DNA from: Pyrinomonas methylaliphatogenes
GTDB taxonomy: Bacteria > Acidobacteriota > Blastocatellia > Pyrinomonadales > Pyrinomonadaceae
Direction of reading: 5' to 3'
Assembly: GCF_000820845.2 (NCBI RefSeq)
Contig: NZ_CBXV010000005.1
Location: 62,001-126,000 of the forward strand
DNA length: 64,000 bases
Positions 1 through 64,000 of this stretch are shown piece after piece; within the stretch, counting starts at the first letter, position 1, and every line of letters starts with the position of its first letter. The position numbers and the translations under genes are program-made. Below the pieces are notes generated by a model. That model saw only the letters and a program-made list of their open reading frames with translations. It made no database searches and was not told where the DNA came from.

Positions 1-2
1 CC

Positions 3-1049
3 AAAGAACTGCAAACACAGTTAGCGCAGGTCGGTTTCACCGATCTACAAACGGTCAAGGCGATCATCAATCTACCGGCGATGCTGATCATCGCGCTTGT
101 CACCATTTTGCTCGTGATCGGCATCAAGGAGTCAGCCAACGTCAACAGCGCGATCGTCGTCATCAAGGTCGCCATCGTCCTGACTTTCATCATCGCGGGG
201 ATCGGGTATGTTTCGACGAGCAATTGGGTCACCCCGAGCAATCCGGAGGGGGCCTTCATCCCGCCGAACACGGGCAGGTTCGGCGAGTTCGGTTGGAGCG
301 GCGTGTTGCGCGGCGCCGGAGTCGTCTTCTTCGCCTACATCGGATTCGACGCCGTCTCGACCGCCGCGCAAGAGGCGCGCAATCCGCAGCGCGATATGCC
401 GATCGGCATCCTCGGCTCTCTCTTTATCTGCACCATCCTCTACGTGCTCGTCGCCTTCGTCCTGACGGGGATCGTGCCTTACACGCAGTTGAACGTGCCC
501 GATCCGATCGCCGTCGGGATCGACGCCATCGGCATGAAATGGCTTTCGCCGATCATCAAACTCGGGGCGATCGCCGGCCTCAGTTCGGTCATCCTCGTCA
601 TGTTGCTGGGCCAGCCACGCATCTTCTTCTCCATGTCGAAGGATGGATTGCTCCCGGCGGCCTTCTCTAAAGTCCATCCGCGTTTCCGCACGCCGTATAT
701 CACGACGATCATCACCGGCATCGTCGTGATGATCGCTGCCGGGACGCTGCCGATCGGGATCGTCGGCGAACTTGTCAGCATCGGCACGCTCTTCGCTTTC
801 GCCATCGTCTGCGCGGGAGTGCTCGTCCTGCGCATCACGCATCCGGAGATCGAACGTCCGTTCAAAGCGCCAGCCATCTGGTTGGTCGCCCCTGCGGGCG
901 TGCTCTGTTCGGTCGCGCTGATGGCCGGATTGCCGCGCGACACTTGGTTGCGGTTGATCATCTGGATGGCGATCGGTCTCGTGATCTATTTCGCCTACGG
1001 AGCGCGCCACAGCCGATTGGCCCAGCGCGAGGCGATCGCTGCCGATTGA
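3..1049 (+). CDS. APC-superfamily amino acid permease (5' end missing)
   Basis: C-terminal part of an integral membrane amino-acid transporter; the reading frame is open to the window edge, so the start and first helices lie outside. About eight hydrophobic segments are visible, with the APC-type segment [20 protein letters not shown] (roughly the TM6 region of cationic amino-acid transporters), the SMSKDGLLP loop and HPRFRTPY after it. This pattern fits the CAT/YfnA-like branch. The substrate cannot be told from sequence; its position beside the arginine genes makes a cationic amino acid tempting but unproven. It converges on argH, with 21 bp between the two stop codons. Confidence 0.85.
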
Positions 1050-1070
1050 TCGCGAGGGAGGCGCCGATCT

Positions 1071-2450
1071 TCAAGAAAGACGCTGGCGCGCTTCCCGTAT
1101 CGCCTCATGCACGCGCGCGGGAGCGGTGCCGCCAATGACCTCTTTGCTCCCGAGCGTTCGATCGAGCGTGAGCGCCGCATAGACGTCCCCCTCGATCATC
1201 GGAGCGATGGCGCGCATCTCGTCGAGCGCAAGATCCTGAAGCTCTACACCGCGCGCCATCGCCGCCAAAACGAGGCGGCCAGTAAGCTCATGCGCGTCGC
1301 GGAAGGGAACCCCTTTGCGAACCAGATAATCGGCCAGTTCCGTCGCATTCATGTACCCGCGCGTCGCCGCCTCGCGCGCCCTCGCCTCGTTCAACCTGAC
1401 GTTGCGCAGCACGGTCGCCATCGTCTCGAGACAGGCTTTCACGGTATCGACCGTATCGAAAACCGCCTCTTTGTCTTCTTGCATGTCCTTGTTGTAGGCG
1501 AGCGGCAATCCCTTCAGCATCGCGAGCAGCGCCACTGTGTGGCCGAAGATGCGCCCCGCCTTCCCGCGGATGAGCTCCAGCGCATCCGGGTTCTTCTTCT
1601 GTGGCATCAAACTAGAGCCGGTCGCCACCGCGTCGCTGAGTTCGATGAAGCCGAATTCTGTCGTCGCGTAGATGATGATATCCTCAGCTAAGCGCGACAG
1701 ATGGACCATCACGAGCGAGGCGGCAGCAGTCGCTTCCACGCAAAAATCGCGATCGGAGACGGCATCGAGACTGTTGCGCGTGATGGCCTCGAAACCGAGC
1801 GCGCGCGCCATCGCTTCGCGATCGAGTTGGTAGCTGGCGCCAGCCAGAGCCGCTGAACCGAGCGGCATCGTGTTCACTCGCCGGCGCGCGTCGCGCAGCC
1901 GGTCGCGATCGCGCTCGAACATCTCGAAATAGGCGAGGCACCAGTGGGCGAAAAGTATCGGCTGGGCGCGTTGCAGGTGCGTGTAACCGGGAAGCGCGGC
2001 GTCGCGATGGCGCTCGGCCAGATCGAGCAGCGCCGCTTGCAAAGCGCGCAGTCTCTCGTTCAGCTGATCGATCTCTTCGCGCAACCACAAGCGGAAGGCG
2101 GTCGCCACCTGATCGTTACGGCTGCGCCCGGTGTGCAGCTTCCGGCCCGCATCGCCGATCAGCTGGACGAGGCGCGCTTCGATGAAGGAGTGAACATCTT
2201 CGGCCTCGGCATCGTTCAAGTAATCGGGATCGGTCGAGGCGCGGCGGCTGATCTCGAGAAGTCCCTCGGTGATCGCGCGCGCCTCCTCTTCGGTCAGCAG
2301 ATCGGCGCGACGCAGCGCGGCGCAGTGCGCGATGCTGGCGCGCACGTCCGCGGCCAGCAACCTTCGATCGAAGTCGAATGAGCGGTTGAAGCGGAGGAAA
2401 CCCGCATCCGCTTCGCCCGTGAATCGCCCTCCCCATAGCTTCGCCCCCAT
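1071..2450 (-). CDS. argH: Argininosuccinate lyase
   Basis: Last step of arginine synthesis: splits argininosuccinate into arginine and fumarate in the cytosol. 459 aa, the usual length. It begins MGAKLWGGRF, has the HTGRSRND substrate motif near residue 107 and the fumarase/aspartase-superfamily signature GSSLMPQKKNPD with the catalytic Ser loop. The start is supported by GGAGGG five bases upstream. It is transcribed divergently from argR; the roughly 90 bp between the two starts carries ArgR-like boxes, so it is probably repressed by arginine together with the other genes. All signature residues are present. Confidence 0.96.
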   Translation of the reverse strand: MGAKLWGGRFTGEADAGFLRFNRSFDFDRRLLAADVRASIAHCAALRRADLLTEEEARAITEGLLEISRRASTDPDYLNDAEAEDVHSFIEARLVQLIGDAGRKLHTGRSRNDQVATAFRLWLREEIDQLNERLRALQAALLDLAERHRDAALPGYTHLQRAQPILFAHWCLAYFEMFERDRDRLRDARRRVNTMPLGSAALAGASYQLDREAMARALGFEAITRNSLDAVSDRDFCVEATAAASLVMVHLSRLAEDIIIYATTEFGFIELSDAVATGSSLMPQKKNPDALELIRGKAGRIFGHTVALLAMLKGLPLAYNKDMQEDKEAVFDTVDTVKACLETMATVLRNVRLNEARAREAATRGYMNATELADYLVRKGVPFRDAHELTGRLVLAAMARGVELQDLALDEMRAIAPMIEGDVYAALTLDRTLGSKEVIGGTAPARVHEAIREARQRLS

Positions 2451-2464
2451 CGACGCCCTCCGAA

Positions 2465-2494
2465 TTGACAGATGCGCAAAAAGCGTGCTATTTT
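2465..2494 (+). promoter_or_regulatory. argR promoter (-35/-10)
   Basis: TTGACA (2465-2470), an 18-bp gap and TATTTT (2489-2494) form a good sigma-70-type promoter reading toward argR. It overlaps the first upstream in-frame ATG, so translation from that ATG is unlikely and the ATG at 2540 is preferred. Confidence 0.6.
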
Positions 2495-2532
2495 ATGCGA
2501 GTATGCAAAGATTATGCACAATTTTTGCATAA
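2493..2532. promoter_or_regulatory. Probable ArgR operator cluster between argH and argR
   Basis: Four ATGC-centred half-sites lie close together: TTATGCG, TATGCAA, TTATGCA (2512-2518) and TGCATAA (2526-2532). The last two form an inverted repeat, TTATGCA-N7-TGCATAA. The AT-rich, tandem palindromic layout and the place between divergent argH and argR match arginine-repressor boxes, which also sit as pairs in the argR promoters of other bacteria. Just downstream of the argR -10 they could block both directions. Confidence 0.6.
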
Positions 2533-2539
2533 AAATCAA

Positions 2540-2953
2540 ATGGACAAGGAGCGGCGGCAACGCAAGATCTTGAGCTTGATTCAGTCGAAACGCATCTCCA
2601 CGCAGCAGGATCTGGTCGCGTTGCTCGAGCGCGCCGGTTTCAGCGTCACGCAATCAAGCGTCTCGCGCGATCTCGAAGAGCTCGGCGTGGTCAAGCGGCA
2701 CGGGCGTTACACGTTGCCGTCGCCCGACAAGGCGGCGGCGCGCGGGCTCTTGGATCTGGATCTCGCTGGCGATTGTCTGGTCGTCGCCAAATGCGAACCC
2801 GGGCTCGCCTCCGCCGTCGCCGTGGAGATCGATCGCGCCGCGATCCCGGAGATCGTCGGGACGCTCGCGGGCGAGGATACGGTCTTCATCGCCGTGCCGA
2901 ATCGAAAGGCGCAGCGCGTGGCGATCAAAAAGATCTGGGAGCTTTTCTCCTGA
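2540..2953 (+). CDS. argR: Arginine repressor ArgR
   Basis: Arginine-responsive hexameric repressor. The N-terminal winged helix shows the recognition helix [13 protein letters not shown] (residues about 33-45). The C-terminal oligomerisation/arginine-binding domain has [12 protein letters not shown] and [11 protein letters not shown]; the family usually has Asp-Asp where this protein has Glu-Asp. From ATG 2540 the protein is 137 aa, close to the family norm; an upstream ATG at 2465 would add 25 residues but lies in the promoter. It leads into argG 31 bp later, so the repressor is probably cotranscribed with the genes it controls. Confidence 0.93.
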
Positions 2954-2984
2954 TCGTTATTCCGGTCGATTCTTGAGAGAAGAG

Positions 2985-4187
2985 ATGAAGAGAGAGGTAA
3001 AAAAGGTCGTATTGGCTTACTCGGGCGGTCTCGACACGTCCGTGATGCTTCATTGGTTGCGGGCCAATTACGGTTGCGAGGTCATCTGTTTCTGCGCCGA
3101 CGTGGGACAGGGCGAAGAGCTCGCTGGGCTTCACGAGAAAGCGCGCAGGACTGGCGCCGCGAAGCTTTACATCGAAGATCTGCGCGCGGAGTTCGTGCGC
3201 GATTTCGTCTGGATGGCTGTCAAGGCGAATGCCGTTTACGAGGGCGTTTATCTGCTCGGGACCTCTTTGGCCCGGCCCGTGATCGCTAAGAAACAGATCG
3301 AGATCGCGCGGCGCGAAGGCGCGGATGCGGTCGCTCACGGCGCGACCGGGAAGGGCAACGATCAAGTCAGATTCGAGCTGACCTATTACGCGCTGGAGCC
3401 TGAGATCAAGGTCATCGCGCCGTGGCGCGAATGGGAGTTCAAGGGGCGCAGCGACCTGATCGCTTACGCTCAGGAGCACGGCATCCCGGTGACGGCGACG
3501 GTCGAAAAGCCATATTCGATGGATCGCAACTTGATGCATATCTCTTACGAAGGAGGCATTCTCGAAGATCCGTGGGCCGAACCGCCGGCGGAGATCTTTC
3601 AATTGACCAAAGCGCCGGAAGAGGCGCGTCCCGAGCCGGAGTACATCGAGCTCGAATTTGAGCGCGGTGTGCCCATCGGCATCAACGGTCAGCGTATGGA
3701 TCCGGTCGCGTTGCTCGAGCATCTGAATCGCGTGGGCGGCGAGCATGGCATCGGGCGCGTCGATCTGGTCGAGAATCGGTTCGTCGGGATGAAGTCGCGC
3801 GGCGTGTACGAGACGCCGGGCGTCACCATTCTGCATGTAGCCCATCGCGCGCTCGAATCGATCACGATGGACCGCGAAGTGATGCGTCTGCGCGACGCGC
3901 TCAGTCTGAAGTTCGCGGAGTTAGTCTACTACGGTTTCTGGTTTTCGCCGGAGATGGAAGTCTTGCGGCGGACGATAGACGAGACGCAAGCGAACGTGAC
4001 GGGCGAAGTGCGTTTGAAGCTTTATCGCGGCAACGCGATCGTCGTCGGGCGGCGCGCTCCGCGTTCGCTTTACAGCGAGAAACTGGCGACCTTCGAGGCG
4101 GATCAGATCTACGATCAGCGCGACGCCGAGGGGTTCATCAAGTTGAACGCTTTGCGCTTGAGGACGCTGGCGCGGCTGCGCGACTGA
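2985..4187 (+). CDS. argG: Argininosuccinate synthase
   Basis: ATP-dependent ligase joining citrulline and aspartate to give argininosuccinate. 400 aa from ATG 2985. The PP-loop ATP-binding motif [10 protein letters not shown] is at residues 10-19, and GTSLARP, the [15 protein letters not shown] segment and [15 protein letters not shown] are all present. A TTG four codons upstream is possible, but GAGAGAAGAG directly precedes the ATG. It follows argR closely and is followed after 23 bp by an unrecognised P-loop gene, so the cluster reads as one operon. Confidence 0.96.
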
Positions 4188-4210
4188 GATTCGAGGGAAG
4201 GTGTTTGGCG

Positions 4211-5287
4211 ATGCTCATCACCGTGACGGTTGACAAAATCGGTTCGGTCGTCTCGCGGCTCGATTTGACGAAACTGCTGCGCGTCGAGACCGATCGTCGC
4301 GCGGCGCGCAGCGGCGATGTGATCGTCGTACGAGTTCTGACCGACAGCGTGACGTACGATCAACTGGAGCTGCCGACGGGACGCTTGGCCAAGATCAATG
4401 CGGGCGATGTGGTTGTCGGCGCGCTCGGCAGCCGGCGCGCCCTGAAAGGCTTCGTCGGCGATGTGCCGCAGACGGTCGCCGCTGGCGATCGCCTTCATCT
4501 GCTCAATATGGGCGGCGTGATCGGGCATTGCACGGGGGCGCATTCGAGTCTGGGCGGAGCGATCGAGGTCGAAGCGATCGGGCTCGTTTGCGGAGAGGAG
4601 GGCGAGACGCTCAACATCGCCGCTGCCGCGCTCGCGCCATGCGCCAATCTGCAAGCGAGCGCGCCGCTCATCGTCATCGCCGGCGCATGCATGAACAGCG
4701 GCAAGACTTACGCGGCGACGGAGTTGATCAAACAGGCGACGCGCGCCGGGATCCGCGTCGCGGCGGGGAAACTATCCGGCGTCGCCTGCTTGCGCGATAC
4801 GCTCAACATGAGCGACCATGGGGCCATTGCGACCGCTAGCTTCCTCGATTGCGGGTTGCCTTCGACAGTCGGTGTCGAAGATCTCGCTCCAGTGGCGAAG
4901 ACGATCATCGAGAGGTTGAATGAGTGTGCGCCCGATTGGATCGTGCTCGAACTCGGCGATGGCATCTTGGGCGGTTACTCGGTCGAGTCGGTCTTCGACG
5001 ATCGAGAGATCCTCGCGCACATGGCTGTGCTCGTCTTCTGCGCTTCGGATTACGTCGGCGTATGGGGCGGGATCGAGTGGTTCAAACGTCGTGGGTTGCG
5101 CGTCGATCTGATCGCCGGTTCGGTCACCGATGCGCGCATGGGTGAGGAGTATATCGAACGCGAGTTCGGCGTCAACGCGGCCAATGCGCGGCGCGATGGC
5201 GCGCGCCTCTTCTCGCTCGTGGCCCGGGGCGTCGAAGCTTTCAAGGCGCGGAAAGAGGTTCCCAAGATAGAGGTTTTGACCTGCTGA
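4211..5287 (+). CDS. P-loop NTPase of unknown function inside the arg operon
   Basis: Not recognised as any arginine enzyme. From ATG 4211 (GAGGGAAGG eight bases upstream) it is 358 aa. The N-terminal ~150 residues look beta-rich. A Walker A motif, GACMNSGKTYAATEL, lies at about residues 158-172, followed by ELGDGILGGYSVESVF, a possible Walker B region. The motif resembles MobB/DUF1611-type single-domain NTPases more than kinases. It sits between argG and argC with 23-bp and 12-bp gaps, so it is cotranscribed with arginine synthesis. It could be a regulator, a ligase or an amino-group carrier function; none can be chosen from sequence alone. Confidence 0.7.
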   Translation: MLITVTVDKIGSVVSRLDLTKLLRVETDRRAARSGDVIVVRVLTDSVTYDQLELPTGRLAKINAGDVVVGALGSRRALKGFVGDVPQTVAAGDRLHLLNMGGVIGHCTGAHSSLGGAIEVEAIGLVCGEEGETLNIAAAALAPCANLQASAPLIVIAGACMNSGKTYAATELIKQATRAGIRVAAGKLSGVACLRDTLNMSDHGAIATASFLDCGLPSTVGVEDLAPVAKTIIERLNECAPDWIVLELGDGILGGYSVESVFDDREILAHMAVLVFCASDYVGVWGGIEWFKRRGLRVDLIAGSVTDARMGEEYIEREFGVNAANARRDGARLFSLVARGVEAFKARKEVPKIEVLTC

Positions 5288-5299
5288 AGAGGATTCGGA

Positions 5300-6349
5300 A
5301 TGGGAGCTGCGCTTCACAACTCTCGGTTGAAGGTCGCGATCTTCGGCGGTTCGGGCTACGGCGGCTCGGAGCTTTTGCGGATCCTGCTCTTCCATCCGCA
5401 AGTCGAAATCGGTCTTGTGACAGCCAATGAGCATGCGGGGAAAGAGGTCGCAGAAGTCCACCGCAATCTGAAGGGATTGACCGCGCTAAGGTTCGAGCGG
5501 GCGCCGGAAGACCCGTCGGCGTTGCAAGGGTTCGATTGCGCGTTCCTCGCCTTGCCGCACGGTCAGGCGATGGAGATCGTCCCGCGATTGCCAGCCGAGT
5601 TAAGGATCGTCGATCTATCCGGCGATTTTCGCCTGCAAGACAAAGAGAGCTTCGAACGCCACTACGGACGCCCGCATACGGCCTTCGAGTGGCAACGCGA
5701 ATTCGTCTATGGCTTGACCGAAACCAATCGCGATGCGATTCGGAAGGCGCGGCGGATAAGCAATCCGGGCTGTTTTGCGACGGCGACGATCCTCGGGCTT
5801 GCGCCGCTCGTTGCCGCTGGAGCGATCAGCGGGCGAGTCATCGTCGACGCGAAGACCGGCTCATCCGGATCCGGGGCGAAAGCGGCGGCGAACACGCATC
5901 ATCCGCAGCGCGCCAACTCCTTCTACGCCTACAAGCCTTTCACACATCAACATCTGCCGGAGATCGAACAGGAGCTTCGCTCCATCGGCGAGTGGGAGCA
6001 CGATCTTGTCTTCATGACGCATTCGGCGCCAGTCGTGCGCGGGATCTTCGCCTCGATCTACGTCGAGTTGAAGCGCGAAATGGGAATCGAGGGGATTCGC
6101 GAACTCTTTGCGACCTTCTATCGCGATTCGTTCTTCGTCCGATTGGTCGATGGTTCACCCGATGTCAATTGGGTGAAGACGACCAATTTCTGTGATATAG
6201 GTTTCGCCGTGCGCGGGCGTCAGTTGGCGATCTTTACGGCGATCGACAATCTCGTCAAAGGCGCCGCCGGGCAGGCGGTCCAGAACATGAACGTGATGTT
6301 CGGTTTGGATGAAGCCGTTGGGTTGCTGCTGCCTGGAAGCAACCCTTAG
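5300..6349 (+). CDS. argC: N-acyl-gamma-glutamyl-phosphate reductase
   Basis: NADPH-dependent reduction of N-acylglutamyl phosphate to the semialdehyde, third step of ornithine synthesis. 349 aa. The dinucleotide-binding motif GGSGYGGSELLRIL is near the N-terminus and the catalytic cysteine is in SNPGCFATA; the HHPQRANSFYAYKPFTHQHLPEIEQEL segment region (given here by its key residues His-His and HQHLPEI) matches the family. Start ATG 5300 follows GAAGAGGA. It is 12 bp after the P-loop gene and is followed by argD. Confidence 0.94.
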   Translation: MGAALHNSRLKVAIFGGSGYGGSELLRILLFHPQVEIGLVTANEHAGKEVAEVHRNLKGLTALRFERAPEDPSALQGFDCAFLALPHGQAMEIVPRLPAELRIVDLSGDFRLQDKESFERHYGRPHTAFEWQREFVYGLTETNRDAIRKARRISNPGCFATATILGLAPLVAAGAISGRVIVDAKTGSSGSGAKAAANTHHPQRANSFYAYKPFTHQHLPEIEQELRSIGEWEHDLVFMTHSAPVVRGIFASIYVELKREMGIEGIRELFATFYRDSFFVRLVDGSPDVNWVKTTNFCDIGFAVRGRQLAIFTAIDNLVKGAAGQAVQNMNVMFGLDEAVGLLLPGSNP

Positions 6350-6433
6350 GGAAATGGGAGAGAGCGAGGATTAAGCCCCATTCATTCAAGGGTGCGTCAC
6401 GAGATTCAAGGCGTTTTCCGGCAGATAGGGGGA

Positions 6434-7633
6434 ATGATGGTCAAGACGATCGTGGGGTTCGAAGAGATAGCGGCGCGCGAAGAGCGTTTTCAGCTCGCCA
6501 CCTACCAGAAACTTCCGCTCGCCATCGGGCGAGGTCGCGGCTCATGGATCGAGACGGAAGATGGGCAGCGTTATTTGGATCTTTACGGCGGCCATGCGGT
6601 CGCGGCGACGGGCCATTGCCATCCGCATGTCGTTGCGGCCTTGAAAAAGCAGGCGGAGAAGTTGCTCTTCTATTCAAACGTCGTCTATTCCGAAGTGCGC
6701 GCGCGCGCGGCTGAGAAGCTGGTCCAAATCGCGCCATCTCCCATCTCGAAAGTCTTCTTCTGCAACTCCGGGACGGAAGCGAACGAGAACGCCATGCGCA
6801 TGGCGCGCCTAGCGACGGGGCGCGAGCGGATCGTCACTTTCACCGGCAGCTTTCACGGGCGCACGGCCGATGCGATCAGCGCGACCTTTCTCGGCAAGTA
6901 TCGCGAACTCGGGCGCCCCAATGTGCCGGGACACATCTGTGCTGAATTCGGTTCGATCGAATCGGTCCGGCGCGTGGCTGATGAATCGGTGGCCGCGATC
7001 ATGCTCGAACCGATTCAATCGATGGCTGGCGTGCGCATGGCTGGACCGGAGTTTTATCGAGGATTGCGTCAGATCTGTGACGAGCGCGGGATCGTGCTCA
7101 TCTTCGATGAGGTGCAGACCGGTGTGGGACGCACCGGTTCGTGGTTCTTCGCGGGCAGCGAAGCGGCGGGCGGGATCGTTCCGGACATCATCACGCTCGC
7201 CAAAGCTCTGGGGAGCGGCCTGCCGGTCGGCGCTTGTTTGGTGACTGAGAACGTCGCCGCGCAGATCAAAACGAACGATCTGGGGACGACTTTCGGCGGC
7301 GGGATGCTGGCGATGTCCGCCGTCATCGCGACGCTCGAAGCCATCGAGCGGGATAACATGCTGGAGAACGTCAAACTGGTTGAGACCTATTTGCGCGCAC
7401 GACTGGCCCATCTCCCTGAGATAGAGGAGGTGCGCGGAAAAGGGCTCCTGCTCGGCGTGAAATTCAAAGAGGAGATCGCTGCGCACGTGCAGAAGGAGTT
7501 GCTCGATCGCAAGATCATCACCGGGACGTCGAGCGACGCGCGCGTGCTCAGGCTCCTTCCGCCGCTTTGCTTGACGTGCGATGAGGTCGAATTGTTCGTC
7601 GAGGCCTTAGGCGATGCGCTGGGAGGGCGCTGA
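6434..7633 (+). CDS. argD: N-acylornithine aminotransferase (class III PLP)
   Basis: Transfers an amino group from glutamate to N-acylglutamate semialdehyde. Adjacent ATGs at 6434 and 6437 follow AGGGGGA, giving 399 aa; a GTG 14 codons upstream is less likely. Class III aminotransferase features: GGHAVAATGHCHP near the N-terminus, CNSGTEANENAMRMAR phosphate-cup segment, SFHGRT, FDEVQTGVGRTG and the PLP lysine in ITLAKALGSGLPVGA. It lies between argC and the carbamoyltransferase gene, so the arginine role is favoured over related lysine or GABA enzymes. Confidence 0.93.
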   Translation: MMVKTIVGFEEIAAREERFQLATYQKLPLAIGRGRGSWIETEDGQRYLDLYGGHAVAATGHCHPHVVAALKKQAEKLLFYSNVVYSEVRARAAEKLVQIAPSPISKVFFCNSGTEANENAMRMARLATGRERIVTFTGSFHGRTADAISATFLGKYRELGRPNVPGHICAEFGSIESVRRVADESVAAIMLEPIQSMAGVRMAGPEFYRGLRQICDERGIVLIFDEVQTGVGRTGSWFFAGSEAAGGIVPDIITLAKALGSGLPVGACLVTENVAAQIKTNDLGTTFGGGMLAMSAVIATLEAIERDNMLENVKLVETYLRARLAHLPEIEEVRGKGLLLGVKFKEEIAAHVQKELLDRKIITGTSSDARVLRLLPPLCLTCDEVELFVEALGDALGGR

Positions 7634-7659
7634 TCGCGAACGTGTCGCGCGATTGAGAG

Positions 7660-8685
7660 ATGTTTGACGCTATGCCACGCCATTTTCTACATACGGGAGA
7701 TTGGACGCGCGCCGAGTTGGAGCGTTTGATCGAAGCCGCATTCCGCTTCAAGCGCGGGGAGGACCTTTCGCAACCGCTCCTTGGGCGGGCGATCGCTTTG
7801 GTCTTCTTCAACCCGAGTCTGCGCACGCGCGCTTCGATGCAACTTGCCGTTCAGCAACTTGGCGGTTACCCGATCGTGCTCGAGCCGGGTTCATCGAGTT
7901 GGACGATCGAATTCAGGGATGGCGCTGTGATGGATGCGGATAAGACGGAGCATGTCGCGGAATTCGTCGGCGTCCTCGCGCGTTACTGCTCTGGGATCGG
8001 CGTGCGCGTCTTCCCGCAGTTGCGGAGTTGGCGCGAAGAAAGAACTGATCCCATAATCAACGCCTTCGCGCGCCAATCGAAAGTCCCCATCATCAATCTC
8101 GAATCGGCGATGCATCATCCGTGTCAGGCGATGGCCGATATGATGACGATTCGAGAGAAACTAGGCGCGGGGCGTAAGCGCGTCGCGTTGGTTTGGGCCT
8201 GGCATCCGAAACCGTTGCCGATGGCGGTGCCGAACAGTTTCGCGCTCGCCGCGGTGCAGATGGGGCACGAGTTGACGATCGCGCATCCGCCGGGTTACGA
8301 GCTCGATGATGATTTGGTGCGCGATCTCGCCATGCTGGCCCACGATGCTGGGACGCGCGTGAACGTAACTCATGAGATCGAGGAAGCGTTCGATGGTTCG
8401 GAAGTCATCTACGCCAAGAGTTGGGGAAGCCGCCTCTTCTACGGTTCGCCCGAGGAAGAGCTTGAGATGCGCGCGCCTTATCGCCAGAGGTGGATCGTCG
8501 ATGAAGAGAAGATGAGGCGGACCGGCGGGGCGATCTTCATGCACTGTCTGCCCATACGGCGCAACGTCGAGGCGACCGATGGGGTTTTGAATTCACCGGC
8601 GTCCGTCGTCATCGACGAGGCGGAGAATAGGTTGCATATTCAGAAGGCTATCTTGGCCCGCCTGTTCGGAGGTGCCGGATCGTGA
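7660..8685 (+). CDS. argF': N-acylornithine carbamoyltransferase (AOTC/SOTC family)
   Basis: Carbamoylates an N-acylornithine to N-acylcitrulline, the variant arginine route of Xanthomonas (acetyl) and Bacteroides (succinyl). 341 aa; a second ATG lies four codons in. Carbamoyl-phosphate motif SLRTR at 53-57, HPCQ, and the FMHCLPIRRN signature that marks this branch and differs from ordinary ornithine carbamoyltransferase. The acyl-specificity position, Pro90 in Bacteroides and Glu92 in Xanthomonas, aligns by eye with Thr96 here (MDADKTEHV), so the acyl group is undecided. The C-terminal RLHIQKAI segment matches the Xanthomonas enzyme. Its stop overlaps the argB start. Confidence 0.9.
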   Translation: MFDAMPRHFLHTGDWTRAELERLIEAAFRFKRGEDLSQPLLGRAIALVFFNPSLRTRASMQLAVQQLGGYPIVLEPGSSSWTIEFRDGAVMDADKTEHVAEFVGVLARYCSGIGVRVFPQLRSWREERTDPIINAFARQSKVPIINLESAMHHPCQAMADMMTIREKLGAGRKRVALVWAWHPKPLPMAVPNSFALAAVQMGHELTIAHPPGYELDDDLVRDLAMLAHDAGTRVNVTHEIEEAFDGSEVIYAKSWGSRLFYGSPEEELEMRAPYRQRWIVDEEKMRRTGGAIFMHCLPIRRNVEATDGVLNSPASVVIDEAENRLHIQKAILARLFGGAGS

Positions 8686-9569
8686 GCGAACAGCGTTTGG
8701 AACTTCTGCGCGAAGCTCTGCCGTACATTCAGCGGTTCAAGAACAAGACCTTCGTCATCAAGATGTCCGGCAAGGCGACGGAGGATCACGCGAATCTCCT
8801 CTCGCTGGCCGAGGAACTCGCTTTGCTCCATCAAGTCGGCATACGCATCTGCGTCGTGCATGGCGGAGGAAAGCAGTTGACCGAGTTGGCCGAGCGATTG
8901 GGCGTCGAGCAGACGATCATCAATGGACGGCGCGTCACCGATGATGCGACTCTCGAAGTCGCAAAGATGGTCTTCGCCGGCAAGATCAACACCGAGATAT
9001 TAGCGGCCCTCCGGCATCGCGGCGTCGAAGCGGTCGGGCTTTCGGGCGTCGACGGCAACATCGTCCATGCCGAACGGCGTCCGCCGAAAGAGATCATCAA
9101 TCAAGAGACCGGAGAGCGCGAGCGGATAGATTTCGGGCATGTCGGCGATGTCGTTGGCATCAACGATCGACTGTTGCGCGTATTGCTCGATCACGATTAC
9201 CTTCCGGTTATCTCTTCGCTCGGCGCCGATTCCGAAGGACGAATCTTCAATATCAACGCCGACACGATCGCAGCGGAAGTGGCCGTTAGACTGCAAGCCG
9301 AAAAGCTGATCCTGTTGAGCGACGTCGATGGCCTTTACCTGCGGCCACAGGATCCGAGCACGAAACTGTCGCGCTTGACCGTGGAGGAGGCGGAGGCTTT
9401 GTTGCGCGATGGCATCGCCACGGGCGGGATGATACCGAAACTGCAGAGCATCATCGATCTGTTGCGGCGCGGCGTGCGCAGCGCGCACATCATCCACGGT
9501 CTGACGCGCAATGCGCTTCTGGCTGAAGTCTTCACCGATCGCGGGACGGGAACGATGATCGTTGCGTGA
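8682..9569 (+). CDS. argB: N-acetylglutamate kinase (or acylglutamate kinase)
   Basis: Phosphorylates N-acylglutamate, the controlled second step of ornithine synthesis. 295 aa. Amino-acid-kinase fold motifs: KMSGKA at about 27, VVHGGGKQL, GLSGVDG, NINADTIAAEVA and GGMIPKL. It starts at GTG 8682 overlapping the preceding stop (GTGA) with GGAGGTG upstream, so it is translationally coupled. Last gene of the cluster; argA/argJ-type acylation and an argE-type deacylase are not in the window. Confidence 0.94.
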   Translation: MSEQRLELLREALPYIQRFKNKTFVIKMSGKATEDHANLLSLAEELALLHQVGIRICVVHGGGKQLTELAERLGVEQTIINGRRVTDDATLEVAKMVFAGKINTEILAALRHRGVEAVGLSGVDGNIVHAERRPPKEIINQETGERERIDFGHVGDVVGINDRLLRVLLDHDYLPVISSLGADSEGRIFNINADTIAAEVAVRLQAEKLILLSDVDGLYLRPQDPSTKLSRLTVEEAEALLRDGIATGGMIPKLQSIIDLLRRGVRSAHIIHGLTRNALLAEVFTDRGTGTMIVA

Positions 9570-9919
9570 GGGGCGGTGATGAGAATCCGCTTAACCGACG
9601 CGCCGCATTTAGAAACCGTTGCCAAAAAAGTTTCTGTTCGATGGTGCTCTCAGGAGCTTGACGGATTACTGTTCCCCCGGAAGCGCGCGCGAGAGCATCA
9701 TCGGATGGGGCGTCGTGTCATCTCTCAATCGAGGAACAAGACGCCTTCGGGCGATTGACCTTCGCTCGCATCGCAATTCTCGATCGGCTCTACATTGATG
9801 CTCTCGCTGATCAGCGCGCTCGCTGTCTGCGAGGGGCTTCAGATCCAAGAAGCGAGCGCGCGCTCAGGAGAAGGAGCGTCTTCGGTCATCGCGGACCGTT
9901 GCCGTTCTTCAGGAGTGTT
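9570..9919. other. Intergenic region, nothing recognised
   Basis: About 350 bp between the end of argB and the 3' end of the haemoglobin gene on the opposite strand. Short open frames here have no recognisable content. I see no strong terminator hairpin, RNA gene or repeat pair. Confidence 0.5.
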
Positions 9920-10489
9920 TCATCTTCTGGCCTTCATCTTGCGCTGATTTTTCTTCGGAAAAGGTCCCGCCTTTATTTTCTTCTCGGGCAGTGGCGGCGC
10001 AGGCTTAAAATCGGCCGGAAGCGGCGTCCCGGTCGCGTCGCTTTGCACCTCAACGATCTGCGACCTCATCGGAGCAAGGATCCCAAGCAGCTCATCTTGC
10101 TCGGGCTTGGGCACGTTAAACTTGTTGAGCGTCGCCACAAGATCTTCGACTAACGCGTTGAATTCACCGTTGGTGATCCCCATGTTCCGGTGGGCCGTTT
10201 GCATGTCGCGCCCTTCGTACTTGCACGGACCGCCCGTCGCCGCGCAAATCTGCTGTTTGAGAAAGTAGAGCAGCCGCGGCGCGTTGCTCTTGGCGAACTT
10301 CTGGTTAATGCGCGGGTCGGCCAACACTCTTTGAGCGAAATCGTCCACCACAGCTGAGATGGCCGCTTCGCCGCCGAGCCGTTCATAGAGCGTCTTCTTC
10401 TGCTCGCCGGATGACGAGGACGCGCCTTGAGCCAGAACTTCACCGACTATGCTGCAGGTTAGTAACAACGATAGTAGGAGCTTGCGCAT
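9920..10489 (-). CDS. Exported group-1 truncated haemoglobin
   Basis: Haem protein of the bac_globin family, binding O2 or NO. From ATG 10489 (GGAGGAGAAG upstream) it is 189 aa. A Sec signal, [20 protein letters not shown], starts at residue 3; the globin domain follows with [18 protein letters not shown], the FF/LL distal region, [12 protein letters not shown] (proximal His) and [19 protein letters not shown] Pro/Lys-rich, strongly basic tail of about 35 residues ends the protein. Most truncated globins are cytosolic, so the signal peptide is unusual and points to a periplasmic role. It stands alone. Confidence 0.85.
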
Positions 10490-10958
10490 CTTTGCTTCTC
10501 CTCCATAGTTCAAAGTCGCGACTCGCTTAACGCCAGTCCTCCACCGGTTCGGGGGCAGCGAATAAAGATGTTTGGAACCGGCTGGAAGACGATTCACAAA
10601 ATCTACGTAACCCGAGAGATAGTTGGATTTCCAAATACCATCCCCTTAAGGGAATTCATACTTGTGAGCCTGACGCAGTTTCGCCGCCTTCAATCGGGAG
10701 CGGGCGACCGCTTGACAAGCTAGAAGATAAACGGCGGCTGCGCGTCCGTTCGCACGAAGAGCGCTCCCCTTAATGATTGAAACGATCGTTTCTCGCGCTC
10801 TTAGGGAAATGACCTCTTGACCAATCGCCTCATCACCATCATTCGCCACATCCGCCCGGAGGCCGCTGGATTTCAGCCCGTGCGGTTTATGACCGGACTA
10901 CGTGTATGTTTGTGTGTGCGATAAATGTCGAAGGGTTTTTAGAAGATATCGAAATTGC
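10490..10958. other. Intergenic region before tRNA-Arg, nothing recognised
   Basis: About 470 bp between the haemoglobin start and the tRNA 3' end. It must hold the haemoglobin promoter, but I cannot pick one with confidence. The short minus-strand frame of 67 codons in it shows no recognisable content. Confidence 0.45.
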
Positions 10959-11035
10959 TGGTGCTCCCGACCGGACTCCAACCGGTGACCTTCCGCTTAG
11001 GAGGCGGACGCTCTATGCAGCTGAGCTACGGGAGC
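10959..11035 (-). tRNA. tRNA-Arg(CCT)
   Basis: Read on the minus strand: a seven-base acceptor stem GCTCCCG/CGGGAGC, TA at positions 8-9, D-loop AGCTCAGCTGCATAGAGC, anticodon loop CTCCTAA (anticodon CCT, reads AGG), T-arm with GGTTGGAGTCC, discriminator A and an encoded CCA. 77 nt. Confident from the complete cloverleaf. Confidence 0.95.
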
Positions 11036-11060
11036 ACATCGAAAGCCTATGGAGAGATTA

Positions 11061-11618
11061 TCACGATTGGTACTTGATCAGCGAGCGCACATCGTAACCT
11101 TCGAGCCTTCGGCGTCCGTTCAGGAACTCAAGCTCGATGACGAAAACGAGTCCGACGACTTTTCCGCCCAGACTCTCCACCAGATCCACTACAGCCTTAG
11201 CCGTGCCGCCTGTCGCCAATAGATCATCGGCGATGATGACGCGATGGCCATCACCGATCGCATCGCGGTGTATCTCCAGAGTGTCTTGACCGTACTCCAG
11301 TTCATAAGTGATCGAGGCGCGTTCGGCTGGAAGTTTCCGCGGCTTGCGCACGGGCACGAAGCCTGCTCCCAAATGGTAAGCGAGCGCTGGCGCGAAGATA
11401 AAGCCGCGCGCTTCGATGCCGACTACGGTATCAACTTTTATCCCCTGAAGCTGTGCGGCCAAGCCATCGACCGTGCGACGCAGGCCCTCGGGATGTTTAA
11501 GTAAGGTTGTGATGTCGTAGAAGATGATCCCAGGTTTGGGAAAGTCGGGGATCTCGCGGATAAGTCTCTTCAGATCCTCTGCCGATTCGGTTGAGAAGTT
11601 AGCTTTAACGTCGGTCAT
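11061..11618 (-). CDS. apt: Adenine phosphoribosyltransferase
   Basis: Salvages adenine to AMP with PRPP. 185 aa. [21 protein letters not shown] is near the N-terminus in shortened form [18 protein letters not shown], then [17 protein letters not shown] and the PRPP-binding loop [14 protein letters not shown]. The typical Apt length is 170-185 aa. About 50 bp downstream of the acylphosphatase gene on the same strand, so they may share a transcript. Confidence 0.95.
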
Positions 11619-11669
11619 AAGGCGCTGATCCTGTGTGTCGAGATGTTCGCCGAGCGAAATCTACCGCAT

Positions 11670-11945
11670 TCACCTTTCGATGAGAAAGGAGGTGTATTGT
11701 CCAGTCGGTTCGACTGCGACCTCTTCGATCTTTTCGACGATCGCCAGGCGCGGTCCGGTCGCCAGATCTTTCTTGAACCCTTCGATATTCGCTGGCATCC
11801 CTTCAGCCCAAACCTCGACGCGCCCATCGGGTAGATTGCGAACATATCCGGTGATTTGATGACGCGCCGCTGCTCGTTGAGCGAAGAAGCGATAGCCGAC
11901 GCCTTGAACTTCGCCGCTGATGAAGAACCGTCGTGCGATATTCAT
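11670..11945 (-). CDS. acyP: Acylphosphatase
   Basis: Hydrolyses acyl phosphates. 91 aa, the family length. The catalytic loop GEVQGVGYRFF with its Arg is at about residues 11-21 and the conserved Asn is in GYVRNLPDGRVEVWAEG. It lies upstream of apt on the same strand, with a palindrome just before its start. Confidence 0.94.
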   Translation of the reverse strand: MNIARRFFISGEVQGVGYRFFAQRAAARHQITGYVRNLPDGRVEVWAEGMPANIEGFKKDLATGPRLAIVEKIEEVAVEPTGQYTSFLIER

Positions 11946-11982
11946 AGCATAGGACAGCGTTCTTCCAGAGCAGGCTATGCTA
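11945..11982. repeat. Inverted repeat at the acyP start
   Basis: TAGCATAG (11945-11952) and CTATGCTA (11975-11982) are exact inverted copies, 22 bp apart, at and just upstream of the acyP start codon. This could be an operator or an mRNA hairpin; no T-run follows, so it is not a standard terminator. Confidence 0.4.
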
Positions 11983-12341
11983 AAGGAAAAGAGCTCGAAA
12001 AAGCAACCTGGAAAAACGCATGTTTGCTCTGTTCATCGCTGAGCGGAGATGAGAGAGCTAAAGATCGATGCTTTTCCCGCTTGGTCCTGAAGAGACGAAC
12101 AAGCGCCTCGACGCCGCAGCCAAGCTCTCTCCGCGCGGCTGTTCCTCTGCGGCTATTTGCAGGAGGCGCAATGTCGGCGATCAAGGTGATTTTGAGTCAG
12201 GAAGGTTACCTTGTGATCTTGGTGCGCGAAGAAGCCGGCGTGGACCGTGCGACTGACACAAGGGCGTGCGGACGGCGCTTCTTCACACACGCATGCTCAA
12301 CCGAGGTGGCGCGACAGCAAAAGGTGCGAGAGTTCGAATGT
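11983..12341. other. Intergenic region, nothing recognised
   Basis: About 360 bp between the acyP upstream palindrome and the 3' end of the broken nucleotidyltransferase gene. The overlapping open frames have no recognisable domain, and no RNA or clear repeat pair was found. Confidence 0.45.
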
Positions 12342-12961
12342 TTAGCGAACCCGCCTGCCGGATTCCTGGCCTTTGACTTTCGATCTGATCTTTTCCAGTT
12401 CCTCAACTAACGGCGCGTCGATGACAGTGGCAAATTGTTGCAACCAGTTTTCAATGTAGCTGAAATCCACGTCGCCTCTCTTCCTTAAGATACGCTCGAC
12501 GTCTTCGAGGTCGCGTTCGCGGCCAGCGATGATCTTATGGATGATGAGGTCTTCCGCTGACGCGAAACGAACGATCGTATTTCCTACTTGCGCTCGGACT
12601 GCGCGTTCGATCGCCTGTTGCTTATATGGAGAGAAAGAGAAGATCAGATCGACCCGCAAGCCGCTTGCGCTATCTTGGCAAGGCAACACCATAGTTGCGC
12701 CACGAACTCTTGCGGATCTACGAGTGGATGGAGGTTCGCGAGTTCAACAGCAGTTAGGACTCTAGCCAGATCATCGACGTTGGCGGCTAAGGTGATGTCG
12801 ATATCCTTAGTCAACCTAGGTTCGCCATAGAACAACACCGCTTGTCCGCCGATGATCATGTAGGAGATACCGACTGCTTCAAGGGCGCGCGCGATGCGCT
12901 CAAGGGGTTCCAACTGAATTGATTGCACGGGCGTAACGGATATCAAGTTCGATGTCTTCAA
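12342..12961 (-). pseudogene. Frameshifted nucleotidyltransferase (AbiEii/MNT-like)
   Basis: Two frames make up one protein. The first (12961 down to about 12690) has IGGQAVLFYGEPRLTKDIDI, the GG...DxD core of the nucleotidyltransferase fold. The second (12692 to 12342) continues with SGLRVDLIFSFSPYKQQA, SAEDLIIHKIIAGRERDLEDV and a C-terminal helix. The frame changes at about 12690, around the bases reading CAACTATGGTG, as one lost base would cause. Family members pair with small antitoxin-like proteins, and a small ORF does lie directly upstream. Either a decayed gene or a one-base assembly error. Confidence 0.75.
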
Positions 12962-13106
12962 GCGGGTGCTTTAGCGGTAGCGCTCCAAGAGAGCGCGCCT
13001 CTTCGAGCAACAGGAGAAAAACGCGCAAGTTCTCTAGGTAATTTACCGGTGTTCGGTCGAGCCCTTCTTCGAACTCTTTTAGCAGTGGATTGTTTCTAGG
13101 GATCAT
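12900..13106 (-). CDS. Small protein paired with the nucleotidyltransferase
   Basis: 68 aa, overlapping the start of the nucleotidyltransferase frame by about 60 bp. Helix-rich, with LENLRVFLLLLEEARSLGAL and KHPLEDIELDIRYARAIN. The latter pattern recurs, from memory, in small proteins encoded just ahead of such nucleotidyltransferases, which suggests a two-gene toxin-antitoxin-like module. Function not demonstrated; family name unknown to me. Confidence 0.55.
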   Translation of the reverse strand: MIPRNNPLLKEFEEGLDRTPVNYLENLRVFLLLLEEARSLGALPLKHPLEDIELDIRYARAINSVGTP

Positions 13107-13244
13107 CCTCGTTTTGGTCCATCGAAGCTTTGCTTCTGAGCAAATTCTCAGCGATTCTTCTCATTAGCGTTTTAGTAGGACATTTTGCACGAAAAGGCTG
13201 CGACTACGTTCTAAGTCAGAAAGTATTCAGGGAGCGATTATAAG

Positions 13245-13352
13245 ACAACGGAGCTGAGGGAGCAATAAACCCATCACCTTTGTTGCAGCAGTTTTTGATC
13301 GAGCGGGTTTGCGAGCACAACAGAGCTGAGGGAGCGATAAACCCATTACCTT
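13245..13352. repeat. Direct-repeat pair with unique 36-bp insert
   Basis: Two 36-bp copies (13245-13280 and 13317-13352) share a core GAGCTGAGGGAGC and ATAAACCCAT, with three mismatches. They are exactly 72 bp apart, and the 36 bp between them is unrelated. The surrounding 13107-13466 gap holds no gene. This has the same layout as many other intergenic sites in the window. Confidence 0.75.
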
Positions 13353-13466
13353 GGCAACGGCGATGAAACTTCTGCGCGCCAATCGCGTGTGGCGAATGTG
13401 GAAGAGGGCGGGGCGATCAGTCTGAGGTCACTGTCAGCGTCAGCCGCGCGCTTCAATTCGCTTTCG

Positions 13467-16277
13467 CTATTGGCCTCTATAGCGCCCTTCGTGGCGGCGG
13501 TTCGTCCACGGCTCCAAAGCTGGGGCGCGATGAACTGCGGGATCGCCGACCTTTATCTCGACGATCCGCAGATCGCCCGGGGGGATGCGGAGACGGATCT
13601 CATCGGTTCGATGGTCGATCTCAAGCGGGGCGTTTTCGGTCCACTCGTTGGCGGTTGCGATCTTTTGCCTTTTCAACTTGATCGTCACTGCGACTTCCGC
13701 TCGACGATCGACCTGGGCTAATCCTTGTTGCGGTTTGAAGACGCCGTTGTTGTTAATGAGCGTGATGACGAAGCCTCGCTCCGTGCGGTTGATCGCCCTT
13801 TCCACCTCGCCGTTTATTTCAACGGGCGTCGCTTCGGCAAGTAGATGGATCAGCAGATGTGCCGCTACGGTCGTCAACCTCTCATCCTCGCCGAGTAGAT
13901 CAGGGATCGCGCAGAAGATGACGCGCCCGCGCCCCAAGCGGTGACTGGTGACCAAAGGATCGCCGCTCGGAGTGCGCATCAGCGTTTGCGCGCCGCGCAA
14001 CTCGACGAGTTGGTAGCGGAAAGGTTGACCGCTCAGGTCTGGACTTTCAGCTTCCGGCAGCAAACATTCCGCGCGATCGGTTTCGCGCATCTCTCGACGA
14101 AGGCGCAGGCCGAGCAGTTCGGGCGATAAGCCAGCGGCCTGCGCCGCGTTAAGAACGAGCGTGCCGCCGCTTTCGACGTATGATGTCAGTCTCCGTTCCC
14201 ATTCGGGCGTCCACGCGATGCGACCGCCGACGATCAGGGCGCGGTAGGCATCGAGCGCTTCGCCCCCCTCGGCCGAGGCGACGAGCACGTCGAAGATGTC
14301 GCCGAAGATCGAGTTGACGAAAGCTTGCCGATCGCCCGTCGCCGGTTCGCCTTCAACTGCCGGGGCGGGATAGTAGGCTGCGGTCAGCAACTCGCGTAGC
14401 GCGCGGTCGCTCCGATTGATCGGCGAGACGCCGAACGGAAGGTGCGGGTAATCGGTCATATCCCAACCGTGCGCTGGATCGAGCAGAAAGGCGACCGGAG
14501 TATACGGGATGCCTCGCTCGGGATGCTTTTCGACGAAGCGGACGAACTCATCGGTGATCCTGCCGAGCGGGTTCAGTTGAAAGGGATGATCGCCCGGTCC
14601 GGGTTTGAAGAATTGATCGAAACCCTGTTCGAAGTAGATGGCCGAGACGCCGGCCATGTAGTAGTAGTAGAGGCTTTTGCGATACCAAGAGAGAGAGGGC
14701 CCCATCGTTGGGCCGTAGCGCGTGTGGTAGAAATAATCTGGCCCGGCGAAGTTCTGTTGTTTGGTGAAGGTGGTCGCCGTATCGCCGAAGTTGGGAGCAT
14801 GGTAGTAGAGGATCGCCGCGCCGTATTGCCTGGCGGCGCCGCGCGTGAAGCCGAGACGAAGGGCGAAGATCGGTTGCACCGCTGCTGTCTCCAGTCCGAT
14901 GATGCGGCATCCCCAGCGCCCGAGCGCGTGCGCGTAAGCGGTGCTCGAAGTGGATTGTGCGACGATCAGTTTATCCCACATCGGTCCGGTCGGCGTGTGA
15001 AAGAGCGCGCTCCATTTTCGCTCGAGCGCTCGCGTGTAGGCTCGATGATAGGCTTCGAGCAGATCGCGACGCGGCGCGGTCGGTGAGAGCCGCAGTTCTT
15101 GCGCTACTTCGCCCCACACGTGCCCGATGCTCTCGCCTGAGATCCAACCCAAAAACTGGTCGCGCAACTCGCCCGTTAACAATCGCCAAGCGGATCGCCC
15201 CTCTTCATCGGACATCTGCGCCGTGCCGTAGTTGATGAGGACGGCGAAGGGAGCGCGCGTCTCGCGCAAGTAACGAAGAAACGGACTCCCTTCGCGCAAG
15301 AGTTGTGGCAGTTCGTTGATATAGATGACCGGGGCGATGAGCGGTGATGAGAAGATCGGCACATCGCGTTTGCCTTTGTACTTTGCGATGAACTCTTCTA
15401 TGGGCTCGGCGTTGAACGGGTAGAGCGGGCGGTCGGCTGGCGGGCGGTCGTAAAGCTTCCAGAATTCCGGCGCGATGTTCCACGGGAGCAGAAAGTCCCT
15501 TCCGGCCAGTTTCGGCCTCTGCCAGGAGCGAGGAACAGGTGCGCGCGGATCGCTTTCAAGTAGCGGGGCAACCGGCGTGCGCTTTTCGCTCCACTCGCGC
15601 AGTAGGCGAAGGGCGGGGAATTCGGGCTTTCGTCGCCCTTCCGGTCTGAAATTCAGATCGTTCGTGATCAGCAGGCAATCGACTTGACGGCGCGCCTCGG
15701 CGCGCTTTTCGATCTCAAGGTAAAGCGTGGCAGGCCCTTTCACCAGATCGCATTCGGCGCCATCCCAGACGAAGGCCCACCCCCAGTACATGCTCACCTC
15801 ATCATGTGGGTCGAGCAGGTCCCGCGCGCCGAATTCGTGTCGAAAGATCTCGCGTCCGCGTTGCACAAGTCGCACGCTGAAGTTCTCCGTTCTCTTGGCC
15901 CAGTCGGCGTAGCGCACCCAAACGCGATATCTGCCGCTGCGCGGTATCTCTATCTCCTGAAAGAGCGCGGCGCGCGTCTCATCGGCGCTCGCGGCGACCG
16001 AGTTCCATTCGCTTTCGCCTCCTTGCGACCACTCAGCCGAGACGCCAGGCCCACTAATCCCCCAACCGGGCGCGCGCTCGCGCGGCGGATCGATCCACGA
16101 AGGGTTCAAGATGGGCTCATTTCGCGCGTCGCGCGATAGCCCCTGCATATTTTCGGCTTCATACCAGAGAAAGATGGGCGGCGCAGCTCGTTGCGCTGTT
16201 TGCGCTAAAGCCGCGCCGCTCAAGAGGAGGAGGAGAGTAGCTCTCAGAGGCAACTGAAAGGTGAGATTCGGGGTCAC
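13467..16277 (-). CDS. Large secreted protein, glycoside-hydrolase-like architecture
   Basis: 936 aa with a Sec signal, RATLLLLLSGAALAQ. An N-terminal beta-sandwich-like domain (about 30-210; YEAEN, SGRYRVWVRYADW) resembles carbohydrate-binding modules. The middle looks like a barrel (NIAPEFWKLY, GWISGESIGHVWGE, several Tyr/Trp-rich stretches such as YRKSLYYYYMAGVS). About residues 690-840 (RALIVGGRIAWTPEWERRLTSYVE, GGTLVLN) look like the flavodoxin-like trimerisation domain found in beta-galactosidases. Overall this suggests an exported polysaccharide-acting protein, but I cannot assign a family or identify catalytic acids. Confidence 0.7.
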   Translation of the reverse strand: MTPNLTFQLPLRATLLLLLSGAALAQTAQRAAPPIFLWYEAENMQGLSRDARNEPILNPSWIDPPRERAPGWGISGPGVSAEWSQGGESEWNSVAASADETRAALFQEIEIPRSGRYRVWVRYADWAKRTENFSVRLVQRGREIFRHEFGARDLLDPHDEVSMYWGWAFVWDGAECDLVKGPATLYLEIEKRAEARRQVDCLLITNDLNFRPEGRRKPEFPALRLLREWSEKRTPVAPLLESDPRAPVPRSWQRPKLAGRDFLLPWNIAPEFWKLYDRPPADRPLYPFNAEPIEEFIAKYKGKRDVPIFSSPLIAPVIYINELPQLLREGSPFLRYLRETRAPFAVLINYGTAQMSDEEGRSAWRLLTGELRDQFLGWISGESIGHVWGEVAQELRLSPTAPRRDLLEAYHRAYTRALERKWSALFHTPTGPMWDKLIVAQSTSSTAYAHALGRWGCRIIGLETAAVQPIFALRLGFTRGAARQYGAAILYYHAPNFGDTATTFTKQQNFAGPDYFYHTRYGPTMGPSLSWYRKSLYYYYMAGVSAIYFEQGFDQFFKPGPGDHPFQLNPLGRITDEFVRFVEKHPERGIPYTPVAFLLDPAHGWDMTDYPHLPFGVSPINRSDRALRELLTAAYYPAPAVEGEPATGDRQAFVNSIFGDIFDVLVASAEGGEALDAYRALIVGGRIAWTPEWERRLTSYVESGGTLVLNAAQAAGLSPELLGLRLRREMRETDRAECLLPEAESPDLSGQPFRYQLVELRGAQTLMRTPSGDPLVTSHRLGRGRVIFCAIPDLLGEDERLTTVAAHLLIHLLAEATPVEINGEVERAINRTERGFVITLINNNGVFKPQQGLAQVDRRAEVAVTIKLKRQKIATANEWTENAPLEIDHRTDEIRLRIPPGDLRIVEIKVGDPAVHRAPALEPWTNRRHEGRYRGQ

Positions 16278-16346
16278 CTTCGAATCAGATCCTTATCCCG
16301 GCGCGCGTCGCTCACGCCGAGCCATCACACGATCCCGCGTTGAAGC

Positions 16347-17102
16347 TTAACCGATCTCTTCCAAACATTCGGCCAAAGGGCGCAAGCGGCACGTGTACAT
16401 CGGCGTATCGCGTAGCGTGTACATGCTCGCTTTGGTTTCGCGCAACTCCTGTACGAGATCGAGGAAATCGGCTGGCTCGTCGGTTTCGAAGGCGACGACG
16501 AACTCCTGATCGTCGAGCCCGAAAGAATAGGTCGTGTTCAATTTAACGGACGGATATTTCGATCCGACGCGGATATGTTCATCCATCATCTCCTGCCGCT
16601 CATCGAACGGGAGCGCGTACCAACTGCGGGTTTTGATGAACGGGTAGACGAAAAGGTATTTGGCTTTGCCGGGGATGATATGGAGGCGATCCTCGACATG
16701 CTCCGGGTTCTCTTTGTCCATGTAGATCGAGCGTTTGGTCATGGACAGGAAGGATTGTGTGATCTCCAGATAACGCCCGAGGACGGTGCGGTTGAGCCGT
16801 GCGGTCATCTCCTGGAACGGATCGAGTTCGTAACCGATCCTCCAGATCATGAAATCGGCATTCGTTCGTAGACCGACCAGAGAGTAGGTTTGAATAATAA
16901 GCGGTCCGCGGAATTCGTCCACGACGTGGACGAATTCCCGTTTGGCTTCCTCTTTGATCTTTTCATCCAGCAGGCGCCATTCCGGGCGGACATGGTAGAA
17001 GGTGAAGTTGACGAACTGACGGCGAGTCGAAGGTCGTCTTTCTTCGGAAACGCGCAAGCGCGCCTCTTCGACCGGACTTTGGGTCATCACATCAGCGCTC
17101 AT
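16347..17102 (-). CDS. chdC: Chlorite-dismutase-family protein, probable coproheme decarboxylase
   Basis: In this family ChdC/HemQ turns coproheme III into haem b, the last step of the coproporphyrin-dependent pathway. 251 aa with a 30-residue leader of low complexity. Key segments: NFTFYHVRPEW, the Tyr in YPFIKTRSWYALPFDERQEM, and MMDEHIRVG with the proximal His, as in HemQ. The Arg of true chlorite dismutases is not evident, so perchlorate metabolism is not implied. It stands alone downstream of the divergent cytochrome c gene. Confidence 0.8.
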   Translation of the reverse strand: MSADVMTQSPVEEARLRVSEERRPSTRRQFVNFTFYHVRPEWRLLDEKIKEEAKREFVHVVDEFRGPLIIQTYSLVGLRTNADFMIWRIGYELDPFQEMTARLNRTVLGRYLEITQSFLSMTKRSIYMDKENPEHVEDRLHIIPGKAKYLFVYPFIKTRSWYALPFDERQEMMDEHIRVGSKYPSVKLNTTYSFGLDDQEFVVAFETDEPADFLDLVQELRETKASMYTLRDTPMYTCRLRPLAECLEEIG

Positions 17103-17236
17103 TTTTCTGCCACCTCACGCGGATGATTGCTTTCTTCTGACGCGGCGTACCGCATCGATATTCGAAAAGATTATCTCACAAGCTTCGGCGAGGAGAAAAA
17201 CGCGGCAGCCGATGCGCGCTCTTCGCGATCCGGCGC

Positions 17237-17266
17237 TTGTTCATCGCGCTTCGATTTGGCTATACT
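17237..17266 (+). promoter_or_regulatory. Promoter upstream of the cytochrome c gene
   Basis: TTGTTC (17237-17242), an 18-bp gap and TATACT (17261-17266), 27 bp before the start codon at 17294. A reasonable sigma-70-type match by eye. Confidence 0.45.
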
Positions 17267-17293
17267 GCATAGGCTGAAATGGAAAGGGGCACG

Positions 17294-17683
17294 ATGAACG
17301 GTGGGGCGGCTCGCGGGAGATGGGCGAGAATCTCAATTGCCACAAGCATCTTGGGCGTCCTTGTTTTCTCCGCTTGTCAGAGTTCTCCAAATCGAGAGGT
17401 CGCAGCCGGGAGCGATGAACTGGCCAAAGCGCGCGCCATCTTCCAACGCGAATGCGCTACCTGTCACGGGGCGAAGGGGGAGGGTACGGCGATGACGCAG
17501 TTCGTCGCTAACGTGAACCTGAAATCGGCGCAAGCGCGAGCTTTGAGTGACGAACAGTTGCGTCAGCAGATAATCAACGGCAAGGGGGCGATGCCGCCTT
17601 TCGCCGGAAGATTAACGCCGGACCAGATAGATGCGTTGGTCCGCTACATAAGGCAAGAGATTCAAGGGCAGTCGAACAGATGA
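17294..17683 (+). CDS. Lipoprotein class I cytochrome c
   Basis: Small electron carrier anchored in the membrane. From ATG 17294 (AAAGGGG five bases upstream) 129 aa. Signal with lipobox LVFSAC, then one haem site CATCH, the GEGTAM segment and GAMPPF, whose Met is the likely sixth haem ligand, and LTPDQIDALVRYIR typical of the last helix. The fold fits c6/c551-like monohaem domains. No oxidase genes are adjacent, so its partner is unknown. Confidence 0.9.
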   Translation: MNGGAARGRWARISIATSILGVLVFSACQSSPNREVAAGSDELAKARAIFQRECATCHGAKGEGTAMTQFVANVNLKSAQARALSDEQLRQQIINGKGAMPPFAGRLTPDQIDALVRYIRQEIQGQSNR

Positions 17684-17717
17684 GCGCCTCTATTCGAAGT
17701 CGGTCGAAGGTTTCGGT

Positions 17718-17794
17718 GCACCCGTAGCTCAGCTGGATAGAGCGTTTGACTTCGAATCAAAAGGTCGCAGGTTCGAGTCCTGCCGGGTGCACCA
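17718..17794 (+). tRNA. tRNA-Arg(TCG)
   Basis: Acceptor GCACCCG/CGGGTGC, TAGCTCAGCTGGATAGAGC D-arm, anticodon loop CTTCGAA (anticodon TCG, reads CGA), T-arm GCAGGTTCGAGTCCTGC, discriminator A and encoded CCA. 77 nt, complete cloverleaf. Confidence 0.97.
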
Positions 17795-17805
17795 GCTTAA
17801 AATCT

Positions 17806-17834
17806 ACGGGTAGCCCGCAGGCTACCCGTTCTTT
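17806..17834 (+). terminator. Rho-independent terminator of tRNA-Arg
   Basis: Perfect 10-bp stem ACGGGTAGCC / GGCTACCCGT with a CGCA loop, followed by TCTTT, 11 bp after the tRNA 3' end. Confidence 0.85.
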
Positions 17835-17953
17835 ATCCCATCAATCATCCAGGGCCGATAAAGAGGAAGAGCTCGGAGAGAGCGGTTCGATCGATGGTTT
17901 GAGAGGTATTCGGCGTTTCGTTCGCGATTGACGCGGGGCGCGCGGTCGTCGTT

Positions 17954-18433
17954 ATGTTCCGCATCGGCATCGGTTGCGATACGCATCGTTTGGTTGAAGG
18001 GCGTCCGCTCATCATCGGCGGCGTTTCGATCCTTTCCGCGTTTGGCGCTGAGGGCCATTCGGATGCCGATGTGCTCACACACGCCATAATCGACGCGATT
18101 CTTGGCGCGTTGGCCGAAGGCGATATCGGAACGCATTTCCCTGACCACGATCCGCAATGGCGGAATGCCGATAGTTTGCAACTCCTCGCGCGCGTCATGT
18201 GGTTGGTCAAAGAACGCGGCTACGCCGTAGAGAACGTCGACGCGGTCATCATGCTGGAGCGGCCCAAACTGCGTCCGTATGTTGCAGCGATGCGCGAGAA
18301 GCTCGCCGCTATCCTCGGAGTCAGTGCCGAGCGCGTGAGCGTCAAGGCGAAGACTGGCGAAGGGATGGATGCGGTCGGTGAAGGACGCGCGATCTCAGCT
18401 CAAGCGGTTGTCCTGCTGATGCGAAACGCTTGA
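17954..18433 (+). CDS. ispF: 2-C-methyl-D-erythritol 2,4-cyclodiphosphate synthase
   Basis: Fifth enzyme of the MEP isoprenoid pathway; trimeric zinc enzyme. 159 aa. Metal ligands in GCDTH (residues 8 and 10) and GHSDADVLTH (His42 region), then GDIGTHFPD and KAKTGEGMDAVGEGRAI near the C-terminus. All signature residues are present. No ispD or other MEP gene is adjacent. Confidence 0.97.
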   Translation: MFRIGIGCDTHRLVEGRPLIIGGVSILSAFGAEGHSDADVLTHAIIDAILGALAEGDIGTHFPDHDPQWRNADSLQLLARVMWLVKERGYAVENVDAVIMLERPKLRPYVAAMREKLAAILGVSAERVSVKAKTGEGMDAVGEGRAISAQAVVLLMRNA

Positions 18434-18831
18434 CCGTTATTCGGTTTCAGAGCGAATTCTCGGTCGCTTCGATCTTCTGTTCGGCGGTTAGCGGTCTCAG
18501 GAGTGAGCAATAATTCTCGTCGCGATGGCGTTGAGACCTTTCCGAATTCGAGATAAGCGGAATTAGGGATCGCTCTCGCGCGATGCATGCGTCGCGCGAG
18601 CGGTGAGGCCATTCAGAATTGGAGATCGAGAGGAGAGCGAGGATCGTTTTAACGTCCCGCTGGGGGATTCGAGCCTCTGACTGACTCGATCGCCGGAATG
18701 GGGGCGAGATTTCGTTTCTCGATTTGGCGTAAGCGCGCGAGGCGTTGTATAAATCGGCGCGGAGTTCGGTCCGATAAGAGGCTTGCCTGTTCAGCTTGGG
18801 TGTCGGTCATCTGCGGGGAAGTGACAATTTG
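18434..18831. other. Intergenic region with one hairpin
   Basis: About 400 bp between ispF and deoA. A perfect 9-bp inverted repeat, CTCGCGCGA / TCGCGCGAG, lies at 18575-18600 with an 8-base loop, but no T-run follows. Nothing else was recognised apart from the deoA ribosome-binding region at its end. Confidence 0.5.
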
Positions 18832-20136
18832 ATGAGACCACAGGATGTCATTCGCCACAAACGCGATGGCGGTGAACTCACGCGCGATGAGATAGCCTAT
18901 TTTGTGCGCGGTGTGACGAGCGGCGAGTGGGCCGATTATCAAGCCTCGGCGCTTTTGATGGCCATCTTCTGGCGAGGCATGAGCGAGGCTGAACGGCTCG
19001 CGCTCACCGAAGAGATGCTCCATTCGGGCCGGACGCTCGACCTTTCGGAGATCCCGAAGCCGAAAGTGGATAAGCATTCGACCGGCGGCGTCGGCGATAA
19101 AACGTCGCTTGTGATCGCGCCGCTCGCCGCCGCGCTGGGTCTCTGCGTGCCGATGATCTCGGGGCGCGGGTTGGGGCATACGGGCGGCACGCTCGATAAG
19201 CTCGAATCGATTCCCGGCTATCGCGTGCGTCTTTCGCTCGACGAATTCCGCGATGTGCTCAAGCGGGTCGGCATGGCGATGATCGGGCAGACGGAAGAGA
19301 TCGCGCCAGCCGACCGCAAACTCTATGCGTTGCGCGACGTGACGGCGACGGTCGAATCTATCCCCTTGATCGCCGCTTCGATCATGTCGAAGAAGTTGGC
19401 CGAAGGATTAAACGGCCTTGTGCTCGATGTGAAAGTAGGAAGCGGCGCTTTCATGAAGCGTCCCAAAGAGGCGCGCGCGCTCGCCGAAGCGTTGGTCGGG
19501 ATCGGACGTGGCGCCGGCGTGCGCACGGTCGCGCTGTTGACCGATATGGACCAGCCTTTGGGCAATGCCGTTGGCAACGCGCTTGAAGTCATCGAGTGCC
19601 TTGAGACTTTGCGCGGGCGCGGTCCGAAGGATCTGACATCGCTTTGCATCGAACTGACGGCGCGGATGCTCGTCGTCGGCGGATTGAGCGATACGGTCGA
19701 AGCGGCGCGGTCGCTTGTCCGCGCTTGTTTGCAGAGCGGAGCTGGGGTGGAAAAGTTCCGTCAGTCGATCGAAGCGCAAGGCGGCGATCCGGCGATCGTT
19801 GATGATTACGATCGTCTTCCGCGCGCGGCGCGGATCGAAGAGCTTTTGAGCGAAGAAGGGGGGTATGTCACAAAGCTCGATGCCGAGCGCGTCGGCGTGG
19901 CGAGCATGATGCTCGGTGCCGGGCGGGTGCGGGTCGAGGATCAGATAGATCCGGCTGTTGGGATCGTGCTCAACAAGAAGATCGGCGATCGCGTGGATCG
20001 CGGTGAGGTGTTAGCGCGCATCTACTACAACGATCCGGCGCGATTGGAGGAAGCGCGCGCGACTTTGCGTGAAGCTTTCCGGTTGGCGTCGGAGAGGCCG
20101 CGCCGCGCTCCGCTTATCAAAGAGGCTTTCGAGTGA
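18832..20136 (+). CDS. deoA: Pyrimidine-nucleoside / thymidine phosphorylase
   Basis: Phosphorolysis of thymidine or uridine to base plus (deoxy)ribose 1-phosphate. From ATG 18832 (GGGGAAGTGA upstream) 434 aa. The signature is KHSTGGVGDKTSLVIAPLAAA then GRGLGHTGGTLDKLE, with KVGSGAFMK and the C-terminal alpha/beta lid (VGIVLNKKIGDRVDRGEVLA). Bacteria of this type often have the broad-range pyrimidine enzyme (Pdp), and sequence alone does not settle which. It opens a nucleoside-salvage run. Confidence 0.92.
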   Translation: MRPQDVIRHKRDGGELTRDEIAYFVRGVTSGEWADYQASALLMAIFWRGMSEAERLALTEEMLHSGRTLDLSEIPKPKVDKHSTGGVGDKTSLVIAPLAAALGLCVPMISGRGLGHTGGTLDKLESIPGYRVRLSLDEFRDVLKRVGMAMIGQTEEIAPADRKLYALRDVTATVESIPLIAASIMSKKLAEGLNGLVLDVKVGSGAFMKRPKEARALAEALVGIGRGAGVRTVALLTDMDQPLGNAVGNALEVIECLETLRGRGPKDLTSLCIELTARMLVVGGLSDTVEAARSLVRACLQSGAGVEKFRQSIEAQGGDPAIVDDYDRLPRAARIEELLSEEGGYVTKLDAERVGVASMMLGAGRVRVEDQIDPAVGIVLNKKIGDRVDRGEVLARIYYNDPARLEEARATLREAFRLASERPRRAPLIKEAFE

Positions 20137-20184
20137 ACGCGAGAATCGCTCCGATCAGCGATGTTGAAATCGATCGGGCACGCC

Positions 20185-20297
20185 TTGCGTGAGGATGACT
20201 GTTCCCCGAACTTGATCGGAAAGGCACAGGCGGGAGTATGTGCGCCGCGGATCGAAATTGCGTGAGGATGATTGTTCCCCGAACTTGATCGGAAAGG
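20185..20297. repeat. Direct-repeat pair with unique 33-bp insert
   Basis: Two 40-bp copies (20185-20224, 20258-20297) with one mismatch, 73 bp apart, sharing GTTCCCCGAACTTGATCGG. The unrelated insert is 33 bp. The second copy ends in GGAAAGG, which sits eight bases before the downstream ATG and serves as its ribosome-binding site, so the first copy carries a duplicate without a gene. Confidence 0.85.
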
Positions 20298-20305
20298 TCT
20301 TGAAG

Positions 20306-22591
20306 ATGAAAAGGGTGTTCGTCAATCTGCTCCTGTTTTTCGCGCTCCTTGGTCTCACGCCCGTTTACGCACAAACGACAAACAAAATCAACGCCATCGC
20401 TTTCGCCGACGACGAGCATGGTTTGATGGTCGGGGCAAACGGCCTCATCCGCCGGACGGAGGATGGCGGAAAGAGTTGGACCGATCTGGCTGGACCGATC
20501 CAAGCGGACTGGACCGGCGTCGCCTTGAACGGCCCGTTCGGTCTGATCATCGGGCGGTCGGCGGACGGGCGCGCGCGCATCTTGTTGTCAGATGATGGCG
20601 GGCGCACATGGCGCGAAGTGGAGGCGGGCGCGAGCGCCGACGGGCGTTTGTATGCGGTCGCGTTCGCCGGGCGAGAGCGCGCTTTCATCGTCGGCGAGAC
20701 GAGCGATGGTCGCGGTCTGGTCATCCGTTCCGACGATGGCGGCAAAAACTGGCAGCGTAAACAGACCTCGGCGGCCCATACCTTGCGCGGGGTTTGGTTT
20801 GTCGATCGAGACAATGGTTGGGTAGTCGGCGACGGCGGGCAACTTCTGCATACGCGCGATGGCGGAGAGACTTGGCAGCTTGAGGGCGCGCGCGATGACA
20901 CGACGAATCACATCGCCGCCTTCGCGCTTGATGCCGAGCGCGCGTGGGTCGTCGGCGCAAACGGCGACGTGCATCGCACGGCGGATGGCGGGGCGAGTTG
21001 GGAGCGAAGGCGGGCGGATGGCGCGAAAGATCTCATCGCCGTCCGTTTCCTCGATGCAAATCGCGGCTATGCGCTCGCGGACGATGGCGCGTTGTGGCGC
21101 ACGAGCGATGGCGGCGGGCGATGGGAGAAGGCGAACGTGGTTTGGCCGGTCGCCGCGGTCGCTATAAGCGGCGGCCATCTTGTGATCGCGAACGCTCAAG
21201 GGCAAACATCGGCGTTCGAAGCCAGTGGTCCAGCCGCGGCGACCGCCACGCCCGCGAAGACCATTCACGAGGTCTTGCGCGAGAATCCGCCGCCGCTCAG
21301 CACGCGACTCATCGGTTTACTGGGGATCATCACCTTGCTTGCCATCCTGTTCCTGCTATCGAACGATCGGCGCGCGATCCGTCCGCGCGTGATCTTCTGG
21401 GGATTTTCGCTGCAGATCGTTTTTGCGCTTTTGATCTTGCGGACGCGGATCGGGTTCGCCCTCTTCGATCGGATCGGAAAAGGCGTGTCGAAGTTGTTGG
21501 CCTTCTCCGACGAAGGCGCCAGATTCGTCTTCGGGCGGTTGGCCGATCCGAGCTACATCGAGGCGCTCAGCCGCAACATGCCTGACGCCGCCGCGTTCGT
21601 CAACCGCTATGGTATCGTCTTCGCTTTCAAAATCCTGCCGACGATCATCTTCGTCGCTTCGCTCTTCGCCATCCTCTACTATCTTGGCATCATGCAGCGT
21701 GTGGTCTATGCGATGGCGGTCGTGATGGCGCGCACGATGCGGACGAGCGGCGCTGAATCCCTTTCGACGGCTGCCAACGTCTTCATGGGACAGACGGAAG
21801 CCCCGCTCGTCGTCGCGCCATACGTCAAGTCAATGACGATGTCGGAGCTGATGACCGTGATGACGAGCGGGATGGCGCACATCTCCGGCGGCGTGATGGC
21901 GGCTTACATCGGATTGGGGATCGATCCCGTCTTCTTGTTGACGGCCAGCGTGATGACGGCGCCGGCGAGCATGATGGTGGCAAAGATCATGTATCCGGAG
22001 AAGGAGAAGCCGGAGACTCTGGGCGTCGTGCGCATGAACATGGAACGCACCGACGTGAACGTGATCGACGCGGCGGCGCGCGGCGCGAGCGATGGGATGC
22101 GGTTAGCGATCAACGTCGCCGCGATGCTCATCGCCTTTATCGCGTTGATCGCCCTGATCAACGCGCTGCTCGGTTGGATCGGTTCGGTGACCGGAATCAA
22201 TAACGCTTTGGGACGCCCGTTCAATCTCGAGTTCATCCTCGGAGCGATCTTCGCGCCGCTCACCTTCTTAATGGGCGTCCCTTGGCGCGATGCGATGGCG
22301 GTGGGCGATCTGCTGGGGACGAAACTCGTGCTGAACGAGTTCGTCGCCTATTTGAAGCTGTCGCCTTTGGGCGGCAACGTGCAGGGGATGTTGCAACCGC
22401 GCTCGATCCTGATCGCGACCTATGCGCTCTGCGGTTTTGCGAACTTCTCCTCGATCGGCATTCAAATCGGCGGGATCGGCAGCCTCGCGCCGAATCGCCG
22501 ATCGGATCTGGCGCGCTTAGGCTTTCGCGCGCTCATCGGCGGTTTCATCGCCACCTGTTTGACGGCGACGCTGGCCGGCATCTTGATCTAA
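20306..22591 (+). CDS. Nucleoside transporter fused to an extracytoplasmic beta-propeller
   Basis: 761 aa from ATG 20306. A Sec signal (VFVNLLLFFALLGLTPVYA) is followed by about 300 residues of YCF48/BNR-type repeats: RRTEDGGKSW, LLSDDGGRTWREVE, IRSDDGGKNWQRK, LHTRDGGETWQ, HRTADGGASWERR, WRTSDGGGRWEK. The C-terminal ~420 residues are a concentrative nucleoside transporter (CNT/NupC): NVFMGQTEAPLVVAPYVKSM, TSGMAHISGGVMAAYIG, GDLLGTKLVLNEFVAY and CGFANFSSIGIQIGGIG. CNT proteins couple nucleoside uptake to H+ or Na+. The propeller-transporter fusion is unusual; it may capture ligand or bind a partner. Neighbours deoA, punA, udk and cdd support nucleoside import. Confidence 0.9.
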   Translation: MKRVFVNLLLFFALLGLTPVYAQTTNKINAIAFADDEHGLMVGANGLIRRTEDGGKSWTDLAGPIQADWTGVALNGPFGLIIGRSADGRARILLSDDGGRTWREVEAGASADGRLYAVAFAGRERAFIVGETSDGRGLVIRSDDGGKNWQRKQTSAAHTLRGVWFVDRDNGWVVGDGGQLLHTRDGGETWQLEGARDDTTNHIAAFALDAERAWVVGANGDVHRTADGGASWERRRADGAKDLIAVRFLDANRGYALADDGALWRTSDGGGRWEKANVVWPVAAVAISGGHLVIANAQGQTSAFEASGPAAATATPAKTIHEVLRENPPPLSTRLIGLLGIITLLAILFLLSNDRRAIRPRVIFWGFSLQIVFALLILRTRIGFALFDRIGKGVSKLLAFSDEGARFVFGRLADPSYIEALSRNMPDAAAFVNRYGIVFAFKILPTIIFVASLFAILYYLGIMQRVVYAMAVVMARTMRTSGAESLSTAANVFMGQTEAPLVVAPYVKSMTMSELMTVMTSGMAHISGGVMAAYIGLGIDPVFLLTASVMTAPASMMVAKIMYPEKEKPETLGVVRMNMERTDVNVIDAAARGASDGMRLAINVAAMLIAFIALIALINALLGWIGSVTGINNALGRPFNLEFILGAIFAPLTFLMGVPWRDAMAVGDLLGTKLVLNEFVAYLKLSPLGGNVQGMLQPRSILIATYALCGFANFSSIGIQIGGIGSLAPNRRSDLARLGFRALIGGFIATCLTATLAGILI

Positions 22592-22662
22592 TCTTTCCCG
22601 GTGAGGTTACGATATTCTTGGGATCTTTCGAGTTCGGACTTTCGCACGAAGGGGGATGAAAG

Positions 22663-23517
22663 ATGAACGGCTCAGGTATGACGGCACCGATCGGCGGTCT
22701 CTATGAAAGAGTGGAACACGCTGCCAGAACGATCCGCGCACGCAGTCAAACGGAACCGCGCGTCGCGTTAGTCTTAGGGAGCGGATTGGGCGGTTTCGCC
22801 GATGGATTGGCTGAGGCGACCGTCATCTCCTATGACGAAATCCCCGGCTTTGCCCGTTCGACGGTCGAAGGCCATGCGGGCAGACTTGTGCTCGGCGAGG
22901 TCGAAGAGACTCCGGTGGCTGTGATGCAGGGGCGATTCCATTACTACGAAGGTTACTCGTTCGAGGAAGTGACTTTTCCGATTCGCGTCCTCGCCATGCT
23001 TGGTGCGCGCGCGCTCGTGCTGACTAACGCTGCCGGTGGAATCAACAACGCTTTCTCGCAAGGCTCGCTGATGGTCATCACCGACCATATCAACATGATG
23101 GGGGCCAACCCTTTGCGCGGGCCCAACGACGATCGCTTCGGTCCGCGTTTCCCGGACATGACGGAAGTCTACGATGCCGATTTTCGGCGCATCGTGGCGG
23201 AAGAGGCGCGCGCCCTCGGCATCGAACTGAGACACGGCGTTTACGCGGCGATGGCCGGGCCGAGTTATGAGACCCCGGCTGAGATACGCATGTTGCGCAT
23301 TCTGGGCGCGGATGCCGTCGGCATGAGCACCGTCCCCGAGGCGATCGTGGCGCGGCACATGGGGATGCGCGTGCTCGGCATCTCGTGTATCACGAACATG
23401 GCGGCAGGAATCCTCAATCAACCGATCAATCACGAAGAGGTGATGGAGACGGGCGAGCGCGTGCGCGAGCAGTTCACGCAACTCCTGCGGCGCGTTATCC
23501 CGCGTCTGGTCGTTTGA
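22663..23517 (+). CDS. punA: Purine nucleoside phosphorylase
   Basis: Trimeric PNP splitting inosine/guanosine to base and ribose 1-phosphate. 284 aa. LVLGSGLGG (phosphate loop), GRFHYYEGYS, VLTNAAGGINN, FPDMTEVYD and the MSTVPEAIVARH base-site segment are all present. A second ATG at 22678 would remove five residues. Lies between the nucleoside transporter and udk. Confidence 0.95.
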   Translation: MNGSGMTAPIGGLYERVEHAARTIRARSQTEPRVALVLGSGLGGFADGLAEATVISYDEIPGFARSTVEGHAGRLVLGEVEETPVAVMQGRFHYYEGYSFEEVTFPIRVLAMLGARALVLTNAAGGINNAFSQGSLMVITDHINMMGANPLRGPNDDRFGPRFPDMTEVYDADFRRIVAEEARALGIELRHGVYAAMAGPSYETPAEIRMLRILGADAVGMSTVPEAIVARHMGMRVLGISCITNMAAGILNQPINHEEVMETGERVREQFTQLLRRVIPRLVV

Positions 23518-23532
23518 GATGGGCGAAAAGTT

Positions 23533-24162
23533 ATGCGTACGGTGATCGGCATCTGCGGCGGCACGGGGTCGGGCAAGACGACCGTCGCCCGCGCCATTTT
23601 GCGTTCGGTCGGCGCAACGGAGGTGGCCTTTCTGCAACAGGACTCCTACTACAAGAACCTATCCGACATGCCGCTCGATTTCCGTCATCGAGCCAATTTC
23701 GATCATCCCGATGCGATCGATAACGACCTGTTGCTCGAACACGTGCGCGCGCTCAAAATGGGCCGCGCCGTCGATCTGCCGGTTTACGATTTCAAGACGC
23801 ATACGCGGCTTGCGGAGACGGTGCGCGCCGAACCGAAACCGATCATCATCGTCGAAGGCATCCTCGTCTTCGCCGACGCGCGACTTTTGGCCGAGATGGA
23901 TGTGAAGATCTTCGTCGATACGCCGGACGACATACGCTTCATCCGCCGTTTGCAGCGCGACGTGGCCGAACGCGGGCGGACCGTCGAATCGGTCATCGAA
24001 CAGTACATGACGACGGTGCGTCCGATGCACTTGCAATTCGTCGAACCTTCCAAACGCTACGCCGACATCATCATCCCCGAGGGCGGGCACAATCTGGTCG
24101 GGATAGATCTGATCAGCAGCCGATTGCGCGAGCTGTTGGCCAGTGTGAGCGGCAAGGATTAG
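23533..24162 (+). CDS. udk: Uridine kinase
   Basis: Phosphorylates uridine/cytidine to UMP/CMP. 209 aa. Walker A GGTGSGKTT at 7-15, QQDSYYKNL, NFDHPDAIDND, VPVYDF-like LPVYDFKTHTR, VEGILVFAD and RRLQRDVAERGR. Follows punA after 15 bp and precedes cdd. Confidence 0.96.
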   Translation: MRTVIGICGGTGSGKTTVARAILRSVGATEVAFLQQDSYYKNLSDMPLDFRHRANFDHPDAIDNDLLLEHVRALKMGRAVDLPVYDFKTHTRLAETVRAEPKPIIIVEGILVFADARLLAEMDVKIFVDTPDDIRFIRRLQRDVAERGRTVESVIEQYMTTVRPMHLQFVEPSKRYADIIIPEGGHNLVGIDLISSRLRELLASVSGKD

Positions 24163-24200
24163 CGGAGTCGGCCTAAGGGGCGCCCGACCTTTTTGGTGAG

Positions 24201-24626
24201 ATGAGGATTGAGGAGGTGAGCTTGAGTCTCAATGAGGCGAAAGATTTGATCGAAGCCGCGCGCCGCGCGCGGGAGAACGCCTTCGCGCCCTACTCGAATT
24301 TCCGCGTCGGCGCTGCCGTCGAAACGATCGATGGGCGCGTGTTCGCTGGTTGCAACGTCGAGAACGCGACCTACGGGCTGACGGTCTGCGCCGAGCGCGT
24401 GGCGATCTGGAAGGCGATCTCGGAAGGGGCGCGCGGATTCCGCCGTCTCGTCGTCATCGCCGATACGGAAGAGTTAACTCCGCCGTGTGGTCCGTGCCGG
24501 CAGATCATCTGGGAGTTCTGCGGCGATATCGAGATCATCATGACCAATCTTGGCGGCAAAGTCGAAACGGTTCGGGCGGGCGATCTGCTCCCGCGCGCTT
24601 TCGATCGAAGGTTCCTGACGATCTGA
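24201..24626 (+). CDS. cdd: Cytidine deaminase
   Basis: Zinc enzyme converting cytidine to uridine. 141 aa. Zinc-site motifs CAERVAIWKA and PPCGPCRQIIWEF, plus APYSNFRVGAA and GCNVENATYG. In-frame alternative starts exist within the first eight codons. Feeds uridine to the kinase encoded just upstream. Confidence 0.96.
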   Translation: MRIEEVSLSLNEAKDLIEAARRARENAFAPYSNFRVGAAVETIDGRVFAGCNVENATYGLTVCAERVAIWKAISEGARGFRRLVVIADTEELTPPCGPCRQIIWEFCGDIEIIMTNLGGKVETVRAGDLLPRAFDRRFLTI

Positions 24627-24654
24627 GGATCGAGAACTCTGGCGGCGAATCTCG

Positions 24655-26088
24655 ATGTTGAAAAGAGTCTGGATAGCGATCTCGCTCGCCGTTTTAACTT
24701 CGCTCGCGGCGGGCGCTCTTGGCCAAGAAGCGCCGCGCGAACGCGCGGATCTGATCATCAGCGGCGGCCTTGTGGTGACGATGGACGAGCGTTTTTCGGT
24801 GATCGAGGATGGCGCCGTCGCCGTTCGCGGTGAACGAATCATCGCCGTCGGACCGCGCGAACAGATCGAGCGACAGTACCAAGCTCCAACGGTGATCGAA
24901 GCGCGGGGGCAAGCCATTATCCCCGGCTTGATCAACGCGCACACGCACGTCCCGATGACGCTCTTCCGCGGTCTGGCCGACGATCTGGATCTGGATGAAT
25001 GGTTGACCAAGTATATCTTTCCGGCAGAGGCGAAGAACGTCAGCGAAAGCTTCGTCCGCGCGGGGACGCGGTTGGGATTAGCTGAGATGATCCGCAGCGG
25101 GACGACGACCTTTTGCGATATGTACTATTTCGAAGATGCGATCGCTGAGGAGACCGCCAAGGCCGGAATGCGTGCCGTGCTCGGCGAAACGCTGATAGAT
25201 TTCCCTGCGCCTGACAACAAGACCTTCGCCGGCGCGCTCCGCTACGCCGAAAGTTTCATTCGGCGCTGGCATGGCCATGCGCTCATCGTCCCGGCGATCG
25301 CGCCGCATGCGCCCTACACCGTTTCGGAAGAACATCTGCGAGCGGCGCGCGCTTTAGCCGATCGACTGAAGGCGCCCCTGATCATTCACGTCGCCGAGAC
25401 GCGCAAAGAGCTGGAGGAGATCAGACGGCAGAAGGGGGCGACGCCGGTCCAGTATTTAGCGCGCATAGGGTTCTTGAAAAACGATGTGATCGCGGCTCAT
25501 CTGGTCTATGTCGATGATGATGACATCGCTTTGTTGCAGAAGTTCGCGGTCGGCGTGGCGCACAATCCTCAATCGAATATGAAGCTGGCTTCGGGCATCG
25601 CACCAGTGCCGAAGATGCTCGCGGCCAAGCTGGCCGTCGGCCTCGGCACGGACGGCGCGGCTTCGAACAACGATCTCAACTTGTGGGAAGAGATGGATAC
25701 GGCGGCGAAGCTCCACAAAGTGGCAACGCTCGATCCGCGCGTCGTCTCGGCGCGCGAAGCTCTGTGGATGGCGACGATGGGCGGCGCACGCGCGCTCGGT
25801 CTAGCGCGCGAAGTGGGATCGCTCGAGGTGGGCAAGCGCGCCGATCTAGCCATCGTTGCGCTCGATGGTTTGCATCAAACGCCGCGCTACGACATCTATT
25901 CGCAGCTCGTTTACGCGACCAAAGCGGCCGATGTGCGTACGGTGATCGTCAACGGGCGGATCGTGATGCGCGATCGCCGCCTGTTGACGCTCGATGAGGC
26001 AGAGATCAAGCGTGAAGCCGAGGCTTGGCGCGCGCGCATTGAGCGCAGCGTGCGGAACGGGGCGGCGAAAGGGGCGCCACGGGGTTGA
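24655..26088 (+). CDS. mtaD: Exported amidohydrolase, MTA/SAH deaminase-like
   Basis: 477 aa metal-dependent amidohydrolase. NAHTHVPMTLFRGLADDLDL with HxH is about residue 98, then HAPYTVSEEHL, IHVAETRKEL, HNPQSNMKLASG and GTDGAASNNDL, the set seen in S-adenosylhomocysteine/5'-methylthioadenosine deaminases (MtaD), which also take adenosine. Unusually, the protein starts with a Sec signal, AISLAVLTSLAAGALGQ, so it should act outside the cytoplasm. With the nucleoside transporter and phosphorylases nearby, a role in deaminating extracellular nucleosides before uptake is plausible but inferred. Confidence 0.85.
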   Translation: MLKRVWIAISLAVLTSLAAGALGQEAPRERADLIISGGLVVTMDERFSVIEDGAVAVRGERIIAVGPREQIERQYQAPTVIEARGQAIIPGLINAHTHVPMTLFRGLADDLDLDEWLTKYIFPAEAKNVSESFVRAGTRLGLAEMIRSGTTTFCDMYYFEDAIAEETAKAGMRAVLGETLIDFPAPDNKTFAGALRYAESFIRRWHGHALIVPAIAPHAPYTVSEEHLRAARALADRLKAPLIIHVAETRKELEEIRRQKGATPVQYLARIGFLKNDVIAAHLVYVDDDDIALLQKFAVGVAHNPQSNMKLASGIAPVPKMLAAKLAVGLGTDGAASNNDLNLWEEMDTAAKLHKVATLDPRVVSAREALWMATMGGARALGLAREVGSLEVGKRADLAIVALDGLHQTPRYDIYSQLVYATKAADVRTVIVNGRIVMRDRRLLTLDEAEIKREAEAWRARIERSVRNGAAKGAPRG

Positions 26089-26142
26089 TTTCTTCCGGCG
26101 AAGCGGCGATAATCTTCGACCACAACGTACTCAATTCAATTG

Positions 26143-26174
26143 AGCGAGCTTGATTTAAGCTCGCTTTTGTATTT
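26143..26174 (+). terminator. Rho-independent terminator after the nucleoside-salvage run
   Basis: AGCGAGCTT (26143-26151) pairs exactly with AAGCTCGCT (26157-26165) around a five-base loop, followed by TTTGTATTT. It ends the run deoA to mtaD and precedes the next start at 26189. Confidence 0.85.
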
Positions 26175-26188
26175 ACGGAGCGTGGGAG

Positions 26189-27367
26189 ATGAAGCGAAAG
26201 CTGATCGCGCGTCGCCTCGCGCGGCGATTCCTCTTCGCAACCTGTTTGTGCGCGTCGTCGTTCATCGTCGGCGAAGCGCAAGATGCACCTGATCTCAATC
26301 AACATCTGGCCCGCGCGCGCGCGCTGGCTGCCGTCAGTAAGCTCGACGCGGCCATCGCCGAACTGGACGGCATCAGGCGCGGCGCCGGAGATGATGTCGC
26401 TCGCGATGTCGCCACCATCATGCTGATGGGGATGCAGTTCGAGCGCGGCGATTACGGGCAGGCGCAACTTCTTCTCGACGAAGCCTTCAACTTGCGCTCA
26501 TCGCGCGGCGAAAAGTCGAAGCAATTATATTTCGCCTTGGCCGGACAGTTGATGAATGGGGCGCGTGCGCGCTTGGAGCGCTTCCGCCAGTTCGGGCTCA
26601 ATGTGCGAGCCGATGATCTGCCGGATGAGGTGCGCAAGGATCTGGACCAGTTGCGACGTTTGCTCGAACATGTCATCGAACAAGCGCAGCGGATTCGGGC
26701 CGAGGGCGGAAGCGATTCCGAGTCGGCAGCGCTCATCGAAGATGCTGCCGGAGCGCGCATGACCCTGGCGCGCGACGCCGCAGAGCGCGCCGCTTGGCAA
26801 GCGCGCGTTGCAGAAGCGCGTCAGTGGCTGGTCATAACGGAACCTCGCCTCGCCAGTTTGAGGCCTGTAACTCCACCTGGGTTCGACCTGAGCGGGCGCG
26901 CGATGGGCGGATCGGCGCGCTTCTCTGCTGCCGATGCTTCGCGCGAAGCCTCAGTTCGTGCGACGGGACTCGACGAGAGCCATTCGACGCCATCGGCCTC
27001 AACGAGCGCGTCGGCGCAGGCGAAGTCCGCTGCGCCCGCGAGCGAAACTATGCGGGATGAACGTTCGATGGATGGCTCTCCCGACGAGCCGAAAGAGATC
27101 GGAGCCGATCTGATCGCTCGCGCGATTCAGCGGGTTCCCCCCATCTATCCGACTCCGGCGAAGATAGCGCGCGTCACTGGAACCGTCATCGTTCATCTGA
27201 TCGTCGGCGAGGATGGAAATGTAGAGAAGGTGGTCCGCTCTACTGGACCGGCGCTCTTGCGCCAGGCGGCGGAAGAGGCTGCGCGGAGATGGCGTTTTAG
27301 GATCGACACCGTCAACGGAAAGAGGGTGCGCTTGAGCGGGTTTATAAGTTTCACCTTTTCGCTCTAG
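26189..27367 (+). CDS. Exported protein with C-terminal TonB domain
   Basis: 392 aa. A basic N-terminus and hydrophobic segment (FLFATCLCASSFIVGEAQ) form a signal peptide. About residues 35-210 are helical, TPR-like in feel. A Ser/Ala-rich linker follows, and the last ~80 residues are a TonB C-terminal domain: RVPPIYPTPAKIARVTGTV, GEDGNVEKV and AARRWRFRI. Standalone TonB domains of this kind are common in Acidobacteriota exported proteins. There is no ExbB/ExbD beside it, so energy transduction is not implied. Confidence 0.8.
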   Translation: MKRKLIARRLARRFLFATCLCASSFIVGEAQDAPDLNQHLARARALAAVSKLDAAIAELDGIRRGAGDDVARDVATIMLMGMQFERGDYGQAQLLLDEAFNLRSSRGEKSKQLYFALAGQLMNGARARLERFRQFGLNVRADDLPDEVRKDLDQLRRLLEHVIEQAQRIRAEGGSDSESAALIEDAAGARMTLARDAAERAAWQARVAEARQWLVITEPRLASLRPVTPPGFDLSGRAMGGSARFSAADASREASVRATGLDESHSTPSASTSASAQAKSAAPASETMRDERSMDGSPDEPKEIGADLIARAIQRVPPIYPTPAKIARVTGTVIVHLIVGEDGNVEKVVRSTGPALLRQAAEEAARRWRFRIDTVNGKRVRLSGFISFTFSL

Positions 27368-27409
27368 GCATGGGATTTCGGGCGGAAGGAGTTAGAGGCG
27401 AAGGCGGCG

Positions 27410-28363
27410 ATGGCGATGTCTGCGGCCAAGGCGCTCGAGGCGCGAGAGTTGAAGGGAGATCTCACGATCAAGCTCGGGCGAAGACTCATCCAGCTCACCC
27501 ATCTCGATAAGATCTATTGGCCGGACGATGGCTATACGAAAGGCGATCTGCTTCGTTACTACTTCAAGGTCTCGAAATACATCTTGCCCTATTTGAGGGA
27601 TCGCCCGCTCATCCTGAAACGATATCCTGATGGCATCGAAGGGGAATCCTTCCATCAGCATGATGTTGACGAAGCGCCGGAAGATTTGCGCTTGGTTTCG
27701 ATCGAGATGGGTGATGGGCATAAGGTTGACTATCTCGTCGGCGGCGATCTGGCGACGCTGCTTTATACCGCGAATCTCGGCGCGATCGAATGTCATCCTT
27801 GGCACTCGCGCATCGATAATCTAGACCGCCCGGATTGGATCGTTTTCGATCTCGACCCTGGAGAAGGAGCGACCTTCGATCGCGTGTGCGAAGTGGCGCT
27901 CAAAGTGCGCGATCTTCTCGAGTCGGTAGGGCTCGCCTCTTATGCGAAGACCTCTGGATCGCGCGGCATACACGTCTTCGTGCCGCTCAGAGCTGAGCAC
28001 GACTACGATCAGGCAGCTCGTTTCGCGGCGCGGATCGCTTCCGCCGTCGCCCGCGAGAATCCGGCGATCGCTACGGTCGAACGTACTTTGCAGAGACGCC
28101 GTGCCGGGCAGATTTATGTGGACCATTTGCAGAACGCGCGCGGAAAATCTATCGTCGCTCCCTATTCCGTGCGCCCGCGTCCAGGAGCGACCGTCTCTAC
28201 ACCTCTCGAATGGCAAGAGGTGATAGATCGGAAGATCGGGCCGCAGGATTTTACGATCGAAACCGTATTGCAGCGAATATCGGAAAAGGGCGATCCGTTC
28301 AAACCTGTGCTTCGCCAAAAGCAGCGCCTTCGCCAAGCGATCAAAAAGATCGGGTCCATGTGA
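27410..28363 (+). CDS. LigD-type primase-polymerase (NHEJ PolDom)
   Basis: 317 aa archaeo-eukaryotic primase fold as in LigD polymerase domains, which fill gaps with ribonucleotides in bacterial end joining. Motifs: LTHLDKIYWPDDGYTKGDLL, RPLILKRYPDG, catalytic FDLDPGEGATF, KTSGSRGIHVFVPL and GKSIVAPYSVRPRPGATVSTP. No ligase or phosphoesterase domain is fused and no Ku gene is nearby, so partners would be elsewhere. ATG 27416 is an alternative start. Its last codons and stop are duplicated 73 bp downstream. Confidence 0.9.
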   Translation: MAMSAAKALEARELKGDLTIKLGRRLIQLTHLDKIYWPDDGYTKGDLLRYYFKVSKYILPYLRDRPLILKRYPDGIEGESFHQHDVDEAPEDLRLVSIEMGDGHKVDYLVGGDLATLLYTANLGAIECHPWHSRIDNLDRPDWIVFDLDPGEGATFDRVCEVALKVRDLLESVGLASYAKTSGSRGIHVFVPLRAEHDYDQAARFAARIASAVARENPAIATVERTLQRRRAGQIYVDHLQNARGKSIVAPYSVRPRPGATVSTPLEWQEVIDRKIGPQDFTIETVLQRISEKGDPFKPVLRQKQRLRQAIKKIGSM

Positions 28364-28437
28364 GCTTTCAGCATCCACCTCTATCTCTCTTGCTGCGCGT
28401 AACCGCAAGGCGCTCAAAAAAGATCGGGTTCATGTGA
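28331..28437. repeat. Duplicated 3' end of the polymerase gene with unique insert
   Basis: 28331-28363 (the last codons plus TGA) recurs at 28404-28437 with a few changes: both contain AAAAAGATCGGGT and end CATGTGA. The period is about 73 bp and the insert of 40 bp (28364-28403) is unrelated. No gene follows the second copy. Confidence 0.75.
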
Positions 28438-28525
28438 ACGATGGGGACCGATCTGACGAATCTGGCCGAGAACCCGCACCAAAGAGCATCGGACCAAGGC
28501 GCGCGGAAGACAGCGGAGGGGACCA

Positions 28526-28631
28526 CCTCTTGCTCCCTCATTTCGATTTGCGAAAAAGCACTCGCGGCACCACGTGCGGCAGTTGATGCGTTCGCCTCTT
28601 GCTTGCCCCTTCCTTTCGATCGGCGAAAAAG
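28526..28631. repeat. Degenerate direct-repeat pair
   Basis: CCTCTTGCT ... TTTCGAT..GCGAAAAAG occurs at 28526-28558 and 28595-28631, 69 bp apart, with small indels. It lies in the gene-free stretch 28438-28775 before the WYL regulator. Weaker than the other pairs. Confidence 0.45.
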
Positions 28632-28775
28632 GGTCTTGCCAAAACCGCGCTTCGGTAAGAAAATGGGCAACGATTGCGGGCCATCCCCACGATGGTTCCG
28701 CAGCGTTGACCGAAGAGTGGAAAGATCTCTTCACTTTAGCGCAGTTCGTTTACATCGATCCTCATCACATAAGTT

Positions 28776-29816
28776 ATGGCCGCTCATAATTCCCACCGTG
28801 GCGAATTAACTTATAGGTTGCTCGAGATCCCTCTGCTGCTCGCTGAGCGACGACTTTCGCAGCGCGAACTGGCCCGGGAATTGGGCGTCAGCCAGCGCAC
28901 CGTGAAACGGTGCATCGATGCTCTTTCGCTGACCTATCCGATAGAAGAGGAACGCGAAGGGCGCGAGGTCTATTACAGTCTGATGGGCGGGCGATTCGTC
29001 CCGCCTGAGTTCACTCCGGCTGAGTTAGGCGCGCTGCTGTTAGCCGAGGAGGCGCTCGGCGAGACGGGATTGACGGCGATCGACTCGCCCTTTGCCGCGC
29101 AGTTCGAGTCGTTGATGGCTAAGGTGAGAGCAGCGCTTCCGCCGGTCCTGCGCGAGCGCTTGGACCAGTTAGCGGCGGTCTTCGGTTCGGCCACTTCGCC
29201 AGCCAAGGATTTCGGTGCGCACGCGGAGAAGATCCGGCGCTTGGTGGAAGCGGCGGTGGAGCGTCGGCGCGTGCGCATGCACTACCATGCGTTGACGAGC
29301 GACCGGGTGACCCAACGGCTCTTCGATCCGTACGTGATCTATTACGATCCGGACGGGGCGACGCTCAAGGTGATCGGGCGCGATCACCATCGCGGCGGGA
29401 TCATCCCATTTTCGATCGACCGCATCCGCCGTTTGCGTTTGACGAACGCGAAGTTCGAACGCCCGGCGGATTTCGATTTGCGGGAGTTTCTCGCCGAGAA
29501 CTGTTTCAACGGGATTCATGGCGAGCCGATCACGGTGCGCCTGAGGGCGCGCGGGGTGACGGCGCGCATCTTCGCCGAGCGGGTGTTCCACCGAACGCAG
29601 CGAATCATCGCGCGCAAGCCGTCTGAGGGGGAGAAACTCGAGGAGATAGAGATCGAAATGCGGGTTGCGCGCGGGCGCGGGCTGGCGAGATTCATCTTGA
29701 GCTGGAGCCCGGATGTCGAAGTCCTCGCGCCCGAGGAGTTGAGGCGGGAGATCGCCGAGGCATACGAGCGGGCTCTGGGCCGATACAAAACCAAAGTCGA
29801 AAAGACTGAGGTGTGA
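28776..29816 (+). CDS. WYL-domain transcriptional regulator
   Basis: 346 aa. An N-terminal winged helix-turn-helix (LSQRELARELGVSQRTVKRC, residues about 28-47) is followed by a WYL domain at about 155-250 (RVRMHYHALTSDRVTQRLFD then PYVIYYDPD, LKVIGRDHH, FSIDRIRRLRL) and a WYL C-terminal extension. Members bind ligands or nucleic acid and often regulate defence loci. It lies about 600 bp before cas3 on the same strand, so control of the CRISPR genes is a reasonable inference. Its last codons are part of a downstream repeat set. Confidence 0.88.
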   Translation: MAAHNSHRGELTYRLLEIPLLLAERRLSQRELARELGVSQRTVKRCIDALSLTYPIEEEREGREVYYSLMGGRFVPPEFTPAELGALLLAEEALGETGLTAIDSPFAAQFESLMAKVRAALPPVLRERLDQLAAVFGSATSPAKDFGAHAEKIRRLVEAAVERRRVRMHYHALTSDRVTQRLFDPYVIYYDPDGATLKVIGRDHHRGGIIPFSIDRIRRLRLTNAKFERPADFDLREFLAENCFNGIHGEPITVRLRARGVTARIFAERVFHRTQRIIARKPSEGEKLEEIEIEMRVARGRGLARFILSWSPDVEVLAPEELRREIAEAYERALGRYKTKVEKTEV

Positions 29817-29992
29817 GGTCTGTTGACCAAAGCGATTAGATCATTCTCAACAGGCGATCAGCGGGCCGTAGAGCTGGCTGCGCTGCGCGACGCCGGGTTG
29901 ACCAAAGCGACTAGATCATTCTCAACGGGCGATTGACGCTCTATGGTCGAAAAGGCTGAGGTGCGAGGGCTGTTGACTAAGGCCGGATTAAC
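29796..29992. repeat. Three-copy direct-repeat set, 75-bp period
   Basis: GTTGACCAAAGCGA-type 37-bp copies at 29822-29858 and 29897-29933 differ at two positions and are 75 bp apart; a partial third starts at 29972. The 5' flank of copy 1 (29796-29827, the WYL gene end) recurs at 29946-29977, 150 bp on (two periods). The insert 29859-29896 is 38 bp and unrelated. Confidence 0.8.
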
Positions 29993-30084
29993 CGAAAAGG
30001 AATAGTGGGCAAGTAGAACTAAAGCACATCATCGGTGGATGAAAGCAACCTACTTGCTTATCGCTGAAAACAGAAGCCCTGCAG

Positions 30085-30180
30085 AGACGACGCAGATCTT
30101 GAATGGGGCGTTTGGCCGCGGACGTGCCGCTGCTCGCAGGGAAGTTTTACATGTGAAGACAACTCGGGTCTTGAATCAGG
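30085..30180. repeat. Weak direct-repeat pair before cas3
   Basis: 24-bp copies at 30085-30108 and 30157-30180, exactly 72 bp apart, share TCTTGAAT and flanking bases but differ at about six positions. This gap (29817-30410) has no gene; the cas3 promoter should lie in its last 200 bp, but I could not choose one. Confidence 0.35.
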
Positions 30181-30410
30181 AATGGCAAGCATCTTCTTGC
30201 GACAGCCAAAAGCGGCTTCTAGAAGCCGAAAGGTTAACAAGTGAAAATGTTGGGAAAGTTGACCGTACTTGTCGGTGGTCGGGTCTATCCTCTTAGTCGT
30301 GCAAAGCCCCAGTGTGACGTCCAGTGGGAGTGATGGGTGGCGATATCGCTGATAAATAGGATAGCAATCGAAAGCGAGAGTAAACGAAATGGTGGAGGGG
30401 AGCGGAAAAC

Positions 30411-33098
30411 ATGACCCAACCAGAATTTGATCGAATCTTTAAAGCCCTGACTGGTTACAACCCGCTTTCTTGGCAAAAACGGCTTTACGAAAAGCTGCTC
30501 TCGGGCGATGTCCCAGCCTCGATCGATTTGCCGACCGGAATCGGTAAGACTTCGATCATCGTAATTTGGCTGATTGCTTTTGCCGTGCAGGCAATTACGC
30601 GCAAAGCCCCGTGCTTGCCGCGCAGGTTGATATACATCGTTAATCGCCGCACCGTCGTGGATCAAGCTACGCAAATTGCGGAGAAGATCCGAAAGCGGTT
30701 GCTTGGCCAAGAGGAGGTCAGCCCAGATGAACGGGCAGTCCTTGATTTCCTAAAAGCAGCTTTGCAGCAAGTCGCCGCGATAGAAAAAGAACTGCCGCTT
30801 GCTATTAGCACTCTCCGAGGCGAACTCGCCGATAATGAGGAGTGGAAAGCCGATCCTACTCGTCCCGCCATCATCATCGGCACCGTAGATATGATCGGAA
30901 GCAAGCTGCTCTTTTCTGGATATGGCGATAGCTACCGGATGCGGCCTCACCACGCCGGACTGATTGGCCAGGATGCAATCATCATTCACGATGAAGCTCA
31001 TCTAACACCTGCCTTCAGTGAATTGCTTTGCGCAGTAAAAGCAGAACAGCTACGGAGCAACGAACCTAGACCCATAAGGATTATTGAGCTTTCTGCCACA
31101 CAGAGAAAAACGCAAGGCGAAAAGTTCTGTCTTGAGGAAGAAGATTCGCAAGACGACTTTGTGCAAACGAGGCTGAATGCCGAGAAGACCCTTCACATTC
31201 ATAGGGTAGAGCGGGGAAAGCTCGTTGAGAACATCGTCGAGCGCGCGAAAGACTATCAATCTCACCGAAGCAAGATCCTAATTTATGTCCATTCACCGGA
31301 ACAAGCAAAAGAGATAGCGAGCAAGTTGAAAAGAGCACTTGGCCGAAGCGGCGGCGATCGAGTGGCACTGCTCACCGGAACCATTCGAGGCTACGAAAGG
31401 GACCAGCTCCTGCAAAACAATCGTGTGTTCCGGAACTTCATGGATGCACAGAGCCAGATCGAAGAGACGCTTTATCTGGTCTGCACCTCCGCGGGCGAAG
31501 TTGGAGTTGATTTGTACGCGCATCACTTGATCTGCGATGCGACGACATTGGAGTCATTGATTCAGCGGTTGGGGCGAGTCAATCGCGATGGGCAGCATCA
31601 AGCTCACATTGATCTGTTCGTGGAAGAAGAAGAAACACAAGGACCATATCTTGCGACCGTGGAGCTTTTGGAAAAGAGGTTACCCAAAAAAGGCGACGGC
31701 TTCGATGTCAGCCCGCGGGCCTTGATGGAGTTGCTGAACGGACTGAACGATCTAGAGAAAGAAGAGGTCTTTTCGCCCGAGCCCAAGATCATTCCCGTCA
31801 CGGACCTTTTGCTGGATGCGTGGGCAATGACCAGCATCCGCGAAGAATTGCCTGGCCGCCCATCTGTCGCAGCTTATCTTCATGGGATAGAAGCAGCTCC
31901 ACCCGAGACTTACCTGGTTTGGCGTTCCGAAGTGAGATTTCTAGCTGAGAGCGAGATCTCGGAAGACGATATAGGCGAATGGTTCCAGCATTGTCGCATC
32001 GAAAGTCGCGAGCGTTTGCGCGACCTTAGCGATCGGGTGTTCAAAGAGCTGAAGAAGCTCGCCGAGCGTCACAAGGAAGCAGACCTGCCGGTACTCATCA
32101 TTGACGATCGCGGCGAAGCAAAAAGGAGTTCTTTACAAGAGTTGGTGCAAGGAACCGAAGAGGCTATTCGTTTTCGTACGATTGTATTACCAGCAGAGGC
32201 TGGCGGATTGACCGAAGAAGGAATTCTCGATGGTAACGCAGAGCCGAGAAATGGCTTAGATATTCTAGGTCACGACGGAAAATCCCTTCGGTTGATCGTT
32301 GAGGGCGCTGGAGAAATATACCGATACCGCGAGCTAAGCAGTGGAGAAGAGTACACCGAACTGGATGATGAGTATAAATCGATCAACAAAGCAGTACGGC
32401 AAATCTCCAAAAATCTCAGCAAATCAGTTTCTCTTATTCTTCCACTGCGACTTCCGGTCGAAGGAGACGAAGAAGCCACAGCTCGCTACCTGGTATTATT
32501 GGCGGAAGCCAAGCAGGCGGCTACAGACGACCCCGAGTTGGCGAGTTACGAATCTGCCCCAAGGCTCAAAGACCACTTGGAAGTTGCCGCTGAAGTCGCT
32601 AGTCAGATTACCGAAAGCTTGGGGCTGAGTGACTCATTAAAAAAAGCGGTCATAGAAGCGGCGAGGCTTCATGACCTTGGCAAGAATAGAAAATGCTGGC
32701 AGTCAGCGGTTTTCAATGATAATCCAGACGATCCTTGGGCAAAATCTGGATCTCAAGGCATGGATTGGCGACGGCTCGCGGGCTATCGCCACGAATTCGG
32801 CTCCCTACTGGACGCTAAGGAAAAGATAAGGGACCATGAGGAGCGCGATCTCATCCTTCATCTCATTGCCGCTCACCATGGTCGCGCCCGACCACATTTC
32901 GAGCCTGACGCCTGGGATATGGAACGCCACACAACCACCGAAAACGAAGATGAGGCTCACGAAGTCATGCGCCGATATGCGCGTTTGCAACAGCGCTTCG
33001 GGCGATGGGGACTTGCTTGGTTGGAGTCGCTGGTTCGCTGCGCCGACGTTGTTGCCTCGCGGCAAGCAGCACAACAGGAGGACAGGGGAGATGAGTAA
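30411..33098 (+). CDS. cas3: Cas3 helicase-nuclease, type I-G (I-U)
   Basis: Shreds target DNA after Cascade recruitment. 895 aa. Helicase first: Walker A LPTGIGKTSI at about 43-52, DEAH box in IIHDEAHL, SAT motif ELSAT, TSAGEVGVDL and QRLGRVNRDGQ. The HD nuclease is at the C-terminus, with His754-Asp755 in ARLHDLGKNRKCWQ and AAHHGRARPHF after it. The helicase-then-HD order is that of type I-U/I-G Cas3, the reverse of the common order. First gene of the operon; its stop overlaps the next start by 8 bp. Confidence 0.95.
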   Translation: MTQPEFDRIFKALTGYNPLSWQKRLYEKLLSGDVPASIDLPTGIGKTSIIVIWLIAFAVQAITRKAPCLPRRLIYIVNRRTVVDQATQIAEKIRKRLLGQEEVSPDERAVLDFLKAALQQVAAIEKELPLAISTLRGELADNEEWKADPTRPAIIIGTVDMIGSKLLFSGYGDSYRMRPHHAGLIGQDAIIIHDEAHLTPAFSELLCAVKAEQLRSNEPRPIRIIELSATQRKTQGEKFCLEEEDSQDDFVQTRLNAEKTLHIHRVERGKLVENIVERAKDYQSHRSKILIYVHSPEQAKEIASKLKRALGRSGGDRVALLTGTIRGYERDQLLQNNRVFRNFMDAQSQIEETLYLVCTSAGEVGVDLYAHHLICDATTLESLIQRLGRVNRDGQHQAHIDLFVEEEETQGPYLATVELLEKRLPKKGDGFDVSPRALMELLNGLNDLEKEEVFSPEPKIIPVTDLLLDAWAMTSIREELPGRPSVAAYLHGIEAAPPETYLVWRSEVRFLAESEISEDDIGEWFQHCRIESRERLRDLSDRVFKELKKLAERHKEADLPVLIIDDRGEAKRSSLQELVQGTEEAIRFRTIVLPAEAGGLTEEGILDGNAEPRNGLDILGHDGKSLRLIVEGAGEIYRYRELSSGEEYTELDDEYKSINKAVRQISKNLSKSVSLILPLRLPVEGDEEATARYLVLLAEAKQAATDDPELASYESAPRLKDHLEVAAEVASQITESLGLSDSLKKAVIEAARLHDLGKNRKCWQSAVFNDNPDDPWAKSGSQGMDWRRLAGYRHEFGSLLDAKEKIRDHEERDLILHLIAAHHGRARPHFEPDAWDMERHTTTENEDEAHEVMRRYARLQQRFGRWGLAWLESLVRCADVVASRQAAQQEDRGDE

Positions 33099-34005
33099 CC
33101 AGCTCGGCTTTGCGGTCAACGTTGATATCTTAAACCCAGGTCAGTTTTTTGCCTGTTGCGGACTATTGGAGCTTGCTCATCGGTTATGGCCTGGAATCGA
33201 AGGTCATTTTGAGGCTCGGGGAAGCCAGGCCAGCTTTATAGTCCAGGCTCCTACTAGTGATGGATTGAAATGTCTACTAGATCATTTATGCCGGTGTGAT
33301 ATCTCCGGATTAACCGAAGAAGAGCAACAGGAAAGGCGCCAATTAGAAGAACGAAAAAGGCAAAATAGGTTGTCAGATACTGAGGAGGAGCGCCGAAAAG
33401 AACTAGGAAGACAGGCTAGAGAGGGAAAACTTTACCTAAAAGATCCTTTCCACTTAACATTGGATTGGTGGCAAACGGAAAGCGAAGATGTCTCTCCCAA
33501 AACCTGGGCAGGCCGCCAAGAGATTCACAAAATAGCACGCGCAGCGCAAGAGGCACTTTGTGAAGCCCTATGCAACAACCTAAATTTGTCCAATCTGCTT
33601 GATTACGGTTGCGTTCTAAGAACGCCATCTGAGTACGCTCAAGAAACCCGCGGTACAGCGAAGCCTGTAGAACCCTTTTGCTTTGATGCCAGAAGGTATG
33701 TGCATGCATTAAAAGTAGGTTTTTCTCTGGATCTTCAAGATGCGGAGATCGTAGCTTATCCAGCAGTTGAATTGCTCGCATTGATCGGTCTCCAAAGATT
33801 TCGCCCTGTACCCTCGAGCGAAAGGTGGTCGCTTGAGTACACCGCTTGGTTCCAACCGCTCAGTGCAGTTGTTGCGGCGGCTGTTGTCAGCGGGGCTATC
33901 CCGTTGGCGCAGTCTAAAAAGTACCGATTCCGATTGCTGTTTCGTGATGATCAGAAGCGCTACAAGGCTTTTGGTCGAGCATCGAAAATCTACTCAATTC
34001 AATAG
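33091..34005 (+). CDS. csb3: Csb3 / Cas8-like subunit, type I-G
   Basis: 304 aa from ATG 33091, overlapping the end of cas3 (ATGAGTAA). It begins with FAVNVDILNPGQFFACCGLL, a hallmark of Csb3-type subunits of I-U/I-G systems, thought to fill the large-subunit place. A charged Glu/Arg-rich helix (EEEQQERRQLEERKR) lies at about 73-105. No nuclease motif seen. Followed 11 bp later by csb1. Confidence 0.85.
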   Translation: MSNQLGFAVNVDILNPGQFFACCGLLELAHRLWPGIEGHFEARGSQASFIVQAPTSDGLKCLLDHLCRCDISGLTEEEQQERRQLEERKRQNRLSDTEEERRKELGRQAREGKLYLKDPFHLTLDWWQTESEDVSPKTWAGRQEIHKIARAAQEALCEALCNNLNLSNLLDYGCVLRTPSEYAQETRGTAKPVEPFCFDARRYVHALKVGFSLDLQDAEIVAYPAVELLALIGLQRFRPVPSSERWSLEYTAWFQPLSAVVAAAVVSGAIPLAQSKKYRFRLLFRDDQKRYKAFGRASKIYSIQ

Positions 34006-34016
34006 GAGGTCAAACC

Positions 34017-35150
34017 ATGAACGATTTACTGACAAAATATGACGAGTGGCTTAACGATGGCAGCGAGGTCGCGGCACTAGTCTTGCGCCAGTGGCTCATG
34101 CCTGTCGAGGGCAGAGATGCGGTGATCTTCCCGCCGACCTATGCCAAACCCGAAAGAGTCAAGGAAGAAGATTGGCTCGGGTACAACATTGACCGCTTCT
34201 CCGATGGCACGAGCGTCTGCCAGATTGATAGCGTCGGTTCGCAGGCGAACAGGATCGAACCGATTTTCAAAAGGACTCCATATAGCAGTCTTGTGCCACA
34301 AATCACCATCCGAGCAGGCGGAAAAGAGATCAACCTGCTTGATGCGGGGCAACGAGCTGCTGACGCCATCGTGAGGTTTTCGACCCTTGCAGATGAACTC
34401 AGGTCGGCTTTCAAAACTTGGCAGGACGACGGAAACGCCGAACCGCTCGCCAAAATAGCGCCTACTTCCATCGTCTTCGGTAGCTGGGACTCACGCGAGA
34501 CACAGGCAAAGCTTCCTCGCGTCTTTCGTTCCGTCATTCGTGCATTCAACGTTGAAGTTCTCCATCGTTCAGCGCAATACATCCCACCGATTGACTATGT
34601 AGTGGAAAATCTGGTTGATGCTTCCACGGATCAGAAAAGATTATCCGAACTCGGTTTTAGCCACGCTCCGGCACCGTGGACGCATGGCGGAGTGATCGCC
34701 AAAGGTGGGATCCGTCGGGATGCAACATTGAATCTTGTTGCTATCCGAACTTTAGGGACTGGCTCAAATGGGAATCCGCTCAAGTTGAGAAGGTATATCT
34801 TCGGTCTTGCTTTGGTGGGTCTTACTGCACCCCAGGACTTCAATCTGCGCGAAGGTTGTCAACTGGTCCTTGACCAAGAAAATCCCTCTGAATGTTCTCT
34901 TGTTCGGTTCAATGGTTCGCGAGAGGAATTTAAACTCTCTCACGAAGATGCACTTCGCTACGCTCAAGAAGCAGCGAAAGATTTCGGGGTTGGGCAGAAT
35001 AAGACCGGGGAGTTCAGCCCAGAATTGGCAAAAAAGCAATTGGCAAAAACAAAGGAAGATCGTAAAGCCGGACAGCGAAAAAGCACTGCAACCTCAGCCG
35101 AAGCCACTTCCGATCAACAACAAACATCCGGAGGAAATAACAATGGCTGA
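34017..35150 (+). CDS. csb1: Csb1 (Cas7 backbone), type I-G
   Basis: 377 aa RAMP protein expected to coat the crRNA in the I-G Cascade. Family features include VIFPPTYA, SIVFGSWDSRET and IPPIDYV, and a basic, Gln/Lys-rich C-terminal tail. Start ATG follows GGAGG. Its stop overlaps the csb2 start (ATGGCTGA). Confidence 0.9.
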   Translation: MNDLLTKYDEWLNDGSEVAALVLRQWLMPVEGRDAVIFPPTYAKPERVKEEDWLGYNIDRFSDGTSVCQIDSVGSQANRIEPIFKRTPYSSLVPQITIRAGGKEINLLDAGQRAADAIVRFSTLADELRSAFKTWQDDGNAEPLAKIAPTSIVFGSWDSRETQAKLPRVFRSVIRAFNVEVLHRSAQYIPPIDYVVENLVDASTDQKRLSELGFSHAPAPWTHGGVIAKGGIRRDATLNLVAIRTLGTGSNGNPLKLRRYIFGLALVGLTAPQDFNLREGCQLVLDQENPSECSLVRFNGSREEFKLSHEDALRYAQEAAKDFGVGQNKTGEFSPELAKKQLAKTKEDRKAGQRKSTATSAEATSDQQQTSGGNNNG

Positions 35151-36585
35151 ATACTTATGCATCTCCGTTACCTTCCTCGACGATTTGTTTCACGGGAAGG
35201 TGAGCGACGAGGAGCCGGAGTGGCCGCCATCGCCCTGGAGATTATTCCAGGCGTTCGTAGCCGGCGCGCTGACAGGTTGTCGCAAGAACGGTTGGCCCGA
35301 CGAGAGGGCGGAAGCGTTGTGCTGGCTCGAAAAGCAACAGCCGCCGCAGATCATCGCTCCCGAGGCGATTGAATCTACGCCCTACACGCTCTTTGTTCCA
35401 AACAACGACAGCGATAGAGAACCTGAGCGAGGAAAGCGTCTTACATCGAAGATGGTCCGTCCGCACCGGATGATCAACGGGCAAACGTTGCACTACGTGT
35501 GGAGGATTAATGATGAAGAATTGAGATCCGCTCAGCAGCATGTGAATGTTCTCATTCGAGAAGCGCGACACATTCTCACTCTCGGATGGGGAATAGATCA
35601 AGTTGCGTGCAGCGGAAAAATCCTAAGCGAAAAGGAAGCCACTCAACTGAATGGGATTCGCTGGGTGCCATATCCTGAAGTGTGGATACCACAAAAAGTA
35701 CGCCGAGTCCCTATCGAAGGATCCCTCGATGATCTCTTGCAGTGCTACGAGACATTCTGCAGGAGCGTAGGAGAACAGTACCGTGCGCGTCAAGAACCGA
35801 TCGCTTTTCGGGAAGTTGCTTACTTGACAGTTACAGAAACTCCACCAAGATCCTATGCATATTTTGAATTGCGGCACTACGATGGCGACAGGTTTGCGGT
35901 CTTTCGCCAGGTAGATGCGGTCAAAGTGGCGGCTATGCTTCGCCATCTCGCTTGCGAAGAAGCCAAGCGCGATTCTCATCCGTTTCCCGGTAGCTCCGAT
36001 CGTTATGTGGCCGGCCACACGATGAACAAAGACGACACCTCGCCGCGCTTTTCTTATCTTCCGCTGCCTACGGTGGGTCATCCTCACGCTGATGGAATGA
36101 TTCGACGGGTAGTCATAGCTGAACCCTTTGGCGGAGATGGGCGTCATGCGCAATGGGCTGCGCGACGGTTACAAGGCTGTTCTCTTACAGATGATACGGG
36201 CAGTGAGCGAGCGGTCCTGTTTCGCGCCAGAGAGGATCATGTTTTGCGCTGCTACCTTGGCCCATCGCGATTTTGGTCGAGCATCACTCCGGTCATCCTG
36301 CCAGGCTTCGATGATGGGAAGTATAAGAAGGCCGAACGACTTCTGCTGAAGGCCATCGAGCAAGCCGGCATACCTATAGGAGCAGTAGAAGACGCCATTC
36401 TTCGCAAAGCGCCGTTCTGGTCCGGATCGCAGCATCCGAGCCACTATCACAGGCCGGATTATTTGCGCAATTACTCGGCCTGGCATGTGCATGTGAGGTT
36501 CAAAGGCGATTTTCGCGGCCCAATTGCTTTGGGCCCAGGCCGACATTGTGGATTGGGTCTGTTGGTAAGCGAGAGAGTAGAGTGA
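35143..36585 (+). CDS. csb2: Csb2 (Cas5-Cas6 fusion), type I-G
   Basis: 480 aa from ATG 35143 (GGAGG eight bases upstream; the longer open frame upstream belongs to csb1). The N-terminal Cas5-like part has FLDDLFHG and WPPSPWRLFQAFVAGA. The C-terminal Cas6-like part has FSYLPLPTVGHPHADGMIRR, SITPVILPGF and the glycine-rich end GPIALGPGRHCGLGLLV. Complete, so the following gene is an extra copy of the second half rather than its lost part. Confidence 0.9.
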   Translation: MAEYLCISVTFLDDLFHGKVSDEEPEWPPSPWRLFQAFVAGALTGCRKNGWPDERAEALCWLEKQQPPQIIAPEAIESTPYTLFVPNNDSDREPERGKRLTSKMVRPHRMINGQTLHYVWRINDEELRSAQQHVNVLIREARHILTLGWGIDQVACSGKILSEKEATQLNGIRWVPYPEVWIPQKVRRVPIEGSLDDLLQCYETFCRSVGEQYRARQEPIAFREVAYLTVTETPPRSYAYFELRHYDGDRFAVFRQVDAVKVAAMLRHLACEEAKRDSHPFPGSSDRYVAGHTMNKDDTSPRFSYLPLPTVGHPHADGMIRRVVIAEPFGGDGRHAQWAARRLQGCSLTDDTGSERAVLFRAREDHVLRCYLGPSRFWSSITPVILPGFDDGKYKKAERLLLKAIEQAGIPIGAVEDAILRKAPFWSGSQHPSHYHRPDYLRNYSAWHVHVRFKGDFRGPIALGPGRHCGLGLLVSERVE

Positions 36586-36638
36586 AATAGCCGAGTGATG
36601 TTAGAAAGGAGCTTTTATCGAAAAGCGGGTGAGATTCT

Positions 36639-37505
36639 ATGAGCAACGCGCCGTATCGAGATCTTGTTGTGCAAGCGTTGGCTATTGCCCCATCAGAAGC
36701 TAAGTTGTGTCGGGCGAGTGTGGCAGCGACTAAGATTGTTGCTTTCCAGAGCAACGACCTTACAACCCAGAGCATAACCGTCGCACGTTATGCACTCGAG
36801 TCGCGCGCTTTGCCCACAGTCCAGCAAGCGCTTCCTATCGCCGAACAGGTGCGACGGGCGCTGATTCGCAACCGCGTTGACACCTCTCATTCGGAAGCGA
36901 TCACGGGCAAGACCAAAGAGGGTGTGCCTCTACAAGGGCATCGTCACGCACATTACTTCGTCACCGACGAAGACGGCGATGGATACTTGGATCATCTTAC
37001 CATCTATGCTCCTTGCGGCTTTGATCGAGGTGACCTCGAAGCACTCACACGCACGCGCACGATCTTTCGTCGCGGTAGTCAACCTGACATCCGAATGATG
37101 CTCGTCGGATTGGGCGCGCCGGGAGATTTCTCGCAAAATGTCGGGCTTTTTGCGCGGGCGCGGAAGTGGCGTTCGGTGACGCCCTTTTCGCTCCCGCGCT
37201 TTGCAACCAGAGGCGCCGGAGGACGCCCGCGCCCGCGCGACCTGCCCGAAGCGCAACTTATGCGCGAACTGAGATTGCGAGGATTCTCGGAGCCAATTTC
37301 GATTCAACGCACCCTGGGATTCTGGACCAGAGACGGTCAGTTGATCTCATGGTCCCAGTTCGCGGCTGAGCGACTCAACGGCAAGAGGGGATACGGCATT
37401 TGTGGATTCACGATTGAGTTCGCAGAACCTGTCCAAGGCCCACTTGCTCTCGGTTTCGGGTGCCACTTCAGTTTTGGATTATTTCTCCCGTTTGAGCAAG
37501 AGTGA
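36639..37505 (+). CDS. Stand-alone Cas6-like RAMP related to the Csb2 C-terminal half
   Basis: 288 aa. Aligns by eye to the Csb2 C-terminal half: LQGHRHAHYFVTDEDGDGYL, a WRSVTPFSLPRF segment matching ITPVILPGF, and the end PLALGFGCHFSFGLFLP. The His in GHRHAH is a plausible catalytic residue for repeat cleavage. It is 53 bp after csb2 but its stop overlaps the cas10 start, coupling it to the type III genes, which have no other Cas6. I infer it is the pre-crRNA processing enzyme of the III-A set, derived from a Csb2. It is not Csm5, whose N-terminal motif is absent. Confidence 0.75.
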   Translation: MSNAPYRDLVVQALAIAPSEAKLCRASVAATKIVAFQSNDLTTQSITVARYALESRALPTVQQALPIAEQVRRALIRNRVDTSHSEAITGKTKEGVPLQGHRHAHYFVTDEDGDGYLDHLTIYAPCGFDRGDLEALTRTRTIFRRGSQPDIRMMLVGLGAPGDFSQNVGLFARARKWRSVTPFSLPRFATRGAGGRPRPRDLPEAQLMRELRLRGFSEPISIQRTLGFWTRDGQLISWSQFAAERLNGKRGYGICGFTIEFAEPVQGPLALGFGCHFSFGLFLPFEQE

Positions 37506-37507
37506 AT

Positions 37508-39091
37508 ATGTTGATCGCAGGCAAACTCTCAGGAATCCAAGATTTTCTGTTCGATGTGGCGGCAGAGGGAGGGGCGCAGGCGAAGCGTTTGCGCGCGCGC
37601 TCATTCTTCATACAGCTTTTGACCGAAACGCTTTGCTTGCGGGTTGCTGATGCTCTCCAACTCGATCTCCAAGAATCGCTTGTTTTCTGTAATGCCGGAA
37701 AGTTTCTGCTTTGCGGCGAAGGGAGGCTGGAAGATCTCCGGAAAGTTGAGAGCGAAATAAACGAAGAGCTTTTGCGCATCGGAACAGGCAGACTTTCGTT
37801 TGCTCTAGCCGTGGCGGAGGAAGGGGCCGACTCAATTATAGACAGTTACCGCACGGTCATGCAAAGATTGGGCTTCGCTAAAAAGCGTGCATGGGCGAGC
37901 GCTTGCGCTCCTGAAGGAAAATGGAAGACGGAGAAGTTAAAGTTACAGCCTATCAATCCACCGTGCGAGCTCTGCCGCCAAGAAAGGGCAGAAAAGGAGG
38001 ATCGAGATGAAGAGATCCTCTACCGCGTCTGTAAAACCTGCCACGACATGCGCCGAATTGGAGAGCAATTAACGCGCGAACAGAATAAGTGGATTATTCT
38101 GTTTCCTAGCCAGAATGGCGAATTCAGTATCGGCAGTTGGACATTCGATTTTAAAGATAAACCGACAATCAGTGATAACGAATATGCAATATCGCTTGCT
38201 GGATCTGTGGGCACGGCGTCTCAAAAAAGGATTTTGCAGCGACGCTTGGTGCGACATATTCCTCGAAAAGACCGTGGACCAGTTGAGTTCGTTGAATTAG
38301 CTGAAAGAGCGAAGGGGGATCGTTTGCTTGGCCTTCTCAAAATGGATGCAGATCACCTTGGACAACACATTCATAATCTACTCGCTAAGGCGCGTGATCT
38401 TTCACCACTCTCATCTTTCAGCCGAGAACTGGACGACTTTTTTGCCGAGACTTTGACAGCGAAGATGAAAGAAGAACCCTGGCGCAATCTCTACACCATT
38501 TTTGCAGGAGGTGATGACCTTATGATTGTCGGTGCATGGAACGAGGCTTTTGATTTCGCGGCAGAGATTCAGAAGATTTTTGCCGACCGGTTCAGCAGCC
38601 GAGGTCTGACACTTAGTGGTGGATTAGCGATCTTTAAACCGAAGTTGCCGATCAAAGCCGTAGCTGCAGAAGCTGACGAGTTGCTTTTCAAGGCGAAAGA
38701 GACTCTCCTTCCGGGCGAAGAGAAAAGTCGTGATCAATTTGCAGTCTTCGGCCAAGTTTGGAAATGGCGCGATCATAAGGAAATTACCAAAACAGCGAAA
38801 AGTCTAGTTCGCTGGATTGAGGAGAAGAGATTCAAACGGGGGTGGCTTCACACTTTGCTGTGCTTGGCATTGCAACGCCAGGCCGAACCGCAACGGTCCG
38901 AAAGCAGACTGGCAACGGCTCACCTTGCCTATTTTTGGACACGCAATTTTGATCCGAAAGATTGCGAAGTGTGGGAGTTCGGCAAGAAATTAGTTAACCA
39001 TTTCGATGCATTGGATACTGTTCAAGCCAAGTATCTTCCAGCAATAACAAGGTATGCGTTGGTTGCCACAAGAGGTAAGGAGGACAGATAA
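37508..39091 (+). CDS. cas10: Cas10/Csm1 without HD domain
   Basis: Signalling subunit of type III-A: makes cyclic oligoadenylates when target RNA binds. About 527 aa (GTG 37502 is the alternative start). It opens straight at the first palm, KLSGIQDFLFDVAAEGGAQA, so the usual N-terminal HD DNase is missing. A zinc ribbon (CELCRQ, CKTC) is in the middle. The second palm has LLKMDADHLGQHI and an intact cyclase motif, FAGGDDLMIVG, with GGDD at residues 334-337. Signalling is therefore expected and single-strand DNA cutting is not. Confidence 0.93.
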   Translation: MLIAGKLSGIQDFLFDVAAEGGAQAKRLRARSFFIQLLTETLCLRVADALQLDLQESLVFCNAGKFLLCGEGRLEDLRKVESEINEELLRIGTGRLSFALAVAEEGADSIIDSYRTVMQRLGFAKKRAWASACAPEGKWKTEKLKLQPINPPCELCRQERAEKEDRDEEILYRVCKTCHDMRRIGEQLTREQNKWIILFPSQNGEFSIGSWTFDFKDKPTISDNEYAISLAGSVGTASQKRILQRRLVRHIPRKDRGPVEFVELAERAKGDRLLGLLKMDADHLGQHIHNLLAKARDLSPLSSFSRELDDFFAETLTAKMKEEPWRNLYTIFAGGDDLMIVGAWNEAFDFAAEIQKIFADRFSSRGLTLSGGLAIFKPKLPIKAVAAEADELLFKAKETLLPGEEKSRDQFAVFGQVWKWRDHKEITKTAKSLVRWIEEKRFKRGWLHTLLCLALQRQAEPQRSESRLATAHLAYFWTRNFDPKDCEVWEFGKKLVNHFDALDTVQAKYLPAITRYALVATRGKEDR

Positions 39092-39094
39092 GCT

Positions 39095-39634
39095 ATGAAC
39101 AAGCAAAAACATCAACACAGCAAGAGTGGGTTCAATAAACCCTTTGCACAGCATTTTCAGCAAATGCAAGCATCCGGCTCATCGCAAGGTCATTCAAGGG
39201 AGAGATCACTTGATGAAGTTTGGGGAGGAAGTTATCTGCAGAATGGCTATTTCGATGGGAACGGTAATCTCCTAGAAGAGCTAGTACGGCGGGATAAGCT
39301 TACACCCTTGATTGAGGCGATGATCAACTCGCAACCAAAGCTCACAAGTAGTCAGCTACGCCGGTTCTTCCAGCACTGCCGTGCCATCGAAACTCGCATC
39401 CTTTCCCAGACATCAGGTTGGGAGAAACAAAAAGCAGAATTTCTCAAACTCGACGCCGCGGCAGCCGATGCTTATGGCAAGCAGGAGAAGAAAATCCCGA
39501 AGATCTTCCATGATTTCATACAGCGAAATGTCGCTGCTGTTAAAACGGAGAAGGACTTTATGGAGGGTTTCTTAAAACACTTTGAAGCTTTAGTAGGCTT
39601 TGCAACCCAGCATTTGGAAAAGGAAAGGAGATAA
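39095..39634 (+). CDS. csm2: Csm2 small subunit
   Basis: 179 aa, helical; small subunit of the III-A complex. A long polar N-terminus rich in Gln/His/Ser is followed by the Csm2 core with LTSSQLRRFFQHCRAIE and NVAAVKTEKDFMEGFLKHFE. Start follows AGGAGG. Three bases separate it from both neighbours' frames. Confidence 0.88.
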   Translation: MNKQKHQHSKSGFNKPFAQHFQQMQASGSSQGHSRERSLDEVWGGSYLQNGYFDGNGNLLEELVRRDKLTPLIEAMINSQPKLTSSQLRRFFQHCRAIETRILSQTSGWEKQKAEFLKLDAAAADAYGKQEKKIPKIFHDFIQRNVAAVKTEKDFMEGFLKHFEALVGFATQHLEKERR

Positions 39635-39637
39635 CCT

Positions 39638-40279
39638 ATGAAAAAGCTAGGACAAAAGCAAATCACCGGTACAATTTTTCTGGTCAGTGGCACGCGTATC
39701 GGCGGGAGTGACGATCTTCTGCAAATCGGTGCTGTTGACTTGACCGTAATCAAACATCCTACGACGCGCAAACCCTATTTGCCAGGCTCTTCGATCAAGG
39801 GCAAGATGCGCTCGGAATTTGAGAAGCGGCTAGGAAAATTCAGCGGACGAGATCAGAACGAGCCGTGTGGATGCGCGGATTGTTTGATCTGTCGCGTCTT
39901 CGGTCCTCACAAGAGACCGAATCACAATCTGGGACCATCCCGCATCATCGTTCGCGACGCACAACTCATCGAGGGTGGTGACCTTGAGATCAAGGCGGAA
40001 AATATCATTGACCGTAAAACGGGTACCGCACAGCATCCACGCAAAGTAGAGCGCGTTGCCGCAGGTGCGAAATTCAAATTCAGCATTGCCGTCCAGTACT
40101 GGGATTTAGATAACGATGTCCGCTATAAGAGCGAAGCAGGCGCTGATGCGCTGGTTGAGTTCGTTAAGGATGGACTTCGGTATCTCGAAGAAACGGGCAT
40201 CGGTTCAGGGACGAGCAAGGGCTATGGCCAGATAGAGTTTCAGGACCTACGCCTCGATGGCACTCCGTTCACACTTTAA
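39638..40279 (+). CDS. csm3: Csm3 (Cas7-like) target-RNA-cutting subunit
   Basis: 213 aa backbone subunit of III-A that slices target RNA every six bases. TRIGGSDDLLQIGAVD ends with Asp34, the catalytic residue of this family; LPGSSIKGKMRSEFE, CADCLICRVFG and GSGTSKGYGQIEF follow as in Csm3. Catalytic residue intact, so RNA cleavage is expected. Confidence 0.95.
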   Translation: MKKLGQKQITGTIFLVSGTRIGGSDDLLQIGAVDLTVIKHPTTRKPYLPGSSIKGKMRSEFEKRLGKFSGRDQNEPCGCADCLICRVFGPHKRPNHNLGPSRIIVRDAQLIEGGDLEIKAENIIDRKTGTAQHPRKVERVAAGAKFKFSIAVQYWDLDNDVRYKSEAGADALVEFVKDGLRYLEETGIGSGTSKGYGQIEFQDLRLDGTPFTL

Positions 40280-40294
40280 GCGGGGAGGCAGGCA

Positions 40295-41221
40295 ATGAAG
40301 CTTTATCGAATTAGAATGCGTCCCCTGTCTGCGTGGCGCACTGAATGGCAATCGGATACAGTCGCTGGGCTCCTGTGTTTGATGGTCTCTCGCTTCGATG
40401 GTGCCGATACGCTGCGAGAAGAGATCCTGCGAGAATGTGAAGCTGGGCGCCCGCCGTTTGTGTTGTCGGACGCATTTCCTTTGGATTATTTGCCCGTGCC
40501 GGAGATCGCTCGATTCTCGCTCAAAGGAGAATCTAAAAAACTAAAAAGAGCCTCTCTGCTCACGCGAGAAAGTTTTCTGCGCTCGCAACGAGGCGAAGCT
40601 CTAACCGGAGAAGATCTCTTAAGCGATGAGATCGTTTGCCGGACTCCCCACCTTCACAATACGCTCGACCGTCGAAGCGATACGACCGGTGCTGCAGGCA
40701 GCTTGTTTTCCGTTACGGATTACTTTGGCACTTTGCCTGAAGAAGAGTTCTTTCTGAGTATCTACGCGCGCGTTCGCGATGATTACTTGGAAAGATTGCG
40801 CGGACTATTTGGCCGCCTCGCTCAAAATGGGTTTGGAGCGGACATCTCCACGGGCAAGGGGCAATTCGAGATCATTTCAGATTTAGAAGATGCGAGCTGG
40901 CTCGACGAACTGTGTAACAGTGATCCGGTGGAAGAGCGAAAAGGCGTTGTTGTGTTGTCAACCTTTCAACCGGCTGAAAGTGATCCGGTGGACGGCGTTT
41001 GGGAAAGCTTCGTCAAGTTCGGCAAGATTGCTCCGGATTTCGGCACGGATCAAGTTTTCAAGCCGCCCATGCTGATGTTTCGTCCGGGCGCTTGTTTCAA
41101 AACGAACAGTACTAAAGGGTTTTTGGGTGGAATGGTAACAGTATCCAGAGTTAGAACAACCGAGATAAAACAACTTTGCTATGGTTTGGCTGTTCCGCAT
41201 GTTTGGAGGGAGGTTGTATGA
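40295..41221 (+). CDS. csm4: Csm4 (Cas5-like)
   Basis: 308 aa RAMP that caps the 5' handle of crRNA and contacts Cas10. LYRIRMRPLSAWRTEWQSDT at the N-terminus, HNTLDRRSDTTGAAGSLFSV, and the glycine-rich GFGADISTGKGQFEI are typical. Start has GGGGAGG upstream; the stop overlaps the next start (ATGA). The usual next gene, csm5, is absent. Confidence 0.92.
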   Translation: MKLYRIRMRPLSAWRTEWQSDTVAGLLCLMVSRFDGADTLREEILRECEAGRPPFVLSDAFPLDYLPVPEIARFSLKGESKKLKRASLLTRESFLRSQRGEALTGEDLLSDEIVCRTPHLHNTLDRRSDTTGAAGSLFSVTDYFGTLPEEEFFLSIYARVRDDYLERLRGLFGRLAQNGFGADISTGKGQFEIISDLEDASWLDELCNSDPVEERKGVVVLSTFQPAESDPVDGVWESFVKFGKIAPDFGTDQVFKPPMLMFRPGACFKTNSTKGFLGGMVTVSRVRTTEIKQLCYGLAVPHVWREVV

Positions 41222-42324
41222 CAAGGAAATTCGTTTTGTCACCTGTTGGCACGAGCATTTTAGCCAATACTGCACGCCTGATAAAGGCTGATGTGCAGAA
41301 GATAATTCACAACTCCAACGTGAAGAGTGAATCCGACATCTCTGCAGACGATCTTTCTGTTTTGCGAAGGGTTATCGAGGAAGCAGAAAACAAGCTTAAA
41401 GACGCTGATTCAGCAACAGCGGCGAAGATGTCGGCTGAATTGAACGGCATCATCAAAATCTATAGTGGAGCCTTCAATCATCAGGGCGATTTTCACCTTC
41501 TGCTTTGCACTGATACATGGTTAGGGGAAGTCACAGCCAACATCGCAAAAGATTGGCTGACAGGCAAAGGGGTAATCGCCGAAGTGCGTCGCCAGAAAGA
41601 TTTGCGAACTGACGACCTTTCGTCTTTTCAGGTCGCTCTAGCTGATATCGTGCGTTTTTGCGAAGAGACAGCTGAAGGTTACAGAAGGAATGGCTACAGA
41701 GTCATCTTTAACCTGACAGGCGGCTTCAAAAGCGTGCAAGGATTTTTGCAGACGCTGGCTTTGTTCTACGCAGACGAGACTTTTTATGTTTTCGAGTCAA
41801 GTGAGGAGTTGCTGCGTATTCCACGACTGCCGGTCAAAATGGATGCTGAAAACACTGTTCGCGATCATCTCCAAGTGTTTCGTCGCCTCTCCCTGGGTCT
41901 GCAAGTTGATCAAGAAGAAATAAAGAAGCTACCCGAAACCTTTCTGCTTCAGGTTGGGAACGAAAGTGCACTTTCTGAATGGGGCGAGCTTGTTTGGCAA
42001 AGGTCGCGCGATTCGATTTACAGAGAGTGCGTTTTCCAATCGCCTTCGGATCGAATCGTTTATTCCCAGAGCTTTATCAAAAGCATTGAAGGACTTTCTC
42101 CTGATCGTCTCATTCAGATCAATAAAAAGGTTGATGACTTAACCCGCTACCTTGAAACTGGTCAACATGTTCAATCGCTGGATTTCAAAAAGTTGAAAGG
42201 AGACGAACTCCTTCCCTCAACTCATGAGATAGATGCTTGGCACGATCAAGACGCCAAGCGTATCTACGGGCATTTTGAAGAGGACAAATTTGTTTTGGAC
42301 AAACTTGACAAAAAATTGGGATGA
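41218..42324 (+). CDS. CARF-RelE fusion, Cami1-like cA4-activated effector
   Basis: 368 aa from ATG 41218 (overlaps csm4 stop). Residues 1-205 are an APE2256-family CARF domain: FVLSPVGTS at 5-13 and NLTGGFKSVQGFLQTLALFY from 165, the two nucleotide-binding motifs. A ~70-residue linker follows. Residues about 278-368 have RelE-toxin order: YSQSFIKSIEGL, KKVDDLTRYLETG, DFKKLKG, a strand with KRIYGHF and VLDKLDKKL. CARF-RelE proteins of the Cami1 type cut mRNA in the ribosome when cA4 binds. The RelE assignment is by eye; without it this would be an APE2256-family CARF protein of unknown output. Confidence 0.75.
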   Translation: MTRKFVLSPVGTSILANTARLIKADVQKIIHNSNVKSESDISADDLSVLRRVIEEAENKLKDADSATAAKMSAELNGIIKIYSGAFNHQGDFHLLLCTDTWLGEVTANIAKDWLTGKGVIAEVRRQKDLRTDDLSSFQVALADIVRFCEETAEGYRRNGYRVIFNLTGGFKSVQGFLQTLALFYADETFYVFESSEELLRIPRLPVKMDAENTVRDHLQVFRRLSLGLQVDQEEIKKLPETFLLQVGNESALSEWGELVWQRSRDSIYRECVFQSPSDRIVYSQSFIKSIEGLSPDRLIQINKKVDDLTRYLETGQHVQSLDFKKLKGDELLPSTHEIDAWHDQDAKRIYGHFEEDKFVLDKLDKKLG

Positions 42325-42677
42325 GCGAACACAGAAGATTGCTTTTGCTTAACGCCGCTATCCTGACGAGCTACGGCAAGTTCAGGTTTGAGCGAATCAA
42401 GCCAGACGAAGCACGTCAGCTAATTAGAGATTTTGTTGTAGAGGGGAAAGAGATTGTCTCAGCCATAGGACACGCTTCTACGGCTGAGATTCTGTCTGAG
42501 TTGTTCGAGTACTCGGTCCAAGTGCAGAGAGTAAAAATTGAGCAGACGCCGACTGATGTTGCGTTAGTTTTTCGCTTAAAAGGGCGACTGTCCGAAGGGC
42601 AAATCTTAACACGCAGCGAAATCGAGCAGATCGGCTATGAGTTTGGAAGACTTGAAAGGTTAGATACCGAGTCTTGA
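42321..42677 (+). CDS. crn2: Crn2 ring nuclease (AcrIII-1/DUF1874 family)
   Basis: 118 aa. LLNAAILTSYGKFRFERI, then VSAIGHASTAEILSELFEY with His51 at the catalytic position of the viral AcrIII-1 enzymes, and VALVFRLKGRL. This family breaks cyclic tetra-adenylate quickly. Encoded within a host III-A operon and overlapping the CARF-RelE gene (ATGA), it should act as the off switch, and it implies that Cas10 here makes cA4. Its 3' end is part of a repeat pair. Confidence 0.9.
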   Translation: MSEHRRLLLLNAAILTSYGKFRFERIKPDEARQLIRDFVVEGKEIVSAIGHASTAEILSELFEYSVQVQRVKIEQTPTDVALVFRLKGRLSEGQILTRSEIEQIGYEFGRLERLDTES

Positions 42678-42758
42678 AAGACGCTGTAAGGCCGTTCTAT
42701 CAAAGGGAAATTGCTCGTCCCGGACAAAGCGAAACTTGAAAGATGCTGGAAGGCTGTC
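42673..42758. repeat. Direct-repeat pair joining crn2 end and next gene start
   Basis: 24-bp copies at 42673-42696 and 42735-42758 (core CTTGAAAGA, GCTG, AAGGC) with about four mismatches, 62 bp apart with a 38-bp unrelated insert. Copy 1 covers the crn2 stop; copy 2 covers the start codon of the following gene. Confidence 0.65.
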
Positions 42759-45700
42759 GAGAAATTCGCGAAATCGAGATAAAGCTGGTAGAAGTATTGA
42801 CTGAGCAAAAACCTAGCCTCATCAGTGAGCTCACCTTGACCGAAGAAGATATGTGCCTTTTGAAGCAAGTTGTCTCAAATCATGCTCTGGCCGCGGTTGG
42901 AAGCTCCACCTCATCTGTGAAAATAGAAGATATCGCTCCGCTAGTATTTTCTTGTTACTTGGTGGTGATGGGTGTGGAAAACTATGACGAAGGTACTTTC
43001 TGGAAAGCAATTGAAAAAGCTTTGGGACGAAGCGGCCCACAATGGCAGAAGCGTTGGGGTGAGGTCTTTCTCGAAACGCTGAAAAAGAATCATTTGAGCA
43101 TTTTCTACTTCCAAGGAGCGCATAAGTACGTCTCTCAAATCCTCGCGCATGGCGGCATACCGGATTCTTGCCTGCAGGACTTCTTTGAAAAACTTCTCTG
43201 GCCGACAGTTAATGGAACATTCGATGCCGATCCAGGACGAGCTGAAGAAATCATTGCCGAGTGGCGCTTGAAGCCAAGTTTATATCAATCCACTGATCGG
43301 CCAGTTCGGCGATTTATCGAATCGGGCGGGAAAACCGCTGCAGATTTCCTCGCCCGCTGCATTGAGATGGCTCGCATCGCTTATGATGAGGAGATGGTTC
43401 CACAAGCATCGGAGTTAGGTCTTCCAATTAGGGTCGTCGAGAGGTTCAAAGAATGGCTCAGCGAGAGGAGCGATCTCAAACACTCTAAACGAAATATGAT
43501 CTTTCGCCGTCCGGTCATCTGCCTTGATGATTACGGCGAAGTGCAATGCATTTTGCCGGAACAAATTCTGAATGAGAATAGCGAAACGAAAGAACTACGT
43601 TGTCGAATTGTCGCCGATGAGCATGAATTGTTTTCTGAGCAGATACCATCCTACAAAAGGCAGAAATGTGTACACACAGAAGAGAGGGAATTCTATTTGC
43701 CTCCTGCGAAGAAATATGAAGTCATCTTGCAAGGCGAGGCAAAGCGTTTGCGCGAGTGGAGCTTCGAAGGGATGCATTCTGACAAGTGGATGGCGTTTGA
43801 TGAAGGCAGGCGACTGATCACAGCCCAAGAATTGCCAAGAGATAAATTGTGGGTAGTTGTTCCGGATGGGATGGTTTTCAATCCGGAGGTTCCGGTTTTA
43901 GGAAGGATAAAGGGGACTGGTCAGTGGGATGACTATGTATTTTGGTGCGTAGATACTTCCAAAGCCGAAAACCTTTATTTGTGCGACAGGTTAAGCCACA
44001 AGAAAAAGCTACCATTGCGATCTGAAAGAGAGCCATACCTAGATGGCACGCCGCTACCTTCTGTTCAATCACGAGGACTGACGGTTTATGCAGGAAGGTT
44101 GCCCGAGATAGTCATACCACTTGCTTCATCTGATGAGATATCACGATGGGATTTGTTTGTTGAGCATCTGAGCGATTCGGCAGCGAAGCAGAAAAAATGT
44201 CTTCCCCTTCGCAAAGTAACCGGATCCGGGGACGATGGAAACTCGGCAATAGTTTCACTCAATGATGAGCAATTGATCAGAGAAGGCAAGTTAGGAATTT
44301 ATCGCGTCAAAGCGCGCGGTCCACTCGGTCGAGATAAACAATTCGATTTCGCCTTCGTTCAGCAGTTGGAATACGAGTTCGACAGGCAGATTTACTTGGA
44401 AGGCGATGAAGTTAATCTGACGCTGCTCATCGATCCGCTTTGTGAGCTCGAATCGAGTAAGGATGAAACAAAAGTCAGCGGAAATAACGGTGTGTTTGAA
44501 GTGGTCTCTTCCAACTGCTTACAAGCGTTAGAATTGAATTTGAAACTTGGTGAGATTGAGCTACCGCTTACGTTCGACATTCCTTGCCTGCGCTGGGCTT
44601 TACGTAATGAAAGCAGATCTTTCAGTTGGAGGTCGGATTCCATTGAGATCCAAATCGACGAGTTAGAGGCTAATGAAATAAGTTTGCGCGTGTGGGCTCC
44701 TCTCCCGAGTGGCTCACTAGCTGAATTATGTCTTGATGGAACGAGTCATGCGATAAAAGAAGAAATTCGCAATGGCAGGGTCCAATTTCATTTGAGGCAG
44801 TTTCTAGATTCATTAAGAGGCTTAGGCAAGCCTTTAGCCTGTTTTTCTCTGCGTTTTCCAGGGACACCTTTGGGAAATTATTCATTATACCCGCTTCAAG
44901 TCAGAACTTGTTGGACAGTCGAATCCTTTGATTATGAACATGAGCGAATAGGAGAAGTGCGCACTTTGATTCTAGGCTGGCGGGACAAGGGGTGCGTTCG
45001 GAATCGGCGCCTGCGCCTGTGGGATTTGTGGCGGCCTTGGAGGGAGCCAACTACTTTCGATATCCCTGATGGCAAATCGGAGCTAGAAATAGAATCACAT
45101 GTCTATGATCTTCCTGCTGGAGTGTATCGCGCAGAGTTTTACGTTGAAGACGAGTATTGTACACGGCAACGCTCACTTTTCGTTCCGAGCGTGAATGCGA
45201 TGATCTTTGACATTCAGATAGAACCAGCCGGGGATATCGCAACAGAAGGAAGTCTATTTCAGTCTTGGCTCACGCACAGACTTGCCGGGAGAGATTGGGC
45301 TTTTGATTCGGCTTATATGCAAATTGGGCTAGAAGATGCAGAGTGCCTAATTCATACGATGGTCGTAGACCGAGAAAAAGCAAAATCGCTCTGGCGTGCA
45401 ATGCCCGAGACCATAAGACAAACCCTGCAAGATTATCTTCGGGAAGTTATCAAGTGTTGCGCTGAAAAGTGCCGTGACGATGAAAAAGCGCTTTTGCTTG
45501 AAGTTTGCAAGCTTTGTCGAATTTGTGATCAATCTCTCATCCCTTTCAAGCCCGGGACCAAAGTAAGGGTCGAAGGAAAAACAGCGGAGTATAGAGGCAT
45601 TAGATGTCAAAACCAAGAAGACTTCATCTGGCTCAAGTACAGCGATAGTGAACGAGGGATCCCGCTTCGTCACTTAGATGAATTAAGTCCAGAAAACGAC

Positions 45701-45769
45701 GATGCTCCTCTTAGCAAGCTAGAACCAAAAGGAAAAACTAGAAAGGGGAGAGAAGAATGCAGCAATTGA
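42743..45769 (+). CDS. Large protein of unknown function, Druantia DruH-like position
   Basis: 1008 aa, not recognised by motif. Helical first 250 residues, then about 600 residues of mixed beta-rich sequence with immunoglobulin-like feel (YRVKARGPLGRDKQFDFAF, LPAGVYRAEFYVEDEY), and an SH3/KOW-like end with KFKPGTKVRVEG-type residues (PFKPGTKVRVEG, RGIRCQ). No nuclease, helicase or membrane motif. Its stop overlaps the start of the DUF1998 helicase gene by 13 bp. The pairing of a ~1000 aa unknown with a large DUF1998 helicase is that of Druantia type III (DruH-DruE); homology to DruH itself could not be shown. Confidence 0.6.
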   Translation: MLEGCREIREIEIKLVEVLTEQKPSLISELTLTEEDMCLLKQVVSNHALAAVGSSTSSVKIEDIAPLVFSCYLVVMGVENYDEGTFWKAIEKALGRSGPQWQKRWGEVFLETLKKNHLSIFYFQGAHKYVSQILAHGGIPDSCLQDFFEKLLWPTVNGTFDADPGRAEEIIAEWRLKPSLYQSTDRPVRRFIESGGKTAADFLARCIEMARIAYDEEMVPQASELGLPIRVVERFKEWLSERSDLKHSKRNMIFRRPVICLDDYGEVQCILPEQILNENSETKELRCRIVADEHELFSEQIPSYKRQKCVHTEEREFYLPPAKKYEVILQGEAKRLREWSFEGMHSDKWMAFDEGRRLITAQELPRDKLWVVVPDGMVFNPEVPVLGRIKGTGQWDDYVFWCVDTSKAENLYLCDRLSHKKKLPLRSEREPYLDGTPLPSVQSRGLTVYAGRLPEIVIPLASSDEISRWDLFVEHLSDSAAKQKKCLPLRKVTGSGDDGNSAIVSLNDEQLIREGKLGIYRVKARGPLGRDKQFDFAFVQQLEYEFDRQIYLEGDEVNLTLLIDPLCELESSKDETKVSGNNGVFEVVSSNCLQALELNLKLGEIELPLTFDIPCLRWALRNESRSFSWRSDSIEIQIDELEANEISLRVWAPLPSGSLAELCLDGTSHAIKEEIRNGRVQFHLRQFLDSLRGLGKPLACFSLRFPGTPLGNYSLYPLQVRTCWTVESFDYEHERIGEVRTLILGWRDKGCVRNRRLRLWDLWRPWREPTTFDIPDGKSELEIESHVYDLPAGVYRAEFYVEDEYCTRQRSLFVPSVNAMIFDIQIEPAGDIATEGSLFQSWLTHRLAGRDWAFDSAYMQIGLEDAECLIHTMVVDREKAKSLWRAMPETIRQTLQDYLREVIKCCAEKCRDDEKALLLEVCKLCRICDQSLIPFKPGTKVRVEGKTAEYRGIRCQNQEDFIWLKYSDSERGIPLRHLDELSPENDDAPLSKLEPKGKTRKGREECSN

Positions 45770-48700
45770 ACCCATTCAATGTAACTAACAAAGTACGTGA
45801 AAGCTACGTTCGTTACTTGAGGACACTTTATCCAATTAGCGACCCTGAGTTGCGAAAGCAGTTTGAGGAAACCCTATCCAAAGAAGAAAAATTCGTAAAA
45901 GGACCTTATCTGGAAGCCACTCCGCCATACCGATTGGGCAAGACTCTTCGCGAGTTGATTGAGGAGAGACTTCTCTCGCCCCTTTTTGCTGAGTTGGATA
46001 GCAAAGAGTTGCCCTTAGATAGACCTCTCTACAGGCATCAGGAGGAAGCGATACGAAAGATCATTAAGGGAAGGAACCTGATTGTTGCCACAGGCACCGG
46101 GAGCGGTAAGACAGAAGCATTTCTCATCCCAATTCTTCATCACCTCCTGGAAGAGAAGCGTCATGGTACTCTTTGTCCGGGCGTGCGCGCTCTTTTATTG
46201 TACCCGATGAACGCGCTCGCCAACGATCAGTTGAAGCGCTTGCGATCGCTATTACGGAGATGCGAGGTGATCGCTTTCGGTCGCTATACGGGCGAAACGC
46301 CCCAAACGAAGCGAGAAGCCGAAGATGATTTTCGAAAGAATTTCCGCGGCGAGCCTCGAATCCCAAATGAGCTACTGTCGCGCGAAGAAATGCAAGCCTC
46401 TCCGCCGCATATTCTGCTTACCAACTACGCCATGCTCGAATATCTGCTCCTTCGCCCGAAAGATTCGGTCTTTTTCGATGGCGAATTCGCGCGATTCTGG
46501 AAATTCTTGGTGCTGGACGAAGTTCACACCTACGATGGTGCCAAAGGCATAGAGACAGCGATGCTGATACGACGGCTCAAAGATAGAATTGTGCGAAGCG
46601 AACGAGGTCGGTTGCAGTGTATAGGCACGAGCGCCACACTCGGCGGAGGGAGAATGGATTTCCCGCAAGTGACCAGATTCGCTGAACAGCTCTTCGATGA
46701 GTTGTTTGAGTGGAATGAACAAGATGACTCCAGGCAGGATGTAGTCGAAGCGAGCCGCGTATCTCAGAATGAGTATCCGCAACCGTGGGGAGCACCGAAG
46801 GCCGAGTTCTACTTGAAAGTCCGCGAAATCCTAAACTCGGATCCAACCAGCTTAAGTGCCGTTGCAGCGATAGCGCGGAAGTGTGGCATTCCTGAAGAAG
46901 TAATTTCCTTGGCGGAAAAAGCTTCCGATTCAGCGCAGCATTTCCTATTCGAAGTTCTCAAAGGGGATGCCAATCTCGCAAGGTTGCGGGCGTGCCTTGT
47001 CGAAGGATCTGGCGTTCGTCCCGTTCTGCTCGCGAAAGTAGCTGAACAGTTGTTTCAAGGCGAAGGAGACCCTAATTCGTTCATCATTGCTCTGATTGAT
47101 CTTGCAGTTCAAGCTAGACCTAAGCAAGAGCATGCGCCACTGCTTCCAGCACGATATCACCTATTCGTCAAAGCTCTTGAGGGCGGGTTCATCGCACTCG
47201 CGCCCAAGAAGAAGCTGTTCCTCGATCGTCAAGAGAAGGTAGATCATCATGGAGAGGAGTTCGTCGTTTTCGAAGCAGCAACATGCAAAAGGTGCGGTGC
47301 AATTTATCTCGTTGGGTTGCCTGAAGGTCGCCGCTTCAAGCAAACCCAGAAGATCACCGAGGAGAATCAAGAAAAAGCTAAGCTCTTTCTACTTGAAGAA
47401 AGGGTCATTGATACGGCAGATGAGGATGAGGAAGTAGCAGAAGCAGGGATAGACACGCAAGACTCACTCGAAGCTTATCACCTTTGCATCCGGTGCGGCG
47501 CGATAGATAAAGTCGGCAGCCTTAGTCCGATTTGCGATTGCGGCGGGCGATGGCAAAGACGGATCATTAAAGCCTCGAACGAAAAGGGCGTGGTGACCCA
47601 CTGCCGGGCGTGTGGTGCGCGCAGCCAGAATTTGGTGCATCGGTTCTTAACTGGTCAAGATGCGCCAGCAAGCGTTCTGGCGACAGCCCTTTACCAAGAT
47701 ATCCCTGAGCGCGAAGTTCAACTTTCTAAAACTCACGAGGAAGACGAATACGGAGAGGACATGAATTGCACCCGTGCGCGGCGTTTGTTGATCTTCTCTG
47801 ACAGCCGACAAGATGCAGCTTATTTCGCTCCTTACCTTGGCGAGATAACCTACCTGCCGATCCTTTGGCGTCGTTTGATGGTTCTGACCTTGAAAAAGTA
47901 TGAGCATCTCGTAAAGCAGAATCTGTGGGGAGTAGGCGATCTTGTGGAATATATGCAGCGTGAGGCGGAACAATATAAACTCTTTGAAACGCATTTGAGC
48001 CGTCAACAGCGCATTGCTGAAGCCTGGAGATGGGCGCTGTTGGAGCTAATTGCTCGTGACCAACACAACAGCTTGGAAGGGCTCGGACTCGTGAGGTTTT
48101 CGTTGAAGAAACCAGATGGCTGGACGCCCGGCAAAACTCTCTCCGGTTTACTTACACCTCCGCCTTATGCTCTCACGCAAGATGAGATTTGGGAACTTTT
48201 CGAGACGCTACTTGATAGTTTTCGCCTGCAAATCGCTATAGCCTTCCCAGACGAAGTCTCGCCTGAAGACGAGATTTTCAAACCTCGTAACCGCAGTTAT
48301 TACTTCCGACAGTTCGGTGCTTTGCCAAAAAAGGGCGTGTTCAGTTGGAGTCCTTCTGGAGCGAGCAAGATGAATCGGCGGATAGATTTCGTTCAGAAAT
48401 TGTTGAAGAAGTGCGCGCCAGCTGGCGGCGTGTCGCCGCAAGAGGTTCTCAATTTGATCTGGAGGAGTTTTGAGCAAGCTTCTTTCTGGAAGCCCTATTT
48501 TAGCGATTCACAACTTCCAGAAGCAGGACGTGTTTTGCAAATTCGCCACAATTTTTGGCAAGTGATCTCAGGTGAAGACGCTCCATGGTACGTGTGTCAG
48601 ACATGCGGTAACATAACGACGAGAAGCCTGAGAGGCGTTTGTCCAACCTACCGTTGCGAAGGGGAGTTGAAAGCATGCGATCCGAGCGAGGTAAGAAGAG

Positions 48701-50661
48701 ATAACCACTACCGGCACCTTTATTTGAATCTCGAGCCAACACGCATGGAGGTCAGAGAGCATACGGCACAGCTTACAGGTCGTGCTGCGTGCGAACTTCA
48801 AAACGATTTCATGCGCGGCCAGGTCAATGTGATCAGTTGCTCAACGACCTTCGAGCTGGGTATAGATGTGGGATCGCTCGAAGCTGTGTTCTTGCGGAAT
48901 GTTCCACCAACGCCGGCTAACTACATTCAACGCGCGGGACGAGCTGGCCGTCGGACGGATTCCACTGCATTCGCTTTGACTTTCTGCCAACGTCGTCCGC
49001 ACGATCTCAAGCACTATGCCGAGCCGGAGAAGATCATCAAGGGCACGATTCCGCCTCCAAGGTTTGAGGTAGGCAACGAAAAGATCATTCGTCGCCACAT
49101 CCATGCTGTTACCCTTGGCCAATTTTGGAAGCAGTACAAAGAAACCTTCGGCACGGTGGAGAGTTTTTTCTTCACAATCGGAGGCGCGGAGATCAAAAGT
49201 AGCGAGGAGTTCTTTGAAAAACACCCGCTGATCAGCTTTCTCCAAGAAAAACCCGCAGAGCTTCAACAAGCCTTGAAGCGAATACTTAAAGATCAAGCTG
49301 AAAGATTCGACTTAGAGAATTGGAAATGGCTTGAAGATTTCGTCTTCGGCCAGAACAGCGCGCTTCGCAAAGCCATGGATGAAGTCTATGATGATATTCG
49401 ACAGCTCGAATCATACAGAAAGGAGTTAATCGAAGATAACAAACCTTCCGATTATATCTTGAGGACTATCACGACAATCAAAGACAAAGATGTGCTCTCG
49501 TTCTTATCTGCGCGAAACGTGCTTCCGAAATATGGCTTTCCCGTTGATGTCGTCGAATTGGAACTATGGCATCACAGCGAGGAGGCAAAAAAGCTAGAAT
49601 TAACCCGCGATTTACTCATAGCTCTTTCGGAGTACGCACCGGAGAGCCAGATCGTCGCTGCCGGAAGGCTTTGGACAAGCAATGCCATCAAGCGCATTTC
49701 AAAACGAGAATGGAGGAGGTACAAGTACGCCATTTGCCCAAATTGTGGTTGTTATCAACGGGTGGACGAAGCCGCAGGAGGCGAATTACCGCTGGCTTGC
49801 GGTAGTTGTAAAGAGCCAATGCAAGGGAAAAAAGTTAGAGGCACCTTTATAGTCCCGGAATTCGGTTTCGTTTCATGCAGTGCTCCCAAAAAGCCCTCAG
49901 AAAGCAGGCCCGAAAAAACCTACACGACCCGAGTTTACTACACCAATGAATACGCTAAAGAAGAAAGTTCACTTGTCGTCTGTTTTGGTGAGGTTGCGCT
50001 ATCAGCAAAGGCTATAGTGGATGGTCGGCTCGCCGTATTGAATCGTGCCGGGTTTAAGGTCTGCTTCAAATGTGGTTATGCGGAGAGAATGAGCAGTGAA
50101 GGGCGGAAAAACAATGTCAAGGAGCATAAGACTCCTTGGGGCAAGGCATGCAATGGATATTTGGATGGCCCAATAGACCTTGGTCACGAATTCAAAACGG
50201 ATGTCTTGCGGCTCGATTTTACCTTGCACGGAGAAGTCCTCAGTTTCCTACGGAAAGAACAATCCCAAGGATCCAGCTCCTACCAAACTTCGATACCTGG
50301 TGGAAATAGCTTTTGGTTGAGCCTGCTCTACGCTTTACTTGAAGGGGCAAGCGTCTCTCTCTCGGTCGCTCGATCTGACCTCGACGGCTGTTTATATCCA
50401 AATGGCATCGGGAAAAACCCATCCATCGTACTTTTCGATAACGTACCTGGTGGAGCCGGACATGTCCGCCGTCTCACTGAGAATAGAGATACGATCCATC
50501 AAATGCTCCTTGCGGCGCGCGATCGAGTTAACGGACGCTGCGGTTGCGGGTCAGAGACCAGTTGCTATGGTTGTTTGCAGAACTACAAAAACCAGCCTTT
50601 TCATGACGAACTCCGGCGCGGAGTTGTGCACGACCTTTTGCAAATGCTCATAGGAAGGTGA
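45757..50661 (+). CDS. DEAD/DEAH helicase with C-terminal DUF1998, DruE-like
   Basis: 1634 aa superfamily-2 helicase. LYRHQEEAIRKI, Walker A ATGTGSGKTEAF at about 111-122, LLLYPMNALANDQLKRL, DEVH box VLDEVHTYDG, SATLGGG; second lobe STTFELGIDVGSLEAVF and QRAGRAGRR. Many Cys pairs form zinc sites (CKRCG, CIRCG, HCRACG, CQTCG, CPNCGC). The end is DUF1998-like: FDNVPGGAGHVRRL and CGCGSETSCYGCLQNY. DUF1998 helicases occur in Druantia (DruE), DISARM and MrfA; size and the two-gene context favour DruE of Druantia III. Start overlaps the previous gene; GGGGAGAG upstream. Confidence 0.8.
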   Translation: MQQLNPFNVTNKVRESYVRYLRTLYPISDPELRKQFEETLSKEEKFVKGPYLEATPPYRLGKTLRELIEERLLSPLFAELDSKELPLDRPLYRHQEEAIRKIIKGRNLIVATGTGSGKTEAFLIPILHHLLEEKRHGTLCPGVRALLLYPMNALANDQLKRLRSLLRRCEVIAFGRYTGETPQTKREAEDDFRKNFRGEPRIPNELLSREEMQASPPHILLTNYAMLEYLLLRPKDSVFFDGEFARFWKFLVLDEVHTYDGAKGIETAMLIRRLKDRIVRSERGRLQCIGTSATLGGGRMDFPQVTRFAEQLFDELFEWNEQDDSRQDVVEASRVSQNEYPQPWGAPKAEFYLKVREILNSDPTSLSAVAAIARKCGIPEEVISLAEKASDSAQHFLFEVLKGDANLARLRACLVEGSGVRPVLLAKVAEQLFQGEGDPNSFIIALIDLAVQARPKQEHAPLLPARYHLFVKALEGGFIALAPKKKLFLDRQEKVDHHGEEFVVFEAATCKRCGAIYLVGLPEGRRFKQTQKITEENQEKAKLFLLEERVIDTADEDEEVAEAGIDTQDSLEAYHLCIRCGAIDKVGSLSPICDCGGRWQRRIIKASNEKGVVTHCRACGARSQNLVHRFLTGQDAPASVLATALYQDIPEREVQLSKTHEEDEYGEDMNCTRARRLLIFSDSRQDAAYFAPYLGEITYLPILWRRLMVLTLKKYEHLVKQNLWGVGDLVEYMQREAEQYKLFETHLSRQQRIAEAWRWALLELIARDQHNSLEGLGLVRFSLKKPDGWTPGKTLSGLLTPPPYALTQDEIWELFETLLDSFRLQIAIAFPDEVSPEDEIFKPRNRSYYFRQFGALPKKGVFSWSPSGASKMNRRIDFVQKLLKKCAPAGGVSPQEVLNLIWRSFEQASFWKPYFSDSQLPEAGRVLQIRHNFWQVISGEDAPWYVCQTCGNITTRSLRGVCPTYRCEGELKACDPSEVRRDNHYRHLYLNLEPTRMEVREHTAQLTGRAACELQNDFMRGQVNVISCSTTFELGIDVGSLEAVFLRNVPPTPANYIQRAGRAGRRTDSTAFALTFCQRRPHDLKHYAEPEKIIKGTIPPPRFEVGNEKIIRRHIHAVTLGQFWKQYKETFGTVESFFFTIGGAEIKSSEEFFEKHPLISFLQEKPAELQQALKRILKDQAERFDLENWKWLEDFVFGQNSALRKAMDEVYDDIRQLESYRKELIEDNKPSDYILRTITTIKDKDVLSFLSARNVLPKYGFPVDVVELELWHHSEEAKKLELTRDLLIALSEYAPESQIVAAGRLWTSNAIKRISKREWRRYKYAICPNCGCYQRVDEAAGGELPLACGSCKEPMQGKKVRGTFIVPEFGFVSCSAPKKPSESRPEKTYTTRVYYTNEYAKEESSLVVCFGEVALSAKAIVDGRLAVLNRAGFKVCFKCGYAERMSSEGRKNNVKEHKTPWGKACNGYLDGPIDLGHEFKTDVLRLDFTLHGEVLSFLRKEQSQGSSSYQTSIPGGNSFWLSLLYALLEGASVSLSVARSDLDGCLYPNGIGKNPSIVLFDNVPGGAGHVRRLTENRDTIHQMLLAARDRVNGRCGCGSETSCYGCLQNYKNQPFHDELRRGVVHDLLQMLIGR

Positions 50662-50663
50662 CG

Positions 50664-52376
50664 ATGGCTGACGCGATCGCCGAGCAGCTACCTGCTCGCA
50701 TGCTCAACGAGTTCGCCTATTGCCCCCGGCTCTTTTATCTGGAATATGTTCAGCAGGAGTGGGCGCATAACGTTGATACGCTCGAAGGAAGATTCGTCCA
50801 CCGGCGCGTAGATAAACTGCAAGGCGATCTGCCGGATGCTTCAAGTCCTGAAGACAAAATTAAAGAAGCGAAAATCCAAGAAGATAAAATCCTCGAAGAT
50901 AAAATCCACGCTCGCTCGGTCACGCTCGGCTCGGAACGCCTCGGCGCCATCGCGCGCATAGATCTCATCGAATCCGATGGCGGAAAACTCGTCCCCGTGG
51001 ACTACAAACGCGGCTCGCCGCCCGATCGTGATCGCGTCCCAGAAGGAGCGTACGAACCTGATCTGGTGCAGCTTTGTCTGCAAGGATTGCTCCTCAGAGA
51101 GAACGGATACGATTCCGATTATGGCATCATCTACTTCGCCGAAACGCGCACGCGCGTTCGCATCGAGTTCACCGAAGAGCTGATTGCGCGCACGCTTCGA
51201 TTGCTCGAAGAAGCACGTCGCGTCGCCCAGTCGGGGCAAATCCCGCCGCCGCTCGTCGCTTCGCCAAAGTGTCCGCGTTGCTCTTTAGTCGGCATCTGTC
51301 TACCGGATGAGACGAACCTTTTGCGCGAAACTGAAAGCGAGGCACCAGTACGCCGGCTCGTGCCGGCGCGCGACGATAAACTGCCAGTCTATGTGCAAGG
51401 TCATGGTCATCAGATCGGACTGAATGGCGAAGTGCTTGAGATCCGCACCAAAGGTGAGGTGGTGGCGACGGCGCGGTTGATCGAAGTTTCGCATCTTTGT
51501 CTTTTCGGCAACGTGCAGCTTTCAGCACAAGCCTTGCGCGAACTCGCCGCACGCGATGCGATAATCATCCACCTTTCCTATGGTGGGTGGCTCGTTGCCG
51601 TGACGACGCCGCCGCCATCGAAGAACATCGAACTTCGTCGCAGACAGTTTCAGGCAGCGAGCGAAGATGAAACCTGTCTGCATCTTGCGCGCGCCTTTGT
51701 GGCGGGAAAGATTCGCAACTCGCGCACGCTGCTTCGGCGCAATGCGCGCGCGCCCGTAGAAGCAACGTTGCGCCGATTGGCCATGCTACGCCGGCGCGCG
51801 GAAACGGCAATCTCTCTGGCAACGCTGCTCGGCGTCGAGGGCACAGCGGCGCGCGAATACTTCGCCAATTTCTCGAAGATGTTCAAGCTGGAAGCATCCG
51901 CGCCTGCCTTCGATTTTGAATCGCGCAACCGTCGTCCGCCGCGCGATCCAATCAACGCGCTTCTTTCGTTTCTCTACTCGATGTTGCTCAAGGATCTGTT
52001 AGCGGCAGTAGTTGGCGTTGGCTTCGATCCTTATCTTGGCTTCTACCATCAACCGAAATACGGTCGCCCGGCTTTGGCGCTCGACTTGATGGAAGAATTT
52101 CGTCCGCTCATAGCAGATTCCGTAGCCATCTCCTTGATCAATAACGGCGAGATCCGCCCGTCGGATTTCATCGCTCGCGCCGGATCGGTCGCTTTGACCG
52201 AGCAAGGAAGAAAGCGCGTCATCGAAGCTTACGAGAGGCGCTTGGACACGCTCGTCACGCATCCATTGTTCGGTTACCAGATGAGCTACCGGCGTATCTT
52301 CGAAGTACAGGCGAGACTGCTCGGGCGTTTCTTGATGGGTGAAATCAACGCTTATCCGCCTTTCTGCACACGATGA
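50664..52376 (+). CDS. cas4-cas1: Cas4-Cas1 fusion integrase
   Basis: 570 aa from ATG 50664 (AGGAAGG upstream; the helicase stop is at 50659-50661). Cas4 half (1 to about 215): NEFAYCPRLFYLEYV with the first iron-sulfur Cys, RecB-type VPVDYKRG and CPRCSLVGIC. A repetitive Lys/Asp/Ile stretch (KIKEAKIQEDKILEDK) interrupts it at about 70-90. Cas1 half (about 235-570): LLGVEGTAAREYF with the metal Glu, GFYHQPKYGRPALALDLMEE with His and acid, and NNGEIRPSDF. This fusion is typical of I-G; Cas4 trims and orients prespacers by their PAM. Confidence 0.95.
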   Translation: MADAIAEQLPARMLNEFAYCPRLFYLEYVQQEWAHNVDTLEGRFVHRRVDKLQGDLPDASSPEDKIKEAKIQEDKILEDKIHARSVTLGSERLGAIARIDLIESDGGKLVPVDYKRGSPPDRDRVPEGAYEPDLVQLCLQGLLLRENGYDSDYGIIYFAETRTRVRIEFTEELIARTLRLLEEARRVAQSGQIPPPLVASPKCPRCSLVGICLPDETNLLRETESEAPVRRLVPARDDKLPVYVQGHGHQIGLNGEVLEIRTKGEVVATARLIEVSHLCLFGNVQLSAQALRELAARDAIIIHLSYGGWLVAVTTPPPSKNIELRRRQFQAASEDETCLHLARAFVAGKIRNSRTLLRRNARAPVEATLRRLAMLRRRAETAISLATLLGVEGTAAREYFANFSKMFKLEASAPAFDFESRNRRPPRDPINALLSFLYSMLLKDLLAAVVGVGFDPYLGFYHQPKYGRPALALDLMEEFRPLIADSVAISLINNGEIRPSDFIARAGSVALTEQGRKRVIEAYERRLDTLVTHPLFGYQMSYRRIFEVQARLLGRFLMGEINAYPPFCTR

Positions 52377-52377
52377 T

Positions 52378-52480
52378 TGAAGTAAAAGCGCTCGACCTGA
52401 TAGATAACAGCTCGAATGATGCTTTGTATGATCTGCTCGCGTTTAGACATGAAGTAAAAGCGCTCGACTTGACGGATAAC
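52378..52480. repeat. Direct-repeat pair between cas4-cas1 and cas2 (first)
   Basis: 31-bp copies at 52378-52408 and 52450-52480, exactly 72 bp apart, three mismatches, both starting TGAAGTAAAAGCGCTCGAC. The insert of about 41 bp is unrelated. Confidence 0.85.
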
Positions 52481-52518
52481 GACTTGATGAAGCATCAACA
52501 AGCCCGACAACCCTAATG

Positions 52519-52622
52519 TAGCGCGTGTCGAGATTAGCCGCTTGCAATAATTGCTGTGCGAACACGCGCCAAGCCGAACTCGAAGAGCTGTAGCGCATAT
52601 AGAGATTGGCCGCTTGCAATAA
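52519..52622. repeat. Direct-repeat pair between cas4-cas1 and cas2 (second)
   Basis: 32-bp copies at 52519-52550 and 52591-52622, exactly 72 bp apart, four mismatches, both ending GCCGCTTGCAATAA. The sequence is unrelated to the first pair. Confidence 0.85.
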
Positions 52623-52672
52623 AGATAATTAGGAAGCGGTTTGATGACGCTGAAACTATGAGGCATGGATGG

Positions 52673-52761
52673 CATCTCTCATTCAATTGTGTCGGCGTTT
52701 TGAAGATTTACGAGGAGGTACGAACGCAGAGTAGACCTATCTGTCATCCCTCATTCAATGG
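52673..52761. repeat. Direct-repeat pair between cas4-cas1 and cas2 (third)
   Basis: 17-bp copies at 52673-52689 and 52745-52761 (CATC.CTCATTCAAT.G), again exactly 72 bp apart. Copy 2 runs into the cas2 ribosome-binding site. Shorter and less certain than the first two. Confidence 0.5.
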
Positions 52762-52772
52762 AGGTTGTTTTA

Positions 52773-53063
52773 GTGCGCAATCGTTACATTGTCAGTTACG
52801 ACATCTCCGATCCGCGACGTTGGCGGCGCGTTTATCGCACCATGCGCGGATATGGCGATCCGATTCAATACTCTGTCTTCCAATGCGATCTCCTGCCAGC
52901 CGAGCGTATTATGATGATCGAGGCGCTGACAGGTATCATAGATCACCGTGAGGATCGCGTCATGTTGATAGATGTTGGTCCAGCCGACGGGCGTGGCCGG
53001 TGGAGCATCGAAACATTGGGACGTGCGATCAAGCATGAAGAAAGGATCGCCATTATAGTTTAA
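52773..53063 (+). CDS. cas2: Cas2
   Basis: Structural partner of Cas1 in spacer integration. 96 aa from GTG 52773, chosen because GGAGG (52760-52764) lies eight bases before it and the protein then begins RNRYIVSYDISDPRRWRRV as Cas2 proteins do. ATG 52758 would add five residues. The strand-end Asp in SYDISD and the FQCDL and EDRVMLIDVG segments fit. It is separated from cas4-cas1 by about 400 bp of repeats, unlike the tight spacing elsewhere in the operon. Confidence 0.94.
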   Translation: MRNRYIVSYDISDPRRWRRVYRTMRGYGDPIQYSVFQCDLLPAERIMMIEALTGIIDHREDRVMLIDVGPADGRGRWSIETLGRAIKHEERIAIIV

Positions 53064-53269
53064 GGTCGGGAAAGGCTGCATTCGTACTACTTGCGAGCGC
53101 TGAGATGATGCAGCCAACGCGGGGATGCGCTCGAAGGCAATAAGTTCAACGTCTACAAGAAAATGACTTGCCAAACAACACTTATCAAAGTAAAATCTGC
53201 CGCAGGGAAGATGACCGCTCGCAGCAGGCGGGATAAAAGTCTCTTTGACAATCTGTTGCGGAAGATGCT
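53064..53269 (+). promoter_or_regulatory. Probable CRISPR leader
   Basis: 206 bp between cas2 and repeat 1, AT-richer toward the array. Contains an 8-bp inverted repeat, GGCTGCAT (53074-53081) / ATGCAGCC (53108-53115). The repeat orientation (3' end ATTGAAGG) and the cas side location both place the leader here. No gene seen. Confidence 0.6.
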
Positions 53270-56200
53270 ATTTCCACGTCCGAATAGACGTGGCCCCATT
53301 GAAGGTGGTTACAGCACGCCTCACCACAACATGTTGTGGTATTTCCACGTCCGAATAGACGTGGCCCCATTGAAGGGTGCGATACAATCGAACAGAATGC
53401 GAATTGATGTCGCATTTCCACGTCCGAATAGACGTGGCCCCATTGAAGGAAGTTCGATTCCGCTTGGATTTGAGCTTGCGCCCAAATTTCCACGTCCGAA
53501 TAGACGTGGCCCCATTGAAGGTAAACGCGCGCCGTCACGTTACGTCGCCGACGCCAGCATTTCCACGTCCGAATAGACGTGGCCCCATTGAAGGCGTCCT
53601 CCCCAGAAAATGAACGACCTCACCCCTCGAGATTTCCACGTCCGAATAGACGTGGCCCCATTGAAGGCGCTTGATTGCGATCGACGAGCCAGACGCATGC
53701 GTCATTTCCACGTCCGAATAGACGTGGCCCCATTGAAGGTCGGTAAACAGGTTTTAGGTCAACTACTCGGGCGCAATTTCCACGTCCGAATAGACGTGGC
53801 CCCATTGAAGGAATTCCGGGGCTTCCCCGCGGCGATCATGCACGATCATTTCCACGTCCGAATAGACGTGGCCCCATTGAAGGTTTCGCAGCGGTTCGGC
53901 TTCGGGGTAGATTATGACCAATTTCCACGTCCGAATAGACGTGGCCCCATTGAAGGCTCGAGCGCATCATCGCGAAGAACAAAAGCGGTATCAAATTTCC
54001 ACGTCCGAATAGACGTGGCCCCATTGAAGGGTTCGAAATGAACGACACTTTCAGCGATCGTGTTTATTTCCACGTCCGAATAGACGTGGCCCCATTGAAG
54101 GTGGGCTGAGGTCGCAGTCCTTGGCGAGGCGTTCGAATTTCCACGTCCGAATAGACGTGGCCCCATTGAAGGGGCTATCAGCGCGATGATATCGGGGATC
54201 GCTCTCACCAAATTTCCACGTCCGAATAGACGTGGCCCCATTGAAGGCCGTTTCAGCCGCCGCTCCAACTCCCTGTCCGCGCGATTTCCACGTCCGAATA
54301 GACGTGGCCCCATTGAAGGAGGATCGTACACGGTAGATCCGTTTTGGCGAGCTCCTATTTCCACGTCCGAATAGACGTGGCCCCATTGAAGGCGTGCTAC
54401 TAGTTCCAGAGCGACGCGCAACGATCGCGCATTTCCACGTCCGAATAGACGTGGCCCCATTGAAGGGGGATCGGCTACTGCATAGAGAGCCGAACCGCAG
54501 CGCATTTCCACGTCCGAATAGACGTGGCCCCATTGAAGGGATGATGGCCGCGATGTGTTCGCGGCCAATCATCCAATTTCCACGTCCGAATAGACGTGGC
54601 CCCATTGAAGGTCGTCGAGACGCTTGACGCGATAATCGTATTTTCCACTGATTTCCACGTCCGAATAGACGTGGCCCCATTGAAGGGCCTTCGCGCGCGC
54701 CCCACGGTTTGGGCCAGTTTCCATTTCCACGTCCGAATAGACGTGGCCCCATTGAAGGAGCAAGCTTTGCTACCGTAGAGCGGGTCTCAACTACATTTCC
54801 ACGTCCGAATAGACGTGGCCCCATTGAAGGGATCTGGTCCGGTTTGGTGCGAGCGATCCCCGATATCATTTCCACGTCCGAATAGACGTGGCCCCATTGA
54901 AGGATCACATATCACACCTACGCTGAATGCCCGCACGGTCGATTTCCACGTCCGAATAGACGTGGCCCCATTGAAGGGTCTGCGACGAGCAGCTCGGAGC
55001 CGGTCGTTTGGACCATTTCCACGTCCGAATAGACGTGGCCCCATTGAAGGTCGATGACAAATCGGGCAATGCGCATCCAACACTCATTTCCACGTCCGAA
55101 TAGACGTGGCCCCATTGAAGGCCACGCCTCCGTCGAGCACGCGCCCGCCGCTCGATACATTTCCACGTCCGAATAGACGTGGCCCCATTGAAGGGTCGCG
55201 GCGTTGCTCAGAAGTATCGGGCACATGGTCATTTCCACGTCCGAATAGACGTGGCCCCATTGAAGGCTGGCAAAACACGATCTCACCGCTCTTACGTTCA
55301 ATGCATTTCCACGTCCGAATAGACGTGGCCCCATTGAAGGGCTATCTCGATCTATCGCGCTTGTGCCCGTCACGCGAAATTTCCACGTCCGAATAGACGT
55401 GGCCCCATTGAAGGCGCCGGAAATTCCGCGCTTGCGCATCCCATATACTGATTTCCACGTCCGAATAGACGTGGCCCCATTGAAGGTCGCCAAGCCTTTT
55501 CCAACGAAAGAGGTCTTGGCGAATTTCCACGTCCGAATAGACGTGGCCCCATTGAAGGCAGTCGCTCGGTCGCGTCCTGTTGCAGGTGCGGCAGATTTCC
55601 ACGTCCGAATAGACGTGGCCCCATTGAAGGAATTCTCCGGTCTACACTCCGGATGAATTAGGGGCTGATTTCCACGTCCGAATAGACGTGGCCCCATTGA
55701 AGGCTGGACAGCTGGACCAGCGAGCGGCCATCTCAGAAATTTCCACGTCCGAATAGACGTGGCCCCATTGAAGGGTAAATGCGCGACGCGATGCGCGACA
55801 TCAATTCGCATTTCCACGTCCGAATAGACGTGGCCCCATTGAAGGATATGGGGCGCGAGCGTGCGCGACCTGACTGAGCATATTTCCACGTCCGAATAGA
55901 CGTGGCCCCATTGAAGCCTCGTTGGGATGGAAACGATAGGCGGCGGGAGAGCAATTTCCACGTCCGAATAGACGTGGCCCCATTGAAGCTCGCATCCATT
56001 ACGGAGCGGTTAATTAGCAGGCGGGATTTCCACGTCCGAATAGACGTGGCCCCATTGAAGCCTCAATGCGATCATCCCTAACACGATCAACAAACCGAAT
56101 TTCCACGTCCGAATAGACGTGGCCCCATTGAAGCACGATCCCCCGCGGTAGCGAAACGCAAGTCGTCAACATTTCCACGTCCGAATAGACGTGGCCCCAT

Positions 56201-56786
56201 TGAAGCGTAGGCATTCGTGCCCCCCATACAGGAAAAGTCGCTTATTTCCACGTCCGAATAGACGTGGCCCCATTGAAGCAAGCCCGCCTTGGCATAGATC
56301 TGACCCGCCTTGGCAATTTCCACGTCCGAATAGACGTGGCCCCATTGAAGCATCCGTGACGCGATAGAGTTTCGCCGGCCCAAGCCGATTTCCACGTCCG
56401 AATAGACGTGGCCCCATTGAAGCCTGCAACGGGAAAAAACTGGAACGAAAAGACGCGAAAATTTCCACGTCCGAATAGACGTGGCCCCATTGAAGCTTGA
56501 ACTGTTTCTGTCAGACGCTCATTTCCCCTATGAGATTTCCACGTCCGAATAGACGTGGCCCCATTGAAGCGCTTGAATTTGGGCTTGCGCCCAATCAGGA
56601 TCGATACATTTCCACGTCCGAATAGACGTGGCCCCATTGAAGCATCGAGGCGTTTGGTTGAATATCAGCGATGAGCTATTTCCACGTCCGAATAGACGTG
56701 GCCCCATTGAAGCGGCGCGTAGGGCAGTGCGTAGCGGATGGATCAGAGTGATTTCCACGTCCGAATAGACGTGGCCCCATTGAAGG
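53270..56786 (+). CRISPR. CRISPR array, 49 repeats and 48 spacers
   Basis: 49 copies of a 36-bp repeat, nearly invariant, with spacers of about 34-39 bp (mean period 72.5). The repeat is ATTT, a perfect 7-bp stem CCACGTC/GACGTGG around CGAATA, then CCCCATTGAAGG. The end ATTGAAGG would be the 8-nt crRNA handle and sets + strand transcription away from cas2. The last base is G in repeats 1-36 and 49 but C in repeats 37-48 (from 55882 to 56713). Spacers 13 and 22, and 3 and 46, overlap the same targets. As the only array here, it probably serves both I-G and III-A complexes. The many long open frames across it are repeat translations. Confidence 0.99.
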
Positions 56787-57401
56787 GCTTCTGTCCGCGA
56801 AGAGTTTTGGCGGCGCGCGGTCTACAACAGTGCGCCTTATCGGCGTTTGCGAGAGATCGCCGCCCTGCCTATTAGGGCAGAGGTACGCAAGGGCGGGCCG
56901 TTCTCCAACGTGATGTCGTCCTCGCTCCAAAAATTTGTTCAATATCTGCTCTCTAAGGAGGAGTTGTGGGCGCGTTCCTACGCCCAATATATCGCCACGC
57001 TGTCGGGGAGCCAGAAAATGCTCGACGACTTAAATAGAACCCGTCGTCAACCGTGGGGGACGGTTTTGCAATGGAATGACGAGGACTTTCAACCTAGTAA
57101 TGGAAGAAATAGACCGACAGAAAGAAGCTACGGAAGCTACAACTTTCAACCTAGTAATGGAAGAAATAGACCACGGACGACGCGGGCGCGTTTCGCCAGT
57201 GGTGGGCCGAATTTTCAACCTATAGTGGAAGAAATATCGTGCGCCAAGATTCAATAACCGCACTCGACCGCCCGAATTTTCAACCTATAATGGAAGAAAT
57301 AGCCATGGGAGAAAAAGCGGATCTTGAAAAGCATCGGGCCGAATTTTCAACCTATAATGGAGGAAATGGACCGGTTGTTCGCCTCGATGGGCTGGTTATG
57401 A
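56787..57401 (+). pseudogene. Phage structural-gene fragment interrupted by five repeats
   Basis: The frame right after the last CRISPR repeat reads EEFWRRAVYNSAPYRRLREI, then LLSKEELWARSYAQYIATLS, LDDLNRTRRQPWG and LQWNDEDFQP, which resembles the C-terminus of phage minor-head (MuF-like) proteins. The expected end, QPIMEEMDRLFASMGWL plus stop, is found at 57351-57401, but 258 bp of repeat-insert units separate it from NDEDF at 57085. The 5' part of the gene is missing. The family call is from memory and moderate. Confidence 0.5.
57085..57371. repeat. Five-copy repeat/insert set inside the phage gene
   Basis: Copies of a ~29-bp unit with core TTTCAACCTA(G)TAATGG and GGAAGAAATA start at 57085, 57142, 57211, 57276 and 57343 (periods 57, 69, 65, 67). 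The inserts are mutually unrelated except for a shared CCGA before copies 3-5. It looks like a decayed small array with a repeat different from the main one; the repeat derives from host-gene sequence. Confidence 0.75.
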
Positions 57402-57640
57402 ACAAAGAACACGAAGAACGCATCGCCAAAATCCTTGCTGTGCATAAGGACGATCCACTGATCCCCCTGGTCAAAAAGGCTCTGGATAACCAACCTCCGT
57501 TTTCGTTCCAAGACCAGGAGACTCATCAACGGTACGTGGATGCTCTTCTAGGTCTACTCGAAGCTGGCTTCGACCCTCAGACCGCGCTCGAAGGGGCCGC
57601 CGTGGTCACTGGTCTGATCCCACCTGGCGCCGTAATCTGA
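57398..57640 (+). CDS. Small phage-like protein of unknown function
   Basis: 80 aa from ATG 57398, overlapping the stop of the phage gene end by ATGA, as cotranslated phage genes do. Helical and acidic: KEHEERIAKILAVHKDDPL, then YVDALLGLLEAGFDPQTALE. No domain recognised. The upstream extension of its frame reads through the repeats and is probably not translated. Confidence 0.5.
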   Translation: MNKEHEERIAKILAVHKDDPLIPLVKKALDNQPPFSFQDQETHQRYVDALLGLLEAGFDPQTALEGAAVVTGLIPPGAVI

Positions 57641-57753
57641 AGAAAAATAAATCCGCAAAACCGATAATCTTGTCCATTGAGCCAAGGCTGGACCTTGAGA
57701 GGGCAAGATGCTGGAAGAATTACCCGCTAACGCCGAAACGCCGGAGACTGAGT

Positions 57754-57859
57754 GAAATGCCAGGCAGATGTCGGAGACTGGGCAAGGTTCAGTGGTGCGG
57801 GGATTAGCGGCGATCTTCTCTCAGCGAAATGCCAGGCAGATGTCGGAGACTGGGCAAGG
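57754..57859. repeat. Perfect direct-repeat pair with 38-bp insert
   Basis: Identical 34-bp copies at 57754-57787 and 57826-57859 (start GAAATGCCAGGCAGATGTC), exactly 72 bp apart. The 38-bp insert is unrelated. Identity suggests a recent event. Confidence 0.9.
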
Positions 57860-57926
57860 GGGCGTGTCTCAGTCTGCTAGCGGTCAGCGGCGGGTGACTC
57901 CGAGTTCGATGCTCGCAAGGAGATCT

Positions 57927-58018
57927 TTAGCGCAGAGTGCGTTCGCAAGCTGAGAGTATCTCTTCCCACAATTCGCACGTTTCTTCCCGCTCTTAGCGCA
58001 GAGTACGTTTGCAAGCTG
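57927..58018. repeat. Direct-repeat pair with 40-bp insert
   Basis: 26-bp copies at 57927-57952 and 57993-58018, 66 bp apart, two mismatches, core TTAGCGCAGAGT and GCAAGCTG. Confidence 0.75.
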
Positions 58019-58058
58019 CGCAGAGAGGGTGGCGCGCGAAGCGCTACCGGGTGCGGCT

Positions 58059-58161
58059 CGGGGAAGAGTCAAATCGCATGCCGAAGCGGAGCAGTCGATC
58101 CGTTCGGCGCTCGCGCGCATTCGACCGGGGAGGAGTTAAATCGCATGCCGAAGTTGAGCAG
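58059..58161. repeat. Direct-repeat pair with 31-bp insert
   Basis: 36-bp copies at 58059-58094 and 58126-58161, 67 bp apart, about four mismatches, core AAATCGCATGCCGAAG. Confidence 0.8.
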
Positions 58162-58250
58162 AGCCGATATCAGGAGCGAACTGCGCGGTTCATCGCCTGA
58201 AGCCACGGCGGAGGAATATCCCTGTTAACAACTGTTGCCGATTTGAGCTA

Positions 58251-58456
58251 TGCTATCCGCGCGACTGCGGATCAAAGTCGCATTGGAGAGAGTAGCACGA
58301 AAATTTCAGAGGTGCAATCCGCGCAACTGCTGACCAAAGGCCGGCGCCAGATGCGCATTCTCGCTCGATGTCATGCTATCCGCGACTGCGGACCGGAAAG
58401 TATGATGACACGCGCGGCGCACGAAAGGGTATGCGGTCCGCGTGACTTTGGCCCGT
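58251..58456. repeat. Four-copy repeat/insert set
   Basis: About 27-bp copies start at 58251, 58313, 58374 and 58432 (periods 62, 61, 58), core TGC.ATCCGCG..ACTGC, increasingly divergent to the right. Inserts are about 31-35 bp and unrelated. Confidence 0.7.
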
Positions 58457-58522
58457 CGGCTTGGCTTCAGCGGCGCATGATCGGTTTAAAGTTCAGGTTG
58501 GCTTCATTTACTTTAGGGCAGA

Positions 58523-58617
58523 ATCGGGCCGCCATGTTCTATGAGGTTGAGCTTAGTTTGAAATTTCAAACCGGTCGCTTCCCAATTGATCGGGCCGTCA
58601 TGCTCATGAGGTTGAGC
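58523..58617. repeat. Direct-repeat pair with 36-bp insert
   Basis: 30- and 29-bp copies at 58523-58552 and 58589-58617, 66 bp apart, core ATCGGGCCG, CATG and ATGAGGTTGAGC. Confidence 0.75.
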
Positions 58618-58853
58618 CCCGACCTGGGCCATCCGACAGTCGCTGTAAAACGAATTGCGCGTCTCGGTCGCCGTCTCTTCGGAAAAAGGACTAAGATCGC
58701 ATATGCGGCACTTATGCGTCGTCAGCAGAGGCGAAATCGCTCTTGTCGAGAAGTTGTGAGCGTTGGCGTTTGAACAGTTGTCAAGACCTGTAAAGGTTCG
58801 GTGAAGTGGCACTCAGACTTTCGTTCAGTGATCTTGCCAGAAGGAGGGAAGAT

Positions 58854-59558
58854 ATGCGACTTGTGCAAGTCAAAAGTGGCTTCGCCCGTCTCCTCGTTGC
58901 CGCGATCGTCATCTCGGGTTCGGTATCGGGCGCTGTGATCATCGCGCAGGAAGCGGGGAAGGATAAGCTCGTCTACGCGGATTTTGAGACGGTGAAAGAT
59001 GGGCATCCGGTCAGTAATCGCGGCGGCGCGGTGCGATTGTTCACCTATCAAGAACGGCCAACTGCGCCGAGCCGCTACAAGGGGGCTGGCGATTCTAACG
59101 TCCCTGAGTTGGTTCGCTTGAGCAAGGACAATCCCAATCGAGCCATCGCGTTCGACTACGAGCTACAAGGGCCGAATCAATATGCCGGGGTTGGCGTCGA
59201 GATCGTCGCGCAGGAAGAGAAGGATGGTAAGCTCGTGCCTCTGGATGTGAGCCAGTACAAATACCTCACTTTGCAACTCTACGCGACCGGGACGCAATCG
59301 GTTCGAGTCGAATTCCTCTCGCGAGGTCAAGGGATTGATACGAGCGGTTACCCGCAGATGACGTTCAGAGTGCAGCCAGGATTCAATACATATCGCGTGC
59401 CGCTGAAGTCTCTGGCCCAGCCATCTTGGGTCGAGGAGAAGGTCTCAACTAAGTCGGTCCTTCAGAAACTGACTTCGATCAATATCGTCGTCAGTTGCGA
59501 AAACTGCGTGCCGACGAAGGGAAGCGTGGTGATAGACAATCTCGTCTTCCAGAATTGA
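58854..59558 (+). CDS. Secreted protein with a CBM-like beta-sandwich
   Basis: 234 aa from ATG 58854 (GAAGGAGGGAAG upstream). Sec signal: LVAAIVISGSVSGAVIIAQ. The mature part looks like a jelly-roll of the CBM11/CIA30 kind: YADFETVKDG, AIAFDYELQG, YKYLTLQLYATGTQSVRVEF, FNTYRVPLKSL and the closing VVIDNLVFQN. Two Cys in SCENC could form a disulfide. Ligand unknown. It stands alone. Confidence 0.75.
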   Translation: MRLVQVKSGFARLLVAAIVISGSVSGAVIIAQEAGKDKLVYADFETVKDGHPVSNRGGAVRLFTYQERPTAPSRYKGAGDSNVPELVRLSKDNPNRAIAFDYELQGPNQYAGVGVEIVAQEEKDGKLVPLDVSQYKYLTLQLYATGTQSVRVEFLSRGQGIDTSGYPQMTFRVQPGFNTYRVPLKSLAQPSWVEEKVSTKSVLQKLTSINIVVSCENCVPTKGSVVIDNLVFQN

Positions 59559-59563
59559 TAGGG

Positions 59564-59664
59564 CGCTTCGCCTCTTCTAAGGGAGACGCTCAACCGGACT
59601 TTTGGTCCGTGGGGAGACCTCGGTTCGACTCGCTTCGTCCCTTCTAAGGGAGACGCTCAACTGG
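59564..59664. repeat. Direct-repeat pair with 33-bp insert
   Basis: 34-bp copies at 59564-59597 and 59631-59664, 67 bp apart, core TTCTAAGGGAGACGCTCAAC, few mismatches. Copy 2 runs into the 3' end of the small Cys-rich gene on the minus strand. Confidence 0.8.
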
Positions 59665-59839
59665 GATGCCGCTTATTGGCGCGCGTGATCTTGACCAACG
59701 TACTTTTCGGTCGAGAGGTTGCTGCATCGCAGCCGCTGCAGCCCGTCTTGTTCGTTCGCAGATGGTCCAGCGCGCGGCGCACGAGGTAGATCAGCGCAGC
59801 CAGAACGGTAAAAGTTGCGAGTGCGTTTTGCCAGTTCAT
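59657..59839 (-). CDS. FeoB-associated Cys-rich membrane protein
   Basis: 60 aa. One transmembrane helix, TFTVLAALIYLVRRALDHL, then a short Cys pair GCSGC and a basic tail. Small proteins of this shape commonly follow feoB and are thought to help assemble or regulate the transporter. It is 28 bp downstream of feoB on the same strand, which supports the call. Confidence 0.8.
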   Translation of the reverse strand: MNWQNALATFTVLAALIYLVRRALDHLRTNKTGCSGCDAATSRPKSTLVKITRANKRHPS

Positions 59840-59867
59840 CGCACCGAAATATCTGCGGGGCGCGAGC

Positions 59868-62015
59868 TCACCCGAATCCGAGCAATCTGCCGCCTTGATA
59901 GGTGATGAACGCGGCGGCGTATGCGAGCGCCGTCATGTAAAGCACCATGAAGATGGGCCAGCGCCAAGAGTTGGTCTCGCGCCTGACGACCGCGACGGTT
60001 GACATGCATTGGCATGCGAGCACGAAGAAGACCATCATCGAGATGGCCGTAAGCGGCGTCCACGCCGGACGCCCATCGGGGCGACGCGCTTTGCGGATCG
60101 CCTCGATCAATGAAGGCGAAGAGGAGTCGGCCTCTCTGCCGACATTGTAAACGATGCTCAGCGTGGAAACGAGCGTTTCGCGTGCGGCGAAAGACGAGAT
60201 CAATCCTATCCCCATCTGCCAATCGAAACCGAGCGGCGCGATCACCGGTTCGATCAAGTGGCCCAGCCGACCAGCGAAACTGTGCTTCAGTTGCTCGCTT
60301 TCGACGGCGGATCGATCGGCGACCGTTTGCGCCCTGTCGCCCTCGGGCGCGACGCGCGGGAAGTTGGCCAGCGCCCATAGGATGATCGAGATGGCGAGGA
60401 TGACCGTCCCGGCCCGGCGGACGAAGAGCCACGCCCTGGACCAGATGGTCTGCAGGATCGTCAGAGGATTGGGCAGACGATACGGAGGCAGCTCCATCAC
60501 CAGCGGCGGCGTCGGACCGCGCAGGATGGTCCGTTTCAAAACCCAGGCGACGCAAACGGCGACGGTGATGCCGAGCAGGTACATCGCCATGATGAGGAGT
60601 GCGCCGACGGAAAGAAAACCGAAGATCCGACGATCGCTGAAGAAAGCGGCGATCATCAGCGTGTAGACGGGAAGGCGTGCCGAACAGCTCATAAACGGCG
60701 CGATCAATATCGTCGCGAGACGATCCTTCTGATTTTCGATCGTCCGCGTCGCCATGATGCCGGGGATCGCGCAGGCGAACGAACTGAGCAGCGGGACGAA
60801 AGCCTTGCCGTGTAGCCCCACGCCGCGCATTAGACGATCCATGATGAAGGCCGCGCGGGCCATATAACCGCTATCTTCGAGTAACGTGATGAAGAGAAAT
60901 AGGAGCGTGATCTGCGGCAGGAAGACGAGCACGCTGCCGACCCCGGCGACGATCCCATCGGCGAGCAGATCCGTAAAGAGGCCCGGCGGAAGATAGGCGT
61001 GCACGGCCTGCGCGAGCGCACCGAAAGCTCCATCGATCAGATCCATCGGCACGCGCGCCCACGCGAAGATCGTTTGAAAGACGAGGAGCATGATCGCGGC
61101 GAGGATGAGCGGGCCGAAGAAGCGATGCGTGATGACGGAATCGATCGCCATCGTCAAATCACGCTTCGCCTCTTTCGTGCGCTCGACCTCGGCGATGATT
61201 CGTTCGATGAAGCGATAGCGGGCGAGCAGCGGTTCCTGCCACCAATTCGGATCATGCGCCTGCAAGCGTTGTCGCGCCGCTAGGATCAGCGCGCGTCGGT
61301 TTTGATCGGGCGGCAGCTCTTCGCCGTAAAGCTCTTCCATCACGCGGCGGCGCGCAGCTGGTCCAGCTTCGCCGTCGCCGCAAAGCGCGGCGATCTCTCG
61401 CTCGGCCTGCTCCGATAGCCGCCACTGGACGCGCTTCGTCGCGCCATGTCGCGCCGCTTCGGAAACTGCCCGAGACAGTTCATTGAGCCCACGCCGCTGC
61501 GGCGCGACCACAGGCACGACCGGCACGCCGAGTAGATCTCGAAGGCGTTGGACGTCGATGTCGATCCCGCGCCGCTCGGCCATGTCCACCATGGTCAAAG
61601 CGATGACGACGGGAGGTTCATATTCGAGAAGCTGCGTGATCAGATAGAGATTACGCGCCAGATTCGTCGCGTCGACGACGGCGATGATCGCATCCGGCGC
61701 GGGCAAACCGCGCGCTCGCCCCATCAAAACATCGCGCGCGATCCTTTCGTCGATGGAGGAGGCATCGAGGCTGTAGAGCCCAGGAAGATCGATCAGACGC
61801 GCCGTTCGACCGCCTTCGAGCGCCCAAATCCCCTCCTTGCGTTCGACGGTGACGCCCGGATAGTTGGCGACCTTTTGCCGGAGTCCCGTAAGGGCGTTGA
61901 AGAGGCTGGTTTTGCCCGCATTCGGGTTACCCGCGATGGCGATCGTCAATTGACGCCGCTTTGTCCTCAGGTCGGCATCGTTTGTAAGCGGAGGGGAGTC
62001 AAAGGTTGTGCTCAT
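59868..62015 (-). CDS. feoB: Ferrous iron transporter FeoB
   Basis: 715 aa inner-membrane Fe(II) importer. N-terminal G-domain: G1 GNPNAGKTSLFNALTG at about 31-46, G2 GVTVERKEG, G3 DLPGLYSL, and MVDMAERRGIDID for the G4 region, which has MVD rather than the usual NxxD. Two Gate-type halves follow with VGSVLVFLPQITLLFLFI, LSSFACAIPGIMATRTIEN and CSARLPVYTLMIAAFF. The order feoA-feoB-small Cys-rich gene forms one operon. Confidence 0.96.
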   Translation of the reverse strand: MSTTFDSPPLTNDADLRTKRRQLTIAIAGNPNAGKTSLFNALTGLRQKVANYPGVTVERKEGIWALEGGRTARLIDLPGLYSLDASSIDERIARDVLMGRARGLPAPDAIIAVVDATNLARNLYLITQLLEYEPPVVIALTMVDMAERRGIDIDVQRLRDLLGVPVVPVVAPQRRGLNELSRAVSEAARHGATKRVQWRLSEQAEREIAALCGDGEAGPAARRRVMEELYGEELPPDQNRRALILAARQRLQAHDPNWWQEPLLARYRFIERIIAEVERTKEAKRDLTMAIDSVITHRFFGPLILAAIMLLVFQTIFAWARVPMDLIDGAFGALAQAVHAYLPPGLFTDLLADGIVAGVGSVLVFLPQITLLFLFITLLEDSGYMARAAFIMDRLMRGVGLHGKAFVPLLSSFACAIPGIMATRTIENQKDRLATILIAPFMSCSARLPVYTLMIAAFFSDRRIFGFLSVGALLIMAMYLLGITVAVCVAWVLKRTILRGPTPPLVMELPPYRLPNPLTILQTIWSRAWLFVRRAGTVILAISIILWALANFPRVAPEGDRAQTVADRSAVESEQLKHSFAGRLGHLIEPVIAPLGFDWQMGIGLISSFAARETLVSTLSIVYNVGREADSSSPSLIEAIRKARRPDGRPAWTPLTAISMMVFFVLACQCMSTVAVVRRETNSWRWPIFMVLYMTALAYAAAFITYQGGRLLGFG

Positions 62016-62043
62016 GAAGAACGCCGATCAATTCTGAGACCGC

Positions 62044-62352
62044 TCAGCCGATGAACGATTGTGGATCGCCGACGACAATGGTGCGCGCTTCGGCGCGGCG
62101 CACGGCGAGATGACAACTGCGCACGCGAACTTCCAGCGGATCGCCAAATGGTGCCTGCCGAACGACTGAGACAGGCGCGCCGGGCACAAAGCCCATCTCC
62201 ATCAAACGACGCGCGATATGGCTCGCGCCGTTGACGGCGACGATGCGCGCCGAAAAACCGATCGGCAGCTCGGCCAGCGAGCGCAAGCCTCTTCGCATCG
62301 GATCGGTCGAGTCGGTCGCCGCTTCAACTGTGAGAGCGCTTCTGCTTTCCAT
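62044..62352 (-). CDS. feoA: FeoA
   Basis: 102 aa with an SH3-like FeoA domain: LRSLAELPIGFSARIVAV, RRLMEMGFVPGAPVSVV and GDPLEVRVRSCHLAVRRAEA. Cytosolic partner of FeoB. The N-terminal ~25 residues are extra; an internal ATG (Met19) gives a more usual length. It lies 28 bp before feoB. Confidence 0.92.
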   Translation of the reverse strand: MESRSALTVEAATDSTDPMRRGLRSLAELPIGFSARIVAVNGASHIARRLMEMGFVPGAPVSVVRQAPFGDPLEVRVRSCHLAVRRAEARTIVVGDPQSFIG

Positions 62353-62518
62353 CGTTCGTTTTGCAGGAGAGTATAGAACAATTTGAAAATAAATTTCAAT
62401 TTCAGAGGGTTGCCGATCGGTCTCATCGGAAGATGGCGCGCTTCGGAAGGCCCGTTCAAAAAGACGAGGCGGAGGCTATTCGCGCCCCCGCCCTTTCTCT
62501 CGGATCTCGCGTGAGAGT

Positions 62519-63121
62519 TTAAGCCTTCGCCCCAGCCGCCTCCTCGTGCGTGATCTTCGTCCCGAGCACGGCGAGGAACTGGCGCAGCCATTCGACGTGC
62601 GCCGTCCAAGCTGGGCCGGTCACCAGATTCCCATCCGTGATCGCTTCGGTGAAGCCTATCTGCGCATATTCGCCGCCAGCAGCCGTCACTTCTGGACCGA
62701 CAGCCGGATAGGCGGAGACCCTCTTCCCCTTGATGACGCCAGCGGCAGCGAGCACTTGTGCTCCGTGGCAAATGGCGGCGATCGGTTTATTCGCCTGTGC
62801 GAAGTGGCGCACGATTTCAATCAGGCGTTCGTTAAGCCTGATATATTCGGGAGCGCGACCGCCTGGGATCACGAGCGCGTCGTAATCTTCGGGAGCGATG
62901 TCAGCGAACGTCGCATTGAGCGTGAAATCGTGGCCGCGTTTCTCCGTGTAGGTCTGATCGCCTTCGAAGTCATGGATCGCCGTTCGCACCTTATCGCCAG
63001 CTCTCTTGTTTGGGCAGACGGCGTGGACCTCATGCCCGGCGATTTGCAAGGCTTGGAACGGGACCATCACCTCGTAATCTTCGACGAAATCGCCGACGAG
63101 CATTAGGATCTTCTTCGGCAT
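62519..63121 (-). CDS. DJ-1/PfpI family protein
   Basis: 200 aa from ATG 63121, set by GGAGG seven bases upstream (the longer frame runs into repeats). [33 protein letters not shown] and the nucleophile elbow [14 protein letters not shown] with its Cys are typical of PfpI/YhbO-type members, reported as proteases, chaperones or deglycases. The Glu in GDFVEDYE is the usual second active residue. Substrate not predictable. Alone on its strand. Confidence 0.92.
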
Positions 63122-63177
63122 AGATAACCTCCTGTCAGATCGGTTTGGTCTTCGTTCGATTGTGCGCTCACAGGGAG

Positions 63178-63355
63178 CGCCGTCTCTTTCGCGCTGCGCG
63201 CCCGAGAAGATGGATTTTGCAACGAGGATGCTCGCGCTGGCGATGGCCGATGTTCGCCCTTTGCGCGCCAGAGAAGATGGACTTTGCAACGGCAGCGGAG
63301 CATCCCAACTGGACGCCGTCTCTTTCGCGCTTGAGCGGAGAAGGCGATTCTGCGC
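63178..63355. repeat. Three-copy direct-repeat set, ~68-bp period
   Basis: TGCGCGCC.GAGAAGATGG copies at 63195-63224 and 63262-63291 (two mismatches, 67 bp apart, 37-bp insert). The 5' part of the first unit, CGCCGTCTCTTTCGCGCT at 63178-63195, recurs exactly at 63314-63331, 136 bp on (two periods), followed by a decayed remainder. Confidence 0.8.
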
Positions 63356-63363
63356 GCGGATGT

Positions 63364-63687
63364 CTAGCCGGCCAGATCCTTCTCGACGAGCAAGCGGAGT
63401 CGCTTGCCCGAACTCGGATCGATCGTCTGTTCCGACTTCAAGCTGATCTCGTTCGATCTGGCCCACTCGCGCGCCGAGGGTGGAAGCTTGACTGCGATCC
63501 TTCCGCCTTCGTAACGCGCCGTCATCTCCTGCGCCTGGTCGTCTATCTCGAGCGCGTAGGTCAAACGGTCATCATCGGTTGAGCCGAATTCGATGCGCTC
63601 TTCGAGGCGTCCGGTTTGCGCCAGAAGCGCGACTTCTTCATCAGACAAGCGGAGGCGCAACGAGTTGCCTTGAATCCTTAATTTCAT
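63364..63687 (-). CDS. Conserved hypothetical protein
   Basis: 107 aa from ATG 63687. Starts [18 protein letters not shown], with [10 protein letters not shown] and WARSNEISL, and ends [12 protein letters not shown] recall similar short proteins in many Bacteroidota and Acidobacteriota genomes, but without an assigned function. Not membrane or secreted. Nothing in the neighbourhood suggests a role. Confidence 0.75.
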
Positions 63688-63714
63688 CTTCCTCAATCCT
63701 GATGGCAGGGAAGA

Positions 63715-63804
63715 GGCTTCATTCTTCTCCCATTCTCAGTTCCTCTCGCTTCGCCATCGCGATCACCCCGTTCGCGGGGCTTCATTCTTCTTCCATTCTC
63801 AGTT
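63715..63804. repeat. Duplicated 3' end of acs with 36-bp insert
   Basis: 27-bp copies at 63715-63741 and 63778-63804, 63 bp apart, one mismatch (GGCTTCATTCTTCT.CCATT). On the minus strand copy 63778-63804 is the last codons and stop of acs; the other copy lies downstream of that stop and is untranslated. Confidence 0.85.
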
Positions 63805-64000
63805 TTTCCAGCACCGAAAAATCTTCCAACGTCGTCGTATCGCCGCGGACCACGCCGCTGGCTGCCAGTTCACGCAACAGGCGGCGCATGATCTTGCCGG
63901 AGCGCGTCTTGGGCAGGGCATCGGTGAAGCGGATCTCGTCGGGTCGCGCCAAAGCGCCGATCTCTTTGACCACGTGGCGCTTCAACTCTTCGCGCAGTTC
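63782..64000 (-). CDS. acs: Acetyl-CoA synthetase, C-terminal end
   Basis: Last ~72 residues; the gene enters from outside the window. [40 protein letters not shown] contain the conserved TRSGKIMRR motif whose Lys is the catalytic, acetylation-controlled residue, and [13 protein letters not shown] is the usual Acs ending. Activates acetate to acetyl-CoA. Confidence 0.88.

Follow-up and report, generated by a model that had tools for sequence, protein, structure and literature searches.

The window, by which we mean the whole 64,000-nucleotide stretch of Pyrinomonas methylaliphatogenes DNA analysed here, lies on contig C5 of a genome of 3.79 Mb (16 contigs, 99.5% complete). By PADLOC models it carries a mixed type I-G plus III-A cas locus, downstream of which come a fused cas4-cas1, then cas2 and then the I-G array (Table 1), whose periods are 70–75. 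The terminal repeat of this array stands immediately next to the C-terminal part of a phage gene. At this point (56751–56790) the final repeat is intact and joined straight to the interior of the gene; recombination of a phage-derived terminal spacer with phage DNA is our guess at the cause of the junction. Within the array, the 35-nt core is followed by G ahead of spacers 1–36, by C ahead of spacers 37–48 and by G again after the last repeat. Spacers 3 and 46 (53449–53485 and 56570–56594) have 23 of 25 nt in common, as have spacers 13 and 22 over 25 of 26 nt, on opposite strands. Two large ORFs separate the type III genes from cas4-cas1 (42743–50661), the first of 1008 aa and with no PADLOC match, the second of 1634 aa and resembling, by reading of its sequence only, a DEAD-box helicase.

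Past the junction, at 57085–57372 and thus where the initial annotation had reported them, five copies of a repeat of about 30 nt split the 3′ end of the phage head gene. Copies 1 and 2 show no difference over 31 nt, and their right ends resemble the native gene. Copies 3–5 share a 30-nt unit and differ from one another by few bases; they are set apart from copies 1 and 2 by a shift of 4 nt to the left and by one extra core base in the latter. The copy-to-copy spacings are 57, 69 (68 in an alternative register), 65 and 67. The four inserts are unrelated, as the initial annotation had it, their longest common words being at chance level, and in place of the 26–40 bp given there they measure 26, 38, 35 and 37 nt by the duplication boundaries, on the assumption that the first duplication took in ACTTTC...GACC (30 nt) and the later ones the shifted unit. 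Insert X ends in GTGGTGGGCCGA, so that a GGG stands before the shifted 30-nt unit. When up to three mismatches are allowed, the pattern of copies 1 and 2 finds only those two copies in the genome; the pattern of copies 3–5 matches three times in the window and was absent from 100 shuffles. When the 288-bp stretch was searched against the source genome, nowhere else resembled the repeat, and the one further significant match (E 2.2e-5) falls in insert Y.

Table 1. Features of the window, with positions counted from its first nucleotide.
Feature	Position	Strand	Remarks
Candidate ectopic pair	13245..13352		36-nt duplication, offset 72
Candidate ectopic pair	20185..20297		40-nt duplication, offset 73
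Candidate ectopic pair	29822..29933		37-nt duplication, offset 75
cas4-cas1 fusion, adjacent type I-G module	50658..52376	+	
Candidate ectopic pair, right after cas4-cas1	52378..52480		31-nt duplication, offset 72
Candidate ectopic pair	52517..52622		34-nt duplication, offset 72
cas2, I-G module	52758..53063	+	
Main I-G array	53270..56785	+	49 identical 35-nt repeats, 48 spacers of 35–40 nt
C-terminal part of truncated phage head gene, before mini-array	56784..57086	+	weak PHROG match: minor head protein
Repeat copy 1	57085..57115	+	31 nt; left edge is native phage gene, GAGG/ACTTTC
Insert W	57116..57141	+	26 nt; source not found
Repeat copy 2	57142..57172	+	identical to copy 1
Insert X	57173..57210	+	38 nt to first duplication boundary, 34 to shifted one; source not found
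Repeat copy 3	57207..57236	+	30-nt unit, shifted 4 nt
Insert Y	57237..57271	+	35 nt; iscB match
Repeat copy 4	57272..57301	+	30-nt unit
Insert Z	57302..57338	+	37 nt; source not found
Repeat copy 5	57339..57368	+	right flank is native phage gene end
End of phage gene, after mini-array	57345..57401	+	FQPIMEEMDRLFASMGWL, stop TGA 57399–57401
Small ORF overlapping phage gene stop	57398..57640	+	80 codons; no family match
Candidate ectopic pair	57748..57859		40-nt match, offset 72
Candidate ectopic pair	57927..58018		26-nt match, offset 66
Candidate ectopic pair	58059..58161		36-nt match, offset 67
Candidate ectopic pair	58251..58339		27-nt match (23 identical), offset 62
Candidate ectopic pair, 5 bases past ORF ending at 59558	59564..59661		31-nt duplication, offset 67
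Candidate ectopic pair	63195..63291		30-nt duplication, offset 67
Candidate ectopic pair	63715..63804		27-nt duplication, offset 63

The residues encoded by 56784–57083 (P0001) give a weak match to a minor-head-protein profile (E 0.004). Searches with them identified eight viral loci at 35–63% identity, two loci of a single Microbacterium record (in a search of genome contigs) and, among 97 relatives and 162 genomes of the class, a match in one other genome (L004), so that the gene is present in 2 of the 162 class genomes with the source genome counted in. It had no match in 50,697 phage records, and within its own genome only the window copy was found. With duplicates set aside (two viral locus pairs and the two Microbacterium loci), eight distinct C-termini remain, and all eight close with a W-x-x-x-D/E-F block and some 17 residues after it. 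Short ORFs also stand, by reading of the homologs' sequences, at the place equivalent to that of the small ORF in the window.

In the window this ending is divided. The first block precedes copy 1, where QWNDED breaks off; the second comes once copy 5 has begun, and in that copy the reading resumes with QPIMEEMDRLFASMGWL and then the stop codon. These 17 residues score 35.6 bits on a profile of the eight C-termini, and the runner-up among 127,900 six-frame windows reaches 14.2, which bears out the earlier claim that the repeat core encodes part of the end of a phage-like structural gene. WNDEDF before the break also ranks first, of 127,966, but narrowly (13.9 vs 12.5). The eight C-termini run uninterrupted through this region. 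The left edge of copy 1 and the right flank of copy 5 are native, and an intact homolog naturally holding all five units, which the initial annotation had set against its own reading, is not among them: none has an insert at the break point. These homologs thus present, at the level of protein sequence, the empty site of the phage gene. As for the proposal that removing 258 bp would rebuild the gene end, the frame does rejoin; the length being a multiple of three says little, and the frame across the inserted stretch hits a stop at 57255–57257.

One of the four inserts has a recognizable relative. Insert Y together with its two preceding bases is identical at 32 of 37 positions to a place on contig C4 (C4:577305) within a 497-aa ORF that has RRXRR and HNH domains and is an iscB gene. 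The match stops where the repeat unit starts, and this provides independent confirmation of that boundary. In seven other iscB loci of relatives the best place for Y is the homologous YR..RF.NRTR position or its like, with 21–22 of 37 bases matching, which is no evidence alone, as shuffled Y reaches 24. W, X and Z could not be traced to a source in the viral contigs and own-genome DNA searched. The virus search that the initial annotation had proposed for the four inserts returned chance-level matches only: 17–18-base seeds occur in viral contigs in 5 stretches for W, none for X, 2 for Y and 19 for Z, and were taken as chance, with at best 5 of 9 (W), 4 of 18 (Y) and 8 of 20 (Z) bases agreeing outside the seed. 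Searches of X, Y and Z against phage records and of Y against plasmid records likewise gave partial matches only (best E 0.4). The stretch of C4 with the iscB gene (572000–583000) contains many self-matches at offsets 70–79 and 140–149.

A second CRISPR system lies at the end of contig C9, with best PADLOC matches to type I-B (Cas6, Cas8b, Cas7b, Cas5b, Cas3, Cas4, Cas1 and Cas2). Because its array is cut by the contig end and 11 exact 30-nt I-B repeats stand at the start of C5, the array probably spans the C9/C5 break, its pieces being C5:20–714 and the end of C9. The repeat is 30 nt long, the ten spacers of the C5 piece measure 35–38 nt and the period is 65–68; the leader ends in CTAGGGGG, with a GGG at the leader edge. 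Several observations were made in this stretch of C5 (L045). Two adjacent I-B spacers (L045:248–349) have the same sequence, one being 2 nt longer at one end; decayed, inverted I-B-like repeats lie close to the live array (L045:2138–3050); and beside the leader (L045:900–1900) are several unrelated families of two to four copies with a period of 64–72, one of them with a unit around GCTACCGTCCCACCCAAACTTGTACGACAGC. These families are possibly further ectopic mini-arrays or a hot zone.

The 30-nt unit of the mini-array and the lengths of inserts X, Y and Z fit the I-B geometry and not that of I-G, and the I-B cas1, cas2 and cas4 with their array provide a resident adaptation module of fitting geometry. 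Of the registers compared around copy 5, the one most like the I-B repeat coincides with the duplicated 30-nt segment (16 of 30 bases, + strand), a likeness that is reached at 0.05% of window positions, although it was chosen as the highest of about 41 registers per strand; as a pointer to I-B this is suggestive only. The best I-G-like register there has a score reached by 5–9% of positions. A leader side on the right had been considered from a minus-strand TTGAAA likeness to the repeat ends and was dropped, the + strand giving 16 against 15 of 30 and the GGG edge lying leftward.

Because families of two to four copies with a similar period stand beside both arrays, the genome was scanned for near-identical segments at fixed offsets. 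The first sample comprised 20 stretches of 20 kb (400 kb), and under a strict rule a site had a duplication of 24–42 nt with at least 85% identity, an insert of 28–44 nt and an offset of 55–85, with chains of copies counted once per pair; with an offset of 57 and an insert of 26, the mini-array's first pair falls outside this rule. The sample contained 92 raw pairs, 59 of them at offsets 60–79, and 46 strict sites, or 43 loci with chains collapsed. Across nine 30-nt offset bands from 25 to 294 the counts were 2, 48, 1, 3, 2, 1, 2, 0 and 0, so that the 48 pairs at offsets 55–84 compare with 0–3 in each of the eight other bands, and the offsets concentrate at 65–68 and 71–75. Only 11 of the 46 sites lie wholly inside an ORF, although 87% of the sample falls within ORFs of 90 codons or longer. 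With sites from further own-genome DNA added to this sample (66 in all, the window's 14 included), 38 had a duplication of about 29 nt and an insert of about 37 nt, and 15 had a duplication of about 37 nt and an insert of about 36 nt; these two classes share the geometries of the two resident arrays. Sites of neither class (13 of the 66, and 3 of 29 in the held-out sample) were excluded from class counts.

A second, held-out sample of 400 kb, for which predictions were written before sampling, gave 29 strict sites where about 46 had been predicted, a count that stays at 29 with chains collapsed. Its offset bands held 2, 31, 3, 1, 1, 1, 0, 2 and 5 pairs, and the geometry pattern is thus replicated. 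The 75 sites in 800 kb extrapolate to about 350 in the genome, with a wide error due to clustering.

At many sites of the 30-nt class a GGG stands just outside one edge, as in the I-B leader, a feature that came to notice on inspection of the first data set. In a zone from 5 nt beyond either edge to 1 nt within it, GGG is present at 14 of 38 sites, compared with 8.6% at displaced positions (p 1.5e-6); the 38 include two mini-array pairs, one with the GGG edge and one without it. The random first sample alone, with chains collapsed, gave 10 of 28 (p 7e-5) and the held-out sample 7 of 17 (p 0.00027), and in the congener two of three sites of this class have it. The 36-nt class, tested separately, showed no significant enrichment, with 2 of 15 (p 0.23) and, held out, 2 of 9 (p 0.19). 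Targets of the 30-nt class also have a weak likeness to the I-B repeat itself (p 0.018) and none to the I-G leader end; those of the 36-nt class resemble neither the repeat nor the leader end of I-G. A free motif search round the sites found no more information than the control maximum (7.14 vs 7.31 for the 30-nt class, 8.55 vs 9.78 for the 36-nt class). The targets of the 30-nt class thus resemble the leader edge of I-B, and for the 36-nt class the resemblance is not significant.

To trace the inserts, 98 insert entries (Z entered twice) were searched against 921 kb of the genome's own DNA (24% of the genome). Five entries align elsewhere over most or all of their length, as did none of 490 shuffled inserts: insert Y, two neighbouring pieces of one Clp-type ATPase gene, a piece of a single-stranded-DNA-binding protein gene, and, at 97%, a piece of an unnamed ORF, the gene names other than iscB being a reading of translations. 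Two further inserts have partial matches of 19 and 22 bases, and different inserts among the 98 entries match one another over at most 12 nt. Some differences of traced inserts from the resident copies are synonymous, and for this reason some of the inserts may derive from homologs carried elsewhere than on this chromosome, and others from the chromosome itself. The insert at L117:7244 consists of 24 nt with no traced origin followed by GTTTCAATCCCA, a 12-nt piece of the I-B repeat edge, as if it had been taken from an array.

The same strict rule was applied to relatives. Five relatives with no Cas1 match had no sites in 176 kb, where about 16 would be expected at the pooled own-genome rate, and six Cas1-bearing relatives outside the genus had none in 140 kb, where about 13 would be expected. 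The latter figure, 180 kb before exclusions, leaves out a true array (L137, in which 34 pairs pass) and an A+T-rich stretch (L132, in which one passes), and with these two set aside the relatives outside the genus amount together to 316 kb. The congener (G001), counted without its array contigs L156 (15 pass) and L157 (2 pass), has 5 strict sites in 61 kb. As the Cas1-bearing relatives outside the genus are also free of sites, Cas1 alone does not bring the pattern, which is seen here in one genus. At 18518 and 20185 an empty-site alignment to the congener was made at the DNA level; coding DNA aligns at 74–79%, and intergenic DNA is so strongly diverged as to be past comparison. The congener contig has no such pair, which gives at most weak support for an empty site.

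We suggest that the five-copy set is an ectopic CRISPR mini-array produced by Cas1–Cas2, most likely that of the I-B system, and put the probability of this at about 0.85. That seeding took place outside the real array, from a sequence internal to a gene, as the initial annotation proposed, is supported because the gene homologs, the lengths of duplications and inserts, the iscB insert and the recurrence across the genome all fit it. Contrary to what had been supposed, the mini-array is not new, because its copies differ by several changes whereas the 49 repeats next door are identical. The first reading is corrected also in that the geometry points to I-B and not to the adjacent I-G system, and in that the locus is one case among many. 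As expected of off-target integration, duplications of repeat length surround inserts of spacer length; W, however, at only 26 nt, is shorter than any I-G or C5 I-B spacer examined, which counts against this explanation.

A Cas1–Cas2 integrase, probably that of I-B, would have put fragments of about 36 nt into a 30-nt stretch of the phage gene remnant, each insertion duplicating that stretch as at a real leader–repeat junction. In off-target integration in E. coli the target sequence is reportedly duplicated too. With the leader-like side on the left, X may have entered first, at GAGG/ACTTTC...GACC, and its end would then have placed GGG 4 nt before the duplicated stretch, like an I-B leader end. 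Z and Y would have entered afterwards at GGG/CCGAAT, which would account for the 4-nt shift of copies 3–5, and W at the native left edge, which would account for the identity of copies 1 and 2. The same off-target reaction would have left many, mostly single, inserts elsewhere in the genome, duplications of about 30 nt having I-B geometry and those of about 36 nt I-G geometry. The mini-array now looks like one in decay, with which its later point changes fit. The repeat differs from those of the resident systems, being at best 16/30 identical to that of I-B, and its function as immunity is for this reason doubtful. We infer the agency of Cas1–Cas2, the choice between the two integrases and the lack of a role in immunity from these comparisons.

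The adjacent I-G Cas4–Cas1 and Cas2 might instead have carried out the same off-target reaction. Their array ends 300 bp away and other ectopic sites show I-G-like 36-nt duplications, but the unit here is 30–31 nt with spacings of 57–69 in place of 70–75, and the target is not unusually I-G-repeat-like, so we regard their involvement as improbable. Far less plausible is a degenerate remnant of an ordinary array of another system, phage-borne or from a lost locus, in which gene sequence was never duplicated. Such a remnant would explain the CRISPR-like spacing and the unrelated inserts, but not that the repeat belongs to the phage gene on both sides, that the core of copies 3–5, as an exact, slightly degenerate pattern, has no match in genome contigs or viral contigs, or that unrelated pairs with the same geometry occur elsewhere in the genome. 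Slippage, minisatellite growth or a small non-CRISPR mobile element with target duplication, for which the commonness of short direct repeats in genomes might speak, is the least credible, as the inserts share short words only, so that no element is seen, the offsets are mainly 65–68 and 71–75, the GGG edge is significant in the 30-nt class only, and five inserts reproduce parts of genes.

Several known systems come close to the proposed ectopic mini-array. It resembles the genome's own I-B array in its 30-nt unit, its inserts of 35–38 nt and the G run at the leader edge, and differs in having another repeat sequence, no leader, diverged copies and only five units. PMC11788318 cites off-target integration under Cas1–Cas2 overexpression in E. 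coli, and PMC9456107 cites non-canonical integration close to IHF-like motifs; further literature includes PMC11687729 and PMC8616872. At the off-target or spontaneous loci of E. coli (Nivala, Shipman and Church, 2018) Cas1–Cas2 reportedly likewise places spacers into genome regions that are not arrays, but there with overexpressed enzymes and at sites near IHF-like motifs, whereas here a natural genome has many partly decayed sites in two geometries that match two resident systems. Ectopic acquisition in the arrays of Streptococcus thermophilus and S. mutans reportedly also puts spacers at an unusual place; for S. thermophilus, however, this is inside a genuine array, in contrast to the other chromosomal or phage DNA concerned here. 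Solitary repeat units and RNA anti-CRISPRs (Racrs) are reportedly CRISPR-like repeats in phage DNA, but mimic array repeats, while the repeat here is a piece of the phage's own gene. Among the matches listed in the open-licence literature, at the level of titles and the start of abstracts, there was no report of a natural genome with many off-target insertions.

Probably, in our view, the adaptation enzymes of this genus act as a slow genome-wide mutator, two integrases having made several hundred insertions of which some have grown into new arrays. If so, the genome records the birth of CRISPR arrays from arbitrary sequences. The observations suggest that natural CRISPR systems write into the chromosome more loosely than thought, and they bear on two open questions, how the first array of a CRISPR locus is born and how faithful spacer integration is in nature. 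The dozens of sampled insertions, of different ages, would form a natural data set for site preference, for the duplication length of each integrase and for the rate, as well as for the passage from a single insert to an array of five copies. A set of short direct repeats at a CRISPR-like period can then be a scar of insertion and not an array, a point of importance for array-finding programs, and genes can suffer damage from adaptation itself.

Two minor observations concern the congener. An 80-base stretch of the window (17711–17794) matches at least 8 of its contigs and may belong to a repeat dispersed through the genus. Repeats of CGGTTCATCCCCACGTGTGTGGGGAATAC with a period of 61, which by our own reading are I-E-like, lie at L157:1–160 (G001:C179), on a contig that also gave a weak partial Cas1 match.
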